A stretch of 64,000 bases of DNA from Paracoccaceae bacterium (GTDB lineage Bacteria; Pseudomonadota; Alphaproteobacteria; Rhodobacterales; Rhodobacteraceae): assembly GCA_902543185.1 (NCBI GenBank), contig CACBXB010000005.1:62001-126000 (forward strand), in the 5' to 3' direction. The notes under the pieces are model-generated. The model was given only the letters and a program-made list of their open reading frames with translations, made no database searches and was not told the DNA's origin. Below, one piece after another: positions 1 through 64,000 of the stretch (positions are counted from its first letter, which is position 1; each line of letters begins with the position of its first letter). Made by a program: the position numbers and the translations under genes.

Positions 1-301
1 CTGCCGATACTTTGTCTTGAACGTCTGTCATGACTGGTAAAATAGTTTTTGGTTCATCAACAACTTCCATTCTTGCAGCTGCGTCATCAACGAATGTATC
101 AATTGGCATGACAGATAAAACAGCTTCGACAACATCAGCAGCAGATGCGTCTATTCTAAGAAGTCTTCCATAAACTGTTTGCCTTGCCACACTATCTGAT
201 GGAAAATTTGTATCAGCAATAATAAGATCATCCCCGTGCCCCATTGCTCTCAAGACATGTAAAACATCAGCATTCAATAAAGGATTTATTCCTTTTAACA
301 T
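1..301 (-). CDS. FucU/RbsD family sugar mutarotase (C-terminus cut by window edge)
   Basis: The gene starts with ATG at 299-301 on the minus strand behind a GGGGAAGAA ribosome site and runs off the left edge; about 100 residues are visible. They begin MLKGINPLLNADVLHVLRAM and continue with GHGDDLIIADTNFP, the typical opening of the FucU/RbsD fold. FucU interconverts anomers of L-fucose and RbsD those of ribose. It lies 24 bp after the sugar ABC ATPase on the same strand, which fits a role in preparing an imported sugar for its kinase or dehydrogenase. The family is clear; FucU rather than RbsD is favoured by the PLL(N/S) opening, but substrate cannot be read from the sequence. Confidence 0.85.
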   Translation of the reverse strand, partial: MLKGINPLLNADVLHVLRAMGHGDDLIIADTNFPSDSVARQTVYGRLLRIDASAADVVEAVLSVMPIDTFVDDAAARMEVVDEPKTILPVMTDVQDKVSA

Positions 302-325
302 TTCTTCCCCCCTAAATTTACTAAA

Positions 326-1396
326 TTAATCATCATTTAATCTCTCAGATGTTTTTGCATCAAATACATGCAAAAAGCTTTTTTCCGCAGAAAGATTTAT
401 CTTTTCTCCCACGCTAAAGCTACTTCTATCACGGATGACAGATATAAGATCTTGATCTCCACTCCTGACGATCAGGTGTGTTTCTGAACCTGTTGGTTCC
501 ACTACTGAAACTGTCGCGGCTATCCCAGTTTTACCTGGAATTAACTGTTCTGGGCGGACACCGATTAGTACTTCTTGTCCATCTGCTAAGTTTTTAATTT
601 TTGGTAAGGGCAATTTGCCTCCATAGATTTCAGCAGCAAAACTTTTACCTGATTTTTTGGTAATACCAGGAATTAAATTCATTGCAGGGGATCCAATGAA
701 ACCAGCGACAAAAACATTGCTTGGTCGGTCATAAAGCTCCAGGGGCGTGCCAATTTGTTCAATATACCCATCTTGCATTACAACAATCTTATCAGCCATT
801 GTCATGGCTTCAATTTGGTCATGAGTTACATATAAAGTTGTAGACTTTAGTCTTTGGTGTAGTTCCCTGATTTCGGCTCGCATTTGGACCCGAAGCTTAG
901 CGTCTAAATTTGATAAAGGTTCATCGAATAGAAAAACCTGGGGATCTCTAACGATAGCCCGGCCCATGGCTACCCTTTGTCTTTGGCCTCCTGAGAGTGC
1001 ACGAGGATATCTTTTTAGGTAAGGAGTTAACCCTAAAACTTCAGCTGCTGTATCGATTTTTTCCTTAATCAAAGTTCGGTCTAATTTTCGCATTTTAAGT
1101 GAAAAGGCCATATTCGCTTCAACTGTTTTGTGAGGGTATAAAGCATAATTTTGGAAAACCATGGCAATATCGCGTTCTGATGGAGGTAAATCATTAACAG
1201 TTTTCCCTCCAATACTAATCTTTCCTGCAGTTATACTTTCAAGCCCAGCAACCATCCTCAATAAAGTCGATTTTCCACAACCTGATGGGCCAACGAGAAC
1301 GACAAATTCTCCATCGTTAACTTTTATACTTAGGTCATGAATTACCTCTGTTGAGCCATAAACTTTTCTAACATTGGCAATGCTTACTTCGGCCAT
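326..1396 (-). CDS. ABC transporter ATP-binding protein, UgpC/MalK type
   Basis: This 356-residue protein is the ATPase subunit of a CUT1 carbohydrate importer, acting at the inner face of the membrane. It has a Walker A motif GPSGCGKST at about residues 36-44, the signature LSGGQRQRVAMGRA near 135, Walker B VFLFDEPLSNLD near 155 and the switch histidine in VTHDQIEAM, followed by a C-terminal MalK-type regulatory OB-fold region (GVRPEQL). Length is normal for UgpC/MalK. It is divergent from the binding-protein and permease genes, across a 246-bp regulatory region, and is followed by fucU. It presumably powers the permeases encoded at 3356-5385; the sugar is unknown. Confidence 0.93.
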   Translation of the reverse strand: MAEVSIANVRKVYGSTEVIHDLSIKVNDGEFVVLVGPSGCGKSTLLRMVAGLESITAGKISIGGKTVNDLPPSERDIAMVFQNYALYPHKTVEANMAFSLKMRKLDRTLIKEKIDTAAEVLGLTPYLKRYPRALSGGQRQRVAMGRAIVRDPQVFLFDEPLSNLDAKLRVQMRAEIRELHQRLKSTTLYVTHDQIEAMTMADKIVVMQDGYIEQIGTPLELYDRPSNVFVAGFIGSPAMNLIPGITKKSGKSFAAEIYGGKLPLPKIKNLADGQEVLIGVRPEQLIPGKTGIAATVSVVEPTGSETHLIVRSGDQDLISVIRDRSSFSVGEKINLSAEKSFLHVFDAKTSERLNDD

Positions 1397-1466
1397 TTTC
1401 GCTTTTCCTGACGCTTTCTCGTCAAAAAGCTTAACTTATAGAATTTCAGCTGTCTACTTGTGTGAT

Positions 1467-1506
1467 GGTTAAGTGTAAGTGACTTAAGGTTAAATGTAAG
1501 TGACTT
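1467..1506. promoter_or_regulatory. Two 19-bp direct repeats, 21-bp period, upstream of the sugar ABC operon
   Basis: GGTTAAGTGTAAGTGACTT (1467-1485) is repeated with one change at 1488-1506. The 21-bp period is two helical turns, so a dimeric regulator would bind both copies on one face of the DNA. The second copy touches a TTGACA -35 element (1505-1510) with AATGAT 17 bp further on (1528-1533), pointing toward the binding-protein gene. This is seen directly; the regulator is not identified and no sugar regulator gene is in the window. Confidence 0.6.
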
Positions 1507-1642
1507 GACAGAATTAAGTTTCACTGGAATGATTTTGTCCAGAGCCACCTTGTTGAGCAGATTTTACCAAAGGCTGTGTGAGCTCCGAAAAAAGAAAGTA
1601 AGCGTTTAAGCTTTTGAATCAACAAGTAACGGGAGGAAAATC

Positions 1643-3277
1643 GTGAAAATAGAACTTTATAATCAATACGTTCGGTCACAGATGAATCGGCGTAGCGTTT
1701 TAAAAGGCGCAGCAAGTGTAGGTGCACTTGCAGCGATGGGCGGTGCGGCACCAGCATTTGCTGGAAGTCACAGCGGTGTGCGTGCAGAAATTATGAAAAT
1801 ACCAGGTGTTGGTATGGGCTCTCCAGGTGATCCAGAATGGCAAAAGGTTGGTGAGTTATGTATGGGCCCTGTAAAAGAACGTGTAGCTGAAGGCGAGTTT
1901 AAAGGCGTAGAGCTTACCTTTATGGGGTTAAACAACCAAAACTTGCACAACTTTTTATTCCGAGGGTTTTTGAAACCTTGGGAAGCATACACAGGAGCAA
2001 AGATCAATTGGATTGATCTAGCTCAGGCGGATTATAATCCCAGGCTTCAACAGTCTATTGCAACAAAAACTGTTGACTTCGACATAATTGAAATGGGTGC
2101 TCCTTTCGAAGGTGATACCGCTGGTCAAGGTCTGCTAAATGAAATGCCTGATTGGGTAAAGGATCAGATAGAATACGATGATTTGGTTGGATATCTTCAA
2201 CCTCCAGTTGGAACTTGGGATGGCAAAGCTTATCGAATAAATATTGATGGTGACTGTCATACATTCTGTTATAGAACTGATTATTTTGGTCCAGGTTCAA
2301 TAAGTGGTCGAGATAATCCTCCAAAAACATGGCAGGAAGTTAATCAAATATCTAAGGATTTGGTTGGCAAAACTGATCCATTAACCGGACTTCCAGCACA
2401 TGGTTTTTTAGATCCTCTGAAAGGTTGGGGTGGTTTTGGAATGTACTTTTTGACAGACCGAGCCGGTCCTTACGTTAAGCACCCTGATGATCCTGCATTT
2501 TTATTTGACATTGATACAATGAAACCAAGGATTAATAACCCAGGTTGGGTACAGGCTATTCAAGACGTAATGGACTTAATTGCGACCGAGGGAGCATATC
2601 CGGCTGATCAGATCAACGCTGACCCAGGTACAACTGGTTTTCAACAGTTCTTAGCAGGTACTGGATCGATGCTCACTTGGTGGGGCGATATTGGATCTAA
2701 TGCTAGAACCTCAGACACTTCCGTAATTGGAGATGTTGTTGGCTTTAGCGCTATTCCAGGTTCAGACCGCGTATATAACCACAACAAAGGTGCATGGGAG
2801 AACACATACAACGAAGCTCCAAATAATGCATACCTTGGTTGGGGGGTATATGTTACTAACCGGGTCGAAGGTGATAGTAAGAAAAGGAAAGCCGCATGGT
2901 CAGCTGCAGCCCATATTGGAGGAAAAGATATTTCCCTTTGGACCTCAGCTTATCCATCAGGTTTTCAACCATATAGAAACTCTCACTTTAACTATGATGA
3001 GTGGGAAGCTGCTGGCTATGATCGCGCGTTTGTGGAAGATTATTTGGGATCTAATCTTGATACATATAATCATCCAAATTCGCTTAATGAGCCACGTATA
3101 CCGGGTATCTTTCAGTACTACTCAGTTGCTGAGGACGAATTGGCCAAAGGGTTTGCTGGCCAATATGGTTCGGCCCAAGAAACGGCTGACGCAATCGCTG
3201 TCGCATGGGAAAAGATTACTGACCAAATTGGACGAGATAGTCAAATTGCCCTTTATAAAGCATCAATGGGTATGTGA
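1643..3277 (+). CDS. Sugar ABC transporter substrate-binding protein, Tat-exported
   Basis: This 544-residue family 1 extracellular solute-binding protein would capture the sugar in the periplasm for the adjacent permeases. The start is GTG at 1643, 6 nt after GGGAGG; an in-frame ATG at 1682 has no ribosome site. A twin-arginine signal is visible: NRRSVLKGAASVGALAAMGG then an AxA-like site (APAFAGS), about residues 15-41, implying export in folded form through Tat. At 544 residues it is longer than the roughly 430 of MalE/UgpB, as in several large CUT1 binding proteins. It is the first gene of the binding protein-permease operon and is followed by a strong hairpin. Substrate is not inferable. 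Confidence 0.9.
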   Translation: MKIELYNQYVRSQMNRRSVLKGAASVGALAAMGGAAPAFAGSHSGVRAEIMKIPGVGMGSPGDPEWQKVGELCMGPVKERVAEGEFKGVELTFMGLNNQNLHNFLFRGFLKPWEAYTGAKINWIDLAQADYNPRLQQSIATKTVDFDIIEMGAPFEGDTAGQGLLNEMPDWVKDQIEYDDLVGYLQPPVGTWDGKAYRINIDGDCHTFCYRTDYFGPGSISGRDNPPKTWQEVNQISKDLVGKTDPLTGLPAHGFLDPLKGWGGFGMYFLTDRAGPYVKHPDDPAFLFDIDTMKPRINNPGWVQAIQDVMDLIATEGAYPADQINADPGTTGFQQFLAGTGSMLTWWGDIGSNARTSDTSVIGDVVGFSAIPGSDRVYNHNKGAWENTYNEAPNNAYLGWGVYVTNRVEGDSKKRKAAWSAAAHIGGKDISLWTSAYPSGFQPYRNSHFNYDEWEAAGYDRAFVEDYLGSNLDTYNHPNSLNEPRIPGIFQYYSVAEDELAKGFAGQYGSAQETADAIAVAWEKITDQIGRDSQIALYKASMGM

Positions 3278-3289
3278 TTATTCATGAAA

Positions 3290-3314
3290 TAGGCCGGCAA
3301 AACTTGCCGGCCTA
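3290..3314 (+). terminator. Hairpin after the binding-protein gene (attenuator or mRNA stabiliser)
   Basis: TAGGCCGGCAA (3290-3300) and TTGCCGGCCTA (3304-3314) form a perfect 11-bp stem with a 3-nt loop, 12 nt after the stop codon of the binding-protein gene. No T-run follows on this strand, so full termination is unlikely. In binding protein-permease operons such hairpins usually hold back 3' exonucleases and partly reduce read-through, raising binding protein over permease; that role is inferred here. Confidence 0.65.
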
Positions 3315-3355
3315 AATCCGAAAATAAAAAAATATAAATTTGGGTTCGCATAGCT

Positions 3356-4465
3356 GTGAGTAGTACTGACGCCGAATATCTTCATATTGTAACGCAAGAC
3401 GAAATCTCGGATCGACGCCGAAATTTAGGCCGTTTAATGATATGGGGGTCCGCCACTATATTGTTGGTTTTAATTGTCATCCAAAGCTTAGACCAATTTA
3501 GTTCATTTGAGTTTGGCTTTACAACGTGGCGTCCAACCCTCTATGCTTACTTCTTTTGGGCCACTTGTCTTTGCTGGGCTCAGGTTATCCTTTACGGAGA
3601 GCAAGGCAGGCGGCGGCTTTTTATTCTGCCAGCCGTTCTCTTTGTTATATCAATGGTGATTTTTCCGCTCATTTTTGCGTTAGGGATTGCTTTTTCAAGT
3701 TGGAATTTATCATCTCCTGATGGACGTCAGTTTAATGGTTTTGATAACGCTGTCGAAATGTGGAGCGATCCATTTTATTGGAATGCACTAAAAAATATGG
3801 TTTGTTATATTTTAGCAATTATACCAGAATATATAATTGCATTCTGCCTCGCTGTTTTACTGAACTCTCAAATAAGAGCCCGGAAATTTTTTAGAGTAGC
3901 ATTCCTCATGCCGTTAATGTTGTCTCCTGTGGCGGTAAGCTGGATGATAGGTAAGTCCATGCTTGAAATAAGATTTGGGCCAATTTCTCGGCTAGTACGT
4001 GCTTTAGGCTGGGATAATCCCTCCTTTTTTGGATCTGATGAAATAGCACGATTTATGATAATGGTTATGGATGCTTGGACCTTTATTCCTTTTATGATGA
4101 TTATGATTTTAGCTGGCTTGCAGGCTATCCCAAAAGAACTTCATGAAGCAGCTGAGGTTGATGGTGCACCGCCATGGAAGAAGTTTTGGGAAATTACATT
4201 TCCCTTGATGCTACCAGTATCAATTACAGCCATCTTGATAAGAATTATTTTTAAACTCAAGCTTGCAGATATTATAATTAATGTAACATCAGGTGGCCCA
4301 GGGGGAGCGACGGACAGTGTTACGAGCTTTATCTATAGAGAATATAGAGATCGCAGTAATGTTGGTTATGGCACATTTTTAGCTATAGTTTATTTAATAT
4401 TAATCGTGATCTTCATGACATTTTTGATTAAAATGGCAGAGCGTTGGTCGAGGCCTCGATACTAA
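3356..4465 (+). CDS. Sugar ABC transporter permease (MalF/UgpA type)
   Basis: A 369-residue inner-membrane permease of a CUT1 importer. The start is GTG at 3356, with no clear ribosome site, so it may be read by coupling from upstream. There are two extra hydrophobic segments at the N-terminus (about residues 25-45 and 60-80) before the usual six-helix core. The cytoplasmic EAA loop that docks the ATPase is visible (LHEAAEVDGAPPWKKFWEIT, about residues 260-279). It forms a heterodimer with the next gene product; the two genes are separated by 2 nt. Confidence 0.9.
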   Translation: MSSTDAEYLHIVTQDEISDRRRNLGRLMIWGSATILLVLIVIQSLDQFSSFEFGFTTWRPTLYAYFFWATCLCWAQVILYGEQGRRRLFILPAVLFVISMVIFPLIFALGIAFSSWNLSSPDGRQFNGFDNAVEMWSDPFYWNALKNMVCYILAIIPEYIIAFCLAVLLNSQIRARKFFRVAFLMPLMLSPVAVSWMIGKSMLEIRFGPISRLVRALGWDNPSFFGSDEIARFMIMVMDAWTFIPFMMIMILAGLQAIPKELHEAAEVDGAPPWKKFWEITFPLMLPVSITAILIRIIFKLKLADIIINVTSGGPGGATDSVTSFIYREYRDRSNVGYGTFLAIVYLILIVIFMTFLIKMAERWSRPRY

Positions 4466-4467
4466 GT

Positions 4468-5385
4468 ATGGCTAAGCAAATTTTCTTTGATAGTAAAAAC
4501 GACGTGGCATTTAGACCCAAACGATTTTTGGGAAAAACTCTTGTTTACCTCATTCTCATATTCTGGGCTATAATATGTCTTTTCCCTATCTATTGGACTG
4601 TTACAACAACCTTCAAGGCCGCTCCCGATGTGATGAAGGGAAACCTTGTTCCCTGGTGGGATTTTAGGCCTAAATGGCTTGGGCTCAAGTCTTTAGGATT
4701 GTCTCCAGATAGGATATTTGTTGAAAGCACCGTGAGAGAAGAATTCCTAAAGAGGTTTTATAATTCAATGATAGCGGCTGTAGGATCGTCAACTTTGGCT
4801 GTGCTTTTAGGTAGCTGCACAGCCTACGGTTTGAGTAGATTTAAATATCGTTTTGGATTTATGCGAAATTCAGACATCTCCTTTTTTTTCTTATCGCAGC
4901 TTATCCTTCCTCCAGTCGTTTTGGCGTTGCCATTCTTAGTTTTATATAAGGAACTCGCATTATTAGATACAAGAGTTGGGCTTATTGCTCTCTACACACT
5001 AACGGTTCTGCCTATTGTGATTTGGATAATGCGAGACCAATTTAGTTCTATTCCTACAGAACTGGAGGAAGCCGCTCTTGTTGATGGATTATCAATATGG
5101 GGTGCCTTCTTAACAATAATTATGCCTATTGCGCTGCCTGGTATGGTCGCAGCATTTATTATCTCTCTCGTTTTGACTTGGAATGAGTATTTTTTTGCGG
5201 CTCTTTTAACGTCGTCGCATGCAAAAACATTACCAGTAATGGTTGCCAGCCAGACAGGTTCGCAAGGTATATCTTGGTGGTCAATGGCCGCTTTGTCATT
5301 AGCGGCTATTTTGCCATTAATTATCATTGCCATAATTCTGGAGCGTTATATTATCAAAGGGATGGCGGCTGGAGCGGTAAAATAG
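4468..5385 (+). CDS. Sugar ABC transporter permease (MalG/UgpE type)
   Basis: This second CUT1 permease is 305 residues long from the ATG at 4468, which sits 2 nt after the stop of the preceding permease; a TTG at 4444 inside the upstream gene is a poorer start. Six hydrophobic segments are visible, beginning VYLILIFWAIICLFPIYW. The EAA loop EEAALVDGLSIWGAFLTIIM is in the expected C-terminal half. The typical MalG sequence TWNEYFFAALLT follows. It completes the transporter with the genes at 326-1396, 1643-3277 and 3356-4465. Confidence 0.9.
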   Translation: MAKQIFFDSKNDVAFRPKRFLGKTLVYLILIFWAIICLFPIYWTVTTTFKAAPDVMKGNLVPWWDFRPKWLGLKSLGLSPDRIFVESTVREEFLKRFYNSMIAAVGSSTLAVLLGSCTAYGLSRFKYRFGFMRNSDISFFFLSQLILPPVVLALPFLVLYKELALLDTRVGLIALYTLTVLPIVIWIMRDQFSSIPTELEEAALVDGLSIWGAFLTIIMPIALPGMVAAFIISLVLTWNEYFFAALLTSSHAKTLPVMVASQTGSQGISWWSMAALSLAAILPLIIIAIILERYIIKGMAAGAVK

Positions 5386-5413
5386 TGAAAACTAGCTTAT
5401 TTAAAAAATCTTT

Positions 5414-6898
5414 TTAGATTTCTTTCATAAGATGTTTGGTTGCATCATATAAAGACTTAAAAATGTCATAATTCCGATTATGGACTTCATGGTTTTGAGA
5501 TTTTATTATTTTCTTTTTGGGGTTCCAGCCATCTATCATTTCTCGCTTCACTAAGCCCGTTGAGCAGGCTGCTAAGAACGCATTTCCATAACTCGCTCCT
5601 ATTGTTTTTTCACGTACAATTTGATCGAGCCCAGTGATATCAGAAGTTGATTGCATCCAGAGATCGTTTTTCGTACCTCCGCCGACTGCATATAGGCTAT
5701 TGGTTTGAGTTCCAGCATCTTCAAAAGCTTCGATAACATGGCGTGTTCCGTGGGCAATCCCCTCTATAAGACTTCGATAAACATCTCCTCGTTTGTGATC
5801 AAGTCTCAAACCAAAAATTGTTCCCTTGGCATGAGGATCATGTATGGGAGTTCGCTCTCCAGAAAAATAGGGAAGAAATACTATTCCGTTTGCGCCTGGT
5901 TTCGACATGTTCGCTTCGTTAGTTAGCTCAGTAAAGCTAGAATTAATATCTAATTCTCTTCCAAATTGTTCTCTAAACCAGTGCGTTAACGTTCCGCTTG
6001 TTGCTAAACCAGCCATAGAGGCATGCTCACCTTCAAATAACCACGGAGCATACCAAAGACGGGGATCACTATTTTGTTTACGAGTAAGAGAGATCATAAA
6101 AATAGTTGAACCATACATGCACATAGTATCGCCTTCATTGGTAAGGCCTATAGAAATAGCCTCAGCTGCTGCGTCTATTGTCCCTGTAGTGACAGGTATT
6201 CCTTTTGGTAGACCTGTTTCGGATGCTGCTTTTTCGGTAACGTTACCAACGATTTCTGTTGACCATTTTAGCTCAGGTAAACATTCGATGGGAATGATTT
6301 CCTCTGTTAGCTCGTTACTCCAGTTTTGAGTATGGATATTGTAAAGTGGCGAAAAATTAGCTGCAGTATAGTGGTCAATTACAAACTTCTTAGTCAGTTT
6401 ATGCAAAAGAAAGCTTGTTGATGTTAATATTTTTGCAGTTTTTTTGAAAACCTCAGGTTTGTTTCTCTTTAGCCACAATATTTTGGGCCCAACGGATTGG
6501 GATGTTAATGCATTTCCACAAATTTCTAAAATTTTACTTTCGCCAATAATATCGTTTAAGATGTCAATCTCTTTATGAGACCTGGTATCCACACCATATA
6601 AGACACCGTTCATAAGAGGTTCACCGTGATTGTCCACTGGCAACATGCATGGACCTATGGCACTACAAGCCAAACCTTTAATATCCTCAGCTTTAACACC
6701 ACTCATTTTCAAAATTTTATTTGTGACCTCACAGAAATCTCCCCACCAATCCTCATTTGGTCGATGTTCAGCCCAACCTGGTCGGGGAACTAACATTTTG
6801 TGGGGTTTATGAGCCTGTGCCTCAACTTCACCGACTTCGTTTACTAGTACAGCTTTAGTTTCGAAAGTTCCAATATCGACACCGACCGTATATTTCAT
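5414..6898 (-). CDS. FGGY family carbohydrate kinase (xylulokinase-like)
   Basis: The 494-residue protein belongs to the FGGY kinases, which phosphorylate a sugar or polyol with ATP in the cytoplasm. The N-terminal phosphate-binding motif YTVGVDIGTFETKAVLV is at residues 3-19, a FGGY signature-like stretch YFSGERTPIHDPHAKGTIFG near 335-355, and the C-terminal ATP motif LYAVGGGTKNDLWMQ near 405-420. It is convergent with the permease operon and leads to the M42 peptidase and BtpA genes with short spacings, so these three are probably one leftward operon. The substrate (xylulose, ribulose, fuculose or another) is open. Confidence 0.88.
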   Translation of the reverse strand: MKYTVGVDIGTFETKAVLVNEVGEVEAQAHKPHKMLVPRPGWAEHRPNEDWWGDFCEVTNKILKMSGVKAEDIKGLACSAIGPCMLPVDNHGEPLMNGVLYGVDTRSHKEIDILNDIIGESKILEICGNALTSQSVGPKILWLKRNKPEVFKKTAKILTSTSFLLHKLTKKFVIDHYTAANFSPLYNIHTQNWSNELTEEIIPIECLPELKWSTEIVGNVTEKAASETGLPKGIPVTTGTIDAAAEAISIGLTNEGDTMCMYGSTIFMISLTRKQNSDPRLWYAPWLFEGEHASMAGLATSGTLTHWFREQFGRELDINSSFTELTNEANMSKPGANGIVFLPYFSGERTPIHDPHAKGTIFGLRLDHKRGDVYRSLIEGIAHGTRHVIEAFEDAGTQTNSLYAVGGGTKNDLWMQSTSDITGLDQIVREKTIGASYGNAFLAACSTGLVKREMIDGWNPKKKIIKSQNHEVHNRNYDIFKSLYDATKHLMKEI

Positions 6899-6906
6899 GT
6901 TAGCAC

Positions 6907-7992
6907 CTAATCACGAATTAAATTTATATTTTCAGGCAGGGAATTCAGGGCTGATATAAGAAGTTTTGCCAACCCAACAAGATCTTTCAGATCGCACATT
7001 TCCTGAGCGGTATGACTATACCTGATTGGGAAGCCAACATCTATTGAAGCTACTCCGTCTTCAACTAATTGGACATAAGATAAATCAGTAAGAGCTCCAA
7101 TATGAGCACTTTTCTGCAAATTAATACTTTCGTTTGAAGCAGTCTGCTCGAAATGATCTACCAAAACTGGGTGAGGAATAACTCCGTTTAATGTACCTCT
7201 TCCGTGAAAGGAAAACATGCTTAAACCTGGACCCTTTCCAAGTTTGATTTCTCCAAAATCTCTCATTTCTGGTGTGTCACTCGCTAGTAACAAATCAATT
7301 TGTATTGCGATCTCAGGTTTTATTTTTTGGGCTACAGGAAGCGCGCCTCGTAGATTGAATTCTTCCTGAACGGTAAAAACTATATTCACTTCAGGACCAT
7401 TACTTCGTGAATTTAATTGTCTGGCCACTTCCAAAAGGACAGCGCAGCCGGCTCTGTCATCGACGCTGGTTCCTATAATTTTATCATCTGCAATAACTTC
7501 AGCAGATGGCTTATATACCACTGGGCTTCCAATCTCTATTCCGTTGCTCCGAACTTCAGCAGCCGAGCCAATTCCCAAATCTATATAAAGATCTCTATAG
7601 CTTGAGACCTGATACTTTTCCCCAGGTTGCGTCGCATGGTGGCTTTTTATTCCAATAATACCGGAAAGAGGTTTGCCACTTTTTGAGATTGCTGAAACAG
7701 CTTGTCCTGGTAGTATTTTTTCTGGAACCCCACCAACACGCTCAAATTTCAGGAAACCATCATCTTCAATTTTACGCACTATTAAACCTAATTGATCCAT
7801 GTGGGTAAATAGCATCACACTGGGACTTGTGCCTGGAAAGGTAACTGTAGTATTACCAAATTTATCAAAAATTGGTTTGAGACCGATTTTTTTTAACTCT
7901 TCTTTTATATAATTTCTAACTTGGTTTTCGTGGCCAGATAGCCCGGCTATTGTCATTAAGTTGAGCGTGTCTTCTCGTATTCGTTCAATCAT
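6907..7992 (-). CDS. M42 family metallopeptidase (glutamyl aminopeptidase/deblocking type)
   Basis: The 361-residue protein has the M42/M20-like di-metal set: His in LFTHMDQLGLI (about residue 65), Asp in GTSVDDRAG, the catalytic Glu pair in TVQEEFNLRGA and a C-terminal His in YSHTAQEMCDL. Known M42 enzymes are cytosolic tetrahedral dodecameric aminopeptidases; some were once misnamed endoglucanases. It overlaps the BtpA-like gene by 4 bp and ends 8 bp before the kinase gene, so it is translated with sugar genes. A peptidase here is odd. It may cleave an amide or acyl-amino group on the imported compound; this is inference. Confidence 0.85.
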   Translation of the reverse strand: MIERIREDTLNLMTIAGLSGHENQVRNYIKEELKKIGLKPIFDKFGNTTVTFPGTSPSVMLFTHMDQLGLIVRKIEDDGFLKFERVGGVPEKILPGQAVSAISKSGKPLSGIIGIKSHHATQPGEKYQVSSYRDLYIDLGIGSAAEVRSNGIEIGSPVVYKPSAEVIADDKIIGTSVDDRAGCAVLLEVARQLNSRSNGPEVNIVFTVQEEFNLRGALPVAQKIKPEIAIQIDLLLASDTPEMRDFGEIKLGKGPGLSMFSFHGRGTLNGVIPHPVLVDHFEQTASNESINLQKSAHIGALTDLSYVQLVEDGVASIDVGFPIRYSHTAQEMCDLKDLVGLAKLLISALNSLPENINLIRD

Positions 7993-8804
7993 ATTTGTGA
8001 CCGTATTTTTTTAACGCGTTCCATAAAATCTTTTGCGCGGTCGGGATCGACAGACTGCCAGGTATCGCCCGAATATTTTAAAGCAGAACCGACAATACAA
8101 CCATCAGCAATTCTGAATATTTCTTCCACAGTTTCGTGTTTCACTCCTGTATTTGCCAGCACTGGCAAATTAGATACGGTATCTTTGACCATTTTAAGTT
8201 CTGACAAATCTGCAGCCTCACCGGTAATTTGCCCACTTACTAAAATTGCGTCTGGTATCGATGAAAAAGCTACACTTTTTGCTCGATCCGCAAGAGAACG
8301 TTGGTCGAGAGAATAGGCAAATTCTGCAGATACGTTAAAAAGCATAAGCATGTCTTTTCTATTTAATTGATCCCTGTAACGCATGGCTTTCCCTGCGTCA
8401 GCTGTCCAATTGCCCATGTCTGATGCATAAGAACCGGTGAAAATCTCTCTTACGAAAGTCGCACCAGTCGTTGCACCTAGTGCTACAGTCGCCATAGGGT
8501 CCCAGAGCATATTAACTCCAAAGGGAATATTAATCTCAGATTTTAACTGTCCGATAATATAGGCTGCGGCTGATGTGGATGCTGTATCTACTTCTAATTC
8601 GTATGGTCGATCATTTTCATTTCCAAACATAACGGCGTCAACTTGCGCATCTTGTAATGCATGAAGATCTAACCTTGCAGCTTCTATTAGGCCATTTAAG
8701 CCGGCTTCACTGTCATGCAGTGGAGAGCCGGGTAGGGCACCGAGATGCACCATTGCGATAACTGGCTTTTTGGTTGCAAAAACTTCTTCGAACCGATTTT
8801 TCAA
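7989..8804 (-). CDS. BtpA/SgcQ family TIM-barrel protein
   Basis: The 271-residue protein starts with ATG at 8802-8804 after AGGAGG-like sequence and opens with KPVIAMVHLGALPGSPLHD, the diagnostic BtpA motif. GVNMLWDPMATVALG and a C-terminal DGCIVGSALKYSGDTW phosphate-binding-like loop support a TIM barrel. BtpA was named for a role in photosystem I in a cyanobacterium, but most bacterial members (SgcQ in E. coli) sit in sugar operons, as here. Catalytic function is not established for the family. It is the first gene of the leftward BtpA-M42-FGGY operon. Confidence 0.88.
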   Translation of the reverse strand: MKNRFEEVFATKKPVIAMVHLGALPGSPLHDSEAGLNGLIEAARLDLHALQDAQVDAVMFGNENDRPYELEVDTASTSAAAYIIGQLKSEINIPFGVNMLWDPMATVALGATTGATFVREIFTGSYASDMGNWTADAGKAMRYRDQLNRKDMLMLFNVSAEFAYSLDQRSLADRAKSVAFSSIPDAILVSGQITGEAADLSELKMVKDTVSNLPVLANTGVKHETVEEIFRIADGCIVGSALKYSGDTWQSVDPDRAKDFMERVKKIRSQI

Positions 8805-8849
8805 TAGACAATCCTCCTATGAAGCATGTTAAGCTTTACGGATATAAAC

Positions 8850-8881
8850 TGCCAATTAAATTTTACTCATTGCCAATTTAA
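8850..8881. promoter_or_regulatory. Direct repeats in the btpA-like/AKR divergent promoter
   Basis: TGCCAATTAAA (8850-8860) and TGCCAATTTAA (8871-8881) are repeated with a 21-bp period between the divergent BtpA-like and aldo-keto reductase genes. The spacing equals that of the repeats at 1467-1506 though the sequence differs. An operator is plausible, not proven. Confidence 0.35.
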
Positions 8882-8902
8882 TACCAAAGAAAAGGAAAAA
8901 TG

Positions 8903-9931
8903 ATGCTTAAAAGCCGTATTTTTAAAAAGGGATCCTCTGGCGGTTTTTCTTTGACTGAAATTGGTTTCGGTACAGCTCCACTTGGCAACCTTTACAAACC
9001 GATTTCGGACAATGAGGCTAATTCGGCTCTTGAAGCGGCATGGAATTCTGGAGTGAGGTATTACGATACTGCGCCACTTTATGGGCTCGGTTTAAGCGAA
9101 ACCCGTCTAAATCGGTTTCTCAGGACTAAACCGAGAGACGAATATGTCCTCTCGACTAAAGTGGGCCGACTTATGAAACCATGTGGCGAAAGTGACCGTA
9201 CTGGGCACGGCAAGTGGTTTGAAGTGCCTTCAAGACAAGAAGTCTATGACTATAGTTACGATGGAGTTATGAGGTCAATAGAGTTTTCTTATGAGCGGCT
9301 TGGAATTAATAAAATAGATATCGCATATGTTCACGATTTATGCATTTTTACGCACGGCTCCAAGCAAGCTTCAGATGAAAGAATTCGGCAATTCTTTGAT
9401 GATGGCGGCTACAAAGCGATGATTAGTCTTCGAGATCAAGGTGTCGTAAAAGCGATTGGAGGTGGAATAAATGAGTGGGAGGTTTGCGAGAACCTTGCAC
9501 AAAAAGGAGATTTCGATATCTTCTTACTTGCTGGCCGCTATACTTTGCTTGAGCAAGATGCGTTAGATACCTTTCTACCCTTGTGCCAAAAGCGTGGAAT
9601 AAAAATAGTAACAGGTGGTCCTTACAATTCTGGAATACTAGCTACAGGTGCGATTGAGGGAGCATTTTACAACTATGACCCTGCACCAGAAAAGGTAATG
9701 GCTAAAGTAAAATCAATTGAAGCAGTTTGCGAGGCACATAATGTTTCGTTGAAAGCCGCCGCTTTACAATTTCCATTACTTCATCCAACGCATTTAAGTG
9801 TAATACCTGGGGCTCAGACGCAAAATGAGTTAAATGATAATATTAAAGTTTATTCTGAGACTATTCCGAGCTCGCTTTGGTCAGATTTAAAGTCAGAAAA
9901 CTTACTGAGATTTGATGCTCCTATTAATTAA
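8903..9931 (+). CDS. Aldo/keto reductase (L-fucose/D-threo-aldose dehydrogenase-like)
   Basis: A 342-residue NAD(P)-dependent aldo-keto reductase. ATG at 8903 is preferred over ATG 8900 because AAAGGA lies 6 nt upstream of it. The catalytic tetrad is visible: Asp and Tyr in YYDTAPLYGLGLSETRL (about residues 52-68), Lys in LSTKVGRL and His in AYVHDL. The insertion with RTGHGKWFEVPSRQE is typical of the D-threo-aldose 1-dehydrogenase/pyridoxal dehydrogenase branch. With the FucU-type mutarotase and the two lactonases in this locus, oxidation of a sugar to a lactone is a reasonable inference. Confidence 0.85.
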   Translation: MLKSRIFKKGSSGGFSLTEIGFGTAPLGNLYKPISDNEANSALEAAWNSGVRYYDTAPLYGLGLSETRLNRFLRTKPRDEYVLSTKVGRLMKPCGESDRTGHGKWFEVPSRQEVYDYSYDGVMRSIEFSYERLGINKIDIAYVHDLCIFTHGSKQASDERIRQFFDDGGYKAMISLRDQGVVKAIGGGINEWEVCENLAQKGDFDIFLLAGRYTLLEQDALDTFLPLCQKRGIKIVTGGPYNSGILATGAIEGAFYNYDPAPEKVMAKVKSIEAVCEAHNVSLKAAALQFPLLHPTHLSVIPGAQTQNELNDNIKVYSETIPSSLWSDLKSENLLRFDAPIN

Positions 9932-9949
9932 TTTGATAATAATTAAATT

Positions 9950-10822
9950 TTAAGGATCAGAGCTGATAAAATCCAATATATTTTTTGGTGTAATCTCTTT
10001 TCTTTCATTTTCTGGTCTCGATATATGCAGAGCCGCTGCGCCTTGAGCGTATTTAATCGCATTTTCAATCGGGTCACCCTTTAAATATCTTGCTGCTAAC
10101 GCGCCTGTAAACATATCGCCTGCACCGTGTGATGAAAATACATTAACGCTAAACGCTGGAATTTTTTTTACATTCCTACCAGGTTCAATTATCTCTAAAC
10201 CCTGCTGACCTAGAGTTTTAATTATTGTTAAATTATTTTTAATTTTTTCTTTATCGCTGAAATCATAAAACTCAGCCTCAATACGGTTCACAATACAAAG
10301 ATCTATTAATGAAAGGAGATTATTTTCAATTCGTTTAGCCGGTGCGGCATTCAACCAAATTTTAGCACCAACAGCTTTAGCTTGCTTTGCGATTTCTAAG
10401 TTCACTTTATCGTTAATTTCGTTTTGTAGTAATAAAATCCCAGTATTTTCTGGTATTTCAATTGATTTTTCATCAATATATAGATTTTCTCCTGATACGA
10501 CGGCTGCGCTATACTCGCCAGACTCTTCAACTATCGCTACACTCATTCCACTTGCGCCTTTTCCCACCTGTAAAGCACTAAAGTCTACAGAAGAGTTTTG
10601 TAAATGAGCAGTCAATAGTTCAGCAAAACTATCAGAACCCACACGTCCAGCAAAGAATGTAGATGCACCATTTTGGTCGGCGGCCAATGCTTGATTGCCA
10701 CCTTTGCCACCGAAAACATACTCTACTGACTTCCCAATAATTGTTTCGTCTTTTTGTGGGATCTTTGGGCTTTTTACAATGACGTCTAAGTGAAGAGATC
10801 CAACAACAAATAAATTTTTCAT
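9950..10822 (-). CDS. PfkB family carbohydrate kinase (ribokinase-like)
   Basis: The 290-residue protein carries the PfkB signatures: VFGGKGGNQALAADQNGAST near residues 36-55 and the anion hole plus catalytic base in FSSHGAGDMFTGALAARYL near 230-248. It opens LFVVGSLHLDVIVKSPKIP, as in ribokinases. It phosphorylates a sugar or nucleoside in the cytoplasm. Its start overlaps the stop of the TIM-barrel isomerase gene by 4 bp, so the two are co-translated, and the isomerase product may be its substrate. Exact sugar unknown. Confidence 0.9.
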   Translation of the reverse strand: MKNLFVVGSLHLDVIVKSPKIPQKDETIIGKSVEYVFGGKGGNQALAADQNGASTFFAGRVGSDSFAELLTAHLQNSSVDFSALQVGKGASGMSVAIVEESGEYSAAVVSGENLYIDEKSIEIPENTGILLLQNEINDKVNLEIAKQAKAVGAKIWLNAAPAKRIENNLLSLIDLCIVNRIEAEFYDFSDKEKIKNNLTIIKTLGQQGLEIIEPGRNVKKIPAFSVNVFSSHGAGDMFTGALAARYLKGDPIENAIKYAQGAAALHISRPENERKEITPKNILDFISSDP

Positions 10823-11796
10823 TTTATTAGGCTACTTCTAATTATTTGCTGGGCTAAAATGGGATTTTGCGTAGTTCGAGCCTCTTTAATTGCATCTGAT
10901 TTATGCAAATCTCTGGCAATTTTAATCAACTTTTTGGTAATTGCGATATTTTCTTTGCTTTCTTCAATGGGATCTAATCCAGAATGATCAGGAAAAGTAT
11001 CAAAGTAGATTGCTCCCTTGTAATTACAATCAAGGAGCTCAACTAGAAGTTCTAATGTCTGAATAGGGTGAACAGAGCCAACCATTAAACCATTATCCCA
11101 TTTTCCGTAACCATCATTTAGATGGACGCCTAAAAGCTTTGATTGCCTGTTTATAAGATTAGCAGCAAAAGCAGGCATTTCATCTGCGTACAATACGTGG
11201 GCAAAGTCTAAGGTTACGCCAGTATTAGCTCTATTTATTTCAGCAAGTGCTAATAAAGTTGTCGCCACATCAGGCATTAAAGAGAAGGCTCTGGGCTCAT
11301 TTGGTTTGTATTCAATTGAAATATTGATATTTTTGTTATGGTCAGCAAGCTCTTGCATCGCCGTAATTGTGTCATCCCACATTTTTGAAAAATCTGCTTG
11401 AAAGGAATAATCAAGACCATCTTGCCCCATCCAAAGGGTCATAGTTTCGCAGTTTAATGATGCGGCAAGATCAATTCCCTTTTTTGTCTCGTCTATTGCT
11501 AGTTGGCGAACTGCTTTCTCTGGGTTTGTAAAAGCTCCTAATTTAAATTTTGGCGATGTGTAATATCGCATAGCCAGACCGTTAATATCAATGTCGTTTT
11601 GACTTAAAAATTTTTTTAGTTTCTCAACTTCGAGATTAGAAAAGTGATCTGGAAAATTCAAATCTGCACAAGTCAGGCCTGCCTGTGAAGCACGCTTCAA
11701 AAGTGCCAAAGTCAAATTACCTGCTGCCTCAATTTCAGGTTGAGTCAGCCCTAATTTGAATGAATTTAGACGAGCTCCAAATTGAGTGTTTTCCAT
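10819..11796 (-). CDS. Sugar isomerase/epimerase, xylose isomerase-like TIM barrel
   Basis: The 325-residue protein resembles AP-endonuclease-2 type sugar isomerases. Likely metal ligands are Glu in ISIEYKPNEPR, Asp in VTLDFAHVLY, His and Asp in LGVHLNDGYGKWDNGLMVGS and a C-terminal Asp in AIYFDTFPD. The HLNDGYGKWDNGLMVGSVH run is shared with rhamnose isomerase-like members of the family. It is the promoter-proximal gene of an isomerase-PfkB kinase pair, with divergent lactonase genes on the other side of an AT-rich regulatory region. Substrate is not determined. Confidence 0.82.
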   Translation of the reverse strand: MENTQFGARLNSFKLGLTQPEIEAAGNLTLALLKRASQAGLTCADLNFPDHFSNLEVEKLKKFLSQNDIDINGLAMRYYTSPKFKLGAFTNPEKAVRQLAIDETKKGIDLAASLNCETMTLWMGQDGLDYSFQADFSKMWDDTITAMQELADHNKNINISIEYKPNEPRAFSLMPDVATTLLALAEINRANTGVTLDFAHVLYADEMPAFAANLINRQSKLLGVHLNDGYGKWDNGLMVGSVHPIQTLELLVELLDCNYKGAIYFDTFPDHSGLDPIEESKENIAITKKLIKIARDLHKSDAIKEARTTQNPILAQQIIRSSLIK

Positions 11797-11810
11797 CTAA
11801 TCAACCTTGA

Positions 11811-11888
11811 TGATATAATTTTTTTCTCTTTTAAAAAATTATATCAAAAATTATTCACTCAGTGTAAAATTAATTTAAATGAATAATT
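11811..11888. promoter_or_regulatory. Two successive inverted repeats between divergent sugar operons
   Basis: TGATATAATTTTTT (11811-11824) and AAAAAATTATATCA (11833-11846) form a perfect 14-bp inverted repeat with an 8-nt centre. Next to it AATTATTCA (11849-11857) and TGAATAATT (11880-11888) form a second, 9-bp pair. The block fills the 116-bp gap between divergent genes. The first is AT-only except one G/C pair, so chance is not excluded, but placement fits an operator. Confidence 0.4.
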
Positions 11889-11912
11889 GAAAAAAATTGA
11901 AGTTTTTGATTA

Positions 11913-12758
11913 ATGCTCTTTGACACACATCTTCATCTCATTTACCCAGATAAACTTGGTTACCCATGGCTGAGTGAGGTTCCTGCATTAAATAAACCTT
12001 ACCATTATGAAGAATATGAAATTACAGCCAACAGGTTGGGTATTGATGCATGTTTTCATATGGAAGTAGATGTCCAAGAAGAAGATATTAAAAATGAAAC
12101 TACCATGTTGGAGAGTTTAAGCAGCCAACCAGCCAGCAAGATAAAAGGAGTAATTTCAGCCTGCAGACCTGAGCAGCAAGGTTTCAATGATTTTTTAAAT
12201 TGGGCCGCCCAAAAAACACTAATTAAAGGGTTTAGGAGAGTTCTTCACGTTGTTTCAGATGATGTGAGTCAAAGTTCTTTATTTAGGGAAAATATCAAAC
12301 TTTTGAGCAATTATGGCTTTACATTTGACATATGTGCCCGAGCTGACCAGTTGTCTGTCGTCGAAGCGTTAATAGATGCTTGCCCAAATGTTAACTTTAT
12401 TTTGGATCATTGCGGTGTGCCCGATATAAAAAATAACATTTTTTCATCCTGGGCGGTGGCAATGAAAAATATTTCTGAGCGCCCGAACGTGACAGCTAAA
12501 ATTTCTGGCGTCATAGCTTATGGCGATGCTGAGAGTTGGAAACTCACGGATATAAAGCCCTATTTTGATCATACTGTTGATGTTTTTGGAATCGATAGAA
12601 TTATCTGGGGAAGTGATAGCCCAGTATGTCAGTTAGGTGGGGGCTTACCCACTTGGGTTGGATTGACGCATAACTTAACTTCTGGGTGGTCCAAATCTGA
12701 AAGAAAAAGTTTTTATAGAGAAAATGCTTATAAACTTTGGAATATGCAGGATAGGTAA
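11913..12758 (+). CDS. Amidohydrolase-2 family hydrolase (sugar lactonase-like)
   Basis: The 281-residue TIM-barrel hydrolase starts MLFDTHLHLIYPDKLGYPWL, giving the HxH metal motif at residues 6-8. It has LDHCGVPDI in the middle and IIWGSDSPVCQLGGG near the C-terminus, where the Asp is the catalytic base. This pattern is that of L-fucono-1,5-lactonase and 2-pyrone-4,6-dicarboxylate hydrolase relatives. It is followed after 5 bp by an SMP-30 lactonase gene, so two unrelated lactonases sit in one operon. Hydrolysis of an aldonolactone made by the aldo-keto reductase is inferred. Confidence 0.85.
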   Translation: MLFDTHLHLIYPDKLGYPWLSEVPALNKPYHYEEYEITANRLGIDACFHMEVDVQEEDIKNETTMLESLSSQPASKIKGVISACRPEQQGFNDFLNWAAQKTLIKGFRRVLHVVSDDVSQSSLFRENIKLLSNYGFTFDICARADQLSVVEALIDACPNVNFILDHCGVPDIKNNIFSSWAVAMKNISERPNVTAKISGVIAYGDAESWKLTDIKPYFDHTVDVFGIDRIIWGSDSPVCQLGGGLPTWVGLTHNLTSGWSKSERKSFYRENAYKLWNMQDR

Positions 12759-12763
12759 GTTTA

Positions 12764-13696
12764 ATGGAGAGTTTTTTTGGAGAGATAGAAGGCGCCAGCT
12801 TTGAAATATTAGAAGAAGAGTTTAACGGCTGTTTGACAGGACATGGCCGTGTAGAAAGACTTTGGACAGGTGCGCGTTGGGTAGAGGGCCCTGTTTGGTT
12901 TCCAGCTGGAAGATTTCTTTTATTTTCTGATATCCCAAATAACAGACTGCTTAGATGGGATGAAACAAATGGTACTGTATCAGAATTTCGAAAACCTTCC
13001 AATTTCTCAAACGGAAATACTAGAGACCTTCAGGGGCGTTTGATAACTTGCCAGCATTTATCAAGATCTGTAACGCAAACTGAGCATTCTGGCCAAGTTA
13101 CAACATTAGCAACCCACTTTGATGGTAAAAGATTGAATTCACCAAACGATGTTGTTGTAAAAAGTGATGGTTCCATTTGGTTTACAGATCCCGACTACGG
13201 CATAATGAGTGATTACGAGGGGAGTAAGTCGCCATCTGAGCAATCTTCCTGTAATGTATTTAGAATTGATCAGAAAACAGGAAATGTAGATTTAATTTCG
13301 GATCAATTGATTAAACCCAATGGCCTATGTTTTAATAAGAGTGAAAGCAAACTCTATGTTTCAGATACGGGAGGCTCTCACGTTCAAGGTGGCCCAAAGA
13401 ACATTTACAGTTTTGATCTTGAAGGAGAGAAAGTAGCTTCGAAAGATCCAAAATTGTTTGCCGAATGCTCAAATGGTTTATTCGATGGGTTCAGAATTGA
13501 TAGCGAAGATAGAATTTGGACTTCGGCTGCTGATGGTGTCCATTGTTATAATTCAGTTGGCGTTTTGATAGGCAAAATCAAAATTCCCGAAATTGTTTCA
13601 AATGTTTGTTTTGGTGGAGCGCGGTTAAATCGACTATTTATTACAGGAACTACATCTCTTTACTCAGCCTATCTGGCAGTAAATGGGATCCGTTAA
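12764..13696 (+). CDS. SMP-30/gluconolactonase family lactonase
   Basis: A 310-residue six-bladed beta-propeller lactonase. The metal residues are recognisable: Glu in WVEGPVWFPAGRFLLFSDIP (about residue 40), Asn in LNSPNDVVVKSDGSIWFTDP (about 130) and Asp in KLYVSDTGGSH (about 205). The family hydrolyses sugar lactones such as gluconolactone with a divalent metal ion. No signal peptide is seen, so it acts in the cytoplasm. It is the second gene of a two-gene operon with the amidohydrolase. Confidence 0.9.
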   Translation: MESFFGEIEGASFEILEEEFNGCLTGHGRVERLWTGARWVEGPVWFPAGRFLLFSDIPNNRLLRWDETNGTVSEFRKPSNFSNGNTRDLQGRLITCQHLSRSVTQTEHSGQVTTLATHFDGKRLNSPNDVVVKSDGSIWFTDPDYGIMSDYEGSKSPSEQSSCNVFRIDQKTGNVDLISDQLIKPNGLCFNKSESKLYVSDTGGSHVQGGPKNIYSFDLEGEKVASKDPKLFAECSNGLFDGFRIDSEDRIWTSAADGVHCYNSVGVLIGKIKIPEIVSNVCFGGARLNRLFITGTTSLYSAYLAVNGIR

Positions 13697-13748
13697 TAAA
13701 AGTCCTGTGAAAGATTTTGATTTCCTAAATGAGTATTCGAGCTCTTTT

Positions 13749-14195
13749 TTAGTGGCAAGATTTTCCCAGAGCTTTTAGTCGCCAATAATTATATGGAAGT
13801 GGGGTAATAAAACCCGCCAAGAGCATAAAAGGGAGGACCCATAATTTTATAACAGCTCCACCCGTTAACAGCACATCAGTTATGTTCATGGCCAATTCCA
13901 TTGAAACCATTGAAATTAACGACATACCGATCGCAGTTCTAAAAGCCTGCCGCAGCTCCATTTGCTTACTTAAAATGAAAGTTTCTAATATAATTGACGT
14001 TATAATGCCATTTATAATTGCCAGTGTCATGATAAGCCATACGGGCCAATCTATCCCCATTAACTGAAAGTATAGTATGGTTCCAATATCACCAATTGCG
14101 CACCCTAGCAGGCACCATCCAGTATTTTTGGATGAACGTATCCATGTGTGTTTGCAACGCCAATTAATATTTAATTCATTTACCAAATACGTCAT
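13749..14195 (-). CDS. DUF4396-like multi-pass membrane protein
   Basis: This 148-residue protein has four hydrophobic segments (about residues 28-48, 53-73, 85-110 and 115-138) and ends PLPYNYWRLKALGKSCH. The ending and layout match my recollection of DUF4396 proteins found beside copper regulators in Rhodobacteraceae; a profile search is needed to confirm. The ATG at 14193-14195 is 4 nt after TGAGG. It is divergent from a CueR-like gene, and a MerR-type promoter with 19-bp spacer points at it, so it is probably induced by Cu(I) or a similar metal. Biochemical role is unknown. Confidence 0.65.
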   Translation of the reverse strand: MTYLVNELNINWRCKHTWIRSSKNTGWCLLGCAIGDIGTILYFQLMGIDWPVWLIMTLAIINGIITSIILETFILSKQMELRQAFRTAIGMSLISMVSMELAMNITDVLLTGGAVIKLWVLPFMLLAGFITPLPYNYWRLKALGKSCH

Positions 14196-14214
14196 GTTGA
14201 CCTCATTTTATTAA

Positions 14215-14245
14215 CGTATAAACTCTCCAGTAAGTGGAGTGTAAA
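14215..14245 (-). promoter_or_regulatory. MerR/CueR-type promoter for the DUF4396-like gene
   Basis: On the minus strand TTTACA (-35, at 14240-14245) and TATACG (-10, at 14215-14220) are separated by 19 bp, the overlong spacer typical of MerR-family promoters. A 21-bp imperfect dyad ACTCTCC-N7-GGAGTGT (14222-14242) fills the spacer and resembles the CueR box CCTTCC-N7-GGAAGG in layout. The regulator gene adjoins it. Confidence 0.65.
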
Positions 14246-14254
14246 GGATATATT

Positions 14255-14644
14255 GTGAATATAGGTAAAGCGGCAAAACTATCAAATTTAACAGTAAAAA
14301 CTGTTCGATATTATGCCGATATTGGTCTCGTAAAGCCTTTAAAAAACTCTAGCTCTGGGTACAGAGATTTTTCTGAGGATGATTTGGCCCAACTACAATT
14401 CATTGCAAAGGCCCGGAAATTTAATTTCAGCATTCAAGAATGTGAAGAGCTTCTTTCTTTATACTCAGATAAAAATAGGTCCAGTAAGGAAGTCAAAGCT
14501 CTCACTTTAGAGAAAATTTCAGAAATAGATACTAAATTAATTGAGCTTAAAGACCTGCGGCATCAACTTAGCTTTCTGGCAAATAATTGTAAGGGAAATG
14601 ATCGGCCTGAATGCCCAATTTTGGATGCACTATCGGATGTTTAA
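14255..14644 (+). CDS. CueR-like MerR family transcriptional regulator
   Basis: From the GTG at 14255 (AAAGGA 6 nt upstream) the protein has 129 residues: an N-terminal winged helix IGKAAKLSNLTVKTVRYYAD, a coiled dimerisation helix, and a C-terminal loop NNCKGNDRPECPILDAL. Two cysteines with seven residues between, followed by PI(L/I)D, are the Cu(I)/Ag(I)-binding loop of CueR. An upstream GTG at 14234 is in frame but lies in the operator. It most likely activates the divergent membrane-protein gene by DNA distortion; autoregulation is also likely. Confidence 0.85.
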   Translation: MNIGKAAKLSNLTVKTVRYYADIGLVKPLKNSSSGYRDFSEDDLAQLQFIAKARKFNFSIQECEELLSLYSDKNRSSKEVKALTLEKISEIDTKLIELKDLRHQLSFLANNCKGNDRPECPILDALSDV

Positions 14645-14650
14645 GGGTAT

Positions 14651-15655
14651 TTAACAAGAAAATTGAACTTCTTGTGCGCTTAGAATTTCAGTAATTTGTT
14701 CCAGACTTAGAACGCAATTAGCAGCCCCTATGTCAACAGCGGCTTTGGGCATGCCGTAAACTTCTGAAGTTTCTTCATTCTGCGTTACTGTAAAAGCCCC
14801 AGAATTTTTTAATGAATTTAATCCTTCTGCTCCATCGGATCCCATACCAGTCAGTAAAATAGCTAAAAGATTTGAATTTTTGATTTTTGCTGCTGATTTA
14901 AAAAGAACATCCACACTTGGACAGTGGCCTTTTACTTTTTCGTCACTTCCCGTATTTAAAAAGTAATCCGATCCAGTTTTGCTTATTTCCATATGGTTTG
15001 ATCCATCTGCAATGTAAATCGAATTTGGAATAACCTTTTCATGATTAATAAATCTTTTTACTTTAAGTTTAGTTATTTTCGTTAATCGCTCACAGTACCT
15101 TTCCAGAAATTCAGTTTGCATATGCAAAACTAGCAATATGGGTGGCATATTGGGCTTTAGCCCGCCAATGATTTGCTTAAAGGCTTCAGGCCCACCAGTC
15201 GACGCTCCTAATAAAATTAAATCAAATGGCTTATAAGTTTCAATTCTTGCTAAATCGATAAAGCCTTCCAGATTATTAGAGTTGAAGACTTCAATAAGTT
15301 CTGAAAGCTGATTTTTAACAAATTCCTTTCTATTAATACTCTCTAGTTTCTTAAAAACTATACGATCTTTTTGTTTTTCTATAACTTTTTTAAGCGTGTC
15401 GAAATTTTTCCCAGAGTGGAAAATGATTATTTTTTTCCTCTCTTTATTTTTGCAGAAATCTGCAAGATCATTAAAACTCTCAAAGTTTTTTGAAGTATCT
15501 ATTAGGCACAAATCTATTTTAAAATTTTCAAGTTTTTTACTATTTATTGAAGATGCCACTTTAAAACTACCAAGCCATTTTTCAGTCAAAAATTCACTAG
15601 CGTAACTGCGTGTGACGGCTTCATTGGAAATAAATGCTACGGAATAATCTGACAT
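14651..15655 (-). CDS. cheB: CheB-type protein-glutamate methylesterase with degenerate receiver
   Basis: The 334-residue protein ends a seven-gene chemosensory operon. Residues 145-330 are a CheB esterase with the catalytic triad Ser152 (LLGASTGGPEAF), His178 (VLHMQTEF) and Asp274 (LLTGMGSDGAEG). The N-terminal 120 residues have receiver length but poor receiver sequence: no paired acidic residues near the start, and Asp53 in LCLIDTS is the only candidate phosphorylation site. It would demethylate the chemoreceptor at 21442-23325. Loss of a good receiver suggests weak or different control by CheA. Confidence 0.88.
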   Translation of the reverse strand: MSDYSVAFISNEAVTRSYASEFLTEKWLGSFKVASSINSKKLENFKIDLCLIDTSKNFESFNDLADFCKNKERKKIIIFHSGKNFDTLKKVIEKQKDRIVFKKLESINRKEFVKNQLSELIEVFNSNNLEGFIDLARIETYKPFDLILLGASTGGPEAFKQIIGGLKPNMPPILLVLHMQTEFLERYCERLTKITKLKVKRFINHEKVIPNSIYIADGSNHMEISKTGSDYFLNTGSDEKVKGHCPSVDVLFKSAAKIKNSNLLAILLTGMGSDGAEGLNSLKNSGAFTVTQNEETSEVYGMPKAAVDIGAANCVLSLEQITEILSAQEVQFSC

Positions 15656-15669
15656 GGCTCAATTATATT

Positions 15670-16491
15670 TTAAATTTCTTTTCTATAGATCCCATTACCT
15701 AATTGTTCGAACTTATGGTCTTTGGAGTTTAATACTTCTGCATCGCCCAAAAATATGAAACCACCTGCTTCAAGTGACTCAAAAATTTTATTTTCGGCGG
15801 CTAGTCTACTATCTTTATTTAAATAAATTAGGATGTTTCGGCAAAATATTATGTGAAATTTATTTTTAAACGGAAAAGTTTTTGAATTCAAATTGAGTTC
15901 TTTAAAATTGGCCTCTTTTCTTACTTTCTCTTTAAAACGCAGTTTTCCATCGTTTTCCTTTTCCGTGTATTTTGAAATTCTTTGGCGAATAATTTTATCC
16001 ATCTTTTTCGTTTCATAAATTCCTCTTGAGGCAATCTCCAGTGACTTTCTTGAAACATCAGTAGCCATAATACCACAAGTGATTTCCCAATACTCTTCAC
16101 CAAAGTATTCCATTAGAGAAACGAGGATTGAATAAGCTTCTTCGCCAGTAGAACATCCGGCACTCCAAATTCTCAAATCAATAGTATTTTTTTTGTCCAT
16201 ATTAGCCAGGCACTCAGGGATAACTTTGCATTTAAAGGCTTCAAATTGACGATTATTTCTAAAGAAATTTGTGTGAGGAATTAGAAAAATATCAAGTAAA
16301 TCAAATATTTTACTATCTTGAAAATCATATCTACGTTTGTTTAAGAAATCTTCTAAGTCCAAAATTTTATTTATTTTTTTGAATTTAGTTAACTCCGAAA
16401 GAGCAATTGGCTTTAGATTTTCTGAAAGATCAAGACCAAAGAATTTATTTGTGAATTCTATTACAGCTCGAGTTTCGTTTTCAGTTAGCAT
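15670..16491 (-). CDS. cheR: CheR-type chemoreceptor methyltransferase
   Basis: The 273-residue protein is a SAM-dependent glutamate methyltransferase. It has the CheR SAM-binding motif RIWSAGCSTGEEAYSI near residues 100-115, MATDVSRKSLEIASRGIYE, and FHIIFCRNILIYLNKDS near 212-228. An N-terminal helical domain of about 75 residues is present and there is no TPR tail. It lies between cheB and the receiver-cyclase gene with 4-14 bp gaps. The receptor in the operon lacks a C-terminal pentapeptide, so CheR must bind the signalling domain directly. Confidence 0.92.
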   Translation of the reverse strand: MLTENETRAVIEFTNKFFGLDLSENLKPIALSELTKFKKINKILDLEDFLNKRRYDFQDSKIFDLLDIFLIPHTNFFRNNRQFEAFKCKVIPECLANMDKKNTIDLRIWSAGCSTGEEAYSILVSLMEYFGEEYWEITCGIMATDVSRKSLEIASRGIYETKKMDKIIRQRISKYTEKENDGKLRFKEKVRKEANFKELNLNSKTFPFKNKFHIIFCRNILIYLNKDSRLAAENKIFESLEAGGFIFLGDAEVLNSKDHKFEQLGNGIYRKEI

Positions 16492-16495
16492 CGGC

Positions 16496-18511
16496 TTATT
16501 TAGACTCTAAGGTCCAAGTTCCATCCCAATCGCCAGGAGAAGATTTTTCTAATATTTTACATCGAGAGATATACACGTCTGAAGGAGTTGACGGATATCC
16601 TCGATCGATTTCTAAAGGCTTTGATTTTTGAAAGTGTTTCAAGCCTGCGCTAAATTTTCCTTTGGTATAAGCTTCAAAGCCTTTTTCAAAATGCTTTATA
16701 AGGTCCTTTTCTTCCTGTGAAGTATTTTCTACTTCATTAATTATCTCATAAACCCCGACGGGTGTTTCCTTTCCATAAACTTTTATCCGGTCAATAATTC
16801 TACTACTAAATTGTCCTCGTGCATCTTTAGCAACGCTGTCGCTTACTAAATTGTCTATAAAGTACTGCGAACATGCGGTTTCTAGTCTTGCGGCTATATT
16901 GACTGCGTCGCCTATCATAGTTAGGTCAACCCGCGCTTTTGCTGCACCTATATCACACAGAATTACATCTCCTGAGTTAAGACCCATTCTTACCTTTAAA
17001 GGATCTTCTTTCATGATTGGGTCGCTATTGTTTAATTCTTTAATGGCCTTCTGTATCTCTAGTATCGATAACATGCTTTTGTCATGATTTTGCTTGTCGC
17101 CTTCATCAAACCAAAAGGACATGCAGGCATCTCCCATAAATTTATCAATGTCCCCACCATTTTTTGTAATAATTTCGGTTATACTTTCAAACATATTGTT
17201 AATTTGTGAGACGATTTCTTCGGGAGCATATCTTTCACAACGGCCTGTGAATTGAGCAATATCAATGAAGAAGACAATAGCTTGCCTTTTTTCAGCGCGG
17301 GAAGGAAGAGATAATTCACTTAGTACAGATTTTTCCAGTGCAGATTGAAATGAAGCTTTTGAAACATAGCGTTGAAATTGGTCTCGTTCTCGCTCGGTCC
17401 TTATTTCAGCCAAAGTGCGCTCCACCACTGCCGCTAGAGCCTCCGCAGTTGGAGGCGTTGCAACCGTATCTTTTGCCCCGGCATTTAAGGCCATTCTTCT
17501 ATCGCCTTCGTTATCTTGATCAACAAGAGCGATGAAAGCTAAATCTGAATTTGTATGTTCAGACTTGCAAATTTTATCAACATCTATAATCGAGCCATCT
17601 TTAAGCGAAGTAGATGAGATAATTAGATCGCTTGAAAACTTTTTTAGAAGCCTTTGTGCGTCACTTATGCCAAAACAAGTTCTTGTAGAAAAACCTTGTT
17701 TATTTAAATAGTTTGCGATGTTTTCTGCCTGGTATCCGTCCTCGTCAATAATAAGAATTTTTTCTCTTAGAACAGACTGCAGTGCGAATGAACGATTTAT
17801 TCTTTCGAGTAAGTCGTCAAAGATAACAGGTTTTGGCATATATTCATCAACGCCGGCGGCAAAGCCTTTTTTCTGATCTTCAGCAGACTTGAGAGTGCTT
17901 GACATGATAATGTAGCAGTCCTGGGTAACTTTGTTGTTTCTGATCTCAGTACAGGCTTCAAAGCCATTCATTACAGGCATTTCAATGTCGCAAATTACTA
18001 AGTTTGGTTTAGTTGATACGGCTGTCTCCACACCCTCTTGCCCATCGAAAGCTTGTTCGACAATAAAACCTTTTTCTTTTAATGGCCCAACAAGGTTCTT
18101 ATGTACCAATTTAGAGTCATCAATTAGGAGAATTCTTTTTCTATGATCATTGAGACGATTGGCTTCTTCAATAATTAATTCAAGTGAACAGGGAGCTTGA
18201 ATGAAAGATGAGAAGCCCTTCAGGGCATCTGATTTTATAAGATAATCGAAGGATAGAAAAATTACTTTAAGTTCTTTAAAAAAAATGCCTTTCAATTTTT
18301 TTCCTATGTCAAAAAAGATATTTTCATTTTTATCTGACTGTAGAACGAGTGTGGCATCCGGGTTCTCAGCGACTGCTCTTGGTATATTCTCAATCTCTAG
18401 GAATTCAATTCGATTGTCTGTTTCATCACTAGTTGATTTTAGGTATTTATTAAAATCTTCATTTTCTATACAGAAAATCAATTTGGAATTGAGTGGATTG
18501 GTAATATTCAT
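16496..18511 (-). CDS. Response regulator with class III adenylate/guanylate cyclase domain
   Basis: 671 residues. Residues 1-120 are divergent (receiver-like at best); 125-245 are a good receiver with DD (131-132), phospho-acceptor Asp175 in VICDIEMPVMNG and Lys227; 250-370 are a second receiver that lacks the acceptor Asp (ISSTSLKDG). Residues 405-595 are a class III cyclase: metal Asp417 (FFIDIAQFTG), Lys457 and Asp461 (GGDIDKFMGDACMSFW), and Asn538/Arg542 in MIGDAVNIAARLE. The end (600-650) looks TPR-like. All catalytic residues are present, so it should make cAMP or cGMP when phosphorylated by the CheA next to it, whose stop overlaps its start by 4 bp. It is the apparent output of the operon. 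Confidence 0.88.
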   Translation of the reverse strand: MNITNPLNSKLIFCIENEDFNKYLKSTSDETDNRIEFLEIENIPRAVAENPDATLVLQSDKNENIFFDIGKKLKGIFFKELKVIFLSFDYLIKSDALKGFSSFIQAPCSLELIIEEANRLNDHRKRILLIDDSKLVHKNLVGPLKEKGFIVEQAFDGQEGVETAVSTKPNLVICDIEMPVMNGFEACTEIRNNKVTQDCYIIMSSTLKSAEDQKKGFAAGVDEYMPKPVIFDDLLERINRSFALQSVLREKILIIDEDGYQAENIANYLNKQGFSTRTCFGISDAQRLLKKFSSDLIISSTSLKDGSIIDVDKICKSEHTNSDLAFIALVDQDNEGDRRMALNAGAKDTVATPPTAEALAAVVERTLAEIRTERERDQFQRYVSKASFQSALEKSVLSELSLPSRAEKRQAIVFFIDIAQFTGRCERYAPEEIVSQINNMFESITEIITKNGGDIDKFMGDACMSFWFDEGDKQNHDKSMLSILEIQKAIKELNNSDPIMKEDPLKVRMGLNSGDVILCDIGAAKARVDLTMIGDAVNIAARLETACSQYFIDNLVSDSVAKDARGQFSSRIIDRIKVYGKETPVGVYEIINEVENTSQEEKDLIKHFEKGFEAYTKGKFSAGLKHFQKSKPLEIDRGYPSTPSDVYISRCKILEKSSPGDWDGTWTLESK

Positions 18512-21414
18512 TCTTGCTTCCCACTCTTTAATTCTTCGTTTACAATAGACAGCTTAATATCCACCTCAGTAAGCAGAGCTGCCAAGTCTACGGGTTTTTC
18601 AAAAAAGTTGGAAACATCTAAATCTTCTAAGCGCGTCAGTATACTTTCTTTGTTAATATGTCCTCCTGATATGACGAAAATAGGAGTGTTCTTGTAAGAC
18701 GAAGTCTTTCTTAAATTTTCAATAAGTTCGTATCCATCCATTAAAGGCATTTGAATATCAACAAAAAATGCGTTAAAGTTTGTAGTATCAGCGGCTTTAA
18801 GAGCTTCAAAACCATCACCGGCTTCTTCGGTATTATAGCCTTGAATTTGTAAAAATTCACAAATCCTTTTCCTTTGCATTTTAGAGTCATCAACAACTAA
18901 AATTTTTTGCAAAGACCGTTTATGTTCCTCAGTGTCTAAATCCTGGACTTCTTCGGCAAGACTATTCGTTTCTTTTTCTGGATTATATTGAGTTAGTTCT
19001 AAAACGTTCAGAATTAAAACCAATTTACTGTTGGAGAGAATAGTACAACCTATTACAAAAGGAGCCGATTCAATCAAGTTCCCAAGTTGCTTTAATAATA
19101 CATTTTGTTGTCCTTGTACCTCGTCCACTATAACGCCAATTTTATTTTCACCATCGTTTAGAATAAGTAAAAATTTATTTTCTTCATATTTTGGGTTCTT
19201 AGGATAGCCAAGAAAATCCGATAAAAGGCGCGTTGGAACTAATTCGCCTCTGAAATTGAAAACTAATGTATCATTAATATTTTTAATATCAGTTTTCAGG
19301 TTCACATTAATTATCTCTTCTACATTTAAGATTGGAAAAGCAAATTCATATTTATTTTCAGAAACAAGTAGAATACCAACGACAGCTAATGTTAGCGGTA
19401 AACGCAATGTAATTTTAGTGCCCTGGCCAACTTTACTTTCAACTTTAATGGAACCTTGCATTTGATTGATTGATGTTTTCACAACATCCATACCAACGCC
19501 TCTTCCAGATAATTCTGTAACTTGCTCAGCTGATGAAAAACCTGGCTCAAAAATTAAATCAAATATTTCCTTTTCGCTTAACTCAGCAGCTCTTTCTGTA
19601 CTTAGCAATTTTTTTTCCACGGCTTTTGCTGCTATTATGTTGCTATCTATTCCCTTCCCATCATCTTCAATTTCAATAATTGCATTTGAACCTAAGTAAT
19701 ATGCGCTTAAATTGATTTGGCCTATTTCGGTTTTATTATTAGCTGCTCTTTGTTGATCCGTTTCAATTCCATGATCAATCGAATTTCTTATCAGGTGCAA
19801 GAGTGGGTCAGCTAATTGATTGATTAAAATTTTATCTAGCTCTGTTTCGCCACCCTGAATTTTCAATTCAACTTTTTTTCCAATTTGCCGTGCAATATCT
19901 CTAACTTGCGCTGGAAATCTATTGAAAAGATTAGAAATAGGTAGCATTCGGAAATTCATTGCACCGCTTTGTAGCCGCGAACTTAAAACTTCTAAATCCT
20001 CAATGTTCTTCTGCAAATTGGCATTATGGATAGCAATTTTTTCTAAGCCCATGTTAATGTCTGTTTGATATTTTGGTACGAAAGACAGATTGATATTTTT
20101 CTGATCAATTTCAGAAAGCTCTGACGAGAACTCTTTGTTTAGTGCTTCAATATCTTGATTAACTTGCTCGATTGCATCAGAAAGAAGCTTTTGATCATTA
20201 TCAAGCCTGATCCTATTTATGTAAACCTCTGAGGATGTGTTAAGGACGGTATCAAGTTTATCAGCTGAAACTTTTATAGATTCTTCCCTTACAATATTAG
20301 CAGTTGTCTTAGTTTTATTATCAGAAGGCTTTGTATCATTGAATTTTGCTGCCGTTTCTTCGGGTTTGGATTTTTCAATATTCTGTATATTGCGCTTATT
20401 TATTTCCACCGTGTCGTCATTGGATACGAGTGCTAATATTAGATCATTTATCTTTGTTTTAACTGGCCCTCTATGTGCGACTTCGTCCGTGATAATTCCA
20501 ATTCTTTTAATGCACTCTAAGGAAATATCTATTAATCGAGCATCAAGTGTTAATTTATCGGAACGAACATTATCCAAGACAGTTTCTAACTCATGGGAAA
20601 GTGTTTCAATTTTTTTTATTTCGATTAGCCTAGAGCCGCCCTTCACTGTATGAACTGCTCGGAAAAGTTCGTTTATCAATTCTTTTGAAGTAGGATTATT
20701 TTCTAGTTCTATTAACAGGTTTTCGCTCGCCTGAAGGCTTTCCCAAGCTTCTTCGCAGAAGTCACTTATTAACCCAACCTTATCATTCGGAATATCTAAA
20801 ACTTCATCTTGCTCTTCTTCGAGTTCTTCTAATTTTTTTGATGTCGATTTGGCACTTACTTGGGGGGAGGGCGCCGGTTTTTTTGCTTCAACGGTTTTTT
20901 CCTGAATTGCTTTGCTATTAGATAACCTTGCCTCTCTTTTCTCGACGGTTTCTTTTAATATTTCTGAAATTGGATCTGTTAAGTAAATAGCGCATTCAGA
21001 AACTACATCCGTGATGTCTAAACTGGTAGACTTACTTTTCCTTAGGTCTTTAATCACTTGAGCTAATTTTTCAATTAAAAGACCTAAAAGGTATGACATG
21101 GAATAATTTGAATATGTTTGAAAATATCTTGCACTGTCTGCAATCAACTCAGCCAACATACCTAAATGAGAAGTTTTTTGGCTCCCCATTATTTGACCAA
21201 ATCCTCTTATGAAGTGGCAATCAGTATAAGTTAGGTCAAATATTTCCTGTAAGTCATGATTTCCGGCTTCTATTTTTCCTATATAGGATCTTAGGTTCGA
21301 TATCTTATTATCTATAGCCGTAAGTATATGGCTTTCCTCAGCTGAACCGGGAAGCTTTTCATTTTTGTTATCTATATCCCAAGTTTCAAGGGCATTGCTG
21401 AGGTCTTGCAGCAT
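18508..21414 (-). CDS. cheA: Hybrid CheA histidine kinase with two HPt domains and a C-terminal receiver
   Basis: 968 residues. A first HPt-like domain covers about 30-130 (His67 in CHFIRGFGQIMG), a canonical HPt about 212-330 (His255 in FRAVHTVKGGSRL), dimerisation helices about 380-490, the HATPase domain about 495-675 (N box LLHLIRNSIDHG, G1 EDDGKGID, G2 ELSGRGVGMDVV), a CheW-like domain about 675-815, and a receiver 836-955 with Asp886 (FFVDIQMPLMDG) and Lys940. It autophosphorylates in response to the chemoreceptor and passes phosphate to receivers in itself and in the cyclase protein. The hybrid layout is like ChpA/FrzE systems rather than flagellar CheA. Confidence 0.92.
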   Translation of the reverse strand: MLQDLSNALETWDIDNKNEKLPGSAEESHILTAIDNKISNLRSYIGKIEAGNHDLQEIFDLTYTDCHFIRGFGQIMGSQKTSHLGMLAELIADSARYFQTYSNYSMSYLLGLLIEKLAQVIKDLRKSKSTSLDITDVVSECAIYLTDPISEILKETVEKREARLSNSKAIQEKTVEAKKPAPSPQVSAKSTSKKLEELEEEQDEVLDIPNDKVGLISDFCEEAWESLQASENLLIELENNPTSKELINELFRAVHTVKGGSRLIEIKKIETLSHELETVLDNVRSDKLTLDARLIDISLECIKRIGIITDEVAHRGPVKTKINDLILALVSNDDTVEINKRNIQNIEKSKPEETAAKFNDTKPSDNKTKTTANIVREESIKVSADKLDTVLNTSSEVYINRIRLDNDQKLLSDAIEQVNQDIEALNKEFSSELSEIDQKNINLSFVPKYQTDINMGLEKIAIHNANLQKNIEDLEVLSSRLQSGAMNFRMLPISNLFNRFPAQVRDIARQIGKKVELKIQGGETELDKILINQLADPLLHLIRNSIDHGIETDQQRAANNKTEIGQINLSAYYLGSNAIIEIEDDGKGIDSNIIAAKAVEKKLLSTERAAELSEKEIFDLIFEPGFSSAEQVTELSGRGVGMDVVKTSINQMQGSIKVESKVGQGTKITLRLPLTLAVVGILLVSENKYEFAFPILNVEEIINVNLKTDIKNINDTLVFNFRGELVPTRLLSDFLGYPKNPKYEENKFLLILNDGENKIGVIVDEVQGQQNVLLKQLGNLIESAPFVIGCTILSNSKLVLILNVLELTQYNPEKETNSLAEEVQDLDTEEHKRSLQKILVVDDSKMQRKRICEFLQIQGYNTEEAGDGFEALKAADTTNFNAFFVDIQMPLMDGYELIENLRKTSSYKNTPIFVISGGHINKESILTRLEDLDVSNFFEKPVDLAALLTEVDIKLSIVNEELKSGKQE

Positions 21415-21441
21415 TGTTAAGTTAAACCTTTTCTTCCCACA

Positions 21442-23325
21442 TTAATATCTGCCGAAATCTTGTTTGCTTTCTGATTTGTTTTCCTCATTTGAGGATGTGT
21501 CTGTTTCGTCAGTTTTGTCTTCTGAGGTATTCTCTTGATTTTCTTCTTTTTCATCGTTGATTTCTATGTCATCTTCAATCTCTGCTAACTTAAACTGCTT
21601 CACCAGGTCTTCTAGGTCGGGCACAATTTGTGCGAGTTCATTTGCGGAAACGGATAAGTTTGATGAGGCGAGGGCATTTTGTTGAATGACGTTATCAAGG
21701 GTTTTGATTGCCCCATTAATTTGCTCTGCACCAGTGGCTTGCTCTTTGGAAGATGCGCTAATGTTTTGAACAAGGTTTTGCGTTTTCTCAATCTCAGGTA
21801 GGAGCTCATCGAGCATTTGGTTAGTTTCGTCTGCTAACTTTTTGCCATCTGTCGATGATCTTTGTATTTCTGAAGCTGCGTCTTTACTGAGTTCAGCAAG
21901 CTTTGATACTTCAGAGGCAACAACAGCAAACCCCTTACCATGTTCTCCAGCTCTCGCAGCTTCTACCGAAGCATTAAGCGCCAATAGTTCAATCTTACGG
22001 GTAATTTCGCCAACGATAGCAATACGTTCAAAAATATCGCTCATTGCTTCTGATGTCTTCTTCATAGAGTTTGAGCACACAAGCGCGTTTTCAGCGAGTA
22101 GTTTTGCTGTTTCATCTGTCTCTGTGGCGTTTCTAGCATTTTCGTTAATCGTATTTGCCATCTCATCCATTGATGCAGATGTTTCTTGGACAGAAGTTGC
22201 CTGTTGGCTTGTTCCGTCTGATACTTGGTCAGCTGTTACTTCCAATTTTGAGGAGTTTTCAGATATTTTTTCAATCACTAGGCTCATAGCTCCAATAACT
22301 TCAACAATCTTATCACGCATCTGACTAGTTGAGATAAGAAGGCTACTGACCTCATCATTACCGGACGCTTTTATTTCAGCCGACAAATCGCCCTCAGTTA
22401 TTGCATTCACTGCAGAGTTTGCGTTGCGAAGCTTCGTTCTGATACCTGCTGTAAGTAGTAGCCCGAAAGTCAATGCTGCTAAAGTTGAGGCAATCCCCAC
22501 AATCAACGTCACATATAAAGATTGTGCCTGTGCACTATCCATCGATGAAAAAGCTAATTTTTTGGCTTCTTGGATTTCTCTGAATAAGTTAAGATAGCTT
22601 CCATCTTTTATAATATCCTGCAAAACTTTTTGTTTCTCAGCTAAGTTTGCATTCGCCTTTAAGATTTTTTCTTTAAGTTCGCTTAAGCTTTTTTTATACA
22701 AATTCGAATAGGGACTAAGCTGCGTTGAAGTTATAAATTCATTGTAAGCCAAGACAGCCTTTTTCACTCTATCTTGTGCTCTTTTAATGTCTCTATAATT
22801 ACCCTCTATCCCATCTAGAGCTGTGATAATTTTTTTATAAATTTTTATTGCTTCACCGCTAATTGGTGGTTCTACAAGTTCCTCCACCCTCTGTTTGATA
22901 GTAACTTTTCTAAATTTATTTGACTGCGCCTCTTTAACTATTTCATTGATTGTCATTTTGGCCTTTTGAAGATCATTAAACGCATCTTTCGAAAATTTAT
23001 CAGCTGTATTTATAGCTGCATTGAATTGGTCTCGACCTTCCTCAATCGCATTAAAATTGGTGCCTTGATCAGATCCGGCCAAACCCAATTCTAATGTAGC
23101 CCGTGTGACAAAAGCGGACGACTGAATAAGAGAAGCGTTCATATTGTTTATTTGTGTCTCCAAAGCAGACTCGATTTGGTTTAGCCGTTCAGTTTTTATC
23201 CCCATCGAATTTATAACGTACATTGCGTAGCCGCCAAATGATGCTAAAAGCAGAGCTAGTCCGAGCACCAGAAGCAAAATTTTTAAGGTTATTGTGAATT
23301 GAAAACTTTGCTTTTTAGCAGTCAT
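21442..23325 (-). CDS. Transmembrane methyl-accepting chemotaxis protein
   Basis: 627 residues. TM1 at about 15-37 and TM2 at about 269-293 bracket a 230-residue, mostly helical periplasmic sensor that I do not recognise. A HAMP domain follows, then the cytoplasmic coiled coil whose hairpin tip, with [20 protein letters not shown], lies near 440-476. The last 45 residues are a very acidic, Glu/Asp/Ser/Asn-rich tail ending QDFGRY, with no NWETF-type pentapeptide. It is the only receptor in the operon and so presumably feeds the CheA here through the double CheW protein. The ligand is unknown. Confidence 0.93.
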
Positions 23326-23375
23326 TTATTTACTCCGTTTTTTAGACTAAAGGTCTGCCTATTCATTACAAACAA

Positions 23376-24620
23376 TTAATTTTTTTGATATTCTTGTAGC
23401 TCTGGTGATTTAAGAAAGAGGTCTGGTTTAAAGATGAGTGTCACCTCACCTCCTGTTTCCTGAAAACTGGGAAAGTAATTTGGGATTTCATTTTGGAAAA
23501 CTTTGGTTGACTCCTGAAAGGACGATTGCCGAATAGACTGGATGCCTAGAACACGATCTATACAAAGAGCAAAATCTACTCCCGATACACTGACAACAAT
23601 AAATTTGTTACGCTCGTCTATTACCGTAAGTTCATGACCAAGATACTTTGAAAGATCTATACAGCTCAAAACTTGCCCACGCAGACTGATCAAGCCTCGA
23701 ATAAAATCTGCTACTTTGTATAGTGGAGTTACGTCTGATCCTTCAATAACCTCAAGAACTTTTGTGATTTCAATAGCGATTGTGCTGTTTTTTATTTTCG
23801 CGACCATGTAATCGTGGTGTAAATCGGTTAATTCTTCGTCACTAGGTTCGTTATCTATATCTTCTTCAGTTCCTACAGCTATCTGGTTTTTTAACTCTGA
23901 GAAAACCAGCACAGATATTTTTTCTGGTGAGAAAATGAAAAGATTTTGTTCTCCATACCAAACGATATCTTTTAAGAGATCGCTTGTATTTTCATCTTCA
24001 TATGCCGCTTCATTTTTATAGTTACTCGTGGATTTTATAGACACAATTCCAACATGCGTTTCCATCGTGAGTGCAAACATAATTCCTTTATAATTTACTG
24101 TAATGATGGCACTGGGCATTTTGTCTAAGTTATTACTTTCATCCTTTTTAATTTCACCAATCTTCAAATAGCTTTCCTGGCTTTGGAAAATAGGTAGGAG
24201 CTTTCCTCTGTATTCGGTAGTTCCAATACAAGACCTTAAAAACCCTTTCAGTGGTGAGATGGCGCCATAATCGTTTGTAATTTCTGTGACATAAGCTACC
24301 GGTATCCCGAAGAGAATTCCTCCGCATTCGTATACAAACACCTCACTTGTATTTATAATCTCGTCAATTTTTGGATCAGCACTTTGATTTATTTGACCCT
24401 CAATTGTGTCAACTTGTGAAATTTTTTGATGTTCTTTTTTGGTTAATTTTTTCTTCTTTGACTTTTTTACTTTGACTTGATCAATTTTTTCTTTTTTTTC
24501 TGGAGCAGTGACTACGGTTTTAGGTTGTTCAATCACAGAACTTGGCAGTGCATCAACTAATTGATTGAATTTTTCTTCCGAAATATTTTTTGGCGATATT
24601 TTGTCAAATTTTTTAGCCAA
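23376..24620 (-). CDS. cheW: Double CheW-domain coupling protein
   Basis: 414 residues. About 95 N-terminal residues are charged and rich in Lys (KSKKKKLTKKEHQK), probably disordered. Two CheW-like domains follow, about 100-240 (FVYECGGILFGIPVAYVTEI; PLKGFLRSCIGTTEYRGKLL) and 265-405 (YMVAKIKNSTIAIEITKVLE; YKVADFIRGLISLRGQVLSC). CheW couples receptors to CheA in the array; tandem CheW proteins occur in several alternative-function chemosensory systems. Gaps to the receptor and ParA genes are 50 and 3 bp. Confidence 0.85.
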   Translation of the reverse strand: MAKKFDKISPKNISEEKFNQLVDALPSSVIEQPKTVVTAPEKKEKIDQVKVKKSKKKKLTKKEHQKISQVDTIEGQINQSADPKIDEIINTSEVFVYECGGILFGIPVAYVTEITNDYGAISPLKGFLRSCIGTTEYRGKLLPIFQSQESYLKIGEIKKDESNNLDKMPSAIITVNYKGIMFALTMETHVGIVSIKSTSNYKNEAAYEDENTSDLLKDIVWYGEQNLFIFSPEKISVLVFSELKNQIAVGTEEDIDNEPSDEELTDLHHDYMVAKIKNSTIAIEITKVLEVIEGSDVTPLYKVADFIRGLISLRGQVLSCIDLSKYLGHELTVIDERNKFIVVSVSGVDFALCIDRVLGIQSIRQSSFQESTKVFQNEIPNYFPSFQETGGEVTLIFKPDLFLKSPELQEYQKN

Positions 24621-24623
24621 AAA

Positions 24624-25253
24624 TCAGGCCCCACGCTTAATCAAGTTCAATGCTTCATTTGTTAAGTCAACAATTTCTTCCGTTGCGGGTTTACTGTAAC
24701 CAATAACTGATATCTTATTAACATTAGTCTCTGCAAAGCAAACTCTTTGTGAAATGCAAGTTTTAGCAACTTGAACCCCATCTTCTTTAAGCTGTTCGAT
24801 TACATGCGATAAGATAGAGCTCCTTTTATTGACACCATTCAAAACGGTCAAAATTGGTGCTTTCTTTATATCTCGATTAGATTGCTTGAGAAAAACTTCA
24901 ATCCAACCTTGCCCGACTATATCGTCTCTAGAAACGCGGCATGGTGTGATAATCAAAGAAGATTGGAAAAGAAACTGAGCCATTTCTTTGGTTAGACTGC
25001 CCTGCGTATCTATCAGCATAAAATCAACATCAACATTTTCCGATGCCATAAACTCCGCTTGGTCAATAATTTCAACTCGGGATAATAATTTATCTTTTGT
25101 TCCAGTGATCCAATCTTGAGAACATTTTTGCTGATCTGCGTCTACTAGCGCTACTGAATAACCTTCGCGTATTAAAATAGCTGCCATATTAATACATAAT
25201 GTAGATTTTCCTGATCCCCCTTTAACATTTGCAAAAGTTACAACTTTAGCCAC
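24624..25253 (-). CDS. ParA/MinD-like ATPase, probably positioning the chemosensory array
   Basis: I take the start as GTG at 25253, 7 nt after AAGGA, giving a 209-residue protein beginning MAKVVTFANVKGGSGKSTLC. The deviant Walker A KGGSGKST with its signature Lys, VALVDADQQKCSQDW and MLIDTQGSL are ParA hallmarks. A longer form from ATG 25283 is possible. ParA homologues (PpfA, ParC) segregate or localise chemosensory clusters in other Proteobacteria. As the first gene of the che operon, that is the likely job here; no parB partner is present. Confidence 0.85.
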   Translation of the reverse strand: MAKVVTFANVKGGSGKSTLCINMAAILIREGYSVALVDADQQKCSQDWITGTKDKLLSRVEIIDQAEFMASENVDVDFMLIDTQGSLTKEMAQFLFQSSLIITPCRVSRDDIVGQGWIEVFLKQSNRDIKKAPILTVLNGVNKRSSILSHVIEQLKEDGVQVAKTCISQRVCFAETNVNKISVIGYSKPATEEIVDLTNEALNLIKRGA

Positions 25254-25433
25254 CTTAGCTTCCTTTTTGATTATTAAAAGCATCTGCTTTTAAGATTGAT
25301 AACACGGTATTTAGATCCAAAAATCAAGTTTCATGGATGTATGGTTGTAAAAACCGAAAATGTAAAAATGCTATCGCCAGCACTTTTTAAAAATGCTAAT
25401 GTAGGAAATCTGCTAATAAAAAGATATTTCACT

Positions 25434-26315
25434 ATGACAACAAACTTTAGGGCGATTGCAACCTGCCTTTTGGCCTACCTTTTTTTTGACATAATGGGCG
25501 TTCATGTGCGTGTCCTGTCAGTTAATTACTCGCCTCAAGAGCTTTCGGTATACCGAAATGTTGTTGGGGTTCTCCCAGCAATTTTTTATATGTGGTATTC
25601 CAAAGAATTAAGCATAAAGTTTTCTGATTATAAAATAGAGAAATGGAAACTTGGAGTATTAAGGGGATTTTTTATTGCGATTGCACAGCTATGTTTCTAT
25701 ACGGCTTTAGCTAAATTAGAATTCGCAACCGTATCCGCGCTCGGTCAAGTGAGTGCATTTTTCACAGTATTATTAGCCATTTTTATTTACAAAGAAAAAG
25801 TTGGTTTTTGGCGATGGACAGCTCTAGTTTTTGGCTTCCTTGGCGCCGTCATGATAATCAGACCCGGATCTGATATTTTTTCTTGGTATTCAATTTTACC
25901 AATTTGCGCGGCTTTTTGTTATGCCTCTTCAATAATTACTTTGCGTAGTTTTAAAAGTTCTGTATCAAGTGCAATTTTATTTCTATATTCTGCAACTTCG
26001 GCAGCTTTTGGGGCGATGGTTCTCGCTTTTGGATCGATTGATTTTACTCCTATAAAATCTCTAATTGATGGTTTTTTAATAACTTCTATGGCTGTTTGTG
26101 GAGGTTTTGGCGTAGTATTTTTGATGTATGCTTTTCGTAACGCACCTGCAGCCTTATTGGCGCCTTTTAGTTACTTTGGAATTTTGACTTCATTTCTTAT
26201 TGGTTGGATAGTTTTTGACGAATTTCCAATAGATACTCTTTTCCCAGGAGTGATTTTAATTTTGATTTCCGGGTTTGTTATACTTTGGCGGGAAAATCGA
26301 GCATCTAAATTTTAA
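25434..26315 (+). CDS. EamA/DMT family transporter
   Basis: The 293-residue form from ATG 25434 starts just before the first hydrophobic segment and contains ten predicted membrane helices in two EamA repeats (for example LEFATVSALGQVSAFFTVLL and AFRNAPAALLAPFSYFGILT). The reading frame is open further upstream to 25296, but the added 46 residues are hydrophilic and atypical. No strong ribosome site is seen. These transporters export or import small metabolites; the substrate is unknown. It is divergent from the chemosensory operon and looks monocistronic. Confidence 0.85.
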   Translation: MTTNFRAIATCLLAYLFFDIMGVHVRVLSVNYSPQELSVYRNVVGVLPAIFYMWYSKELSIKFSDYKIEKWKLGVLRGFFIAIAQLCFYTALAKLEFATVSALGQVSAFFTVLLAIFIYKEKVGFWRWTALVFGFLGAVMIIRPGSDIFSWYSILPICAAFCYASSIITLRSFKSSVSSAILFLYSATSAAFGAMVLAFGSIDFTPIKSLIDGFLITSMAVCGGFGVVFLMYAFRNAPAALLAPFSYFGILTSFLIGWIVFDEFPIDTLFPGVILILISGFVILWRENRASKF

Positions 26316-26584
26316 ATTTAGAAAATTTTTCTTAAAATTGTTTAAATTATTGTTTTTGAGAGTTTATCTTTTATTTTTCAGTTTTAAAAATATGATTTTA
26401 GGCTCAGATTTTTGCCAGGGTAAAAATTGGCCACGACATAAAAATACTTTTTTTTTACAAAAAACGAATTTTTATTACTTTTTCGCTTGCATCTAAATTT
26501 TTTCAATCTATTAAGCCGACACAGACATATGTCGGGGGGTGAACCGCATATTCTTCAACAATAAACGATCGTGGGAGAATTTAC
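26316..26584. other. AT-rich intergenic region upstream of tctC
   Basis: This 269-bp gap is very AT-rich with long T runs and no credible gene. It contains the dyad CCGACA-N8-TGTCGG at 26516-26535, about 50 bp before the tctC start, which may be an operator or leader hairpin. A GGGAG ribosome site precedes tctC at about 26572. Confidence 0.4.
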
Positions 26585-27556
26585 ATGGTTTACAGAAGTC
26601 TTAAAACTTCAATATTAAGTATAGTTGCTGGTGCATCAATAATTTTTGGTGCTAATGCTTCCTATGCCGGGGATTGGAAACCCGTAAAGCCAATTACTAT
26701 GGTGATTATGGCAGGTCAAGGCGGTGGAGCTGATAGAATAGCCCGACTTTTTCAATCAATAATTCAAAAAGAGAATCTTTCTAACATGCCAATTTTGCCT
26801 GTTAATAAGGGCGGTGGTTCTGGTGCTGAGGCACTTCGTTTTCTTAAAGATAATGAGGGTGACGCGCACACAATTATGGCCACGCTCAATAGTTACTACA
26901 CTACTCCATTGAGAACTGATATTGGTGTAGATATTGCTGAATTCAATCCTCTAGCCAGGATGGCAATGGATACTTTTGTTCTATGGGTAAACGCTGAGTC
27001 GGATATTAAAACATTAGATGACTATGTGGCGGCAGTTTCAGCTGCTGGTGGTAGCTGGAAAATGGGCGGTACAGGTACCGGTCAAGAAGATAGCCTTGTA
27101 ACAGCAATGCTCGAAAAAGAGTTTGGCATCAAGCATACATATGTTCCTTTCAAAGGGGGCGGCACGGTTGCCAAAAACTTAGTAGGAAACCACATCGATT
27201 CTACTGTTAATAATCCTGCTGAGCAGATGGGATTTTGGAAAGCTGGTAAAGTTAGGCCTATTGTTGCCTTTACGCCAGAGCGTTTAGACGTTTTCCCCGA
27301 CGTGCCAACTGCAAAAGAACTTGGGCATACCATAGTTTATTGGATGCAGAGATCATTTGTTGCGCCAAAAGGCATGCCAACAGCTGCTATTGACTATTAC
27401 ACTGAGATGTTTGAAAAGCTTTCAGCAACTGAAGAGTGGCAAACTTATGCAAAAGAAAAAGCCTTGGTGGCGAATATGATCACTGGAAGTGAGCTGCAAA
27501 AGTACTTCTTAAACGAGCGTGCGAAGCATAAGGAAATCTTGGCTTCAAGCGAGTAA
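26585..27556 (+). CDS. tctC: TTT transporter periplasmic binding protein (TctC/Bug family)
   Basis: 323 residues with an N-terminal Sec signal peptide (SILSIVAGASIIFGANASYA, about residues 10-29). It continues as a Bug-type receptor: KPITMVIMAGQGGGADRIAR, KGGGSGAEALRFL and MGGTGTGQEDSLVTAMLE, which is characteristic of binding proteins of tripartite tricarboxylate transporters. It binds a carboxylate in the periplasm and delivers it to TctAB encoded next. A hairpin separates it from tctB. The ligand is not predictable. Confidence 0.92.
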   Translation: MVYRSLKTSILSIVAGASIIFGANASYAGDWKPVKPITMVIMAGQGGGADRIARLFQSIIQKENLSNMPILPVNKGGGSGAEALRFLKDNEGDAHTIMATLNSYYTTPLRTDIGVDIAEFNPLARMAMDTFVLWVNAESDIKTLDDYVAAVSAAGGSWKMGGTGTGQEDSLVTAMLEKEFGIKHTYVPFKGGGTVAKNLVGNHIDSTVNNPAEQMGFWKAGKVRPIVAFTPERLDVFPDVPTAKELGHTIVYWMQRSFVAPKGMPTAAIDYYTEMFEKLSATEEWQTYAKEKALVANMITGSELQKYFLNERAKHKEILASSE

Positions 27557-27579
27557 ATTACCCCTAAGTCATCCAAAAT

Positions 27580-27607
27580 CCGTGCGTGGGTAAGGCCTCA
27601 CGCACGG
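27580..27607 (+). terminator. Hairpin between tctC and tctB
   Basis: CCGTGCGTG (27580-27588) and CACGCACGG (27599-27607) form a perfect 9-bp GC-rich stem with a 10-nt loop, 23 nt after the tctC stop. No T-run follows. As after the sugar-binding-protein gene at 3290, it probably protects the upstream mRNA and limits read-through into the membrane genes. Confidence 0.6.
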
Positions 27608-27638
27608 AGATTTAATAAAACTAACTACGAGTAGCTTA

Positions 27639-28127
27639 ATGATAAATGCTGACAGAATAATTGCTTCTCTCATAATTATAAGTTCGCTCTACTTTATGTG
27701 GCACGCTATCTCTCTGCCTATTGGTTGGAATGGTATAGAAGGTGGTCCAGGTGGTGGAGCATTTCCCTTTTGGCTTTCTATCGTCATGTTAGTATGCGCT
27801 TCTATTATATTTTGGAGAAGTAGTTCGGGAACAAAGTTTCAAAAGTTCTCTTTTGACACAACCATGATCAAACCTATTCTACTCGTAGCTGTTAGCCTGT
27901 TATGCACAGTAGGCCTTATATCGTTTATTGGCGCATATATAGCGATATTTTTGTTTTTGTTTTGGTACCTTAGAGTGATCGGCAGGCATTCAGTAGGGTT
28001 ATCTGTAACTATTCCCGTTTTGACTCCTATACTGATGTTCTTTTTTTTCGAGGTTACCTTGAAAATAATGTTGCCTAAAGGAGTAAGTGAGCCGTTGTTC
28101 CTTCCTCTTTACGCAAAGTTTTTCTGA
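27639..28127 (+). CDS. tctB: TTT transporter small membrane subunit TctB
   Basis: 162 residues with four hydrophobic segments (about 8-26, 45-63, 85-120 split in two, and 125-145) and the GGPGGGAFPFWLSIVML motif near residue 38 that TctB proteins share. It forms the membrane part of the secondary transporter with TctA. It lies 13 bp before the tctA start chosen here. Confidence 0.88.
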   Translation: MINADRIIASLIIISSLYFMWHAISLPIGWNGIEGGPGGGAFPFWLSIVMLVCASIIFWRSSSGTKFQKFSFDTTMIKPILLVAVSLLCTVGLISFIGAYIAIFLFLFWYLRVIGRHSVGLSVTIPVLTPILMFFFFEVTLKIMLPKGVSEPLFLPLYAKFF

Positions 28128-28140
28128 GTTTGGAAACAAT

Positions 28141-29688
28141 ATGGATCTTCTGACACTTTTATCAGATGGTTTCGCGACCTCATTGTCGCCATTTAACTTG
28201 ATGATCGTTATCCTTGGTGTGACGGCTGGGCTTTTTATTGGAGCCATGCCTGGTTTAGGCTCCGTAAATGGTGTCGCAATAGTGCTTCCTTTAACCTTCG
28301 TTGTGCCTCCAGCTTCCGCCATTATTTTATTGGCGGCAATATATTACGGCGCTATGTATGGAGGTGCGATTTCGTCGATATTGTTGGGTATACCTGGGGC
28401 GTCAACGGCTGTTGCGACAACGTTTGATGGGCGACCAATGGCGCAAAAAGGTCAGGCGGCGTTAGCTCTCATCGCAGCGGCATTCGCTTCTTTTGTTGGC
28501 GGTACGATTGCTGTCATTTTATTTACACTGTTTGCTATTCCATTGGCTGATGTAGCTCTTGCTTTTGGCCCCGCAGAGGAATTTGCCTTAGTTTTGCTCG
28601 CATTTACCACATTTGTTGGACTTGGTGGTGATGATATATTGAAGACAATTATCATGATCTGCCTTGGGCTGGTACTTTCAACAGTTGGCCTCGATTTAAT
28701 ATCTGGCCAGCCACGATTGATTTTTGGTGACTTACCTGGATTTTACTCCGGCATCTCTTTTTTGGTTTTGGCTATTGGGGTGTATGGAGTTGGTGAGGTG
28801 CTTTATACAATTGAAACTTCAAAATCTAATCCCACTGTAAGTAATGCAAAAATTACTTTTAAAGACCTATACACAGGCATTAAAACTATAAGCAGTTATA
28901 CAAAAACAATGTCTATTGGTTCCTTTCTGGGGTTCTTTGTGGGTATGCTTCCAGCGGCTGGTGCAACACCAGCTTCTTTGATGGCCTATGGCTTAGCGAA
29001 ACAGACCTCAAAAAAACCAGAAACATTTGGCGATGGTAATATTGAAGGCGTAATTGCTCCTGAAACCGCAAATAATGCCGCCTCTACAGGTTCACTATTG
29101 CCTATGCTAACGCTGGGTATTCCAGGCTCGCCTACTACAGCTTTATTGCTAGGTGGAATGGTGATGTGGGGACTAATGCCAGGTCCCATGTTGTTCATAG
29201 ATCAGCCAGATTTTGTTTGGGGACTAATTTCGTCTCTATATACAGCAAATGTTGCAGCGGTATTGATAAATATCGCCCTGATACCACTTTTCGTCTGGGC
29301 TTTGCGTATGCCGTTTTCAGTATTATGTGCAATTGTTTTAGTCCTTTGTATCGTAGGAGGTTTCGCTCCAAATCAGAAGATGCATGATGTATGGTTAATA
29401 GTTTTATTTGGTTACACTGGTTATCTTTTGCGCAAGGCTGATTATCCATTGGCACCTTTGGTTTTGGCTCTTGTTTTGGGGCCGCTAATGGAAAAAAGTT
29501 TTCGCCAAACTTTGATCGCTGAACAAGGAAACATATTGGCGTTCATAGAGAGACCGTTATCTGCGACGTTCATTTTCCTTTCCTTATTGTTTTTTATTTG
29601 GCCCTTAGTTGGTTTGTTGCGGAGCAGCAAACGAGAGCACCCGCACTTTTCAAGTAAAAGACCAGATTTCTTGAAACAGAACAGTTAG
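28141..29688 (+). CDS. tctA: TTT transporter large membrane subunit TctA
   Basis: From ATG 28141 the protein has 515 residues and opens MDLLTLLSDGFATSLSPFNL, as TctA proteins do; the frame is open to GTG 28087 inside tctB but the extra residues are atypical. About 12 membrane segments are present. Conserved stretches GAMPGLGSVNGVAIVLPLTF (about 37-56) and LTLGIPGSPTTALLLGGMVM are the repeated TctA glycine/proline motifs. It catalyses ion-coupled uptake of the carboxylate bound by TctC. Confidence 0.93.
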   Translation: MDLLTLLSDGFATSLSPFNLMIVILGVTAGLFIGAMPGLGSVNGVAIVLPLTFVVPPASAIILLAAIYYGAMYGGAISSILLGIPGASTAVATTFDGRPMAQKGQAALALIAAAFASFVGGTIAVILFTLFAIPLADVALAFGPAEEFALVLLAFTTFVGLGGDDILKTIIMICLGLVLSTVGLDLISGQPRLIFGDLPGFYSGISFLVLAIGVYGVGEVLYTIETSKSNPTVSNAKITFKDLYTGIKTISSYTKTMSIGSFLGFFVGMLPAAGATPASLMAYGLAKQTSKKPETFGDGNIEGVIAPETANNAASTGSLLPMLTLGIPGSPTTALLLGGMVMWGLMPGPMLFIDQPDFVWGLISSLYTANVAAVLINIALIPLFVWALRMPFSVLCAIVLVLCIVGGFAPNQKMHDVWLIVLFGYTGYLLRKADYPLAPLVLALVLGPLMEKSFRQTLIAEQGNILAFIERPLSATFIFLSLLFFIWPLVGLLRSSKREHPHFSSKRPDFLKQNS

Positions 29689-29701
29689 AAAGAGTAGTTG
29701 A

Positions 29702-30673
29702 ATGTCTAAGCCAAGATTATTGATAACAAGGCGCTGGCCAAAAGCAGTTGAAGAATCTGCAATGGACCACTTTGATGTCACTTTTAATGATAAAGACATC
29801 CCATTGAACATTGAGGATATGCGACACGCTTTGAAAAGCTATGATGCTATTTCGCCAACAGTTACAGATATATTAAACGCAAAAGCATTTGAAGTAGAGG
29901 ATGTAAGCTGCAAAATCTTATGTAATTATGGAGTTGGCTATAGTCATATTGATCTACCTAGTGCAGAAAAATTGGGAATTTGCGTTACCAATACACCAGA
30001 TGTTTTGAGTGACTGTACAGCTGATATTGCTATGACTTTAATGCTAATGGCTGCTCGGCGCGCTGGTGAAGGTGAGAGAGAACTACGTGCCAAAAAATGG
30101 GACGGTTGGCGTCCCACTCATATGATTGGTGCTAAAGTTACGGGTAAGACACTAGGAATAATTGGCTTTGGTCGTATTGGCCAAGCCATGGCTTCACGTT
30201 GTCACTTTGGATTTGGTATGAAAATAAAAATCTTTTCCCGATCACAAGTGAGTGCTGAGCTGTTAAAAAGATACAATGCTGAACAATTTAGCTCTGTAGA
30301 AACGCTCTTAAGTGAGAGTGACTTTGTTTCGCTACATTGTCCTGGTGGTGCTTCAAATCGACACTTGATTAATGCATCGAACCTAGCGCAGGCAAGGCCT
30401 GAATTAGTTTTGATAAATACCGCCAGAGGAGAGGTCGTTGATGAAGTAGCACTGGCAAACGCTTTAGAAAATAGAATTATCAAAGCCGCCGGCCTTGATG
30501 TCTTTGATGGTGAGCCCAGCATTAACCCTGTTTTGATGTCGGCTCCTAACCTTGTGATGTTGCCGCATCTAGGCAGTGCAACAAGAGAAACACGAGAAGA
30601 AATGGGCTTTAGAGCTCTCGAAAACTGCAAAGCCTTTTTTAAGGGAGAAACCCCTTTAGATAAGGTCGTGTGA
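29702..30673 (+). CDS. D-2-hydroxyacid dehydrogenase (NAD(P)-dependent, glyoxylate reductase-like)
   Basis: 323 residues. The Rossmann motif GKTLGIIGFGRIGQAMASRC is near 143-162, and the catalytic triad is visible as Arg in LINTARGEVVDE, Glu in LDVFDGEPSINP and His in MLPHLGSATRET. It reduces a 2-oxoacid or oxidises a D-2-hydroxyacid in the cytoplasm. It starts 13 bp after tctA and is probably co-transcribed with the transporter, so a hydroxy-acid or its oxo-acid may be the transported compound or an intermediate. Confidence 0.9.
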   Translation: MSKPRLLITRRWPKAVEESAMDHFDVTFNDKDIPLNIEDMRHALKSYDAISPTVTDILNAKAFEVEDVSCKILCNYGVGYSHIDLPSAEKLGICVTNTPDVLSDCTADIAMTLMLMAARRAGEGERELRAKKWDGWRPTHMIGAKVTGKTLGIIGFGRIGQAMASRCHFGFGMKIKIFSRSQVSAELLKRYNAEQFSSVETLLSESDFVSLHCPGGASNRHLINASNLAQARPELVLINTARGEVVDEVALANALENRIIKAAGLDVFDGEPSINPVLMSAPNLVMLPHLGSATRETREEMGFRALENCKAFFKGETPLDKVV

Positions 30674-30734
30674 GAAATTTATGTGGAAATTTTAAATTTT
30701 TGAATTAAGTAACCAGAAAAGGAAGATTACAGAC

Positions 30735-31964
30735 ATGTTTGAAAAACTTACTATACCTAATACTCTTGCGGCAGGTCCTGGTCCTGGGAATACCGATCCA
30801 CGCGTGTTAGAGCAATTTTCAAAAGCGGGTCTTGCCGATCATATGCATCCCGATGTTTTGCGTGGGATGAAAGAATGTAAATTTATGCTCCGAGAGGTTT
30901 GGGGCACTAAAAATATGCATACTTTTGGGGTTGCTGGAACAGGTTGGAGTGGACTGGATGCGATGATATCGGCGGTTAAGCCAGGTGATAAAGTCGTAGC
31001 TTTTGTTAATGGCACATTTTCTGGCATTGACGCTCTTTCCTTGAGGATGAAGGCTGCAACTGAAGAAGAATTAGCGGCAAATCCATTAGACCCAAATGCT
31101 AAAAGTGTTGAAGTTATTAATGTTCCACATGGTCAATCAGTTGATGGCGGCATTATTGAGAAATATATGGCCGAGCATAAACCTAAATGGGCATTCATGG
31201 CACACTATGAAACCGGTTCAGGTCGCGTGAATGATATTAGCGGTTTTTCTGAGTCTTGCGAACGGCATGGTGCTCTTGGACTTGTGGATGCAGTCAGTTC
31301 GCTAGGTGTGGGTGACTTTAGGATCGACGATTACCCCGGAGTAGTAGCTTGGGCGTCGTGTCCCCAAAAGGGCATTAGTTGTCTGCCTCTTACCTATGCG
31401 CCAGTAAGTTTCTCCGATAGATATATTGACGTCCTGAAGGCTACTGGTGCTCGAACTTTGGCTCATAATCCAATTCTTGAAGCAAGGCACTGGGCCATAA
31501 TTGATGGCGCAGATGTAGATAAAGGGACTTACCACCGCACTCATTCTGCTTATGCTGTGGCGGCTTTTCACGAAGCTCTTAGATTGGCCTTAGAAGAGGG
31601 TATTTCGAACAGGGCGGCAAAATATTCGAAGTTTGAAAAAGCTTTAAGTGGAGCCTTCAGAGCAATGGGATGTGATGTTACATCTGATATGACTTCGCTA
31701 GTCGTATTGAATTTACCAGAAAACCTCTCTGGACGAGAGATGGAATTTGTTCAGCACTGTCGATCACAAAATTTTGGTATTTGGCCAACACTTTCTGAAC
31801 CAGTACAAGTTAGGGTAGGGATTCTGAACCTATTAAGTGATGAAGCTATATCTGAAATCATCGATAAGTTTGGTGCAGCTCTTAAAGAGTTGGGTGGACA
31901 ATTTGATGATAACCTTGTGTCTCTTGAAATTAACAAACTTTCTGAGCAAATAGCGGCAGAATAA
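30735..31964 (+). CDS. Class V PLP-dependent aminotransferase (serine-glyoxylate type)
   Basis: 409 residues of the fold-type I class V family. It opens NTLAAGPGPGNTDPRVLEQF and has LGLVDAVSSLGVGDFRIDDY, where Asp binds the PLP nitrogen, and SCPQKGISCLPLTYAPVSFS with the Schiff-base Lys. VRVGILNLLSDEAISEIIDK is the usual C-terminal motif. The family uses glyoxylate or pyruvate with serine, alanine, aspartate or similar donors. AAAGGAAG precedes ATG 30735. Placement after the hydroxyacid dehydrogenase suggests a linked oxo-acid/amino-acid step. Confidence 0.85.
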   Translation: MFEKLTIPNTLAAGPGPGNTDPRVLEQFSKAGLADHMHPDVLRGMKECKFMLREVWGTKNMHTFGVAGTGWSGLDAMISAVKPGDKVVAFVNGTFSGIDALSLRMKAATEEELAANPLDPNAKSVEVINVPHGQSVDGGIIEKYMAEHKPKWAFMAHYETGSGRVNDISGFSESCERHGALGLVDAVSSLGVGDFRIDDYPGVVAWASCPQKGISCLPLTYAPVSFSDRYIDVLKATGARTLAHNPILEARHWAIIDGADVDKGTYHRTHSAYAVAAFHEALRLALEEGISNRAAKYSKFEKALSGAFRAMGCDVTSDMTSLVVLNLPENLSGREMEFVQHCRSQNFGIWPTLSEPVQVRVGILNLLSDEAISEIIDKFGAALKELGGQFDDNLVSLEINKLSEQIAAE

Positions 31965-31976
31965 CAAAATTTTTGG

Positions 31977-32210
31977 CTAAGATAAGCCTCTCAGCTTTTG
32001 TTGTTCTTTTACTATAGCGTCAATATCTTGAAATGATAAATTAGGATATTGGCGCGTTATTTCGTAAATTTTATCTTCGTGAGATTTGCTGGTCCAAGAG
32101 CCTGAAGAAGTATCGGTCAAAAATTCAGTAAACATATCAACTGGATTCAACCAATCATAAGGGCCCTCCAGGTAAATTTTATATATGTCTCTCTCCAAAC
32201 TCACTAGCAT
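31977..32210 (-). CDS. Small hypothetical soluble protein (77 aa)
   Basis: I do not recognise this 77-residue protein. It has no membrane segment and contains the motifs YLEGPYDWLNPVDMFTEFL and YPNLSFQDIDAIVKEQQKL, the latter looking like a short helical domain. Its ATG overlaps the stop of the upstream gene (TAATG), with GTGGAG as ribosome site, so it is translationally coupled to it. That coupling and the plausible composition support a real gene. Confidence 0.55.
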   Translation of the reverse strand: MLVSLERDIYKIYLEGPYDWLNPVDMFTEFLTDTSSGSWTSKSHEDKIYEITRQYPNLSFQDIDAIVKEQQKLRGLS

Positions 32211-32416
32211 TACTCCACTTCTTTGAGAATCATTTTAATCGCCCAAGCAGAATGAAATAAAGATGAAACAGAAAAAAGGCCTCCAATGAAAACAATTTCA
32301 AATATTGCCGGTCCTTTTACCTCATGAAACATCACTAAGTATGAAAGTAAGCAAAGCAAAAATATCGACACAATTGCTCTAAACTTATATTCGCTCAATT
32401 TTGTTTTATCGTACAT
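32210..32416 (-). CDS. Small hypothetical membrane protein (68 aa)
   Basis: A 68-residue protein with two predicted membrane helices (about 13-30 and 36-58) and charged ends, beginning MYDKTKLSEYKFRAIVSIFL. I do not recognise the family. It is the first gene of a two-gene leftward operon with the 77-residue protein, convergent with the aminotransferase gene. Photosynthesis control elements start about 150 bp upstream on the other strand, so any shared regulation is uncertain. Confidence 0.5.
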   Translation of the reverse strand: MYDKTKLSEYKFRAIVSIFLLCLLSYLVMFHEVKGPAIFEIVFIGGLFSVSSLFHSAWAIKMILKEVE

Positions 32417-32564
32417 ATGAATAAATTATTAAATATTTTCAATTTGATACCAGTAAAACATCCTAGAATAAATGTAGTTCAAACCTCCATAAAATCAAAA
32501 TGAGAAATAAAATAAGTGCTGAGAGAAAAGAAAACGATTGAATATATTTCCGTATTTGAAAGTA

Positions 32565-32583
32565 AAATTCCGTAACGGAATTT
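32565..32583. promoter_or_regulatory. 19-bp perfect palindrome upstream of the small-RNA promoter
   Basis: AAATTCCGT-A-ACGGAATTT (32565-32583) is a perfect 9+1+9 palindrome lying 25 bp before the -35 element at 32608. A further half site TTTCCGTA is at 32547-32554. This looks like an activator or repressor operator; I cannot name the protein. It does not match the PpsR box or an FNR box. Confidence 0.5.
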
Positions 32584-32595
32584 TTACATAAAGAG

Positions 32596-32636
32596 TGTAA
32601 AAAATAATTGACACATTTTTAAAATTTTAATTTAAT
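32596..32636 (+). promoter_or_regulatory. Sigma70-type promoter overlapped by a PpsR/CrtJ box
   Basis: TTGACA (32608-32613), a 17-bp spacer and TTTAAT (32631-32636) make a near-consensus promoter. TGTAAAAAATAATTGACA (32596-32613) is a TGT-N12-ACA PpsR box that covers the -35, so PpsR would block RNA polymerase. This places the transcript that follows under the same aerobic/light repression as the bch and crt genes. Confidence 0.65.
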
Positions 32637-32642
32637 GAAACT

Positions 32643-32800
32643 GTCGAGCTGAAGCCTATTAACAAGGATGACTTCGTTTAGGGGGAACTCGACGCGGAAT
32701 TTGTCTATTGTTTATGTTCATCACCCTGATCTTTAAAAATAGATAAGTTTCAAACTGTTGGTGGGCGCTCATACTTTAGGTATGAGCGCTTCCATCGTTA
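32643..32800 (+). ncRNA. Putative PpsR-controlled small RNA
   Basis: A transcript from about 32643 would begin GTCGAGCTGAAGCC and fold as a nested 5' domain (GTCGAG 32643-32648 with CTCGAC 32688-32693; GAAG with CTTC inside), leaving GTTTAGGGGGAA exposed. It would end in a perfect 10-bp hairpin (GCGCTCATAC 32765-32774 with GTATGAGCGC 32780-32789). No reading frame with a ribosome site is found inside. About 150 nt is a usual size for a regulatory RNA. The T-run after the hairpin is weak, so it might instead be the leader of the 45-residue gene at 32931. I know no Rfam family that it matches. Confidence 0.45.
32765..32789 (+). terminator. Hairpin at the end of the putative small RNA
   Basis: A perfect 10-bp stem with loop TTTAG is followed by TTCCATCGTTATT, only partly U-rich. 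It could terminate the RNA from the 32608-32636 promoter or mark a processed 3' end. Confidence 0.5.
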
Positions 32801-32859
32801 TTAAAGACACCGTAAATTTTTCTTAATACCATCAATCGGCTAAATTCCGCCAAAATAAG

Positions 32860-32899
32860 TGACAACCTAAGTTGACAGAATAAAAATTTATTTTAACAT
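32860..32899 (+). promoter_or_regulatory. Promoter with PpsR-like box for the 45-aa membrane protein
   Basis: TTGACA (32872-32877) and TAACAT (32894-32899) are separated by 16 bp. TGACAACCTAAGTTGACA (32860-32877) matches the PpsR palindrome with one mismatch in the first half (TGA for TGT) and again covers the -35. A start near 32906 gives a 25-nt leader to ATG 32931. Confidence 0.5.
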
Positions 32900-32930
32900 T
32901 TGATGTTTAATTATAATCTTGGGGGTTTTT

Positions 32931-33068
32931 ATGGAATTGTTAAGTTTTTCGGTATCCACGCCGTTTTGGATATGGCTCTTATTTGCTCTTGCTACGGCCT
33001 ATTACTACGACATCATGAAAAAACGAATTAATCGAATAGAACAAAAGCTTTTAGATTTGAATAGGTAG
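32931..33068 (+). CDS. 45-aa single-span membrane protein, possibly photosynthesis-related
   Basis: This short gene has GGGGG 6 nt before ATG 32931 and ends TAG at 33066-33068. The protein opens MELLSFSVSTPFWIWLLFAL, with one membrane helix (about residues 9-26), then a basic/amphipathic helix KKRINRIEQKLLDLN. No His ligand for bacteriochlorophyll is in the helix, so it is not an antenna polypeptide. It stands alone, convergent with crtC, with its own promoter and PpsR-like box. I do not recognise a family; a small assembly or quinone-channel type subunit is only a guess. Confidence 0.6.
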   Translation: MELLSFSVSTPFWIWLLFALATAYYYDIMKKRINRIEQKLLDLNR

Positions 33069-33086
33069 GCCCTAATATTCAATCTT

Positions 33087-34142
33087 TTAAGATTTATGCT
33101 TCCATCGTTTTCTACGGGGTACTCGAACCGCTAGCATAAACATTAATAGTGGGTTTCTGAATCGTCTCAAGTCTAAAGCTTCGAAAACACCAATTGTCTT
33201 TTCCCCTTTGATGCTTGTTGAAACAGTTGCTCGACTATAAAACGGTGCATCTAAAAGGCTTTTTTCTTGCCTCGGTTCAGAATTACGGTCACATCGGGTT
33301 TGTCGTTTTATGCCCCAAAGCGAACTTGAAAATTTCGAGTTTTGGGGCGCACGATCTATGTTTTCCGCTTTACCATTATTTTCGAAATGATATTCAAATT
33401 GATATTTCTCTTTATTACGTAATTCTAAGTCATAGAAACAAGAGGTGCCTTTTCCTGAGGGAAATCGACCCCAAGTCCAGTAGTCAAAGTCTTGTTCCAA
33501 AGCTCTTGTACCGAAATTTGCATCAAAATAACCGTGACCTTTCCACTGCCATTCCGGTTTGTTTAGGTTCACTTTAATTTCGGCTGTTGGAGCAAACGGA
33601 CGCCAGATGTGTGTTCCCTCTTTTGTGAGCGGCAATTCAACATTGGTTATGCCAGAAGGCTTGAGCGTGATTGTTCCTTTGAGCTTTGAAATTATAGGTA
33701 AGCTACTAATTTCATTAACTTGTATTACTAATTCTTTCTTTGAGGGGTCCCAAATAAGCGATGACGGTCCAATAGTAAGTTTGTGAGGCTCCTGAATAAG
33801 AGCACATTTACCTCTATCCGTCATTGTAAAACGACTTTTTTTACCATAGGTGGCTACGTTCAAACATACATTATTTTGGGGTTGTTTCCTTCCGGACCAT
33901 TTGTACCAGGGCGAAAAAACAGAACCAATAAATGCTATTATGGAAATTGCTTGGCCGGAGTTTGGCTCAACTCCATCAATGTACCACCAAGCATATCCGT
34001 TTGGTGGAACATCTAGATTAAAATTTGGCTCGTTTTCATCTCCTCTACCGCGAGCAGTGCGGATAGTGTCGCCATCGGAACTCCCGCTCCAGGATGTACT
34101 CCTCCGCCCACTAGAAATAGATTGGCTATAGACGTTACGCAT
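33087..34142 (-). CDS. crtC: Carotenoid 1,2-hydratase (hydroxyneurosporene synthase)
   Basis: CrtC adds water to the C1,2 double bond of neurosporene or lycopene, in the membrane. The conserved N-terminal part YAWWYIDGVEPNSGQAISII then FIGSVFSPWYKWSGR is present, with HGYFDANFGTRALEQDFDYWTWGRF in the middle (given here only as a landmark) and the C-terminal LDAPFYSRATV. The start is uncertain: no ATG, GTG or TTG lies near the expected N-terminus (about 34040). The next in-frame ATG, 34140-34142, is inside crtD and gives a 130-bp overlap and about 47 non-conserved residues. A non-standard start nearer 34060 is possible. It follows crtD in one operon. Confidence 0.85.
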   Translation of the reverse strand: MRNVYSQSISSGRRSTSWSGSSDGDTIRTARGRGDENEPNFNLDVPPNGYAWWYIDGVEPNSGQAISIIAFIGSVFSPWYKWSGRKQPQNNVCLNVATYGKKSRFTMTDRGKCALIQEPHKLTIGPSSLIWDPSKKELVIQVNEISSLPIISKLKGTITLKPSGITNVELPLTKEGTHIWRPFAPTAEIKVNLNKPEWQWKGHGYFDANFGTRALEQDFDYWTWGRFPSGKGTSCFYDLELRNKEKYQFEYHFENNGKAENIDRAPQNSKFSSSLWGIKRQTRCDRNSEPRQEKSLLDAPFYSRATVSTSIKGEKTIGVFEALDLRRFRNPLLMFMLAVRVPRRKRWKHKS

Positions 34143-35518
34143 TTGGGACGTTGAAAAGTTGCCATAATGCCATCCGGGCTCTGCCCGTAAAGAGAACCTT
34201 CGGTTGCTGGAAAAAGATTGCTGAAATCTTTTGGTGTCGTAAGATTCTTTCTTTCCAAATCTACTTGAAAATTGAGCCCAAAATTTTTGAAACGTTCCAA
34301 GGTTACTGATTTGCATATTTCGAAATCCTCTTTATTTGGTTTACGTTTTGACAGTGGTGGTGCGTTGAGTATTATTTCAAAACGTTCAGTCGTTTGTCCT
34401 TTATTTGCTTCTTCTCGATCTTGGGCGCAAATATATAAAGTTGGGTCTAAAGGTATCTGACCTTTTTCAATGTCATAGAACTCTGAATTTACTTTGTCAG
34501 AAAAGAATACGTTGTGGTGCACAAGATTTTGATCGATTGTATTTGCCTCGAAACCCCAAACATTGGCGGAAAGACTTCTATTTGCATTCCGTGTTTTGTC
34601 TGCAATATTTCGCAAATCATCGCCTAATAGGCCTAAGGCCAAAGCTCGAGGGTCACCATTAAAGATTACTGCATCTGCTGCGTGGCATGTCCCATCGTCG
34701 AGACATACCTTGCTAACAAGAAAGTCAGATTTTTGTATTTCTGTAACCTTATGACCGTAGATAAATTCTACCCCTCGATCGATAGCAAGCTTTTCAATCG
34801 CTCTGGCAACCGAACTAATACCTCCTTTTACAGTCCAAACCCCCCTTGCTTCAGCTTGCCATACAAGAGCCATAAGAGCTGGAGAATTATGAGGAGAACC
34901 GCCAACGTATGTTGAATAACGTCCAAATAATTGTTGCAGCTTTGGATCTGAAAATTTACTTTTTAAGTATTTTTCTAAGGTTAAGAATGGCATAAGCGCC
35001 GGTATAATTTTAGGATTTTTACAAATTTCCCTCAAGATCTCTAATGCAGCAGGCGAAGAGCTTTTCATAATAGGTTTTTCAAAGCAATCAAACATTTCCT
35101 TCGTTGAGTTGTAAAATTTTATGTATTGTTCTCCAGCATTAGTCCCAAATACTTTTGTAACTTCGCCAAATGCATCATCCTTGTTGGCCAAAAGGTCAAA
35201 CTCAGTTCCATCTGACCACCAGTGTCGCGCTAAGATTTGTTGTTCTTTAAGCTCTAGATGGTCAAAAATGTTTTCGCCGACTTCTTTGAAAAGATTTTCA
35301 AAAACAGTAAGCATTGTCAGAACGGTAGGGCCTATATTTACAGGCCCACAAGAAGAGTCTATTGTTCGAATTTTTCCGCCAGGATAATCTGAGCTTTCAA
35401 ATACTTTGACTTCAAAGCCATCGTTAGCCAACTTTAGTGCTGATACAAGTCCCCCAATTCCAGCTCCAACTACAGCAATTTTTTTACGCTTAACTGTTAT
35501 GGATATATCCTTTGCCAT
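34013..35518 (-). CDS. crtD: Methoxyneurosporene dehydrogenase / C-3,4 carotenoid desaturase
   Basis: 501 residues of the phytoene-desaturase family. The FAD dinucleotide motif KIAVVGAGIGGLVSALKLA is near 13-31 and the C-terminal FAD motif LFLVGGGVHPGAGVPMATLS near 470-489. Position beside crtC and divergent from crtE, the Rhodobacter arrangement, identifies it as CrtD rather than CrtI. It introduces the 3,4 double bond of hydroxy/methoxy-neurosporene. Its promoter shares a region with crtE that has two PpsR-type boxes. Confidence 0.88.
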   Translation of the reverse strand: MAKDISITVKRKKIAVVGAGIGGLVSALKLANDGFEVKVFESSDYPGGKIRTIDSSCGPVNIGPTVLTMLTVFENLFKEVGENIFDHLELKEQQILARHWWSDGTEFDLLANKDDAFGEVTKVFGTNAGEQYIKFYNSTKEMFDCFEKPIMKSSSPAALEILREICKNPKIIPALMPFLTLEKYLKSKFSDPKLQQLFGRYSTYVGGSPHNSPALMALVWQAEARGVWTVKGGISSVARAIEKLAIDRGVEFIYGHKVTEIQKSDFLVSKVCLDDGTCHAADAVIFNGDPRALALGLLGDDLRNIADKTRNANRSLSANVWGFEANTIDQNLVHHNVFFSDKVNSEFYDIEKGQIPLDPTLYICAQDREEANKGQTTERFEIILNAPPLSKRKPNKEDFEICKSVTLERFKNFGLNFQVDLERKNLTTPKDFSNLFPATEGSLYGQSPDGIMATFQRPKCVTSIANLFLVGGGVHPGAGVPMATLSALLAVEEMKTSQILI

Positions 35519-35546
35519 AATGAATTGTTGACTCTAACTAAATATA

Positions 35547-35585
35547 TGTCCAGAATAATTTACAGTATGTAAATATTTATTGTCA
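35547..35585. promoter_or_regulatory. Tandem PpsR boxes between crtD and crtE
   Basis: TGTCCAGAATAATTTACA (35547-35564) is a TGT-N12-ACA box. TGTAAATATTTATTGTCA (35568-35585) is a second box with one mismatch (TCA). They are 21 bp apart, two helical turns, suiting cooperative binding of PpsR and joint repression of the divergent crtDC and crtEF operons. Confidence 0.7.
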
Positions 35586-35600
35586 CAAGGAATTCACCGC

Positions 35601-36467
35601 TTGACATCAAGGATAGAGCAGGCAATTCAGAGAAACCTATGTTCGTCATCTACGATAGGTAAGTTTCCTGAAAGTCTCAGAAGTGCTATAGAATATTCCG
35701 TTTTTCCAGGTGGTGCTAGAATACGGCCAACTATACTTATTTCGGTCGCCAAGGCTTGCGGCGATGATATGCCTGAAATTACCGATGCTGCAGGGAGTGC
35801 TTTGGAGATGATACATTGTGCGAGCCTTGTGCACGATGATTTGCCTTGTTTTGATGACGGTGATACCCGAAGGGGAAAGCCAACGGTTCATAAAGCTTAT
35901 GGTGAAAATACAGCCGTTTTAGCCGGTGATAGCTTAATTATTAATGCATTTAGTTGTTTAGCATCTGTTTCAAAATATTCGCTTATTAGATCTGCAAATC
36001 TAACGCTTTGTCTTTCGAAATATGCAGGATTTCCAAATGGAATCTGCGCCGGTCAGGGTTGGGAAAATGAGGCAAATATTGATTTGAAATCTTACCATAT
36101 GTCAAAAACAGGCGCTTTGTTTATAGCTGCAACGCAAATGGGTGCTGCCTCCGCGGGTCATGATCCGGATCCTTGGTTTGAGCTTGGCGCGCGAATAGGA
36201 GAAGCCTTTCAGGTGGCTGACGATCTTATAGATGTCCTTAGCGATGATATAAGCTCTGGCAAGAGTGTTGGTCAGGATGAGAAAAATAACCGTCCAAATG
36301 CGATCCGTGAATTTGGAGTTGAAGGAGCGAAGCGACATCTTCAAGATATTTTGGCGGGCGCTATTTCTTCTATACCTTCATGCCCTGGAGAAGGGGAGCT
36401 TGCCCAGCTTGTTAAAATGCAAGCAGCCAAAATGTTGGAAATAAACGACTCAAAAATAATTGTTTAA
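35601..36467 (+). CDS. crtE: Geranylgeranyl diphosphate synthase
   Basis: I place the start at TTG 35601, 9 nt after AAGGA; a TTG at 35580 lies within the second PpsR box. The 288-residue protein has the first aspartate-rich motif in HDDLPCFDDGDTRRGKPTVH and the second in VADDLIDVLSDD, plus PGGARIRP for diphosphate binding. It makes GGPP for both carotenoids and the bacteriochlorophyll tail. It is the first gene of crtEF, with a 1-nt gap to crtF. Confidence 0.92.
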   Translation: MTSRIEQAIQRNLCSSSTIGKFPESLRSAIEYSVFPGGARIRPTILISVAKACGDDMPEITDAAGSALEMIHCASLVHDDLPCFDDGDTRRGKPTVHKAYGENTAVLAGDSLIINAFSCLASVSKYSLIRSANLTLCLSKYAGFPNGICAGQGWENEANIDLKSYHMSKTGALFIAATQMGAASAGHDPDPWFELGARIGEAFQVADDLIDVLSDDISSGKSVGQDEKNNRPNAIREFGVEGAKRHLQDILAGAISSIPSCPGEGELAQLVKMQAAKMLEINDSKIIV

Positions 36468-36468
36468 A

Positions 36469-37575
36469 ATGGCTCAGCGCAGTTCGCGATTTGATCTAAG
36501 CACAAGGCTATTGAGCTGGTGGTACAATCAAAAAAATAAAATAATAAAGAATATCCGCGTTCAAGATTTTTTAGCGCGATTTCCTATCACATCAAGAATA
36601 GCTAGAAAAGAAGGGGAAGCAATCTTCCAATTAATGACGGGTTTTGTAGATACTCAGATCTTGTTCACCTTCGTTAAATCTGGTGCTTTAAAGCATCTTG
36701 AACCTGAATCTTTAAGTATTGAAGAGTTATCTGATAAAATTGGGATAGACGTCAAAAAGACTGAGATTTTATGTCGTGCAGGGTATGCATTGGGCTTGGT
36801 GCGCTTAAAGTCAAAAAGGATTTTTTTAGCCAGGCGGGGAGCTCTAATCCTTAGTCTGCCTGGCATGATGGAGTTAATAGAACATCATTCCATTCTATAT
36901 GAAGATTTATTTGATCCCATTTCGTTTTTTAAAGGTGAAAAAGAAACGAAATTATCAAAATTTTGGCCATATGTTTTTGGGAAAGCCAAAAGTTTAGATA
37001 GTGAAGATGTTTCACGGTATTCAGATTTAATGTCAAAATCCCAGTTTATGGTGGCCCGGGATACTATTGCCAGTATAAAGGTAAGCAAGGATACTAAATG
37101 GTTAGATGTTGGTGGTGGAAGTGGCGCTTTTGCAAAAGAGCTTGTAAATAAGCATCCATCAATAAAAATAACTGTTTTTGATATTCCGGGTTCAAACGTT
37201 GACAACCAGTCTCATAAATTTATACCTGGTTCCTTTTTTACTGATAAAATTCCGCCAGGTTTTGATACTGTTTCGTGTGTTCGGGTATTGTATGATCATG
37301 ATGATCACACGGTTTCTGATTTACTCTTCAAAATTCATTCCTCTTTGCCGACAGGCGGAAGGATAATTGTTTCAGAGCCAATGTTAGGTGAGTTAAGTCC
37401 AAATAAATGGGGCGATACTTACTTTGCAACATACACCTATGCAATGAAAACCGGAAAAACCAGGTCTCCATCACAAGTATCTGATTTACTTAAGAAAAAC
37501 GGATTTTCAAGGATTAAAGTTTTTCCGTCTAGGCGCCCATTTGTGACGACTGTTATAGAGGCGTACAAAAATTAA
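36469..37575 (+). CDS. crtF: Hydroxyneurosporene O-methyltransferase
   Basis: 368 residues from ATG 36469, one nt after the crtE stop. It has an N-terminal winged-helix dimerisation domain (LSIEELSDKIGIDVKKTEIL) and a SAM-binding motif WLDVGGGSGAFAKELVNKHP near residue 205, as in plant-type O-methyltransferases. CrtF methylates the C1 hydroxyl made by CrtC, on the way to spheroidene or spirilloxanthin. The presence of crtC, crtD, crtE and crtF indicates a methoxy carotenoid. Confidence 0.92.
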   Translation: MAQRSSRFDLSTRLLSWWYNQKNKIIKNIRVQDFLARFPITSRIARKEGEAIFQLMTGFVDTQILFTFVKSGALKHLEPESLSIEELSDKIGIDVKKTEILCRAGYALGLVRLKSKRIFLARRGALILSLPGMMELIEHHSILYEDLFDPISFFKGEKETKLSKFWPYVFGKAKSLDSEDVSRYSDLMSKSQFMVARDTIASIKVSKDTKWLDVGGGSGAFAKELVNKHPSIKITVFDIPGSNVDNQSHKFIPGSFFTDKIPPGFDTVSCVRVLYDHDDHTVSDLLFKIHSSLPTGGRIIVSEPMLGELSPNKWGDTYFATYTYAMKTGKTRSPSQVSDLLKKNGFSRIKVFPSRRPFVTTVIEAYKN

Positions 37576-37584
37576 TCATAAATA

Positions 37585-37628
37585 TGTCAAAAAAAATTGA
37601 CACATTGAAATGTCAATATAAACTGTCA
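37585..37628 (+). promoter_or_regulatory. Tandem PpsR boxes upstream of bchC
   Basis: TGTCAAAAAAAATTGACA (37585-37602) is an exact palindromic PpsR box; TGTCAATATAAACTGTCA (37611-37628) is a one-mismatch box 26 bp downstream. Both overlap the likely promoter of the bchCXYZ-puf operon (TTGACA at 37597). The bchC start is 44 bp beyond. Confidence 0.8.
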
Positions 37629-37671
37629 CTGATAAAACGACTCTTTTTCGTATGATTATTACGGAGGGTAA

Positions 37672-38613
37672 ATGGAAACGTCCGCTGTGCTTCTTGAGAA
37701 GCCTGAGCGTCTATCTCTTGAAATGGTGGGGTTGAAAGACCCTGGCCAGGATGAGGTCGTTGTACGGGTTTTACATTCTGGAATTTCTACCGGAACAGAG
37801 AAATTATTATGGTCGGGTGCTATGCCGCCTTTTCCGGGTTTAGGATATCCTTTAGTGCCTGGTTATGAAGCAGTTGGAGAAATATTGGAGGCGCCAAAAG
37901 GAGCTTCTTTAAAAGTTGGAGATTTAGTTTTTGTTCCAGGATCTAATGGCTTTGTCGACGCCAAAGGCCTTTTTGGAGGTTCTGCCCGTCACTTAGTAAC
38001 ATCGATGAAGCGTGTTACTAAGATAAATAGCCAAATTGGAGAAAAAGGTGTCTTATATGCCTTGGCTGCCACAGCAAGACACGCGCTCACTGGTCCTGAC
38101 GCGAAATTTCCTGATCTAATCATAGGGCACGGTGCTCTTGGTCGTCTCCTAGCCCGAATAACAATAATTGCTGGAGGCAATCCCCCCACTGTCTGGGAAA
38201 TTGACGAAAAGCGGGCAGTTGGAGCCTTGGGCTATGAAGTGGTGCATCCAAATGACGATGAGAAGAATAATTATACTTCTGTTTTTGATGCATCTGGAAG
38301 ATCAGATTTATTAGATGATTGGATTGACCACTGCGCTGTGGGAGCTGAGATTGTGCTAGCAGGTTTTTATGCTGACAGAATAAATTTTGCTTTTCCTCAA
38401 GCTTTTATGAAGGAAATTAAAATACGGATATCAGCGGAATGGAAACAGGCCGATATGCGGGCTGTTAATTCAATGGTCGACGAGGGTCATCTTTCTCTTG
38501 ATGGCTTAATTACTAATCGAGCGGCTGCAGAAGATGCTGCATGGGCCTATCGGACAGCTTTTGAAGATGAAAGTTGCAGCAAAATGGTATTGGACTGGGG
38601 AAATCTACAATGA
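37672..38613 (+). CDS. bchC: Bacteriochlorophyllide a dehydrogenase (3-hydroxyethyl)
   Basis: 313 residues, ATG 37672 after GGAGGG. It is a zinc-type MDR fold protein (LGYPLVPGYEAVGEILEAPK; IIGHGALGRLLARI as the NAD site) of the BchC size. BchC oxidises the 3-hydroxyethyl group to acetyl, the last ring step before bacteriochlorophyllide a. It is the first gene of the bchCXYZ-pufQBA operon, overlapping bchX by 4 bp. Confidence 0.93.
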   Translation: METSAVLLEKPERLSLEMVGLKDPGQDEVVVRVLHSGISTGTEKLLWSGAMPPFPGLGYPLVPGYEAVGEILEAPKGASLKVGDLVFVPGSNGFVDAKGLFGGSARHLVTSMKRVTKINSQIGEKGVLYALAATARHALTGPDAKFPDLIIGHGALGRLLARITIIAGGNPPTVWEIDEKRAVGALGYEVVHPNDDEKNNYTSVFDASGRSDLLDDWIDHCAVGAEIVLAGFYADRINFAFPQAFMKEIKIRISAEWKQADMRAVNSMVDEGHLSLDGLITNRAAAEDAAWAYRTAFEDESCSKMVLDWGNLQ

Positions 38614-39623
38614 AAGACGAAGTGCCAAATTTAAAAGACTACTCTTCGCGTTTAAGGGAAGAGGCAAATATGGATTTGGCTGATATAAAGGCCGATGGAG
38701 AAATTAGTGAACCGACTAAAAAAACCCAAATTGTAGCTATTTACGGCAAAGGCGGTATTGGAAAATCATTCACCCTAGCAAACCTTTCTCATATGATGGC
38801 TGAACTTGGGAAAAGAGTTCTTCTTATAGGCTGTGATCCAAAATCTGATACAACTTCGCTTCTTTTTGGTGGAAAAGCCTGTCCCACAATAATCGAAACC
38901 TCTACTAAGAAAAAGCTAGCTGGGGAAGAAGTTAAGATTGGTGATGTTTGCTTCAAAAGAGGCGGTGTCTTTGCAATGGAGCTTGGCGGTCCTGAGGTTG
39001 GACGAGGTTGTGGTGGACGCGGGATTATCCATGGTTTTGAGCTACTCGAAAAACTTGGTTTTCATGATTGGGACTTTGACTACGTTCTTTTGGATTTTCT
39101 TGGTGATGTTGTCTGTGGAGGTTTTGGGCTCCCAATTGCGCGAGATATGGCGCAGAAAGTTATTTTAGTTGGCTCAAATGATTTACAATCTTTATATGTA
39201 GCTAATAATGTTTGCTCAGCTGTTGAGTATTTCCGAAAACTTGGAGGAAATGTCGGGGTTGCTGGTTTAGTAATTAATAAAGACGACGGAAGTGGAGAGG
39301 CAGCGGCTTTTGCGAAAGCTGTTGATATTCCGGTTCTAGCTTCAATTCCGCAAGATGATGACCTCAGAAAAAAATCAGCTAACTATCAGATTGTAGGCAC
39401 ATCACAAAGCCAATGGGGAGACTTATTTACTGAACTAGCTGAAGCTGTAGCCGGTGCGCCTCCAATGCGGCCAACGCCTTTGGACTCAGATGGTCTTTTA
39501 AACCTATTTGATAGTAAAGATACGGGCGGTGATTTTGTTCTAGTTCCCGCAACAGACGTTGATATGCGCGGAAAGAACTCAAAACCCAAAGTTTCCTTAG
39601 AAGTAGTTTACGACGAGGCTTGA
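38610..39623 (+). CDS. bchX: Chlorophyllide a reductase iron protein
   Basis: 337 residues from ATG 38610 (ATGA overlap with bchC). Walker [16 protein letters not shown] follows a 50-residue N-terminal extension. Cys in GRGCGGRG and [12 protein letters not shown] ligate the [4Fe-4S] cluster shared by the dimer. It passes electrons with ATP hydrolysis to BchYZ, which reduces ring B of chlorophyllide a. Overlaps bchY by one base (TGATG). Confidence 0.95.
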   Translation: MKDEVPNLKDYSSRLREEANMDLADIKADGEISEPTKKTQIVAIYGKGGIGKSFTLANLSHMMAELGKRVLLIGCDPKSDTTSLLFGGKACPTIIETSTKKKLAGEEVKIGDVCFKRGGVFAMELGGPEVGRGCGGRGIIHGFELLEKLGFHDWDFDYVLLDFLGDVVCGGFGLPIARDMAQKVILVGSNDLQSLYVANNVCSAVEYFRKLGGNVGVAGLVINKDDGSGEAAAFAKAVDIPVLASIPQDDDLRKKSANYQIVGTSQSQWGDLFTELAEAVAGAPPMRPTPLDSDGLLNLFDSKDTGGDFVLVPATDVDMRGKNSKPKVSLEVVYDEA

Positions 39624-41194
39624 TGGGAAACGAAATCACATATGATAATGCCTCTTCGGCTGAATTGATCACTCCGAAAGAACCGAACGATAGTCCGCAG
39701 GCTATTCTGGGCGGTGATGCATCAGATGTCGGTTGCCATTCGAATTCTACGCAGCTTTCTGCTCTTGCTAATAACAAAAATGCTCAGAGTCTTAAAAAGT
39801 ACGAAAAAGACTACCCGGTAGGTCCTCACGATAAGCCACAGTCTATGTGCCCAGCTTTTGGATCTCTCCGTGTGGGATTAAGAATGAAAAGAGTAGCAAC
39901 TGTTTTATCAGGCTCTGCTTGTTGCGTCTACGGATTGAGCTTTGTTAGCCATTTTTATGGTGCAAGGCGATCGGTTGGTTATGTTCCTTTTAATTCAGAA
40001 TCTTTGGTAACGGGAAAACTATTCGAAGATATTAGAGATGCAGTTCATGATATGGCTGATCCAAAAAATTATGATGCCATAGTAGTAACAAACCTTTGTG
40101 TTCCAACGGCAAGCGGTGTTCCACTTCGTCTTCTGCCTAATGAGATAAACGGAGTCAGAATTATTGGAATTGATGTACCTGGCTTTGGTGTACCTACTCA
40201 TGCCGAGGCAAAAGATATACTAGCTGGGGCGATGCTAAATTTTGCCCGGCAAGAGGTCGAAGCAGGACCTGTTGCGGCTCCATCTTCCGGCAAATCTGAT
40301 CGGCCAACATTAGCTATGCTTGGCGAAATGTTTCCAGCTGATCCGATGGTTATTGGTTCAATTTTGGCGCCAATGGATTTAGCGGCTGGGCCTGTTTTAC
40401 CAGCTCGAGAGTGGAGAGAAATGTATGCGGCTCTGGATTGTAGCGCTGTTGCTGCGATCCACCCATTTTATACTGCCACTATGCGAGAATTTGATGCTGC
40501 TGGCAGACCTTCCATCGGCAGTGCCCCTGTGGGATATGAAGGAACAGCATCTTGGTTAGAAAGCGTTGGTGAGGTTTTTGGTGTTTCAAAAGCAAAAATA
40601 TCCAAGGCAAAGAATGCTGTTCTTCCCAATATTAAAAAATCTTTAAAAGATAGTAAAATTAAAGGGCGAATTACGGTATCCGGTTATGAGGGTAGTGAAT
40701 TAATTGTAGCTAGACTTCTATCGGAGAGCGGAATTGATGTTCCTTATGTTGGAACAGCTTGTCCTCGTACACCTATGGCTGAACAAGATGCTCAGTGGCT
40801 TGAAGCTAAAGGGGCTGTAGTAAAATTTCGTGCTTCACTTGAAGATGATATATCAGCTGCCGAGGCACTTGAACCAGATTTAGCTATCGGAACGACGCCT
40901 TTAGTGCAGCATTTCAAGCAAAAGGGCAAATCAGCGCTCTATTTTACAAACCTTGTTTCAGCAAGGCCGCTGATGGGGCAGGCTGGTGTTGGAAGCTTCA
41001 ATCAATTGATAAATGGAGTTTTGAATAACTCCGATAAAATGCAAAGCCTTCAAAACTTTTTTGAAGGTGTAGGATCAGATGATACGTCGGGCGTATGGGA
41101 AGGTGAACCTAATTTAAGACCAGAATTTCGCGCTCAGAACCAGAAAAAGCTCGAAAAGGCTGCTAAGGCAGCCAAAGCACAGGAGATGATCTAA
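39623..41194 (+). CDS. bchY: Chlorophyllide a reductase subunit Y
   Basis: 523 residues from ATG 39623. Nitrogenase-like catalytic subunit; Cys residues likely to bind the [4Fe-4S] cluster occur in [25 protein letters not shown] and [10 protein letters not shown]. It pairs with BchZ. The N-terminal 75 residues are poorly conserved in appearance, and the tail is Lys/Ala-rich. Stop and bchZ start share one base. Confidence 0.95.
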
Positions 41195-42666
41195 TGTTGA
41201 TACAAGATCATGATCGTGCCGGCGGATATTGGGGGGCTGTCTACGCTTTCTGTGCGGTTAAAGGTTTGCAGGTTGTGATCGATGGTCCTGTTGGCTGTGA
41301 AAATCTTCCCGTTACTTCGGTTATGCATTATACAGATGGTCTGCCGCCGCATGAGCTGCCTATTGTAGTCACTGGGCTGGGTGAAGAGGAGCTTGGAAGA
41401 GACGGTACCGAGGGCGCTATGAAGAGGGCTTGGAAGACTTTGGATCCTGCATTGCCAGCTGTTGTTGTTACGGGCTCGATTGCCGAAATGATAGGTGGTG
41501 GTGTTACCCCTCAAGGTACATCAATCCAAAGGTTTTTGCCTAGGACGATCGATGAAGACCAGTGGCAGTGCGCTGACAGGGCAATGACTTGGATCTTTAC
41601 CGAGTTTGGAATGACAAAGGGACGAATGCCGCCCGAAAAGAAGAGACCGGAAGAATCAAAACCCCGAGTAAATATTTTGGGGCCAATGTATGGTACTTTT
41701 AATATGCCAAGTGACCTGGCCGAAATACGGCGACTAGTTGAAGGCATTGGTGCCGAAGTCAATATGGTAATGCCACTTGGAGCGCATTTGGCAGAAATGC
41801 GAGGATTAGTAAATGCAGATGCGAATATCTGTATGTACCGTGAATTCGGAAGAGGGTTGTGTGAAGTACTTGGTAAGCCTTATCTGCAAGCACCAATTGG
41901 GATGGAAAGTACCACAAAATTCCTGAGAAAATTGGGTGATATTTTAGAGCTGGACCCTGAGCCATTTATTGAAAAAGAAAAGCATTCTACATTAAAGCCT
42001 ATTTGGGATCTTTGGCGTTCAGTTACACAGGATTTTTTCGCTACTGCTGAATTTGCCATTGTTGCAAACGAAACTTACTCCCGCGGAATACGAAATTATC
42101 TTGAAACCGATTTTGGTTTTCCTTGTGCTTTTGCTGTTGGACGTATTGCAGGTAAAAAGACTGATAATGATGAGGTAAGAAAACTTTTCAGTGAAAAAAG
42201 GCCACTGATTGTTTTTGGTTCAATAAATGAAAAAATTTATCTTTCGGAACTAAAAGGTGGTCATGGGCCACAGCCTGCATTTATTCCAGCGTCATTTCCT
42301 GGAGCAGCCATCCGAAGAGCTACTGGCACGCCATTTATGGGTTATGCGGGAGCAACATATATTCTTCAGGAATTATGTAACGGGTTGTTCGATGCATTGT
42401 TTCATATTTTACCTCTCGCAAGTGAAATGGACGCGACTGAGGCTACTCCCGTTAATCTGAAAAAAGACTTGCCCTGGGATCCTGAGGCTCAAAGTGAATT
42501 AGATAGAATTGTAGCAACTCATCCTATTTTAACTAGGATTTCGGCAGCTAAAAAACTTCGAGATCAAGCGGAGGCGCAAACTTTAAAAGTTGGAGGCGAG
42601 CGCGTTGATCTTGAAACAGTATCCGCCCTTAGAAACCAAAACTTATCAGAAACAGATGGAGGTTAG
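41194..42666 (+). CDS. bchZ: Chlorophyllide a reductase subunit Z
   Basis: 490 residues from ATG 41194, opening [20 protein letters not shown] with [20 protein letters not shown], the BchZ cluster-binding region. The C-terminal domain ends [20 protein letters not shown], as in BchB/BchZ substrate-binding regions. It forms the heterotetramer with BchY that reduces chlorophyllide a. In Rhodobacter the puf promoter lies within this gene's end; pufQ follows after 4 bp here. Confidence 0.95.
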
Positions 42667-42670
42667 TGTT

Positions 42671-42892
42671 ATGTCAGAAATACTTCAAACGCATCAACGC
42701 CATAGAAAAAAAATTAACTATCGCTGGGAATATTCAGTGATATTTTGGTTAATTTTCTTAGCTGCAAGCCCGTTTTCAATGATCTTCTGGCTCATTGATA
42801 TGTATAGGAGAAAAAGTCTTTTTGTTGATGGTCCGGTCACCCGAGCATGGCTCGAAGCTCATAGGATCACACCAGTAATTTTCTCGGTCTGA
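42671..42892 (+). CDS. pufQ: PufQ
   Basis: 73 residues from ATG 42671, after GGAGG at 42659-42663; a longer upstream frame lies within bchZ and is rejected. One membrane segment YSVIFWLIFLAASPFSMIFW (about 24-43) and the C-terminal GPVTRAWLEAHRITPVIFSV match PufQ. PufQ assists bacteriochlorophyll supply and complex assembly; its exact role is unsettled. It leads into the antenna genes as in Rhodobacter. Confidence 0.88.
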   Translation: MSEILQTHQRHRKKINYRWEYSVIFWLIFLAASPFSMIFWLIDMYRRKSLFVDGPVTRAWLEAHRITPVIFSV

Positions 42893-42905
42893 ATCAGCCC
42901 GAGAA

Positions 42906-43031
42906 ATGAGAGCTGTTCTGCACTTTGCAGATCAGAACCCCGAAGAGAATGAGTCTCGGAGGGACCCGGCCATAGGGGAACTGTGGCGCCATGAAACATT
43001 CTGGAGGATATTTCATGTCAAGCAAAAGTGA
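42906..43031 (+). CDS. PufK-like short reading frame overlapping pufB
   Basis: A 41-codon frame from ATG 42906 ends at TGA 43029-43031, 17 nt inside pufB. R. sphaeroides has a short gene, pufK, in this position, proposed to gate translation of pufB through its overlap and rare codons. Here the frame has rarely used codons (CGG, AGG, CCC, GGG) and no strong ribosome site. The product ([20 protein letters not shown]...) matches nothing I know. It may be regulatory or accidental. Confidence 0.35.
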
Positions 43032-43170
43032 CCTGTCTTTTACAGGTTTAACAGACGAACAGGCGCAGGAGTTGCATTCTGTTTATTTGAGTGGGATGTG
43101 GTTATTCGTAACTGCATGTATCTTAGCTCATGTAGCAACATACATCTACCGCCCTTGGTTCGCATTTTAG
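43015..43170 (+). CDS. pufB: Light-harvesting 1 beta polypeptide
   Basis: 51 residues starting at ATG 43015 after [27 protein letters not shown] is the typical beta N-terminus; His39 in [14 protein letters not shown] is the bacteriochlorophyll ligand and the WF end is characteristic. It pairs with PufA in the LH1 ring in the membrane. Confidence 0.97.
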
Positions 43171-43183
43171 GGAGGATTGATTA

Positions 43184-43342
43184 ATGGCTAAATTCTATAA
43201 AATCTGGCTCGTTTTCGATCCACGCCGTGTGTTTGTTGCACAAGGTGTTTTCCTATTCTTGCTAGCAGCAATGATACATCTCGTTCTGCTTAGCACGGAG
43301 TACTTCAACTGGTTTGAATCAGCAGCAGCTGCAGCTGGTTAA
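43184..43342 (+). CDS. pufA: Light-harvesting 1 alpha polypeptide
   Basis: 52 residues from ATG 43184 after [26 protein letters not shown] is a typical LH1 alpha N-terminus and His32 in [18 protein letters not shown] ligates bacteriochlorophyll. The gene is followed by a hairpin and then dxs, whereas pufL would normally come next. Confidence 0.97.
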
Positions 43343-43377
43343 GCCTTTGATTTGTACAAGGTGAACTAAAAAAATAA

Positions 43378-43414
43378 TGCTACGGGCAATTGGCTTAGCA
43401 ACTTGCCCGTAGCA
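43378..43414 (+). terminator. Strong hairpin after pufBA
   Basis: TGCTACGGGCAA (43378-43389) and TTGCCCGTAGCA (43403-43414) form a perfect 12-bp stem with a 13-nt loop, 36 nt after pufA. No T-run follows. In Rhodobacter, hairpins at this place stabilise the pufBA segment against the less stable LM part of the mRNA; here there is no LM part downstream. Confidence 0.75.
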
Positions 43415-43491
43415 ACAAAATTATAATCAAATGTCGAGAGAAGAGATAGTATTGCCCAACAGTGCGGGGTGTTAACTTTAAGGGTAAAATA

Positions 43492-45438
43492 ATGTCCAAA
43501 AATCTAGAAAACCTTTTGCTAAATAAAGTTAAAACACCCAATGATCTGCGGCTTCTTAATGATGAACAGTTGGATCAGGTATCCAAGGAACTCCGAAATG
43601 AGGTTATCGAAGTGGTTTCTCAAACAGGAGGTCACTTAGGGTCATCACTTGGAGTGGTGGAGTTAACCGTAGCTTTACACGCAGTTTTTAATACTCCCTT
43701 TGATAAGCTAATTTGGGATGTTGGGCATCAGTGTTACCCACACAAAATAATCACAGAACGCCGAAATGATATGAGAAGTCTTCGGCAGAAGGGTGGTATA
43801 AGCGGATTTACGAAACGAAGTGAAAGTGAATATGATCCTTTTGGTGCTGCCCATAGCTCAACTTCAATATCAGCTGCTCTAGGCTTTACCATGGCTAGAG
43901 AATTAGGTCAGGCTATTGGTGATACGATTGCTGTTATAGGAGATGGTTCGATTACAGCAGGCATGGCCTATGAAGCCCTAAATAACGTTGGAAGCGAAAA
44001 TAAGAGAATGTTCGTGATCCTCAATGATAACGAAATGTCTATTGCGCCTCCAGTTGGCGCAATGTCATCTTACTTATCTACAATCAACTCACATCAAGCA
44101 TTCGAAAAATTAAAACTTTTTGGAGAAGAAATTGAAAGTCATTTACCTTCTACACTTAGAGAGGGGGCTAGAAGAGCAAGACAACTTGTAACTGGAAGAA
44201 GCCAATCAACATTTTTTGAAGATCTTGGTTTCAACTATCTTGGACCAATTGATGGGCATGATATGAGACAGTTGCTGTATGTTTTGCGTGCTGCAAAGTT
44301 TAGGTCAACTGGTCCAACCTTAATTCATGTTTGTACTAAAAAAGGGCATGGTTATGCACCAGCTGAAAACTCCGCTGATAAGTATCACGGAGTTTCAAAA
44401 TTCAATGTTCAGACTGGTCAGCAATCCAAGGCTCCAGCAAATGCTCCCTCATATACCAGTATTTTTGGCAAATCACTTCTTGAAGAAGCAAAGTTGGATA
44501 CAAGAGTGGTTGGGATAACAGCAGCCATGCCATCCGGAACGGGAATAAATATTCTTGCCAAAGAGTTGCCTGAACGTGTCTTTGACGTCGGTATAGCCGA
44601 ACAGCACGCAGTGACCTTCGCGGCTGGCCTTGCCGCCGGAGGGATGAAGCCATTTTGTGCGATTTATTCAACCTTTTTGCAACGCGCCTATGACCAAATT
44701 GTTCACGATGTAGCTTTGCAAAATCTTCCAGTACGTTTTGCCATTGATAGAGCAGGTTTAGTTGGAGCAGATGGCGCTACTCACGCTGGAGTATTTGATA
44801 TCTCATATATGTCTAACATTCCAAACATGACGGTTATGGCTGCTTCTGACGAAGCAGAATTAGTCCACATGGTTAGGACTGCGGCAGAATTTGATGAAGG
44901 GCCGGTTGCATTTAGATATCCTCGTGGGAATGGTACTGGTATTCAATTACCCCAAAGAGGTGAAATTCTCAAAATAGGCAAAGGGCGCATTATCCAAGAA
45001 GGAACTGATCTGGTCATCTTATCATTTGGTGCGCATATGAACTTGGTTAAGGATGCCGAAGTGGCTTTAGCTAAAATGGGTGTTAGTGTAACAATAGCTG
45101 ACGCAAGGTTTGCAAAACCATTAGACGTCGAACTTGTTGATCAGTTAATGGAAAATCACTCTTGTATGTTGACAGTTGAGCAAGGCTCAATGGGGGGCTT
45201 TGGAAGCATAGTACTGCAACATGTTAATAGGAACAGAAAAAGAAATGAAAATTTAGTATTTGATAGCATTTTTGTGGCTGATAGATTTATCGATCAAGCA
45301 GATGTTAACTCAATGTATGAAGATGCAGGTATGGGTATAAACGATATAATTGATAGAAGTATCAAATTATTAGAACAAAGTAGTCAAAATTGTCGGAAAT
45401 TTGATTTTGGTAATTTTAAAGAAAATGCAGTTTCTTAA
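43492..45438 (+). CDS. dxs: 1-deoxy-D-xylulose-5-phosphate synthase
   Basis: 648 residues from ATG 43492, after TAAGGG. The thiamine diphosphate motif GDGSITAGMAYEALNNVG is near residues 145-162, AHSSTSISAALGF near 120, and the transketolase pyrimidine domain with VGIAEQHAVTFAAGLAAGG near 365. It makes DXP, the first step of the MEP isoprenoid pathway, supplying carotenoids and phytol. A dxs copy after the puf operon is common in Rhodobacteraceae. Confidence 0.96.
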   Translation: MSKNLENLLLNKVKTPNDLRLLNDEQLDQVSKELRNEVIEVVSQTGGHLGSSLGVVELTVALHAVFNTPFDKLIWDVGHQCYPHKIITERRNDMRSLRQKGGISGFTKRSESEYDPFGAAHSSTSISAALGFTMARELGQAIGDTIAVIGDGSITAGMAYEALNNVGSENKRMFVILNDNEMSIAPPVGAMSSYLSTINSHQAFEKLKLFGEEIESHLPSTLREGARRARQLVTGRSQSTFFEDLGFNYLGPIDGHDMRQLLYVLRAAKFRSTGPTLIHVCTKKGHGYAPAENSADKYHGVSKFNVQTGQQSKAPANAPSYTSIFGKSLLEEAKLDTRVVGITAAMPSGTGINILAKELPERVFDVGIAEQHAVTFAAGLAAGGMKPFCAIYSTFLQRAYDQIVHDVALQNLPVRFAIDRAGLVGADGATHAGVFDISYMSNIPNMTVMAASDEAELVHMVRTAAEFDEGPVAFRYPRGNGTGIQLPQRGEILKIGKGRIIQEGTDLVILSFGAHMNLVKDAEVALAKMGVSVTIADARFAKPLDVELVDQLMENHSCMLTVEQGSMGGFGSIVLQHVNRNRKRNENLVFDSIFVADRFIDQADVNSMYEDAGMGINDIIDRSIKLLEQSSQNCRKFDFGNFKENAVS

Positions 45439-45450
45439 ATTTAAGTTAAC

Positions 45451-46122
45451 TTACATGATAGTCAGTTTGCCGTCTATTAATCCAACCCGGCGTATTAATC
45501 CTTTTTGTTTAAGTCTATCGGCCGCTTGAATAAAAAATTTGTCATCAAATTGCTTATCAAACTTATCATTACTTAAAACGGTTAAATTATTCCTGTCTGC
45601 GTATCTTATTATTAAAGGATCTGCGCTGTGACCTTTCTTAGAAACCGTGAGATTGTATCTGTCTCGCTTGAGAAGTCTGCATAAAGCAATTGGAACAGTC
45701 TCTTTTGGTCGAAGGAAATTACTATTCTTTAGAGTTTTTTTAATTCCATAATCAAAGAAAAGATGAGTAGCCATACCGTCTCGCTCAAGTTCGTTTATGA
45801 AATCTGAAAACTTCTTTAAATCCCATTCTACTAAGCCCAATAAATTATTTGCGTCTACGGCAAATGTGAAATCGGTATTATCGGATTTTTCGCGATCAGT
45901 AAAATTTAGGCCACGCTTAATGTTAATGTAACCAAAAATTAGTAGTGATGCGGTTAAACCATAAATTACCAGAGTAATAATGCTTTCTTTGTCTGTAATA
46001 TAAAGAAATACTACCGCTACAGTCAGCGAACTCCATAGCCATATTCCCCTAAATGTTAGCCCAAATAAAATAATTAAAAGACTAATTATTATTGGAACTT
46101 GCGTGTAATCAAATGATATCAT
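45451..46122 (-). CDS. Membrane-anchored NYN/PIN-like putative ribonuclease
   Basis: 223 residues. The first 80 hold three or four membrane helices. Residues about 87-220 look like a NYN/Zc3h12a-type PIN nuclease: Asp in FAVDANNLLG, then GHSADPLIIRYADRNNLTV with a second Asp and LSNDKFDKQF with the SND motif, followed by a final acidic stretch. These spacings fit the metal-binding acidic cluster of NYN RNases. It sits between dxs and bciA in the photosynthesis cluster, on the opposite strand to dxs. Family assignment is by motif only; RNA target unknown. Confidence 0.6.
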   Translation of the reverse strand: MISFDYTQVPIIISLLIILFGLTFRGIWLWSSLTVAVVFLYITDKESIITLVIYGLTASLLIFGYINIKRGLNFTDREKSDNTDFTFAVDANNLLGLVEWDLKKFSDFINELERDGMATHLFFDYGIKKTLKNSNFLRPKETVPIALCRLLKRDRYNLTVSKKGHSADPLIIRYADRNNLTVLSNDKFDKQFDDKFFIQAADRLKQKGLIRRVGLIDGKLTIM

Positions 46123-46181
46123 TTGAGTTTTTCACCCGTTGATGCTTTTCCTTAGCCACTTAGACTTTTACATATTGAAAA

Positions 46182-47135
46182 TCAATAAAGCTTACTGTCG
46201 CGGTCGATATTTAATTCTACCTTTTGTTTTTTAATGGCATAAAAATATTGCTCTAAAGTATCTTTTCCTGTCGAGGGTGTTTTAAAGGGATCGTAACACA
46301 TTTTGTCCTCATCCCATAATAGCATGGACTCAGTTGCATAATATTTAGCTATTTTAATCAGCTCGAACTTGTTTTTTGCCCAGTTTGAGAAAGGAGAGCC
46401 AATTAAGAAAAATAAACCAATTACATCAAGTATTTTGGTCGGAAAAGATCTGTATTTTGGGGTCATTTCAAATATCTCAAATAACATTTCACCAACATTT
46501 TTTGGCGTCAACGATTGATTTGGGCCTCCAATAGGCAGTATCTTTTTCCACTTATTTTTATCTCTGATACAAGATAAAATAAAAAGAGATAAATCTTTTT
46601 CAGAAATTGGATTGCACTGCGTAATTTTACCATCACCAAAATAGATGTAAGGTTTACCCTGTTTTATATTTTCTATTTGCCCAGATAAAGATTTGAAATA
46701 GGCGGTAGGCCTTATAATTGAAAAATTCAGCCCACTGTTTCTTAGCGCTTCTTCGAAAGCTAGTTTTTCAAATTGAAAAGCTAATTTTGGTTTTTGAACG
46801 CAGATTGCTGATAGTAGAATAAATTGTGAACACTTTATAGCCTTTGCTTTTTCAAGAAGTAGATTGTTAAGTTCAAAATCTACATAATGAGCATCTTTGG
46901 GCTCACCAGATCGACTTGCCAAGCAAGAGATGAATACATCTATATCGTGAAGGTTAGCTAGCCAGCTTTTGTCATTTTTGGATATTTTTATCACTGTTAA
47001 ATTTTGATCCTTTAGACCAAAATCAGCCTTCTCTTTTCTTGTGGCTGCAACAACATCAAAATTTTTCTCTAACGCGCTTTTGACAACATTTGTTCCAATG
47101 TAACCAGTTGCGCCGGCAACAAAAATTTTAGTCAA
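46182..47135 (-). CDS. bciA: 3,8-divinyl (proto)chlorophyllide a 8-vinyl reductase, BciA type
   Basis: 317 residues from TTG 47135. It is an NAD(P)-binding atypical SDR: IFVAGATGYIGTNVVKSALE near the N-terminus and the BciA C-terminal run KYYATESMLLWDEDKMCYDP with TPSTGKDTLEQYF. BciA reduces the 8-vinyl group with NADPH in bacteriochlorophyll synthesis. It is the last gene of the leftward bchG-ORF-bchP-idi-bciA series. No strong ribosome site; the TTG start matches the family N-terminus. Confidence 0.85.
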   Translation of the reverse strand: MTKIFVAGATGYIGTNVVKSALEKNFDVVAATRKEKADFGLKDQNLTVIKISKNDKSWLANLHDIDVFISCLASRSGEPKDAHYVDFELNNLLLEKAKAIKCSQFILLSAICVQKPKLAFQFEKLAFEEALRNSGLNFSIIRPTAYFKSLSGQIENIKQGKPYIYFGDGKITQCNPISEKDLSLFILSCIRDKNKWKKILPIGGPNQSLTPKNVGEMLFEIFEMTPKYRSFPTKILDVIGLFFLIGSPFSNWAKNKFELIKIAKYYATESMLLWDEDKMCYDPFKTPSTGKDTLEQYFYAIKKQKVELNIDRDSKLY

Positions 47136-47177
47136 CTTGAATACCTTGAAAGTTTCTAATTGTAGTTAATAATCTAA

Positions 47178-47699
47178 TTACTGAAAAATAAACAACTTTT
47201 CGAAATGTTCATTTAAATAAATTTTGAACCACTGAGTATATTTTGCTGGAGAATTTTTTACGTTTTCCCTTAATTTTTCAATATCCACCCAAGCAAAATC
47301 CTTTACCTCTTCTGGATTCATTTTAACTTCTGGAGTTGTCTCACAGAAAGCAGAAAAACAATCTACAACTTCATGCTCTATCAGTTCGAAACCAACATTT
47401 GCCCTATATTCTATTTTATCAATAAAACGCAGTTCCAAGTTCTTAAGTCCAAGTTCTTCAAATATACGTCTACTTGAACAGTCTTCCGAGCTTTCGCCCC
47501 AATTTGGATGTGAACAACAGGAATTGGCCCAAAGTTCGGGTGAATGATATTTATTAGATGCTCTTTGCTGAATGAGCAGTTTCCCACCACAGAAAACAAA
47601 TATCGAGATTGCTTTATGCTTTAAACCTCTTTTGTGAACTTCAAGCTTCTCTACTGGCTCTAGTGTCCCTTTATTCCAGGCAGGTATAAAAATTGTCAT
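47178..47699 (-). CDS. idi: Isopentenyl-diphosphate delta-isomerase type 1
   Basis: 173 residues. Nudix-type fold with the active-site Cys in WANSCCSHPNWGESSEDCSS (about 65-84) and Glu-rich FEELGLKNLELRFID, plus metal-binding His in VHKRGLKHKAISIFVF. It balances IPP and DMAPP for GGPP synthesis. Its ATG overlaps the bchP stop by 4 bp (ATGA), so the two are co-translated, as in Rhodobacter. Confidence 0.95.
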   Translation of the reverse strand: MTIFIPAWNKGTLEPVEKLEVHKRGLKHKAISIFVFCGGKLLIQQRASNKYHSPELWANSCCSHPNWGESSEDCSSRRIFEELGLKNLELRFIDKIEYRANVGFELIEHEVVDCFSAFCETTPEVKMNPEEVKDFAWVDIEKLRENVKNSPAKYTQWFKIYLNEHFEKLFIFQ

Positions 47700-48874
47700 G
47701 TATATTCCTTCGAAACGATACCTAACAAATGGGCAATATTTTTTAGCGCAATTTTAAGATGAGCTAGCGGTTGGGATCTTCCCAAGTCCTTATTCATGTA
47801 CGCTTCAAATGTCATTGTTTGTACATCCACATCATGGCAGAGCGAGACAAATCTTTCTCTTCTATCATCTGTTTTATAATATGCATTCTGCATCGCGCCT
47901 AAAACTTTAAAAACGGTTCCATGTTGTTTAACAAAGGATTTTTGAGCTAAGCCAAGCAACTTTGGATTATGTTTTTGCAATGCTTCTGCAACGGCTGAAG
48001 CGGCCATTCGACCAGAACACATAGCATAAAATATGCCTTCGCCTGAACTGGGAGCGACTACACCGGCTGCATCACCAGCCAATAAAACATCTTTGCCATT
48101 ATCCCATTTTTTTAATGGCTTAAGTGGAATTGGCGCTCCTTCTTTTCTAATAGTTTCACAGTTCTCCAAGCCTGAATTAACACGAAGGGATGAAGTGGCA
48201 TCCTTTAAATCAAAACCCTTTACACCGGTGCCCATTCCCACAGAAACGGTTTCTCCATGTGGGAAAACCCAACCGTAGAAATCAGGCGAAATTGAGCCGT
48301 TGTAAATCACATCACAGCGATCCGACTTGTATCCAGAAAACCCTTCTGGTGCTTTTATAATTTCGTGATAAGCAATCACATAAGGAATTTGATCCGCTCC
48401 AGGGATCTCGGATCTAGCTACTTTGCTTCTAGCTCCATCAGCCCCAATAATTATTTTTGCTCGTATTTTTTCCTTATTTTCGTTTTTATGATTTAAAAAC
48501 TCAACAATAGTTTCACCATCTTGACGAGTTATTTTATCAAACGTACCTGAAAACCTAGTAACTCCGGCAGACTCAGCACGTTTCCGCAAGAATTCATCAA
48601 ATTCTTCCCTATCCACCATTCCAACGAAGCCGTTTTCTATCGGTATATCGACACTTCGGTTTGTTGGAGAAACCATCCTAGCAGTTACAATCTTTGCTTT
48701 TAATAAACGATCAGGTATGTCAAAGTCTCTTATTAGGATAGGTGGAACGGCACCGCCACATGGTTTAATCCTTCCCGGCCTATCCAAAAGCGCAACTTTG
48801 TGACCTAATTTTCCAAGATCCTCTGCGGCAGTTGCTCCGCATGGACCACCGCCAATAATTACAACGTCAAACAT
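47696..48874 (-). CDS. bchP: Geranylgeranyl diphosphate/bacteriochlorophyll reductase
   Basis: 392 residues from ATG 48872-48874, one nt after the stop of the preceding gene; a GTG at 48883 is less likely. FAD-binding motif FDVVIIGGGPCGATAAEDLG at the start, and GDAAGVVAPSSGEGIFYAMC near 270-290. BchP reduces the geranylgeranyl tail to phytyl in three NADPH steps at the membrane. Part of the bchG-ORF-bchP-idi operon. Confidence 0.95.
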   Translation of the reverse strand: MFDVVIIGGGPCGATAAEDLGKLGHKVALLDRPGRIKPCGGAVPPILIRDFDIPDRLLKAKIVTARMVSPTNRSVDIPIENGFVGMVDREEFDEFLRKRAESAGVTRFSGTFDKITRQDGETIVEFLNHKNENKEKIRAKIIIGADGARSKVARSEIPGADQIPYVIAYHEIIKAPEGFSGYKSDRCDVIYNGSISPDFYGWVFPHGETVSVGMGTGVKGFDLKDATSSLRVNSGLENCETIRKEGAPIPLKPLKKWDNGKDVLLAGDAAGVVAPSSGEGIFYAMCSGRMAASAVAEALQKHNPKLLGLAQKSFVKQHGTVFKVLGAMQNAYYKTDDRRERFVSLCHDVDVQTMTFEAYMNKDLGRSQPLAHLKIALKNIAHLLGIVSKEYT

Positions 48875-48875
48875 T

Positions 48876-50192
48876 TTACTCACCCGGTATTGCTATATTT
48901 TTCCCATAACTTTTATTAAACGTAATTGATGTGCTCGCCAAAAGAGCAGCTAATGCAAATAGGCTGGCTTCTAGTGAAAAAACCATACCATAAGCATTTA
49001 CGGGGCTAAGGTCAGCCACTTGCAATAAGTCCACAAGGATCGTTCCCAATAGACCACCAAAACCAGCAGCTATCGCTTGTGCTGCCCCCCATAATCCCAT
49101 TCTAGTTCCTTCGCGTCTTTTACTTCCACTACCTGCCAAACTCATCATAGAGCCGATCGCAGCAACCGCGAACATCCCATTAAAAAACCCAAGACCAACA
49201 ACAGCTAGTTCTAACGGTAAAGAACTATTTATCTGTCCTAGCAGCATAATTGATATAAGCATAAAACAGGAACCTAAGCATCCCGCTTGGACCCACGATT
49301 TTAATGTTCCAAATTTGAGCGCAGTCGCCAGTATTCCAACAGTGAGCATTCCAACAAAAACACCACCATTTTGCATTCCAGATAACGAAGTTGTTTGACT
49401 TGGAGTATATTGGAAAACAATACCAGCATATGGCTCAAGAATAAGTTCTTGCATGAAGTAAGCTGTCATGGAAAGGAAGACAAAAATTGTAAAATTCCTG
49501 GTTTTTGAATGCTCCCACAAACTTTTTAATTCTTCAAGTAACGGTGCTTTTTCTTGATCCGTTTGCCTTATTTCATCTAGGTTGTTTTCAATTTTCCATG
49601 TAGCGGCGAATGATATAATCATAGTCAAAACTGTTAATCCCGCTACAATTTTGAGCAATAATTCAAAGCTGTATGGAACCAGCAGCATTCCAACGATCCC
49701 AGCTGTCATCGCTATCCCAAATATCATCATTAACCATGTAATCATGGCAGCAGCAGGTCGTCGCCGCTCAGCAGTATGTTTTGCCATTAGCGCTAATAAA
49801 GAGGTTCCGGATGCTCCCACTCCTAGTCCAATAAGTGTGTAAGCAAGAATAGAAAGGAGCATTGCTAAAAGAGGATTTGAATTAAAAAGCACCAGACTTA
49901 ATGTAGCTAAATTTGCTCCAATCCCTAAGATTAGCATGCCCAAATTTATCCATTTAGTTCTGTTATTTTCGAGGTCAGAAATTAAACCCCATTTAGGTCT
50001 TGAAAGCTGAACGGCGTAGTGTAAGCCGACTAAAAACCCTGGCACTGTAGCAGCCATGGATAATTCTACCACCATAAGGCGGTTCAAAGTAGAAGTCATC
50101 AATACAACCACTGCACCAAGACAGGCTTGAACTAAACCAAGTCGAAAAATTGAAAACCATCCAAGAGTTTTTTGTTGAATACCGTTGGTCAT
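48876..50192 (-). CDS. PucC/LhaA-family MFS protein (Bch2-like) of the bchG-bchP operon
   Basis: 438 residues from ATG 50190-50192, overlapping the bchG stop by 4 bp. About 12 membrane helices; LGWFSIFRLGLVQACLGAVV and TSTLNRLMVVELSMAATVPG are the N-terminal PucC-family motifs, and GSKRREGTRMGLWGAAQAIA the later one. Family members help assemble light-harvesting complexes or deliver bacteriochlorophyll. Its position between bchG and bchP is conserved in Rhodobacter and suggests handling of pigment at the tail-adding step. Confidence 0.9.
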   Translation of the reverse strand: MTNGIQQKTLGWFSIFRLGLVQACLGAVVVLMTSTLNRLMVVELSMAATVPGFLVGLHYAVQLSRPKWGLISDLENNRTKWINLGMLILGIGANLATLSLVLFNSNPLLAMLLSILAYTLIGLGVGASGTSLLALMAKHTAERRRPAAAMITWLMMIFGIAMTAGIVGMLLVPYSFELLLKIVAGLTVLTMIISFAATWKIENNLDEIRQTDQEKAPLLEELKSLWEHSKTRNFTIFVFLSMTAYFMQELILEPYAGIVFQYTPSQTTSLSGMQNGGVFVGMLTVGILATALKFGTLKSWVQAGCLGSCFMLISIMLLGQINSSLPLELAVVGLGFFNGMFAVAAIGSMMSLAGSGSKRREGTRMGLWGAAQAIAAGFGGLLGTILVDLLQVADLSPVNAYGMVFSLEASLFALAALLASTSITFNKSYGKNIAIPGE

Positions 50193-51094
50193 TGGGCAAC
50201 CGCCTGTGATAAACCGAGAGCACAAACCAACATTCCGCTCACAAACATCAAAACTCCTGTTGAATTATACCAAGGAGCAAATTTTTCTGGATCGCTTAGT
50301 AGCCGTCTCATTGCTAATATCTGTCCGATTACGAGCAATAAAATAAAAATCGAAAATGTGGTTAATCCCCAGGCAAAAAGAAAAGTTACCACTAAGATCT
50401 GAGGTATGGCCATTACATAGCATGCAATTTTTGCAGCTTTTTCGGGGCCTAATTGTACTGGAAGTGAATTTATTCCAAGCGCTTTATCTCCCTTTAGCGC
50501 TTTGAAGTCGTTGAGCGTCATGATCCCATGAGCTCCTATTGCATAGGCAATTGCTACCAAAATAATTTTTAAATCTGGAAATGCTTGTAGCATAACCGCG
50601 GCACCGGTGAACCAAGGTATACCTTCATAACAGAGACCAACCAAACCAGGACCCCATATGCCTGATCTTTTCAATCGAATAGGCTCAATCGAGTAGGCCC
50701 ATGCGGCTAACGCTGCAATGATAGTTGCAATAAAGCCCCATATGCCAAGTTGCCAACCTAATGCTAGTGCCAGCACAGTCATTCCTAACGCTATTTTTAA
50801 ACCCCAAGTTCCTGGCATCCTACCAGATGGGATAGGTCTATTTGGTTCATTTATTGTGTCTACGTGCCTATCACACCAATCATTGGCTGCCTGGCTCATT
50901 CCGCAAACTACTGGTCCTGCAACAATAATCCCCAAAATGAGTAAGTCTAAATTTTCCGCCACAGAGATACCCGATGATATTACACCACAAGCGAAAGCCC
51001 ACATCGGAGGGAACCATGTTATTGGCTTAAGAAGTTCGAGAACTACCAGAAAATTTGGATATGTTGTAGGCTGTTTACTATTCGTGACACTCAT
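50189..51094 (-). CDS. bchG: Bacteriochlorophyll synthase
   Basis: 301 residues, UbiA prenyltransferase family with about nine helices. ELLKPITWFPPMWAFACGVI, NDWCDRHVDTINEPNRPIPS (Asp-rich motif NDxxDxxxD) and NDFKALKGDKALGINSLPVQ are BchG landmarks. It esterifies bacteriochlorophyllide a with a GG or phytyl tail. The ATG at 51092-51094 lies only 1 bp from a PpsR box and has no ribosome site, so the mRNA may be leaderless or the start further in. Confidence 0.95.
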   Translation of the reverse strand: MSVTNSKQPTTYPNFLVVLELLKPITWFPPMWAFACGVISSGISVAENLDLLILGIIVAGPVVCGMSQAANDWCDRHVDTINEPNRPIPSGRMPGTWGLKIALGMTVLALALGWQLGIWGFIATIIAALAAWAYSIEPIRLKRSGIWGPGLVGLCYEGIPWFTGAAVMLQAFPDLKIILVAIAYAIGAHGIMTLNDFKALKGDKALGINSLPVQLGPEKAAKIACYVMAIPQILVVTFLFAWGLTTFSIFILLLVIGQILAMRRLLSDPEKFAPWYNSTGVLMFVSGMLVCALGLSQAVAQ

Positions 51095-51095
51095 G

Positions 51096-51113
51096 TGTCA
51101 TATATTATTGACA
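51096..51113 (-). promoter_or_regulatory. PpsR box abutting the bchG start
   Basis: TGTCATATATTATTGACA (51096-51113) is an exact TGT-N12-ACA box. It ends 1 bp upstream of the bchG ATG. It would repress the bchG-ORF-bchP-idi-bciA operon; the neighbouring ppsR gene is transcribed toward it. Confidence 0.75.
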
Positions 51114-51192
51114 ATATGAAATCATGCAACTGAAAATAAATACTTTTGTTAAACTTTAATTGATTTCAAAAGGTTTAAAGCCAAACCTTGGC

Positions 51193-52605
51193 TTACATTT
51201 CAAACTTACTTAATTTTACATAGAGGCTCTGCCTGGAAAGGCCTAATAGGTCAGCTGCGGCAGCTCTATTATTATTCGTTATTTCTAGGGCAGCTTCTAT
51301 ACATATTTTTTCAATAACATCGGTTGTGTCAGTAACGATCTCTTTGAGAGTTGCGCTTCCGACTAACTCCTTTGCAGTAACTTCATCCTTATTTTTTTCC
51401 AAATTAGTGTTTGCGCCATAAACCCCAGCTCTATTACCAGGTGATGAAACTTCTCTTACTATAAACGCAACTAAACCATTGGTGTCAGAATTATTACGTG
51501 AAACTGAAGCTTCAATATCTATTTTAGTTCCAAAAGAGCTTTTCAAATGGGTAGAATAAATTTTAACAGCTCCAGATTTCATAACGTTTTCTAACATTAT
51601 GGCTAAGTCAATTTCTCCTCTGCCCAAAAACTCTGAAAGGTTTTTTGTAACAACCTCATTTTTGCGGCTAGTGTTCGTTAGATCCAAAAATCTTTCATTC
51701 GTATATTGGATTGCCCCTTTAACATCTGTGAAAATTATTGCGTCTGGACTGTTGTGAAATGTTGCAAGGAGATTCTCTATGAGCTCTTTTTCACCTTGTT
51801 TTCTGATTGTTTTCGGAAGAAATTTGCAGATAATAATCTGTTGTCCTGCTGCTCTATAAATATCAGGAGTTATCGAAAAAATCACTTCTCCGTTATTCGT
51901 ATTCAGCTCTTCACTTACGTCATAATTTCCATGGGCAGCTATGGAAATTTTTTCCATGAACCCTTTTCGCTCAGTTTTGTTAGCAAGAAAGGACTGCATC
52001 GACGTTTTTTCAACGATGACATCGTCATTAAAAAAGAACTCTTGAAACGCAGGGTTAGAAAAAACGATTTCACCTGACTTTGCATTTACAAAAGCCAAAG
52101 CATCATTTGTTTTGGCCAATAGCACTTTAAAATGCGCTTCTAATTCTCTTTTTTCCTCTATGCTTTCTTCAGCTACTATTTGAGCTTTAACAAACCTTTG
52201 TTGATTTTCTGATATTGATTGAAGATCGCGACCAAGCAAGATTATTTGCCCGTCTTTTCCAAGCCGGTGGATATTATATTTAATAGGAAACTGCCATTGT
52301 GCATTATCGATATGGTTAAGTTCCAAGCCATATAAGACTGTTTCGTCACTCTCCAACTTTTCAATCGCAGTTATAATTTTTGGAATACTTTCTGTGGTTA
52401 AAAAATCTGTGACTTTTCGTCCAATCCAATGGTTCAAGTTTCCATAAGATTTCTCTGCATTGTTGACCAAAATTGATGATATTTTGGTATCAGAATTTAA
52501 TAAAAGCGCAATATCGGAAGACGTTGCTAAAACTAGGCCCAGATGTTCTGGATCTATCATTGGAATCGAACCAAACTTCCAAATAGTATCTGGTTTCTGG
52601 TTCAT
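51193..52605 (-). CDS. ppsR: PpsR/CrtJ photosynthesis gene repressor
   Basis: 470 residues. Three PAS-like regions (about 20-130, 155-265 and 280-385) separated by a coiled linker, and a Fis-type helix-turn-helix at the end (NNRAAAADLLGLSRQSLYVK). Cys260 and Cys435 lie where the two redox-active cysteines of Rhodobacter PpsR/CrtJ are expected. It binds TGT-N12-ACA under oxygen and represses bch, crt and antenna genes; matching boxes are found at 32596, 32860, 35547, 37585, 51096, 53566 and 53599. It lies 2 bp after ppaA. Confidence 0.93.
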   Translation of the reverse strand: MNQKPDTIWKFGSIPMIDPEHLGLVLATSSDIALLLNSDTKISSILVNNAEKSYGNLNHWIGRKVTDFLTTESIPKIITAIEKLESDETVLYGLELNHIDNAQWQFPIKYNIHRLGKDGQIILLGRDLQSISENQQRFVKAQIVAEESIEEKRELEAHFKVLLAKTNDALAFVNAKSGEIVFSNPAFQEFFFNDDVIVEKTSMQSFLANKTERKGFMEKISIAAHGNYDVSEELNTNNGEVIFSITPDIYRAAGQQIIICKFLPKTIRKQGEKELIENLLATFHNSPDAIIFTDVKGAIQYTNERFLDLTNTSRKNEVVTKNLSEFLGRGEIDLAIMLENVMKSGAVKIYSTHLKSSFGTKIDIEASVSRNNSDTNGLVAFIVREVSSPGNRAGVYGANTNLEKNKDEVTAKELVGSATLKEIVTDTTDVIEKICIEAALEITNNNRAAAADLLGLSRQSLYVKLSKFEM

Positions 52606-52607
52606 CG

Positions 52608-53405
52608 TTAGCAGGCTCCTAGCAGTCCCAATGGTTCTTTTTTACGTTGTTTTTCAACGTATTCGGTAGCTGCGTCAAGCGAGCTTGTAACTAAATCAAA
52701 ATCTTTTAAATTTATACCCTCAGATATCTGCTCAATATTACTGCCTCCCAAAAAAATTGGGATATGATCTCTAAAAGTCTGTCTGATTTTTTTGACACAG
52801 CCGACTGTTTCTTTGGCGCTTAAAAAACTTGCACATGAGAAAAATATTGCATCGTAATCATTGGCATTTTGGAGATCGCAAATTTCTGAGAATTTTGCAT
52901 CTAATTTTATCTTTAAGGAGTGTCCTTGCCGTCTCAGCATATCACCCATAACCAAAGCCCCGAGAGTATGTTGTTCGCTTTCGTGGACACAGATAAGAAA
53001 TCTTTTTCCATTGCTGGAATTAAAACCAATTTGCCTATCTTCAGCTATTAACTTTAGTAAAATTTGTAAATTGGCAGATCCAACAGTTGTTTCAGAGAAA
53101 CTTAAAGTATCGTTAACCCAAGATTCTCCAAGTTTTGTTGCGGCAAGAGGAATACAATAATCGACAATTGTATCATGCTTAAAACCTAGCTCCACTAGCT
53201 CCCGCAAAACAGTCTTTTGATCAAAGGTGCTAGATAAGCATTGCCGCACAAGCAAAATCCCAGCTTCTTCAACCCATTCGGGATTTGCTGGACGTAAGAT
53301 GTGTTCCTTACTTGTATTTAAGGCTGAGTAAACCAAGCTCGAGATCAGACTATCATCCGATCTGGGTGGTTTTCCGATATTTTTTTTGCTCACGCTTGCC
53401 TCCAA
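52608..53405 (-). CDS. ppaA: PpaA/AerR cobalamin-binding antirepressor
   Basis: 265 residues. The C-terminal half is a B12-binding domain with LICVHESEQHTLGALVMGDM (the His is the likely cobalt ligand) followed by DAIFFSCASFLSAKETVG, and the N-terminal half is the AerR-type helical region. AerR/PpaA binds hydroxocobalamin in the light and modulates PpsR/CrtJ. The gene precedes ppsR with a 2-bp gap and is divergent from bchF, as in Rhodobacter. Confidence 0.9.
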   Translation of the reverse strand: MEASVSKKNIGKPPRSDDSLISSLVYSALNTSKEHILRPANPEWVEEAGILLVRQCLSSTFDQKTVLRELVELGFKHDTIVDYCIPLAATKLGESWVNDTLSFSETTVGSANLQILLKLIAEDRQIGFNSSNGKRFLICVHESEQHTLGALVMGDMLRRQGHSLKIKLDAKFSEICDLQNANDYDAIFFSCASFLSAKETVGCVKKIRQTFRDHIPIFLGGSNIEQISEGINLKDFDLVTSSLDAATEYVEKQRKKEPLGLLGAC

Positions 53406-53565
53406 TCCCTGATCGACTTAGGCCAAGCAGCTTATGTTTAAAAATTCGTGTGATTTTATCATAATTAATTTTAAGCAATTTGTCCAACTTTATGTGCTTT
53501 CCAAAATTTTTATAAAAAATGTTTTATTTTTGATCAAAAACTAATGGCATTTCCAACTTACAAGT

Positions 53566-53616
53566 TGTTCACATAAGTAGACACTTTTTGTAAGAGTGTG
53601 TAAGTTTTTATTGACA
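53566..53616 (+). promoter_or_regulatory. Tandem PpsR boxes upstream of bchF
   Basis: TGTTCACATAAGTAGACA (53566-53583) and TGTAAGTTTTTATTGACA (53599-53616) are two exact TGT-N12-ACA boxes, 33 bp apart (about three helical turns). The second holds TTGACA (53611-53616), a likely -35, and ends 7 bp before ATG 53624. They should control the bchFNBHLM-lhaA-puh superoperon. Confidence 0.8.
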
Positions 53617-53623
53617 TATTTTT

Positions 53624-61424
<7,801 letters not shown>

Positions 61425-61425
<1 letters not shown>

Positions 61426-62093
61426 TGCTTTATGACCAAACTCTTTCTCGCGTTGAGACTTATTTTGATAAAACTGCGTCAAAGACGTGGGAGCAGCTTA
61501 CTTCAGATGCTCCGGTCTCTAAAATTCGTCAAACTGTACGGGCAGGGCGAGATAGAATGCGGCATAAATTGTTAAATCGATTACCTCAGGAATTAGTAGG
61601 AGCTCGAATATTAGATGCTGGTTGTGGAACTGGTCAGTTAACAGCTGAGCTCGTAAAAAGAGGGGCCTCGGTCGTTGCAACTGATATAAGCCAATCGTTA
61701 ATTCAGATCGCTAAAAGAAGAATTGACGACTGTTACCATCAGAAAATTAGTTTTCATGTCGGCGACCTATGCAGCGAAGATCTTGGAAAGTTTGACTACA
61801 TAGTCGCTATGGATAGTCTCATTTATTATTCATTAAACGATCTGACCAGAATTTTAACTGAGTTAAAACAAAGGACTGACCGGGAAATAATCTTTACCGT
61901 CGCTCCAAGAACAAAACTCCTGCAAGCTATGTGGTATGTGGGAAAACTGGCTCCTAAGGGCGACAAATCGCCAGTTATGGTGCCGCAGTCTTTAACAAAA
62001 ATTTCAAAAAGTTTGGCGGGAATTGCTGATATAAATGATCTTGGACGAATTTCTTCCGGGTTTTATATTTCACAGGGGGCCAGTTGCATGTGA
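61425..62093 (+). CDS. bchM: Magnesium-protoporphyrin IX methyltransferase
   Basis: 222 residues from ATG 61425 (TGATG junction with bchL). SAM motif RILDAGCGTGQLTAELVKRG near residue 65 and FDYIVAMDSLIYY are present; C-terminus FYISQGASCM. It methylates the ring C propionate of Mg-protoporphyrin IX after the chelatase. Overlaps lhaA by one base. Confidence 0.95.
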
Positions 62094-63538
62094 TGCTGGG
62101 TTTAAAGCCTCATATCGCTTTAAGTTTTACTAAAAAACTTCTTCCATTTTCAGATGCGGCTAGCACTGACTTGCCTCTGGGTCAATTGCTGCGTCTATCT
62201 TTATTCCAAATTTCAGTTGGTATGGCGACTGTGCTTCTATTAGGAACTCTCAATAGAGTTATGATCGTCGAACTAGGTGTGCCCGCGACTATTGTAGCAC
62301 TTATGGTGGCAATTCCTGTTTTAATTGCTCCATTTAGGGCCGCTTTGGGTTTCAAATCAGATAACTATCGCTCGGCGATTGGCTGGAAACGAATACCTTT
62401 TATTTGGTTTGGTTCACTTTGGCAGATGGGTGGTTTAGCAATCATGCCTTTTGCACTTATTGTTTTATCCGGCGAGCAAACTATCGGCCCAATGTGGGCT
62501 GGAGAGGTTCTCGCAGGCTTGGCATTCTTAATGACTGGCATTGGTTTGCATATGACCCAGACAGCGGGATTAGCACTTGCGAGTGATCGGGCACCAAAAG
62601 ATAAACGACCGAGAGTTGTCGCTCTGTTATACGTTATGTTTTTAGTTGGCATGGGTTTGTCTGCGCTTGTTATTGGATATCTTTTGCGGGATTTCTCAAA
62701 CCTTAGGCTGATTAGAGTGGTCCAAGGTGCTGCTTTATTTGGTTTTATTATTAATTTGATTGCCATGTGGAGACAAGAGAGCGTCAATCCTATGTCCAAA
62801 CCGGAAAGAGCTGCGCCCTATCCATTGTTTAAAGAGGCTTGGAGAGACTTTATTAGCGTATCTAATAACGCTCGGCTTATTATGGTTGTTTTCATCGGAA
62901 CCCTTGCTTTTAATATGCAGGATGTTCTTTTAGAACCCTATGGTGGACAAGTTCTTAAGTTAAATGTGAGTGAGACAACTCTGTTGACGGTGGCTTGGGC
63001 CACTGGTGCTCTGATGGGTCTCGGAATTGCCGCACAGAGATTAAATAAAGGAATAGATCCAAGCAACCTAATGAATTTTGGTGTCTTGGTAGGCTTTGTT
63101 GCTTTCACATGTGTAATTTTTGCCTCACCAATTTTGTCAGTTGTTTTATTCTTTATAGGTACGTTTTTGATCGGCTTAGGTGCTGGTCTATTTTCAGTTT
63201 CAACGCTCATCGCCGCCATGAACTTGCCTCTATCTGGCAAATCAGGACGCGGGTTGGCTTTGGGAGCTTGGGGAGCTGCGCAAGCTACAGGCGCAGGTTT
63301 AGCCATTGCAATAGGTGGAGCCACACGAGATATCGTGAATGCCTTTGCATTGAATGATAGTTTGGGCGCATCGCTTAATAATGAAGCGACAGGCTATCTT
63401 TTTGTTTATCATATAGAACTAGCACTTCTTGTGGTGACCTTGGTGATACTGTCACCGTTAATAAAAAGTGCACGAAATAAGGAAATAAAGTCTAATCAGA
63501 AATCAGCGGGTATCCGTATCGCTGATTTTCCCATGTAA
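62093..63538 (+). CDS. lhaA: LhaA light-harvesting 1 assembly protein (PucC family)
   Basis: 481 residues from ATG 62093, sharing one base with the bchM stop. Twelve hydrophobic segments; LLRLSLFQISVGMATVLLLG and GTLNRVMIVELGVPATIVAL match the family, as does LALGAWGAAQATGAGLAIAI. LhaA delivers or organises bacteriochlorophyll for LH1 assembly in the membrane. Placement between bchM and puhA is the standard one. Confidence 0.94.
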   Translation: MLGLKPHIALSFTKKLLPFSDAASTDLPLGQLLRLSLFQISVGMATVLLLGTLNRVMIVELGVPATIVALMVAIPVLIAPFRAALGFKSDNYRSAIGWKRIPFIWFGSLWQMGGLAIMPFALIVLSGEQTIGPMWAGEVLAGLAFLMTGIGLHMTQTAGLALASDRAPKDKRPRVVALLYVMFLVGMGLSALVIGYLLRDFSNLRLIRVVQGAALFGFIINLIAMWRQESVNPMSKPERAAPYPLFKEAWRDFISVSNNARLIMVVFIGTLAFNMQDVLLEPYGGQVLKLNVSETTLLTVAWATGALMGLGIAAQRLNKGIDPSNLMNFGVLVGFVAFTCVIFASPILSVVLFFIGTFLIGLGAGLFSVSTLIAAMNLPLSGKSGRGLALGAWGAAQATGAGLAIAIGGATRDIVNAFALNDSLGASLNNEATGYLFVYHIELALLVVTLVILSPLIKSARNKEIKSNQKSAGIRIADFPM

Positions 63539-63562
63539 TTTGAATCGTTGAAAGGAAACAAA

Positions 63563-64000
63563 ATGGACCTGATATTATTTGGAAACTTTGATTTAGCTAG
63601 CCTGTCTATATGGCTATTCTGGATCTTTTTTGCTCTGTTGATTTTTTATATTCAAAGAGAGAACATGCGTGAGGGTTATCCGTTGGAAAATGACGACGGT
63701 AGCGAAGCTGCAAACCAGGGACCTTTCCCATTACCAGAAGCCAAAACGTTTGACTTACCGCACGCCCGCGGCGAAGTAACTGTGCCAAATGCGAACGGTG
63801 AAGGGCGTTCCGTTGCTGTAGAGCAAACGAGCGTTGCAAATGGTTATCCTTTTGAACCAACCGGGAATCCTATGAAAGATGGCGTTGGTCCAGCATCATG
63901 GGCGCCGCGTCGTGACGTTCCTGAGTTGGATGGACAGGGGCATCCAAAAATAATCCCCATGTCTGCAAACAGTAAGTTTGTTGTCAGTGCTGGGCGTGAC
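63563..64000 (+). CDS. puhA: Photosynthetic reaction centre H subunit (cut by window edge)
   Basis: The first 146 residues of RC-H are visible from ATG 63563, after AAAGGAAAC. One membrane helix at about 12-30 ([17 protein letters not shown]) is followed by [12 protein letters not shown] and the cytoplasmic domain with [20 protein letters not shown] and [21 protein letters not shown] caps the L/M core and guides proton uptake. Its presence shows that a type II reaction centre is expected although pufL and pufM are not found at the puf operon. Confidence 0.96.

Follow-up and report, generated by a model that had tools for sequence, protein, structure and literature searches.

A stand-alone PufX-type cassette has very probably replaced the PufC reaction center repeatedly within one genus of Rhodobacteraceae

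The window, the whole 64,000-nucleotide stretch of DNA analyzed here, comes from the draft genome of a Paracoccaceae bacterium (G000; 2.02 Mb, 49 contigs, 75% complete). On its forward strand, bchX-bchY-bchZ (38574–42666) lead into pufQ, which is retained at its canonical position (42671–42892; Pfam PF05398, 61.4 bits, cut-off 22.1). The genes for the LH1 antenna follow on the same strand: pufB for LH1 beta (43015–43170; NCBIfam NF040862, 65.8 bits, cut-off 61; PF00556) and pufA for LH1 alpha (43184–43342; NCBIfam NF040861, 75.5 bits, cut-off 35; PF00556). As an earlier note on this DNA had stated, pufA ends at 43342 and the next gene is dxs (43492–45438, forward strand), an open frame with homologues at the same position in relatives; the 149 bp between them contain no pufL, pufM, pufC, or pufX gene. 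Near the other end of the cluster, puhA starts at 63548 on the forward strand and runs past the window end at 64000, and beyond it (stretch L174) lie puhB, a puhC scar described below, acsF, puhE, and hemA. The regulator gene ppsR occupies 51193–52605 on the reverse strand (TIGR02040, 330.6 bits, cut-off 275.4). Apart from photosynthesis, the window holds a chemotaxis-like cluster (14651–25283) with CheB-, CheR-, CheA-, MCP-, and CheW-like frames named by eye, in which 16496–18511 encodes a protein with receiver domains and an adenylate-cyclase-like domain.

The hairpin that the note placed downstream of pufA is predicted at 43378–43414 (forward strand). The 88-nt segment 43343–43430 has a folding energy of -26.5 kcal/mol (z -3.99), and the stem aligns with the pufA-pufL intercistronic hairpin of two relatives with an intact operon, G164 and G296. 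It probably now forms the 3′ boundary of the antenna message. The note had also found no readable remnant of the missing genes, a statement that does not survive alignment. Positions 43436–43458 (forward strand) match the ribosome-binding site and start of G164 pufL at 20 of 23 bases, with a score of 17 and a z of 5.5 (500 mononucleotide shuffles, the best of which scored 15). This scar, in which the start ATG has become ATA, also emerges from an alignment of five split genomes of the same clade. On the right side of the deletion, 43421–43490 aligns with the G164 pufC-dxs spacer, with 48 of 66 bases identical (z 7.8) and the closest agreement from 43451 onward, which marks 43451–43491 (forward strand) as a remnant of the native spacer. 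The motif GCATTG is common to both break regions in G164, and deletion by microhomology at this motif is possible in the window's lineage.

A search of the rest of the genome, which the note had proposed, recovered intact pufL and pufM on contig C8 (90684–92346). Phototrophy is thus not lost in this genome, and the suggested antenna without L and M does not apply. Within the stretch L003 (C8:78000–97900), a pseudoazurin gene on the reverse strand (L003:11050–11544; TIGR02375, 137.3 bits, cut-off 109.85) stands back to back with four genes on the forward strand: puhC (11981–12412; TIGR03054, 84.7 bits, cut-off 55), pufL (12598–13446; TIGR01157, 429 bits, cut-off 266.2), pufM (13439–14362; TIGR01115, 515.1 bits, cut-off 364.25), and pufX (14381–14593; PF11511, 39.8 bits, cut-off 25). 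Both reaction center genes exceed the cut-offs of their equivalog models, and the best matches among solved structures are 7f0l chain M and 8ygd chain L. The pufC model PF02276 has no match in the genome as assembled; pufX lies 3′ of pufM instead. All of these genes are outside the window, and in place of the canonical pufQBALMX-dxs arrangement the genome has pufQBA-dxs in the window and pufLMX on C8. A 63-codon frame 3′ of pufX (L003:14714–14905) is conserved in the window's clade (78% in G305, 58% in G299); 47 of its residues were compared with Pfam and gave no match.

We call this unit a cassette as a comparative term. By-eye reading of the open frames in roughly 5–12 kb around it turned up no integrase-, conjugation-, or transposition-like genes, and its two flanks in the window genome share no 15-mer. 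One side is occupied by glnA, glnB, and an oxidoreductase gene, and the other by DoxX and the trigger factor gene (tig), all named by eye. The C8 stretch has a GC content of 39.4%, compared to 39.7% in the window. Its glnA, glnB, purB, and tig are 96–99% identical to their counterparts in a related genome, G301, where they share one contig with the cassette; the other neighbors are 65–98% identical. The units of the window genome and of the more distant G304 resemble each other (about 71% at the DNA level) in two segments, pseudoazurin and the part that starts inside puhC and reaches pufX, but not outside. The cassette PuhC proteins form a clade of their own (98/97) apart from native PuhC, in a part of the tree with long branches.

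The genus sample comprises 16 genomes, all draft. Because several are only 53–77% complete, absences from single genomes mean little. A pufB or pufA match is present in 10 of the 16 and pufLM in 11. In seven of the 10 (G000, G298, G299, G300, G304, G305, and G306), pufA is followed directly by dxs, and these junctions carry lineage-specific scars, which speaks against the note's suggestion that the assembly had dropped a segment. Only two of the 10, G164 and G296, retain pufQBALMC-dxs, with genes of the PufC lineage; in G295 the operon is interrupted by a contig end. In nine of the 11 genomes with pufLM these genes sit in a separate puhC-pufLMX unit, the canonical operon accounting for G164 and G296, which are also the only two of the 16 with PufC. 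Pseudoazurin adjoins puhC-pufLMX in all 10 cassette copies of the nine genomes. One of them, AH-326-E22 (G306), contains both halves, pufQBA-dxs and the cassette. No genome among the 16 was seen to carry PufX and PufC operons together.

Two genomes in this sample deserve separate mention. G299 has one of each clade type (L160 on C76, L165 on C44), and PufLM of the C76 copy hardly differ from those of NAT183 (G297), perhaps through a misplaced contig or a recent transfer. In G305, pufL is broken into two frames (L164, C29, near 7600; model matches 1–126 and 124–260), which could be an assembly fault or a sign of gene decay.

Outside the genus, the split order is exceptional. Among the 122 family-sample genomes with pufLM, pufBA precedes pufL in all 30 loci examined (L004–L033). 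In a second set, which overlaps the first in some species, pufA lies upstream of pufL in 71 of 72 uncut loci (L057–L133; 77 loci, five of them cut); the exception is L058, discussed below. Two further arrangements came to light. In L035 (G281:C20), pufM is directly followed by dxs with neither pufC nor pufX recognized, and a pseudoazurin gene follows hemA on the same contig. In L036 (G033:C27), the puf operon separates bchX from bchY, the order being bchX-pufQBALMX-pseudoazurin-bchYZ-dxs.

Comparison with G164 separates the reaction center genes from everything around them. Identity between this genome and the window's is 91–98% for BchXYZ, PufBA, and Dxs (PufB 96%, PufA 98%) and 88% for PufQ, but only 75% for PufL and 70% for PufM. 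A quick PufLM tree covered 90 of 124 rows from 129 loci, thinned by locus number, after five loci with incomplete or broken genes, G305 among them, had been dropped; a careful tree was then restricted to 33 chosen rows. In the careful tree, the genus cassettes form one clade (eight rows, 100/99) in the PufX half of the family, while G164 and G296 group with G115 (100/98) in the PufC half. A constraint that keeps the genus together is rejected for this tree (AU p 1.4e-5). In a backbone tree of BchXYZ and Dxs, by contrast, the genus is a single clade (100/100) that contains two clades. Clade 1 is the window's and includes the joined G164; clade 2 includes the split G304 and G306 and the joined G296, with G295 beside G296. 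Grouping the split genomes as one clade is rejected here as well (AU p 5e-5).

This backbone consists of photosynthesis-cluster genes, which are themselves transferable. The marker gene rpoB was found in 11 of the 16 genus genomes but not in the window's own assembly. Identities of trigger factor, whose gene lies apart from the cluster, reproduce the two clades: 91–96% within the window's clade including G164, and 72–73% to G295, G302, G304, and G306. The locus L057, a canonical pufQBALMX-dxs operon, is the backbone neighbor of the genus plus G115 and joins the cassettes on the PufLM tree. Given these two positions, the cassette could instead be a long-established PufX operon of native origin that changed place while PufC genes came in.

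The scars at the canonical site differ between the clades. Those of G304 and G306 consist of the leader and about 36 bp of pufL (length by eye), followed by a pufC-dxs spacer like that of G296; the alignments to G296 cover 78 of 98 bases in G304 and 83 of 100 in G306. Against the pufA-pufL region of G296 the scar reaches a z of 32.7 in G306 and 20.5 in G304. The G306 scar gives a z of only 7.8 against L057 and of 1.9 against the start of the cassette pufL in G304. The two different break points in pufL imply two deletions. The earlier note had considered that the reaction center genes might have moved, and they do lie elsewhere in the genome, but they are PufX-type and belong to another lineage than the native PufC type. 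The candidate explanation that the same genes moved was rejected on the position of PufLM in opposite halves of the tree together with the scars of a PufC-type operon. By these comparisons, the history of pufLM is one of replacement plus deletion and not of simple movement.

In the window's lineage the loss extends to a further gene. Between puhB and acsF (L174:2997–3071) lies a native puhC scar of 24 codons that joins the first and last puhC codons; its two parts match G164 at 37 of 41 and 33 of 35 aligned bases, and the corresponding values in G298 are 32 of 39 and 34 of 34. Between hemA and bchO, where G164 has a cytochrome c2-like gene, no cytochrome gene is present in the window genome or G298. 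The clade-2 genomes G304, G306, and G297 have kept native puhC and the cytochrome c2-like gene beside the cassette puhC. The window genome encodes another c-type cytochrome at L270:3343–3858.

The cassette occupies a different site in each clade. In clade 1 it lies between the oxidoreductase gene and tig, a place where G164 has another gene and no cassette; the G164 gene resembles an iron-type alcohol dehydrogenase (L228, C59, 2969–4247; named by eye). In clade 2 the cassette adjoins a rhomboid-like gene. In G295 and G296, that gene stands directly beside the one that in G304 follows pseudoazurin, the cassette, and three further genes, so that the site is empty both in G296 and in its sister G295.

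A related module turned up outside the genus in bin.50 (L058, genome G309), which carries puhB-puhC-pufQ-pufLMX on one contig. A second contig holds pufQBA-dxs as well as puhA-puhB-acsF, and no match to puhC separates puhB from acsF there. Its backbone genes group with those of the PufC-type genomes G289 and G167, while its PufLM group with the cassettes (100/100 with L057). Placing bin.50 as sister of the genus on the backbone tree is rejected (AU p 2.8e-7). No other observation speaks as strongly for movement of the module between lineages as this conflict between backbone and PufLM. No pseudoazurin gene was found near the bin.50 cassette in the stretches read.

Separation from the antenna genes raises the question of how the two halves are expressed together. 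All 10 genus cassette copies have two TGT-N12-ACA palindromes between puhC and pufL, and their distance to pufL varies by at most 2 bp within each clade. Simulated 200-bp stretches contain at least one such palindrome with a chance of 0.03, or 0.001 for the strict form. None occurs within 200 bp of pufL in the canonical loci L057, G164, and G296. In the window, a similar tandem pair lies upstream of bchF (53566–53616, unstranded), and the product of ppsR is the likely regulator of the relocated pufL promoter. The bin.50 cassette has its tandem pair between puhC and pufQ (L058:6623 and 6649), in the same place relative to puhC, and none within 200 bp of pufL. These patterns suggest that the cassette is a PpsR-controlled unit. 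The note had predicted that relocation would separate antenna from reaction center expression. The tandem palindromes that relocated pufL has of its own support that prediction in part. PpsR control would re-coordinate antenna and reaction center through the regulator instead of the operon. Since LH1 is nearly identical in the window genome and G164, one antenna type must serve both types of reaction center.

The constant presence of pseudoazurin beside the cassette points to a possible electron donor. In an alignment with the solved pseudoazurin 5yw3, the His, Cys, His, and Met residues that we take to be the type-1 copper ligands line up with those of the cassette protein. Pseudoazurin was not found in the PufC genomes G164 (96% complete) and G296 (95%), and G295 has only a 49% homologue. 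Elsewhere in the family, the gene lies inside the operon in G033 (pufQBALMX-pseudoazurin-bchYZ), after hemA in G281 and G230, where G164 has its cytochrome c2-like gene, beside dxs in G082, and, by eye, near bchO in G253.

Across the family sample, pufLM is present in 25 of 62 pseudoazurin carriers and in 97 of 233 noncarriers (Fisher p 0.89), which argues against a general dependence of pufLM on pseudoazurin. Among 24 other genomes with both above the cut-off, pseudoazurin is linked to the photosynthesis gene cluster in at least four (G033, G082, G281, and G253), with G091, G139, G224, G251, and G264 counted as unlinked. The G253 copy sits at the threshold (109.9 / 109.4 bits, cut-off 109.85), and the linked copy of G230 falls just below it (108.1 bits). 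The binomial probability of four in 24, 3.5e-4, was calculated post hoc, on the assumption of a 50-kb target within 3.5 Mb. Judged from gene linkage, it is plausible, with the chances about evenly balanced, that linked pseudoazurin serves as a copper electron donor of the reaction center. Besides the missing co-occurrence, such a role has against it the bin.50 cassette, near which no pseudoazurin was found in the stretches read, the cytochrome c2-like gene of clade 2, and the other c-type cytochrome gene of the window genome. A genus-wide exchange of cytochrome c2 for pseudoazurin was also considered; it holds in the window's clade only, as G297, G304, and G306 keep the cytochrome c2-like gene.

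Pseudoazurin is classically tied to denitrification. The gene might accordingly be a hitchhiker unrelated to photosynthesis, an explanation to which we give appreciably less than an even chance. It would fit the 37 of 62 family-sample carriers above the cut-off that have no pufLM, the denitrification tie, and the failure to find pseudoazurin near the bin.50 cassette. It fits less well with a gene that accompanies every genus copy at two separate sites, was not found in G164 and G296, and is linked to the photosynthesis cluster in the five other genomes named above (G033, G281, G230, G082, and, by eye, G253).

We consider it very probable that a tetraheme (PufC) reaction center was repeatedly replaced by a stand-alone PufX cassette. 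The ancestor would have had an ordinary pufQBALMC operon and a reaction center with tetraheme cytochrome. A cassette, perhaps of horizontal origin, with a PufX-type reaction center, its own assembly factor, and its own promoter would have become established at another chromosomal site. After an intermediate that may have held two reaction centers, native pufLMC, by then redundant, would have been excised where it stood, and pufQBA, the hairpin, and dxs would have stayed behind. The window's lineage lost its native puhC as well and has no cytochrome c2-like gene between hemA and bchO. Resident LH1 would now have to assemble around a reaction center of another lineage, and the PpsR sites in front of relocated pufL probably hold the cassette in step with bchF and other genes. 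Two scars and two cassette sites suggest that native pufLMC was deleted at least twice in the genus, and gene order and trees suggest that the same replacement took place once more in the unrelated bin.50.

An artefact of assembly or binning, in which pufLM(C) was dropped from 43343–43491 or C8 is foreign to the genome, is the least credible of the alternatives and very improbable. Such an error could be imagined in a 75%-complete draft of 49 contigs, and G299, with cassettes of both clades, may contain a misplaced contig. However, it would have to recur in seven genomes with lineage-specific scars, and it does not explain why the C8 neighbors match G301, where the cassette is on the same contig, why C8 and the window agree in GC content, or why AH-326-E22 has both halves. 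Simple relocation, with native pufLM moving within the genome and diverging there, also seems unlikely. The positions of L057 would allow the cassette to descend from an ancestral PufX operon of the wider lineage, but the scar at the canonical site resembles a PufC operon and not the cassette (z 32.7 for G306 against G296, 1.9 against the cassette), the right side of the clade-2 scar is a G296-like pufC-dxs spacer, and a related cassette occurs in bin.50, which the backbone tree places far away.

Closer to our own reading is a special form of replacement with one ancestral cassette gain in the genus, reciprocal loss (of pufLMC in some lineages, of the cassette in others), and one later change of site, a serious possibility that we place somewhat short of even. 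In PufLM and PuhC alike, the cassettes of the two clades are each other's sister groups, and the seven COR-cluster genomes reported with both operons (PMC12661815) are the intermediate that it would predict. Speaking against it are the different insertion sites of the two clades, the empty sites in G164 and G295/G296, and the different break points in pufL.

Replacement of a PufC-type by a PufX-type reaction center has a precedent in Rhodobacteraceae, where Brinkmann et al. (2018; PMC6052148), in the part of the paper available, describe a change from pufC to pufX that occurred only once and always after pufQBALM and before dxs. There, the change spread with the complete gene cluster; here, it concerns the reaction center genes only, at a separate locus, and several times, and the antenna genes remain where they were. 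Citromicrobium JL354 likewise has a stand-alone reaction center cluster without antenna genes, an extra pufLMC-puhCBA that is believed to have arrived by horizontal transfer, within an integrative conjugative element (PMC3338782). That cluster is a second copy beside a complete one and carries pufC, whereas here the only pufLM found is PufX-type, puhC alone represents the puh genes, pseudoazurin adjoins, and the native genes are deleted. COR-cluster Roseobacter similarly combine pufLMX and pufLMC within one pelagic lineage, seven genomes having both (PMC12661815, 2025); the available portion of that report does not describe gene order, separation from pufBA, scars, or linked puhC and pseudoazurin. 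By its size, GC content, and oceanic names, our genus is probably part of COR. The NOR5/OM60 clade also departs from the pufBALM order, with pufLMC-BA, through a switch of order within the cluster and not a split (PMC3176799).

For the electron donor, the place of cytochrome c2 in Rhodobacter sphaeroides can be taken by a cyanobacterial plastocyanin (PMC12493188, 2025), so that a blue copper protein is able to supply a PufX-type reaction center with electrons in vivo. The protein in that case was introduced, unlike the putative donor here, whose native gene is linked to the reaction center genes. Erythrobacter sp. JL475 similarly has a pseudoazurin gene inserted in its photosynthesis gene cluster, mentioned in a single sentence and with no role proposed in the accessible text (PMC4919336). 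A 2025 review, as far as its available text goes, states that no known phototroph has both pufC and pufX (PMC12654162). Deletion of native genes with the antenna left behind is not described in the related literature to the extent that it was accessible; Yutin and Beja 2005 and Yutin 2007 (GOS) may hold a split order.

Taken together, these observations admit a broader reading, which we hold tentatively and put just short of an even chance. A transferable cassette with PuhC, a ring-opening PufX, PpsR-type sites, and, in this genus, pseudoazurin would repeatedly displace the iron-rich PufC reaction center while the resident antenna is kept. With native puhC deleted and the cytochrome c2-like gene absent, the photosystem of the window's lineage would have been rewired to run on copper in place of heme, with a saving of iron in the open ocean as the benefit.

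The change from pufC to pufX, earlier described as a single event at a fixed place (PMC6052148), contrasts with the pattern in this genus. In surveys, ocean phototrophs are assigned to groups on the basis of pufM (PMC10497671), a gene that may here be foreign to the rest of the cluster. With near-identical LH1 and two types of reaction center in one genus, the roles of PufX and PufC become testable, as do the part-wise exchange of antenna and reaction center and the replacement of a heme donor by a copper protein in nature.
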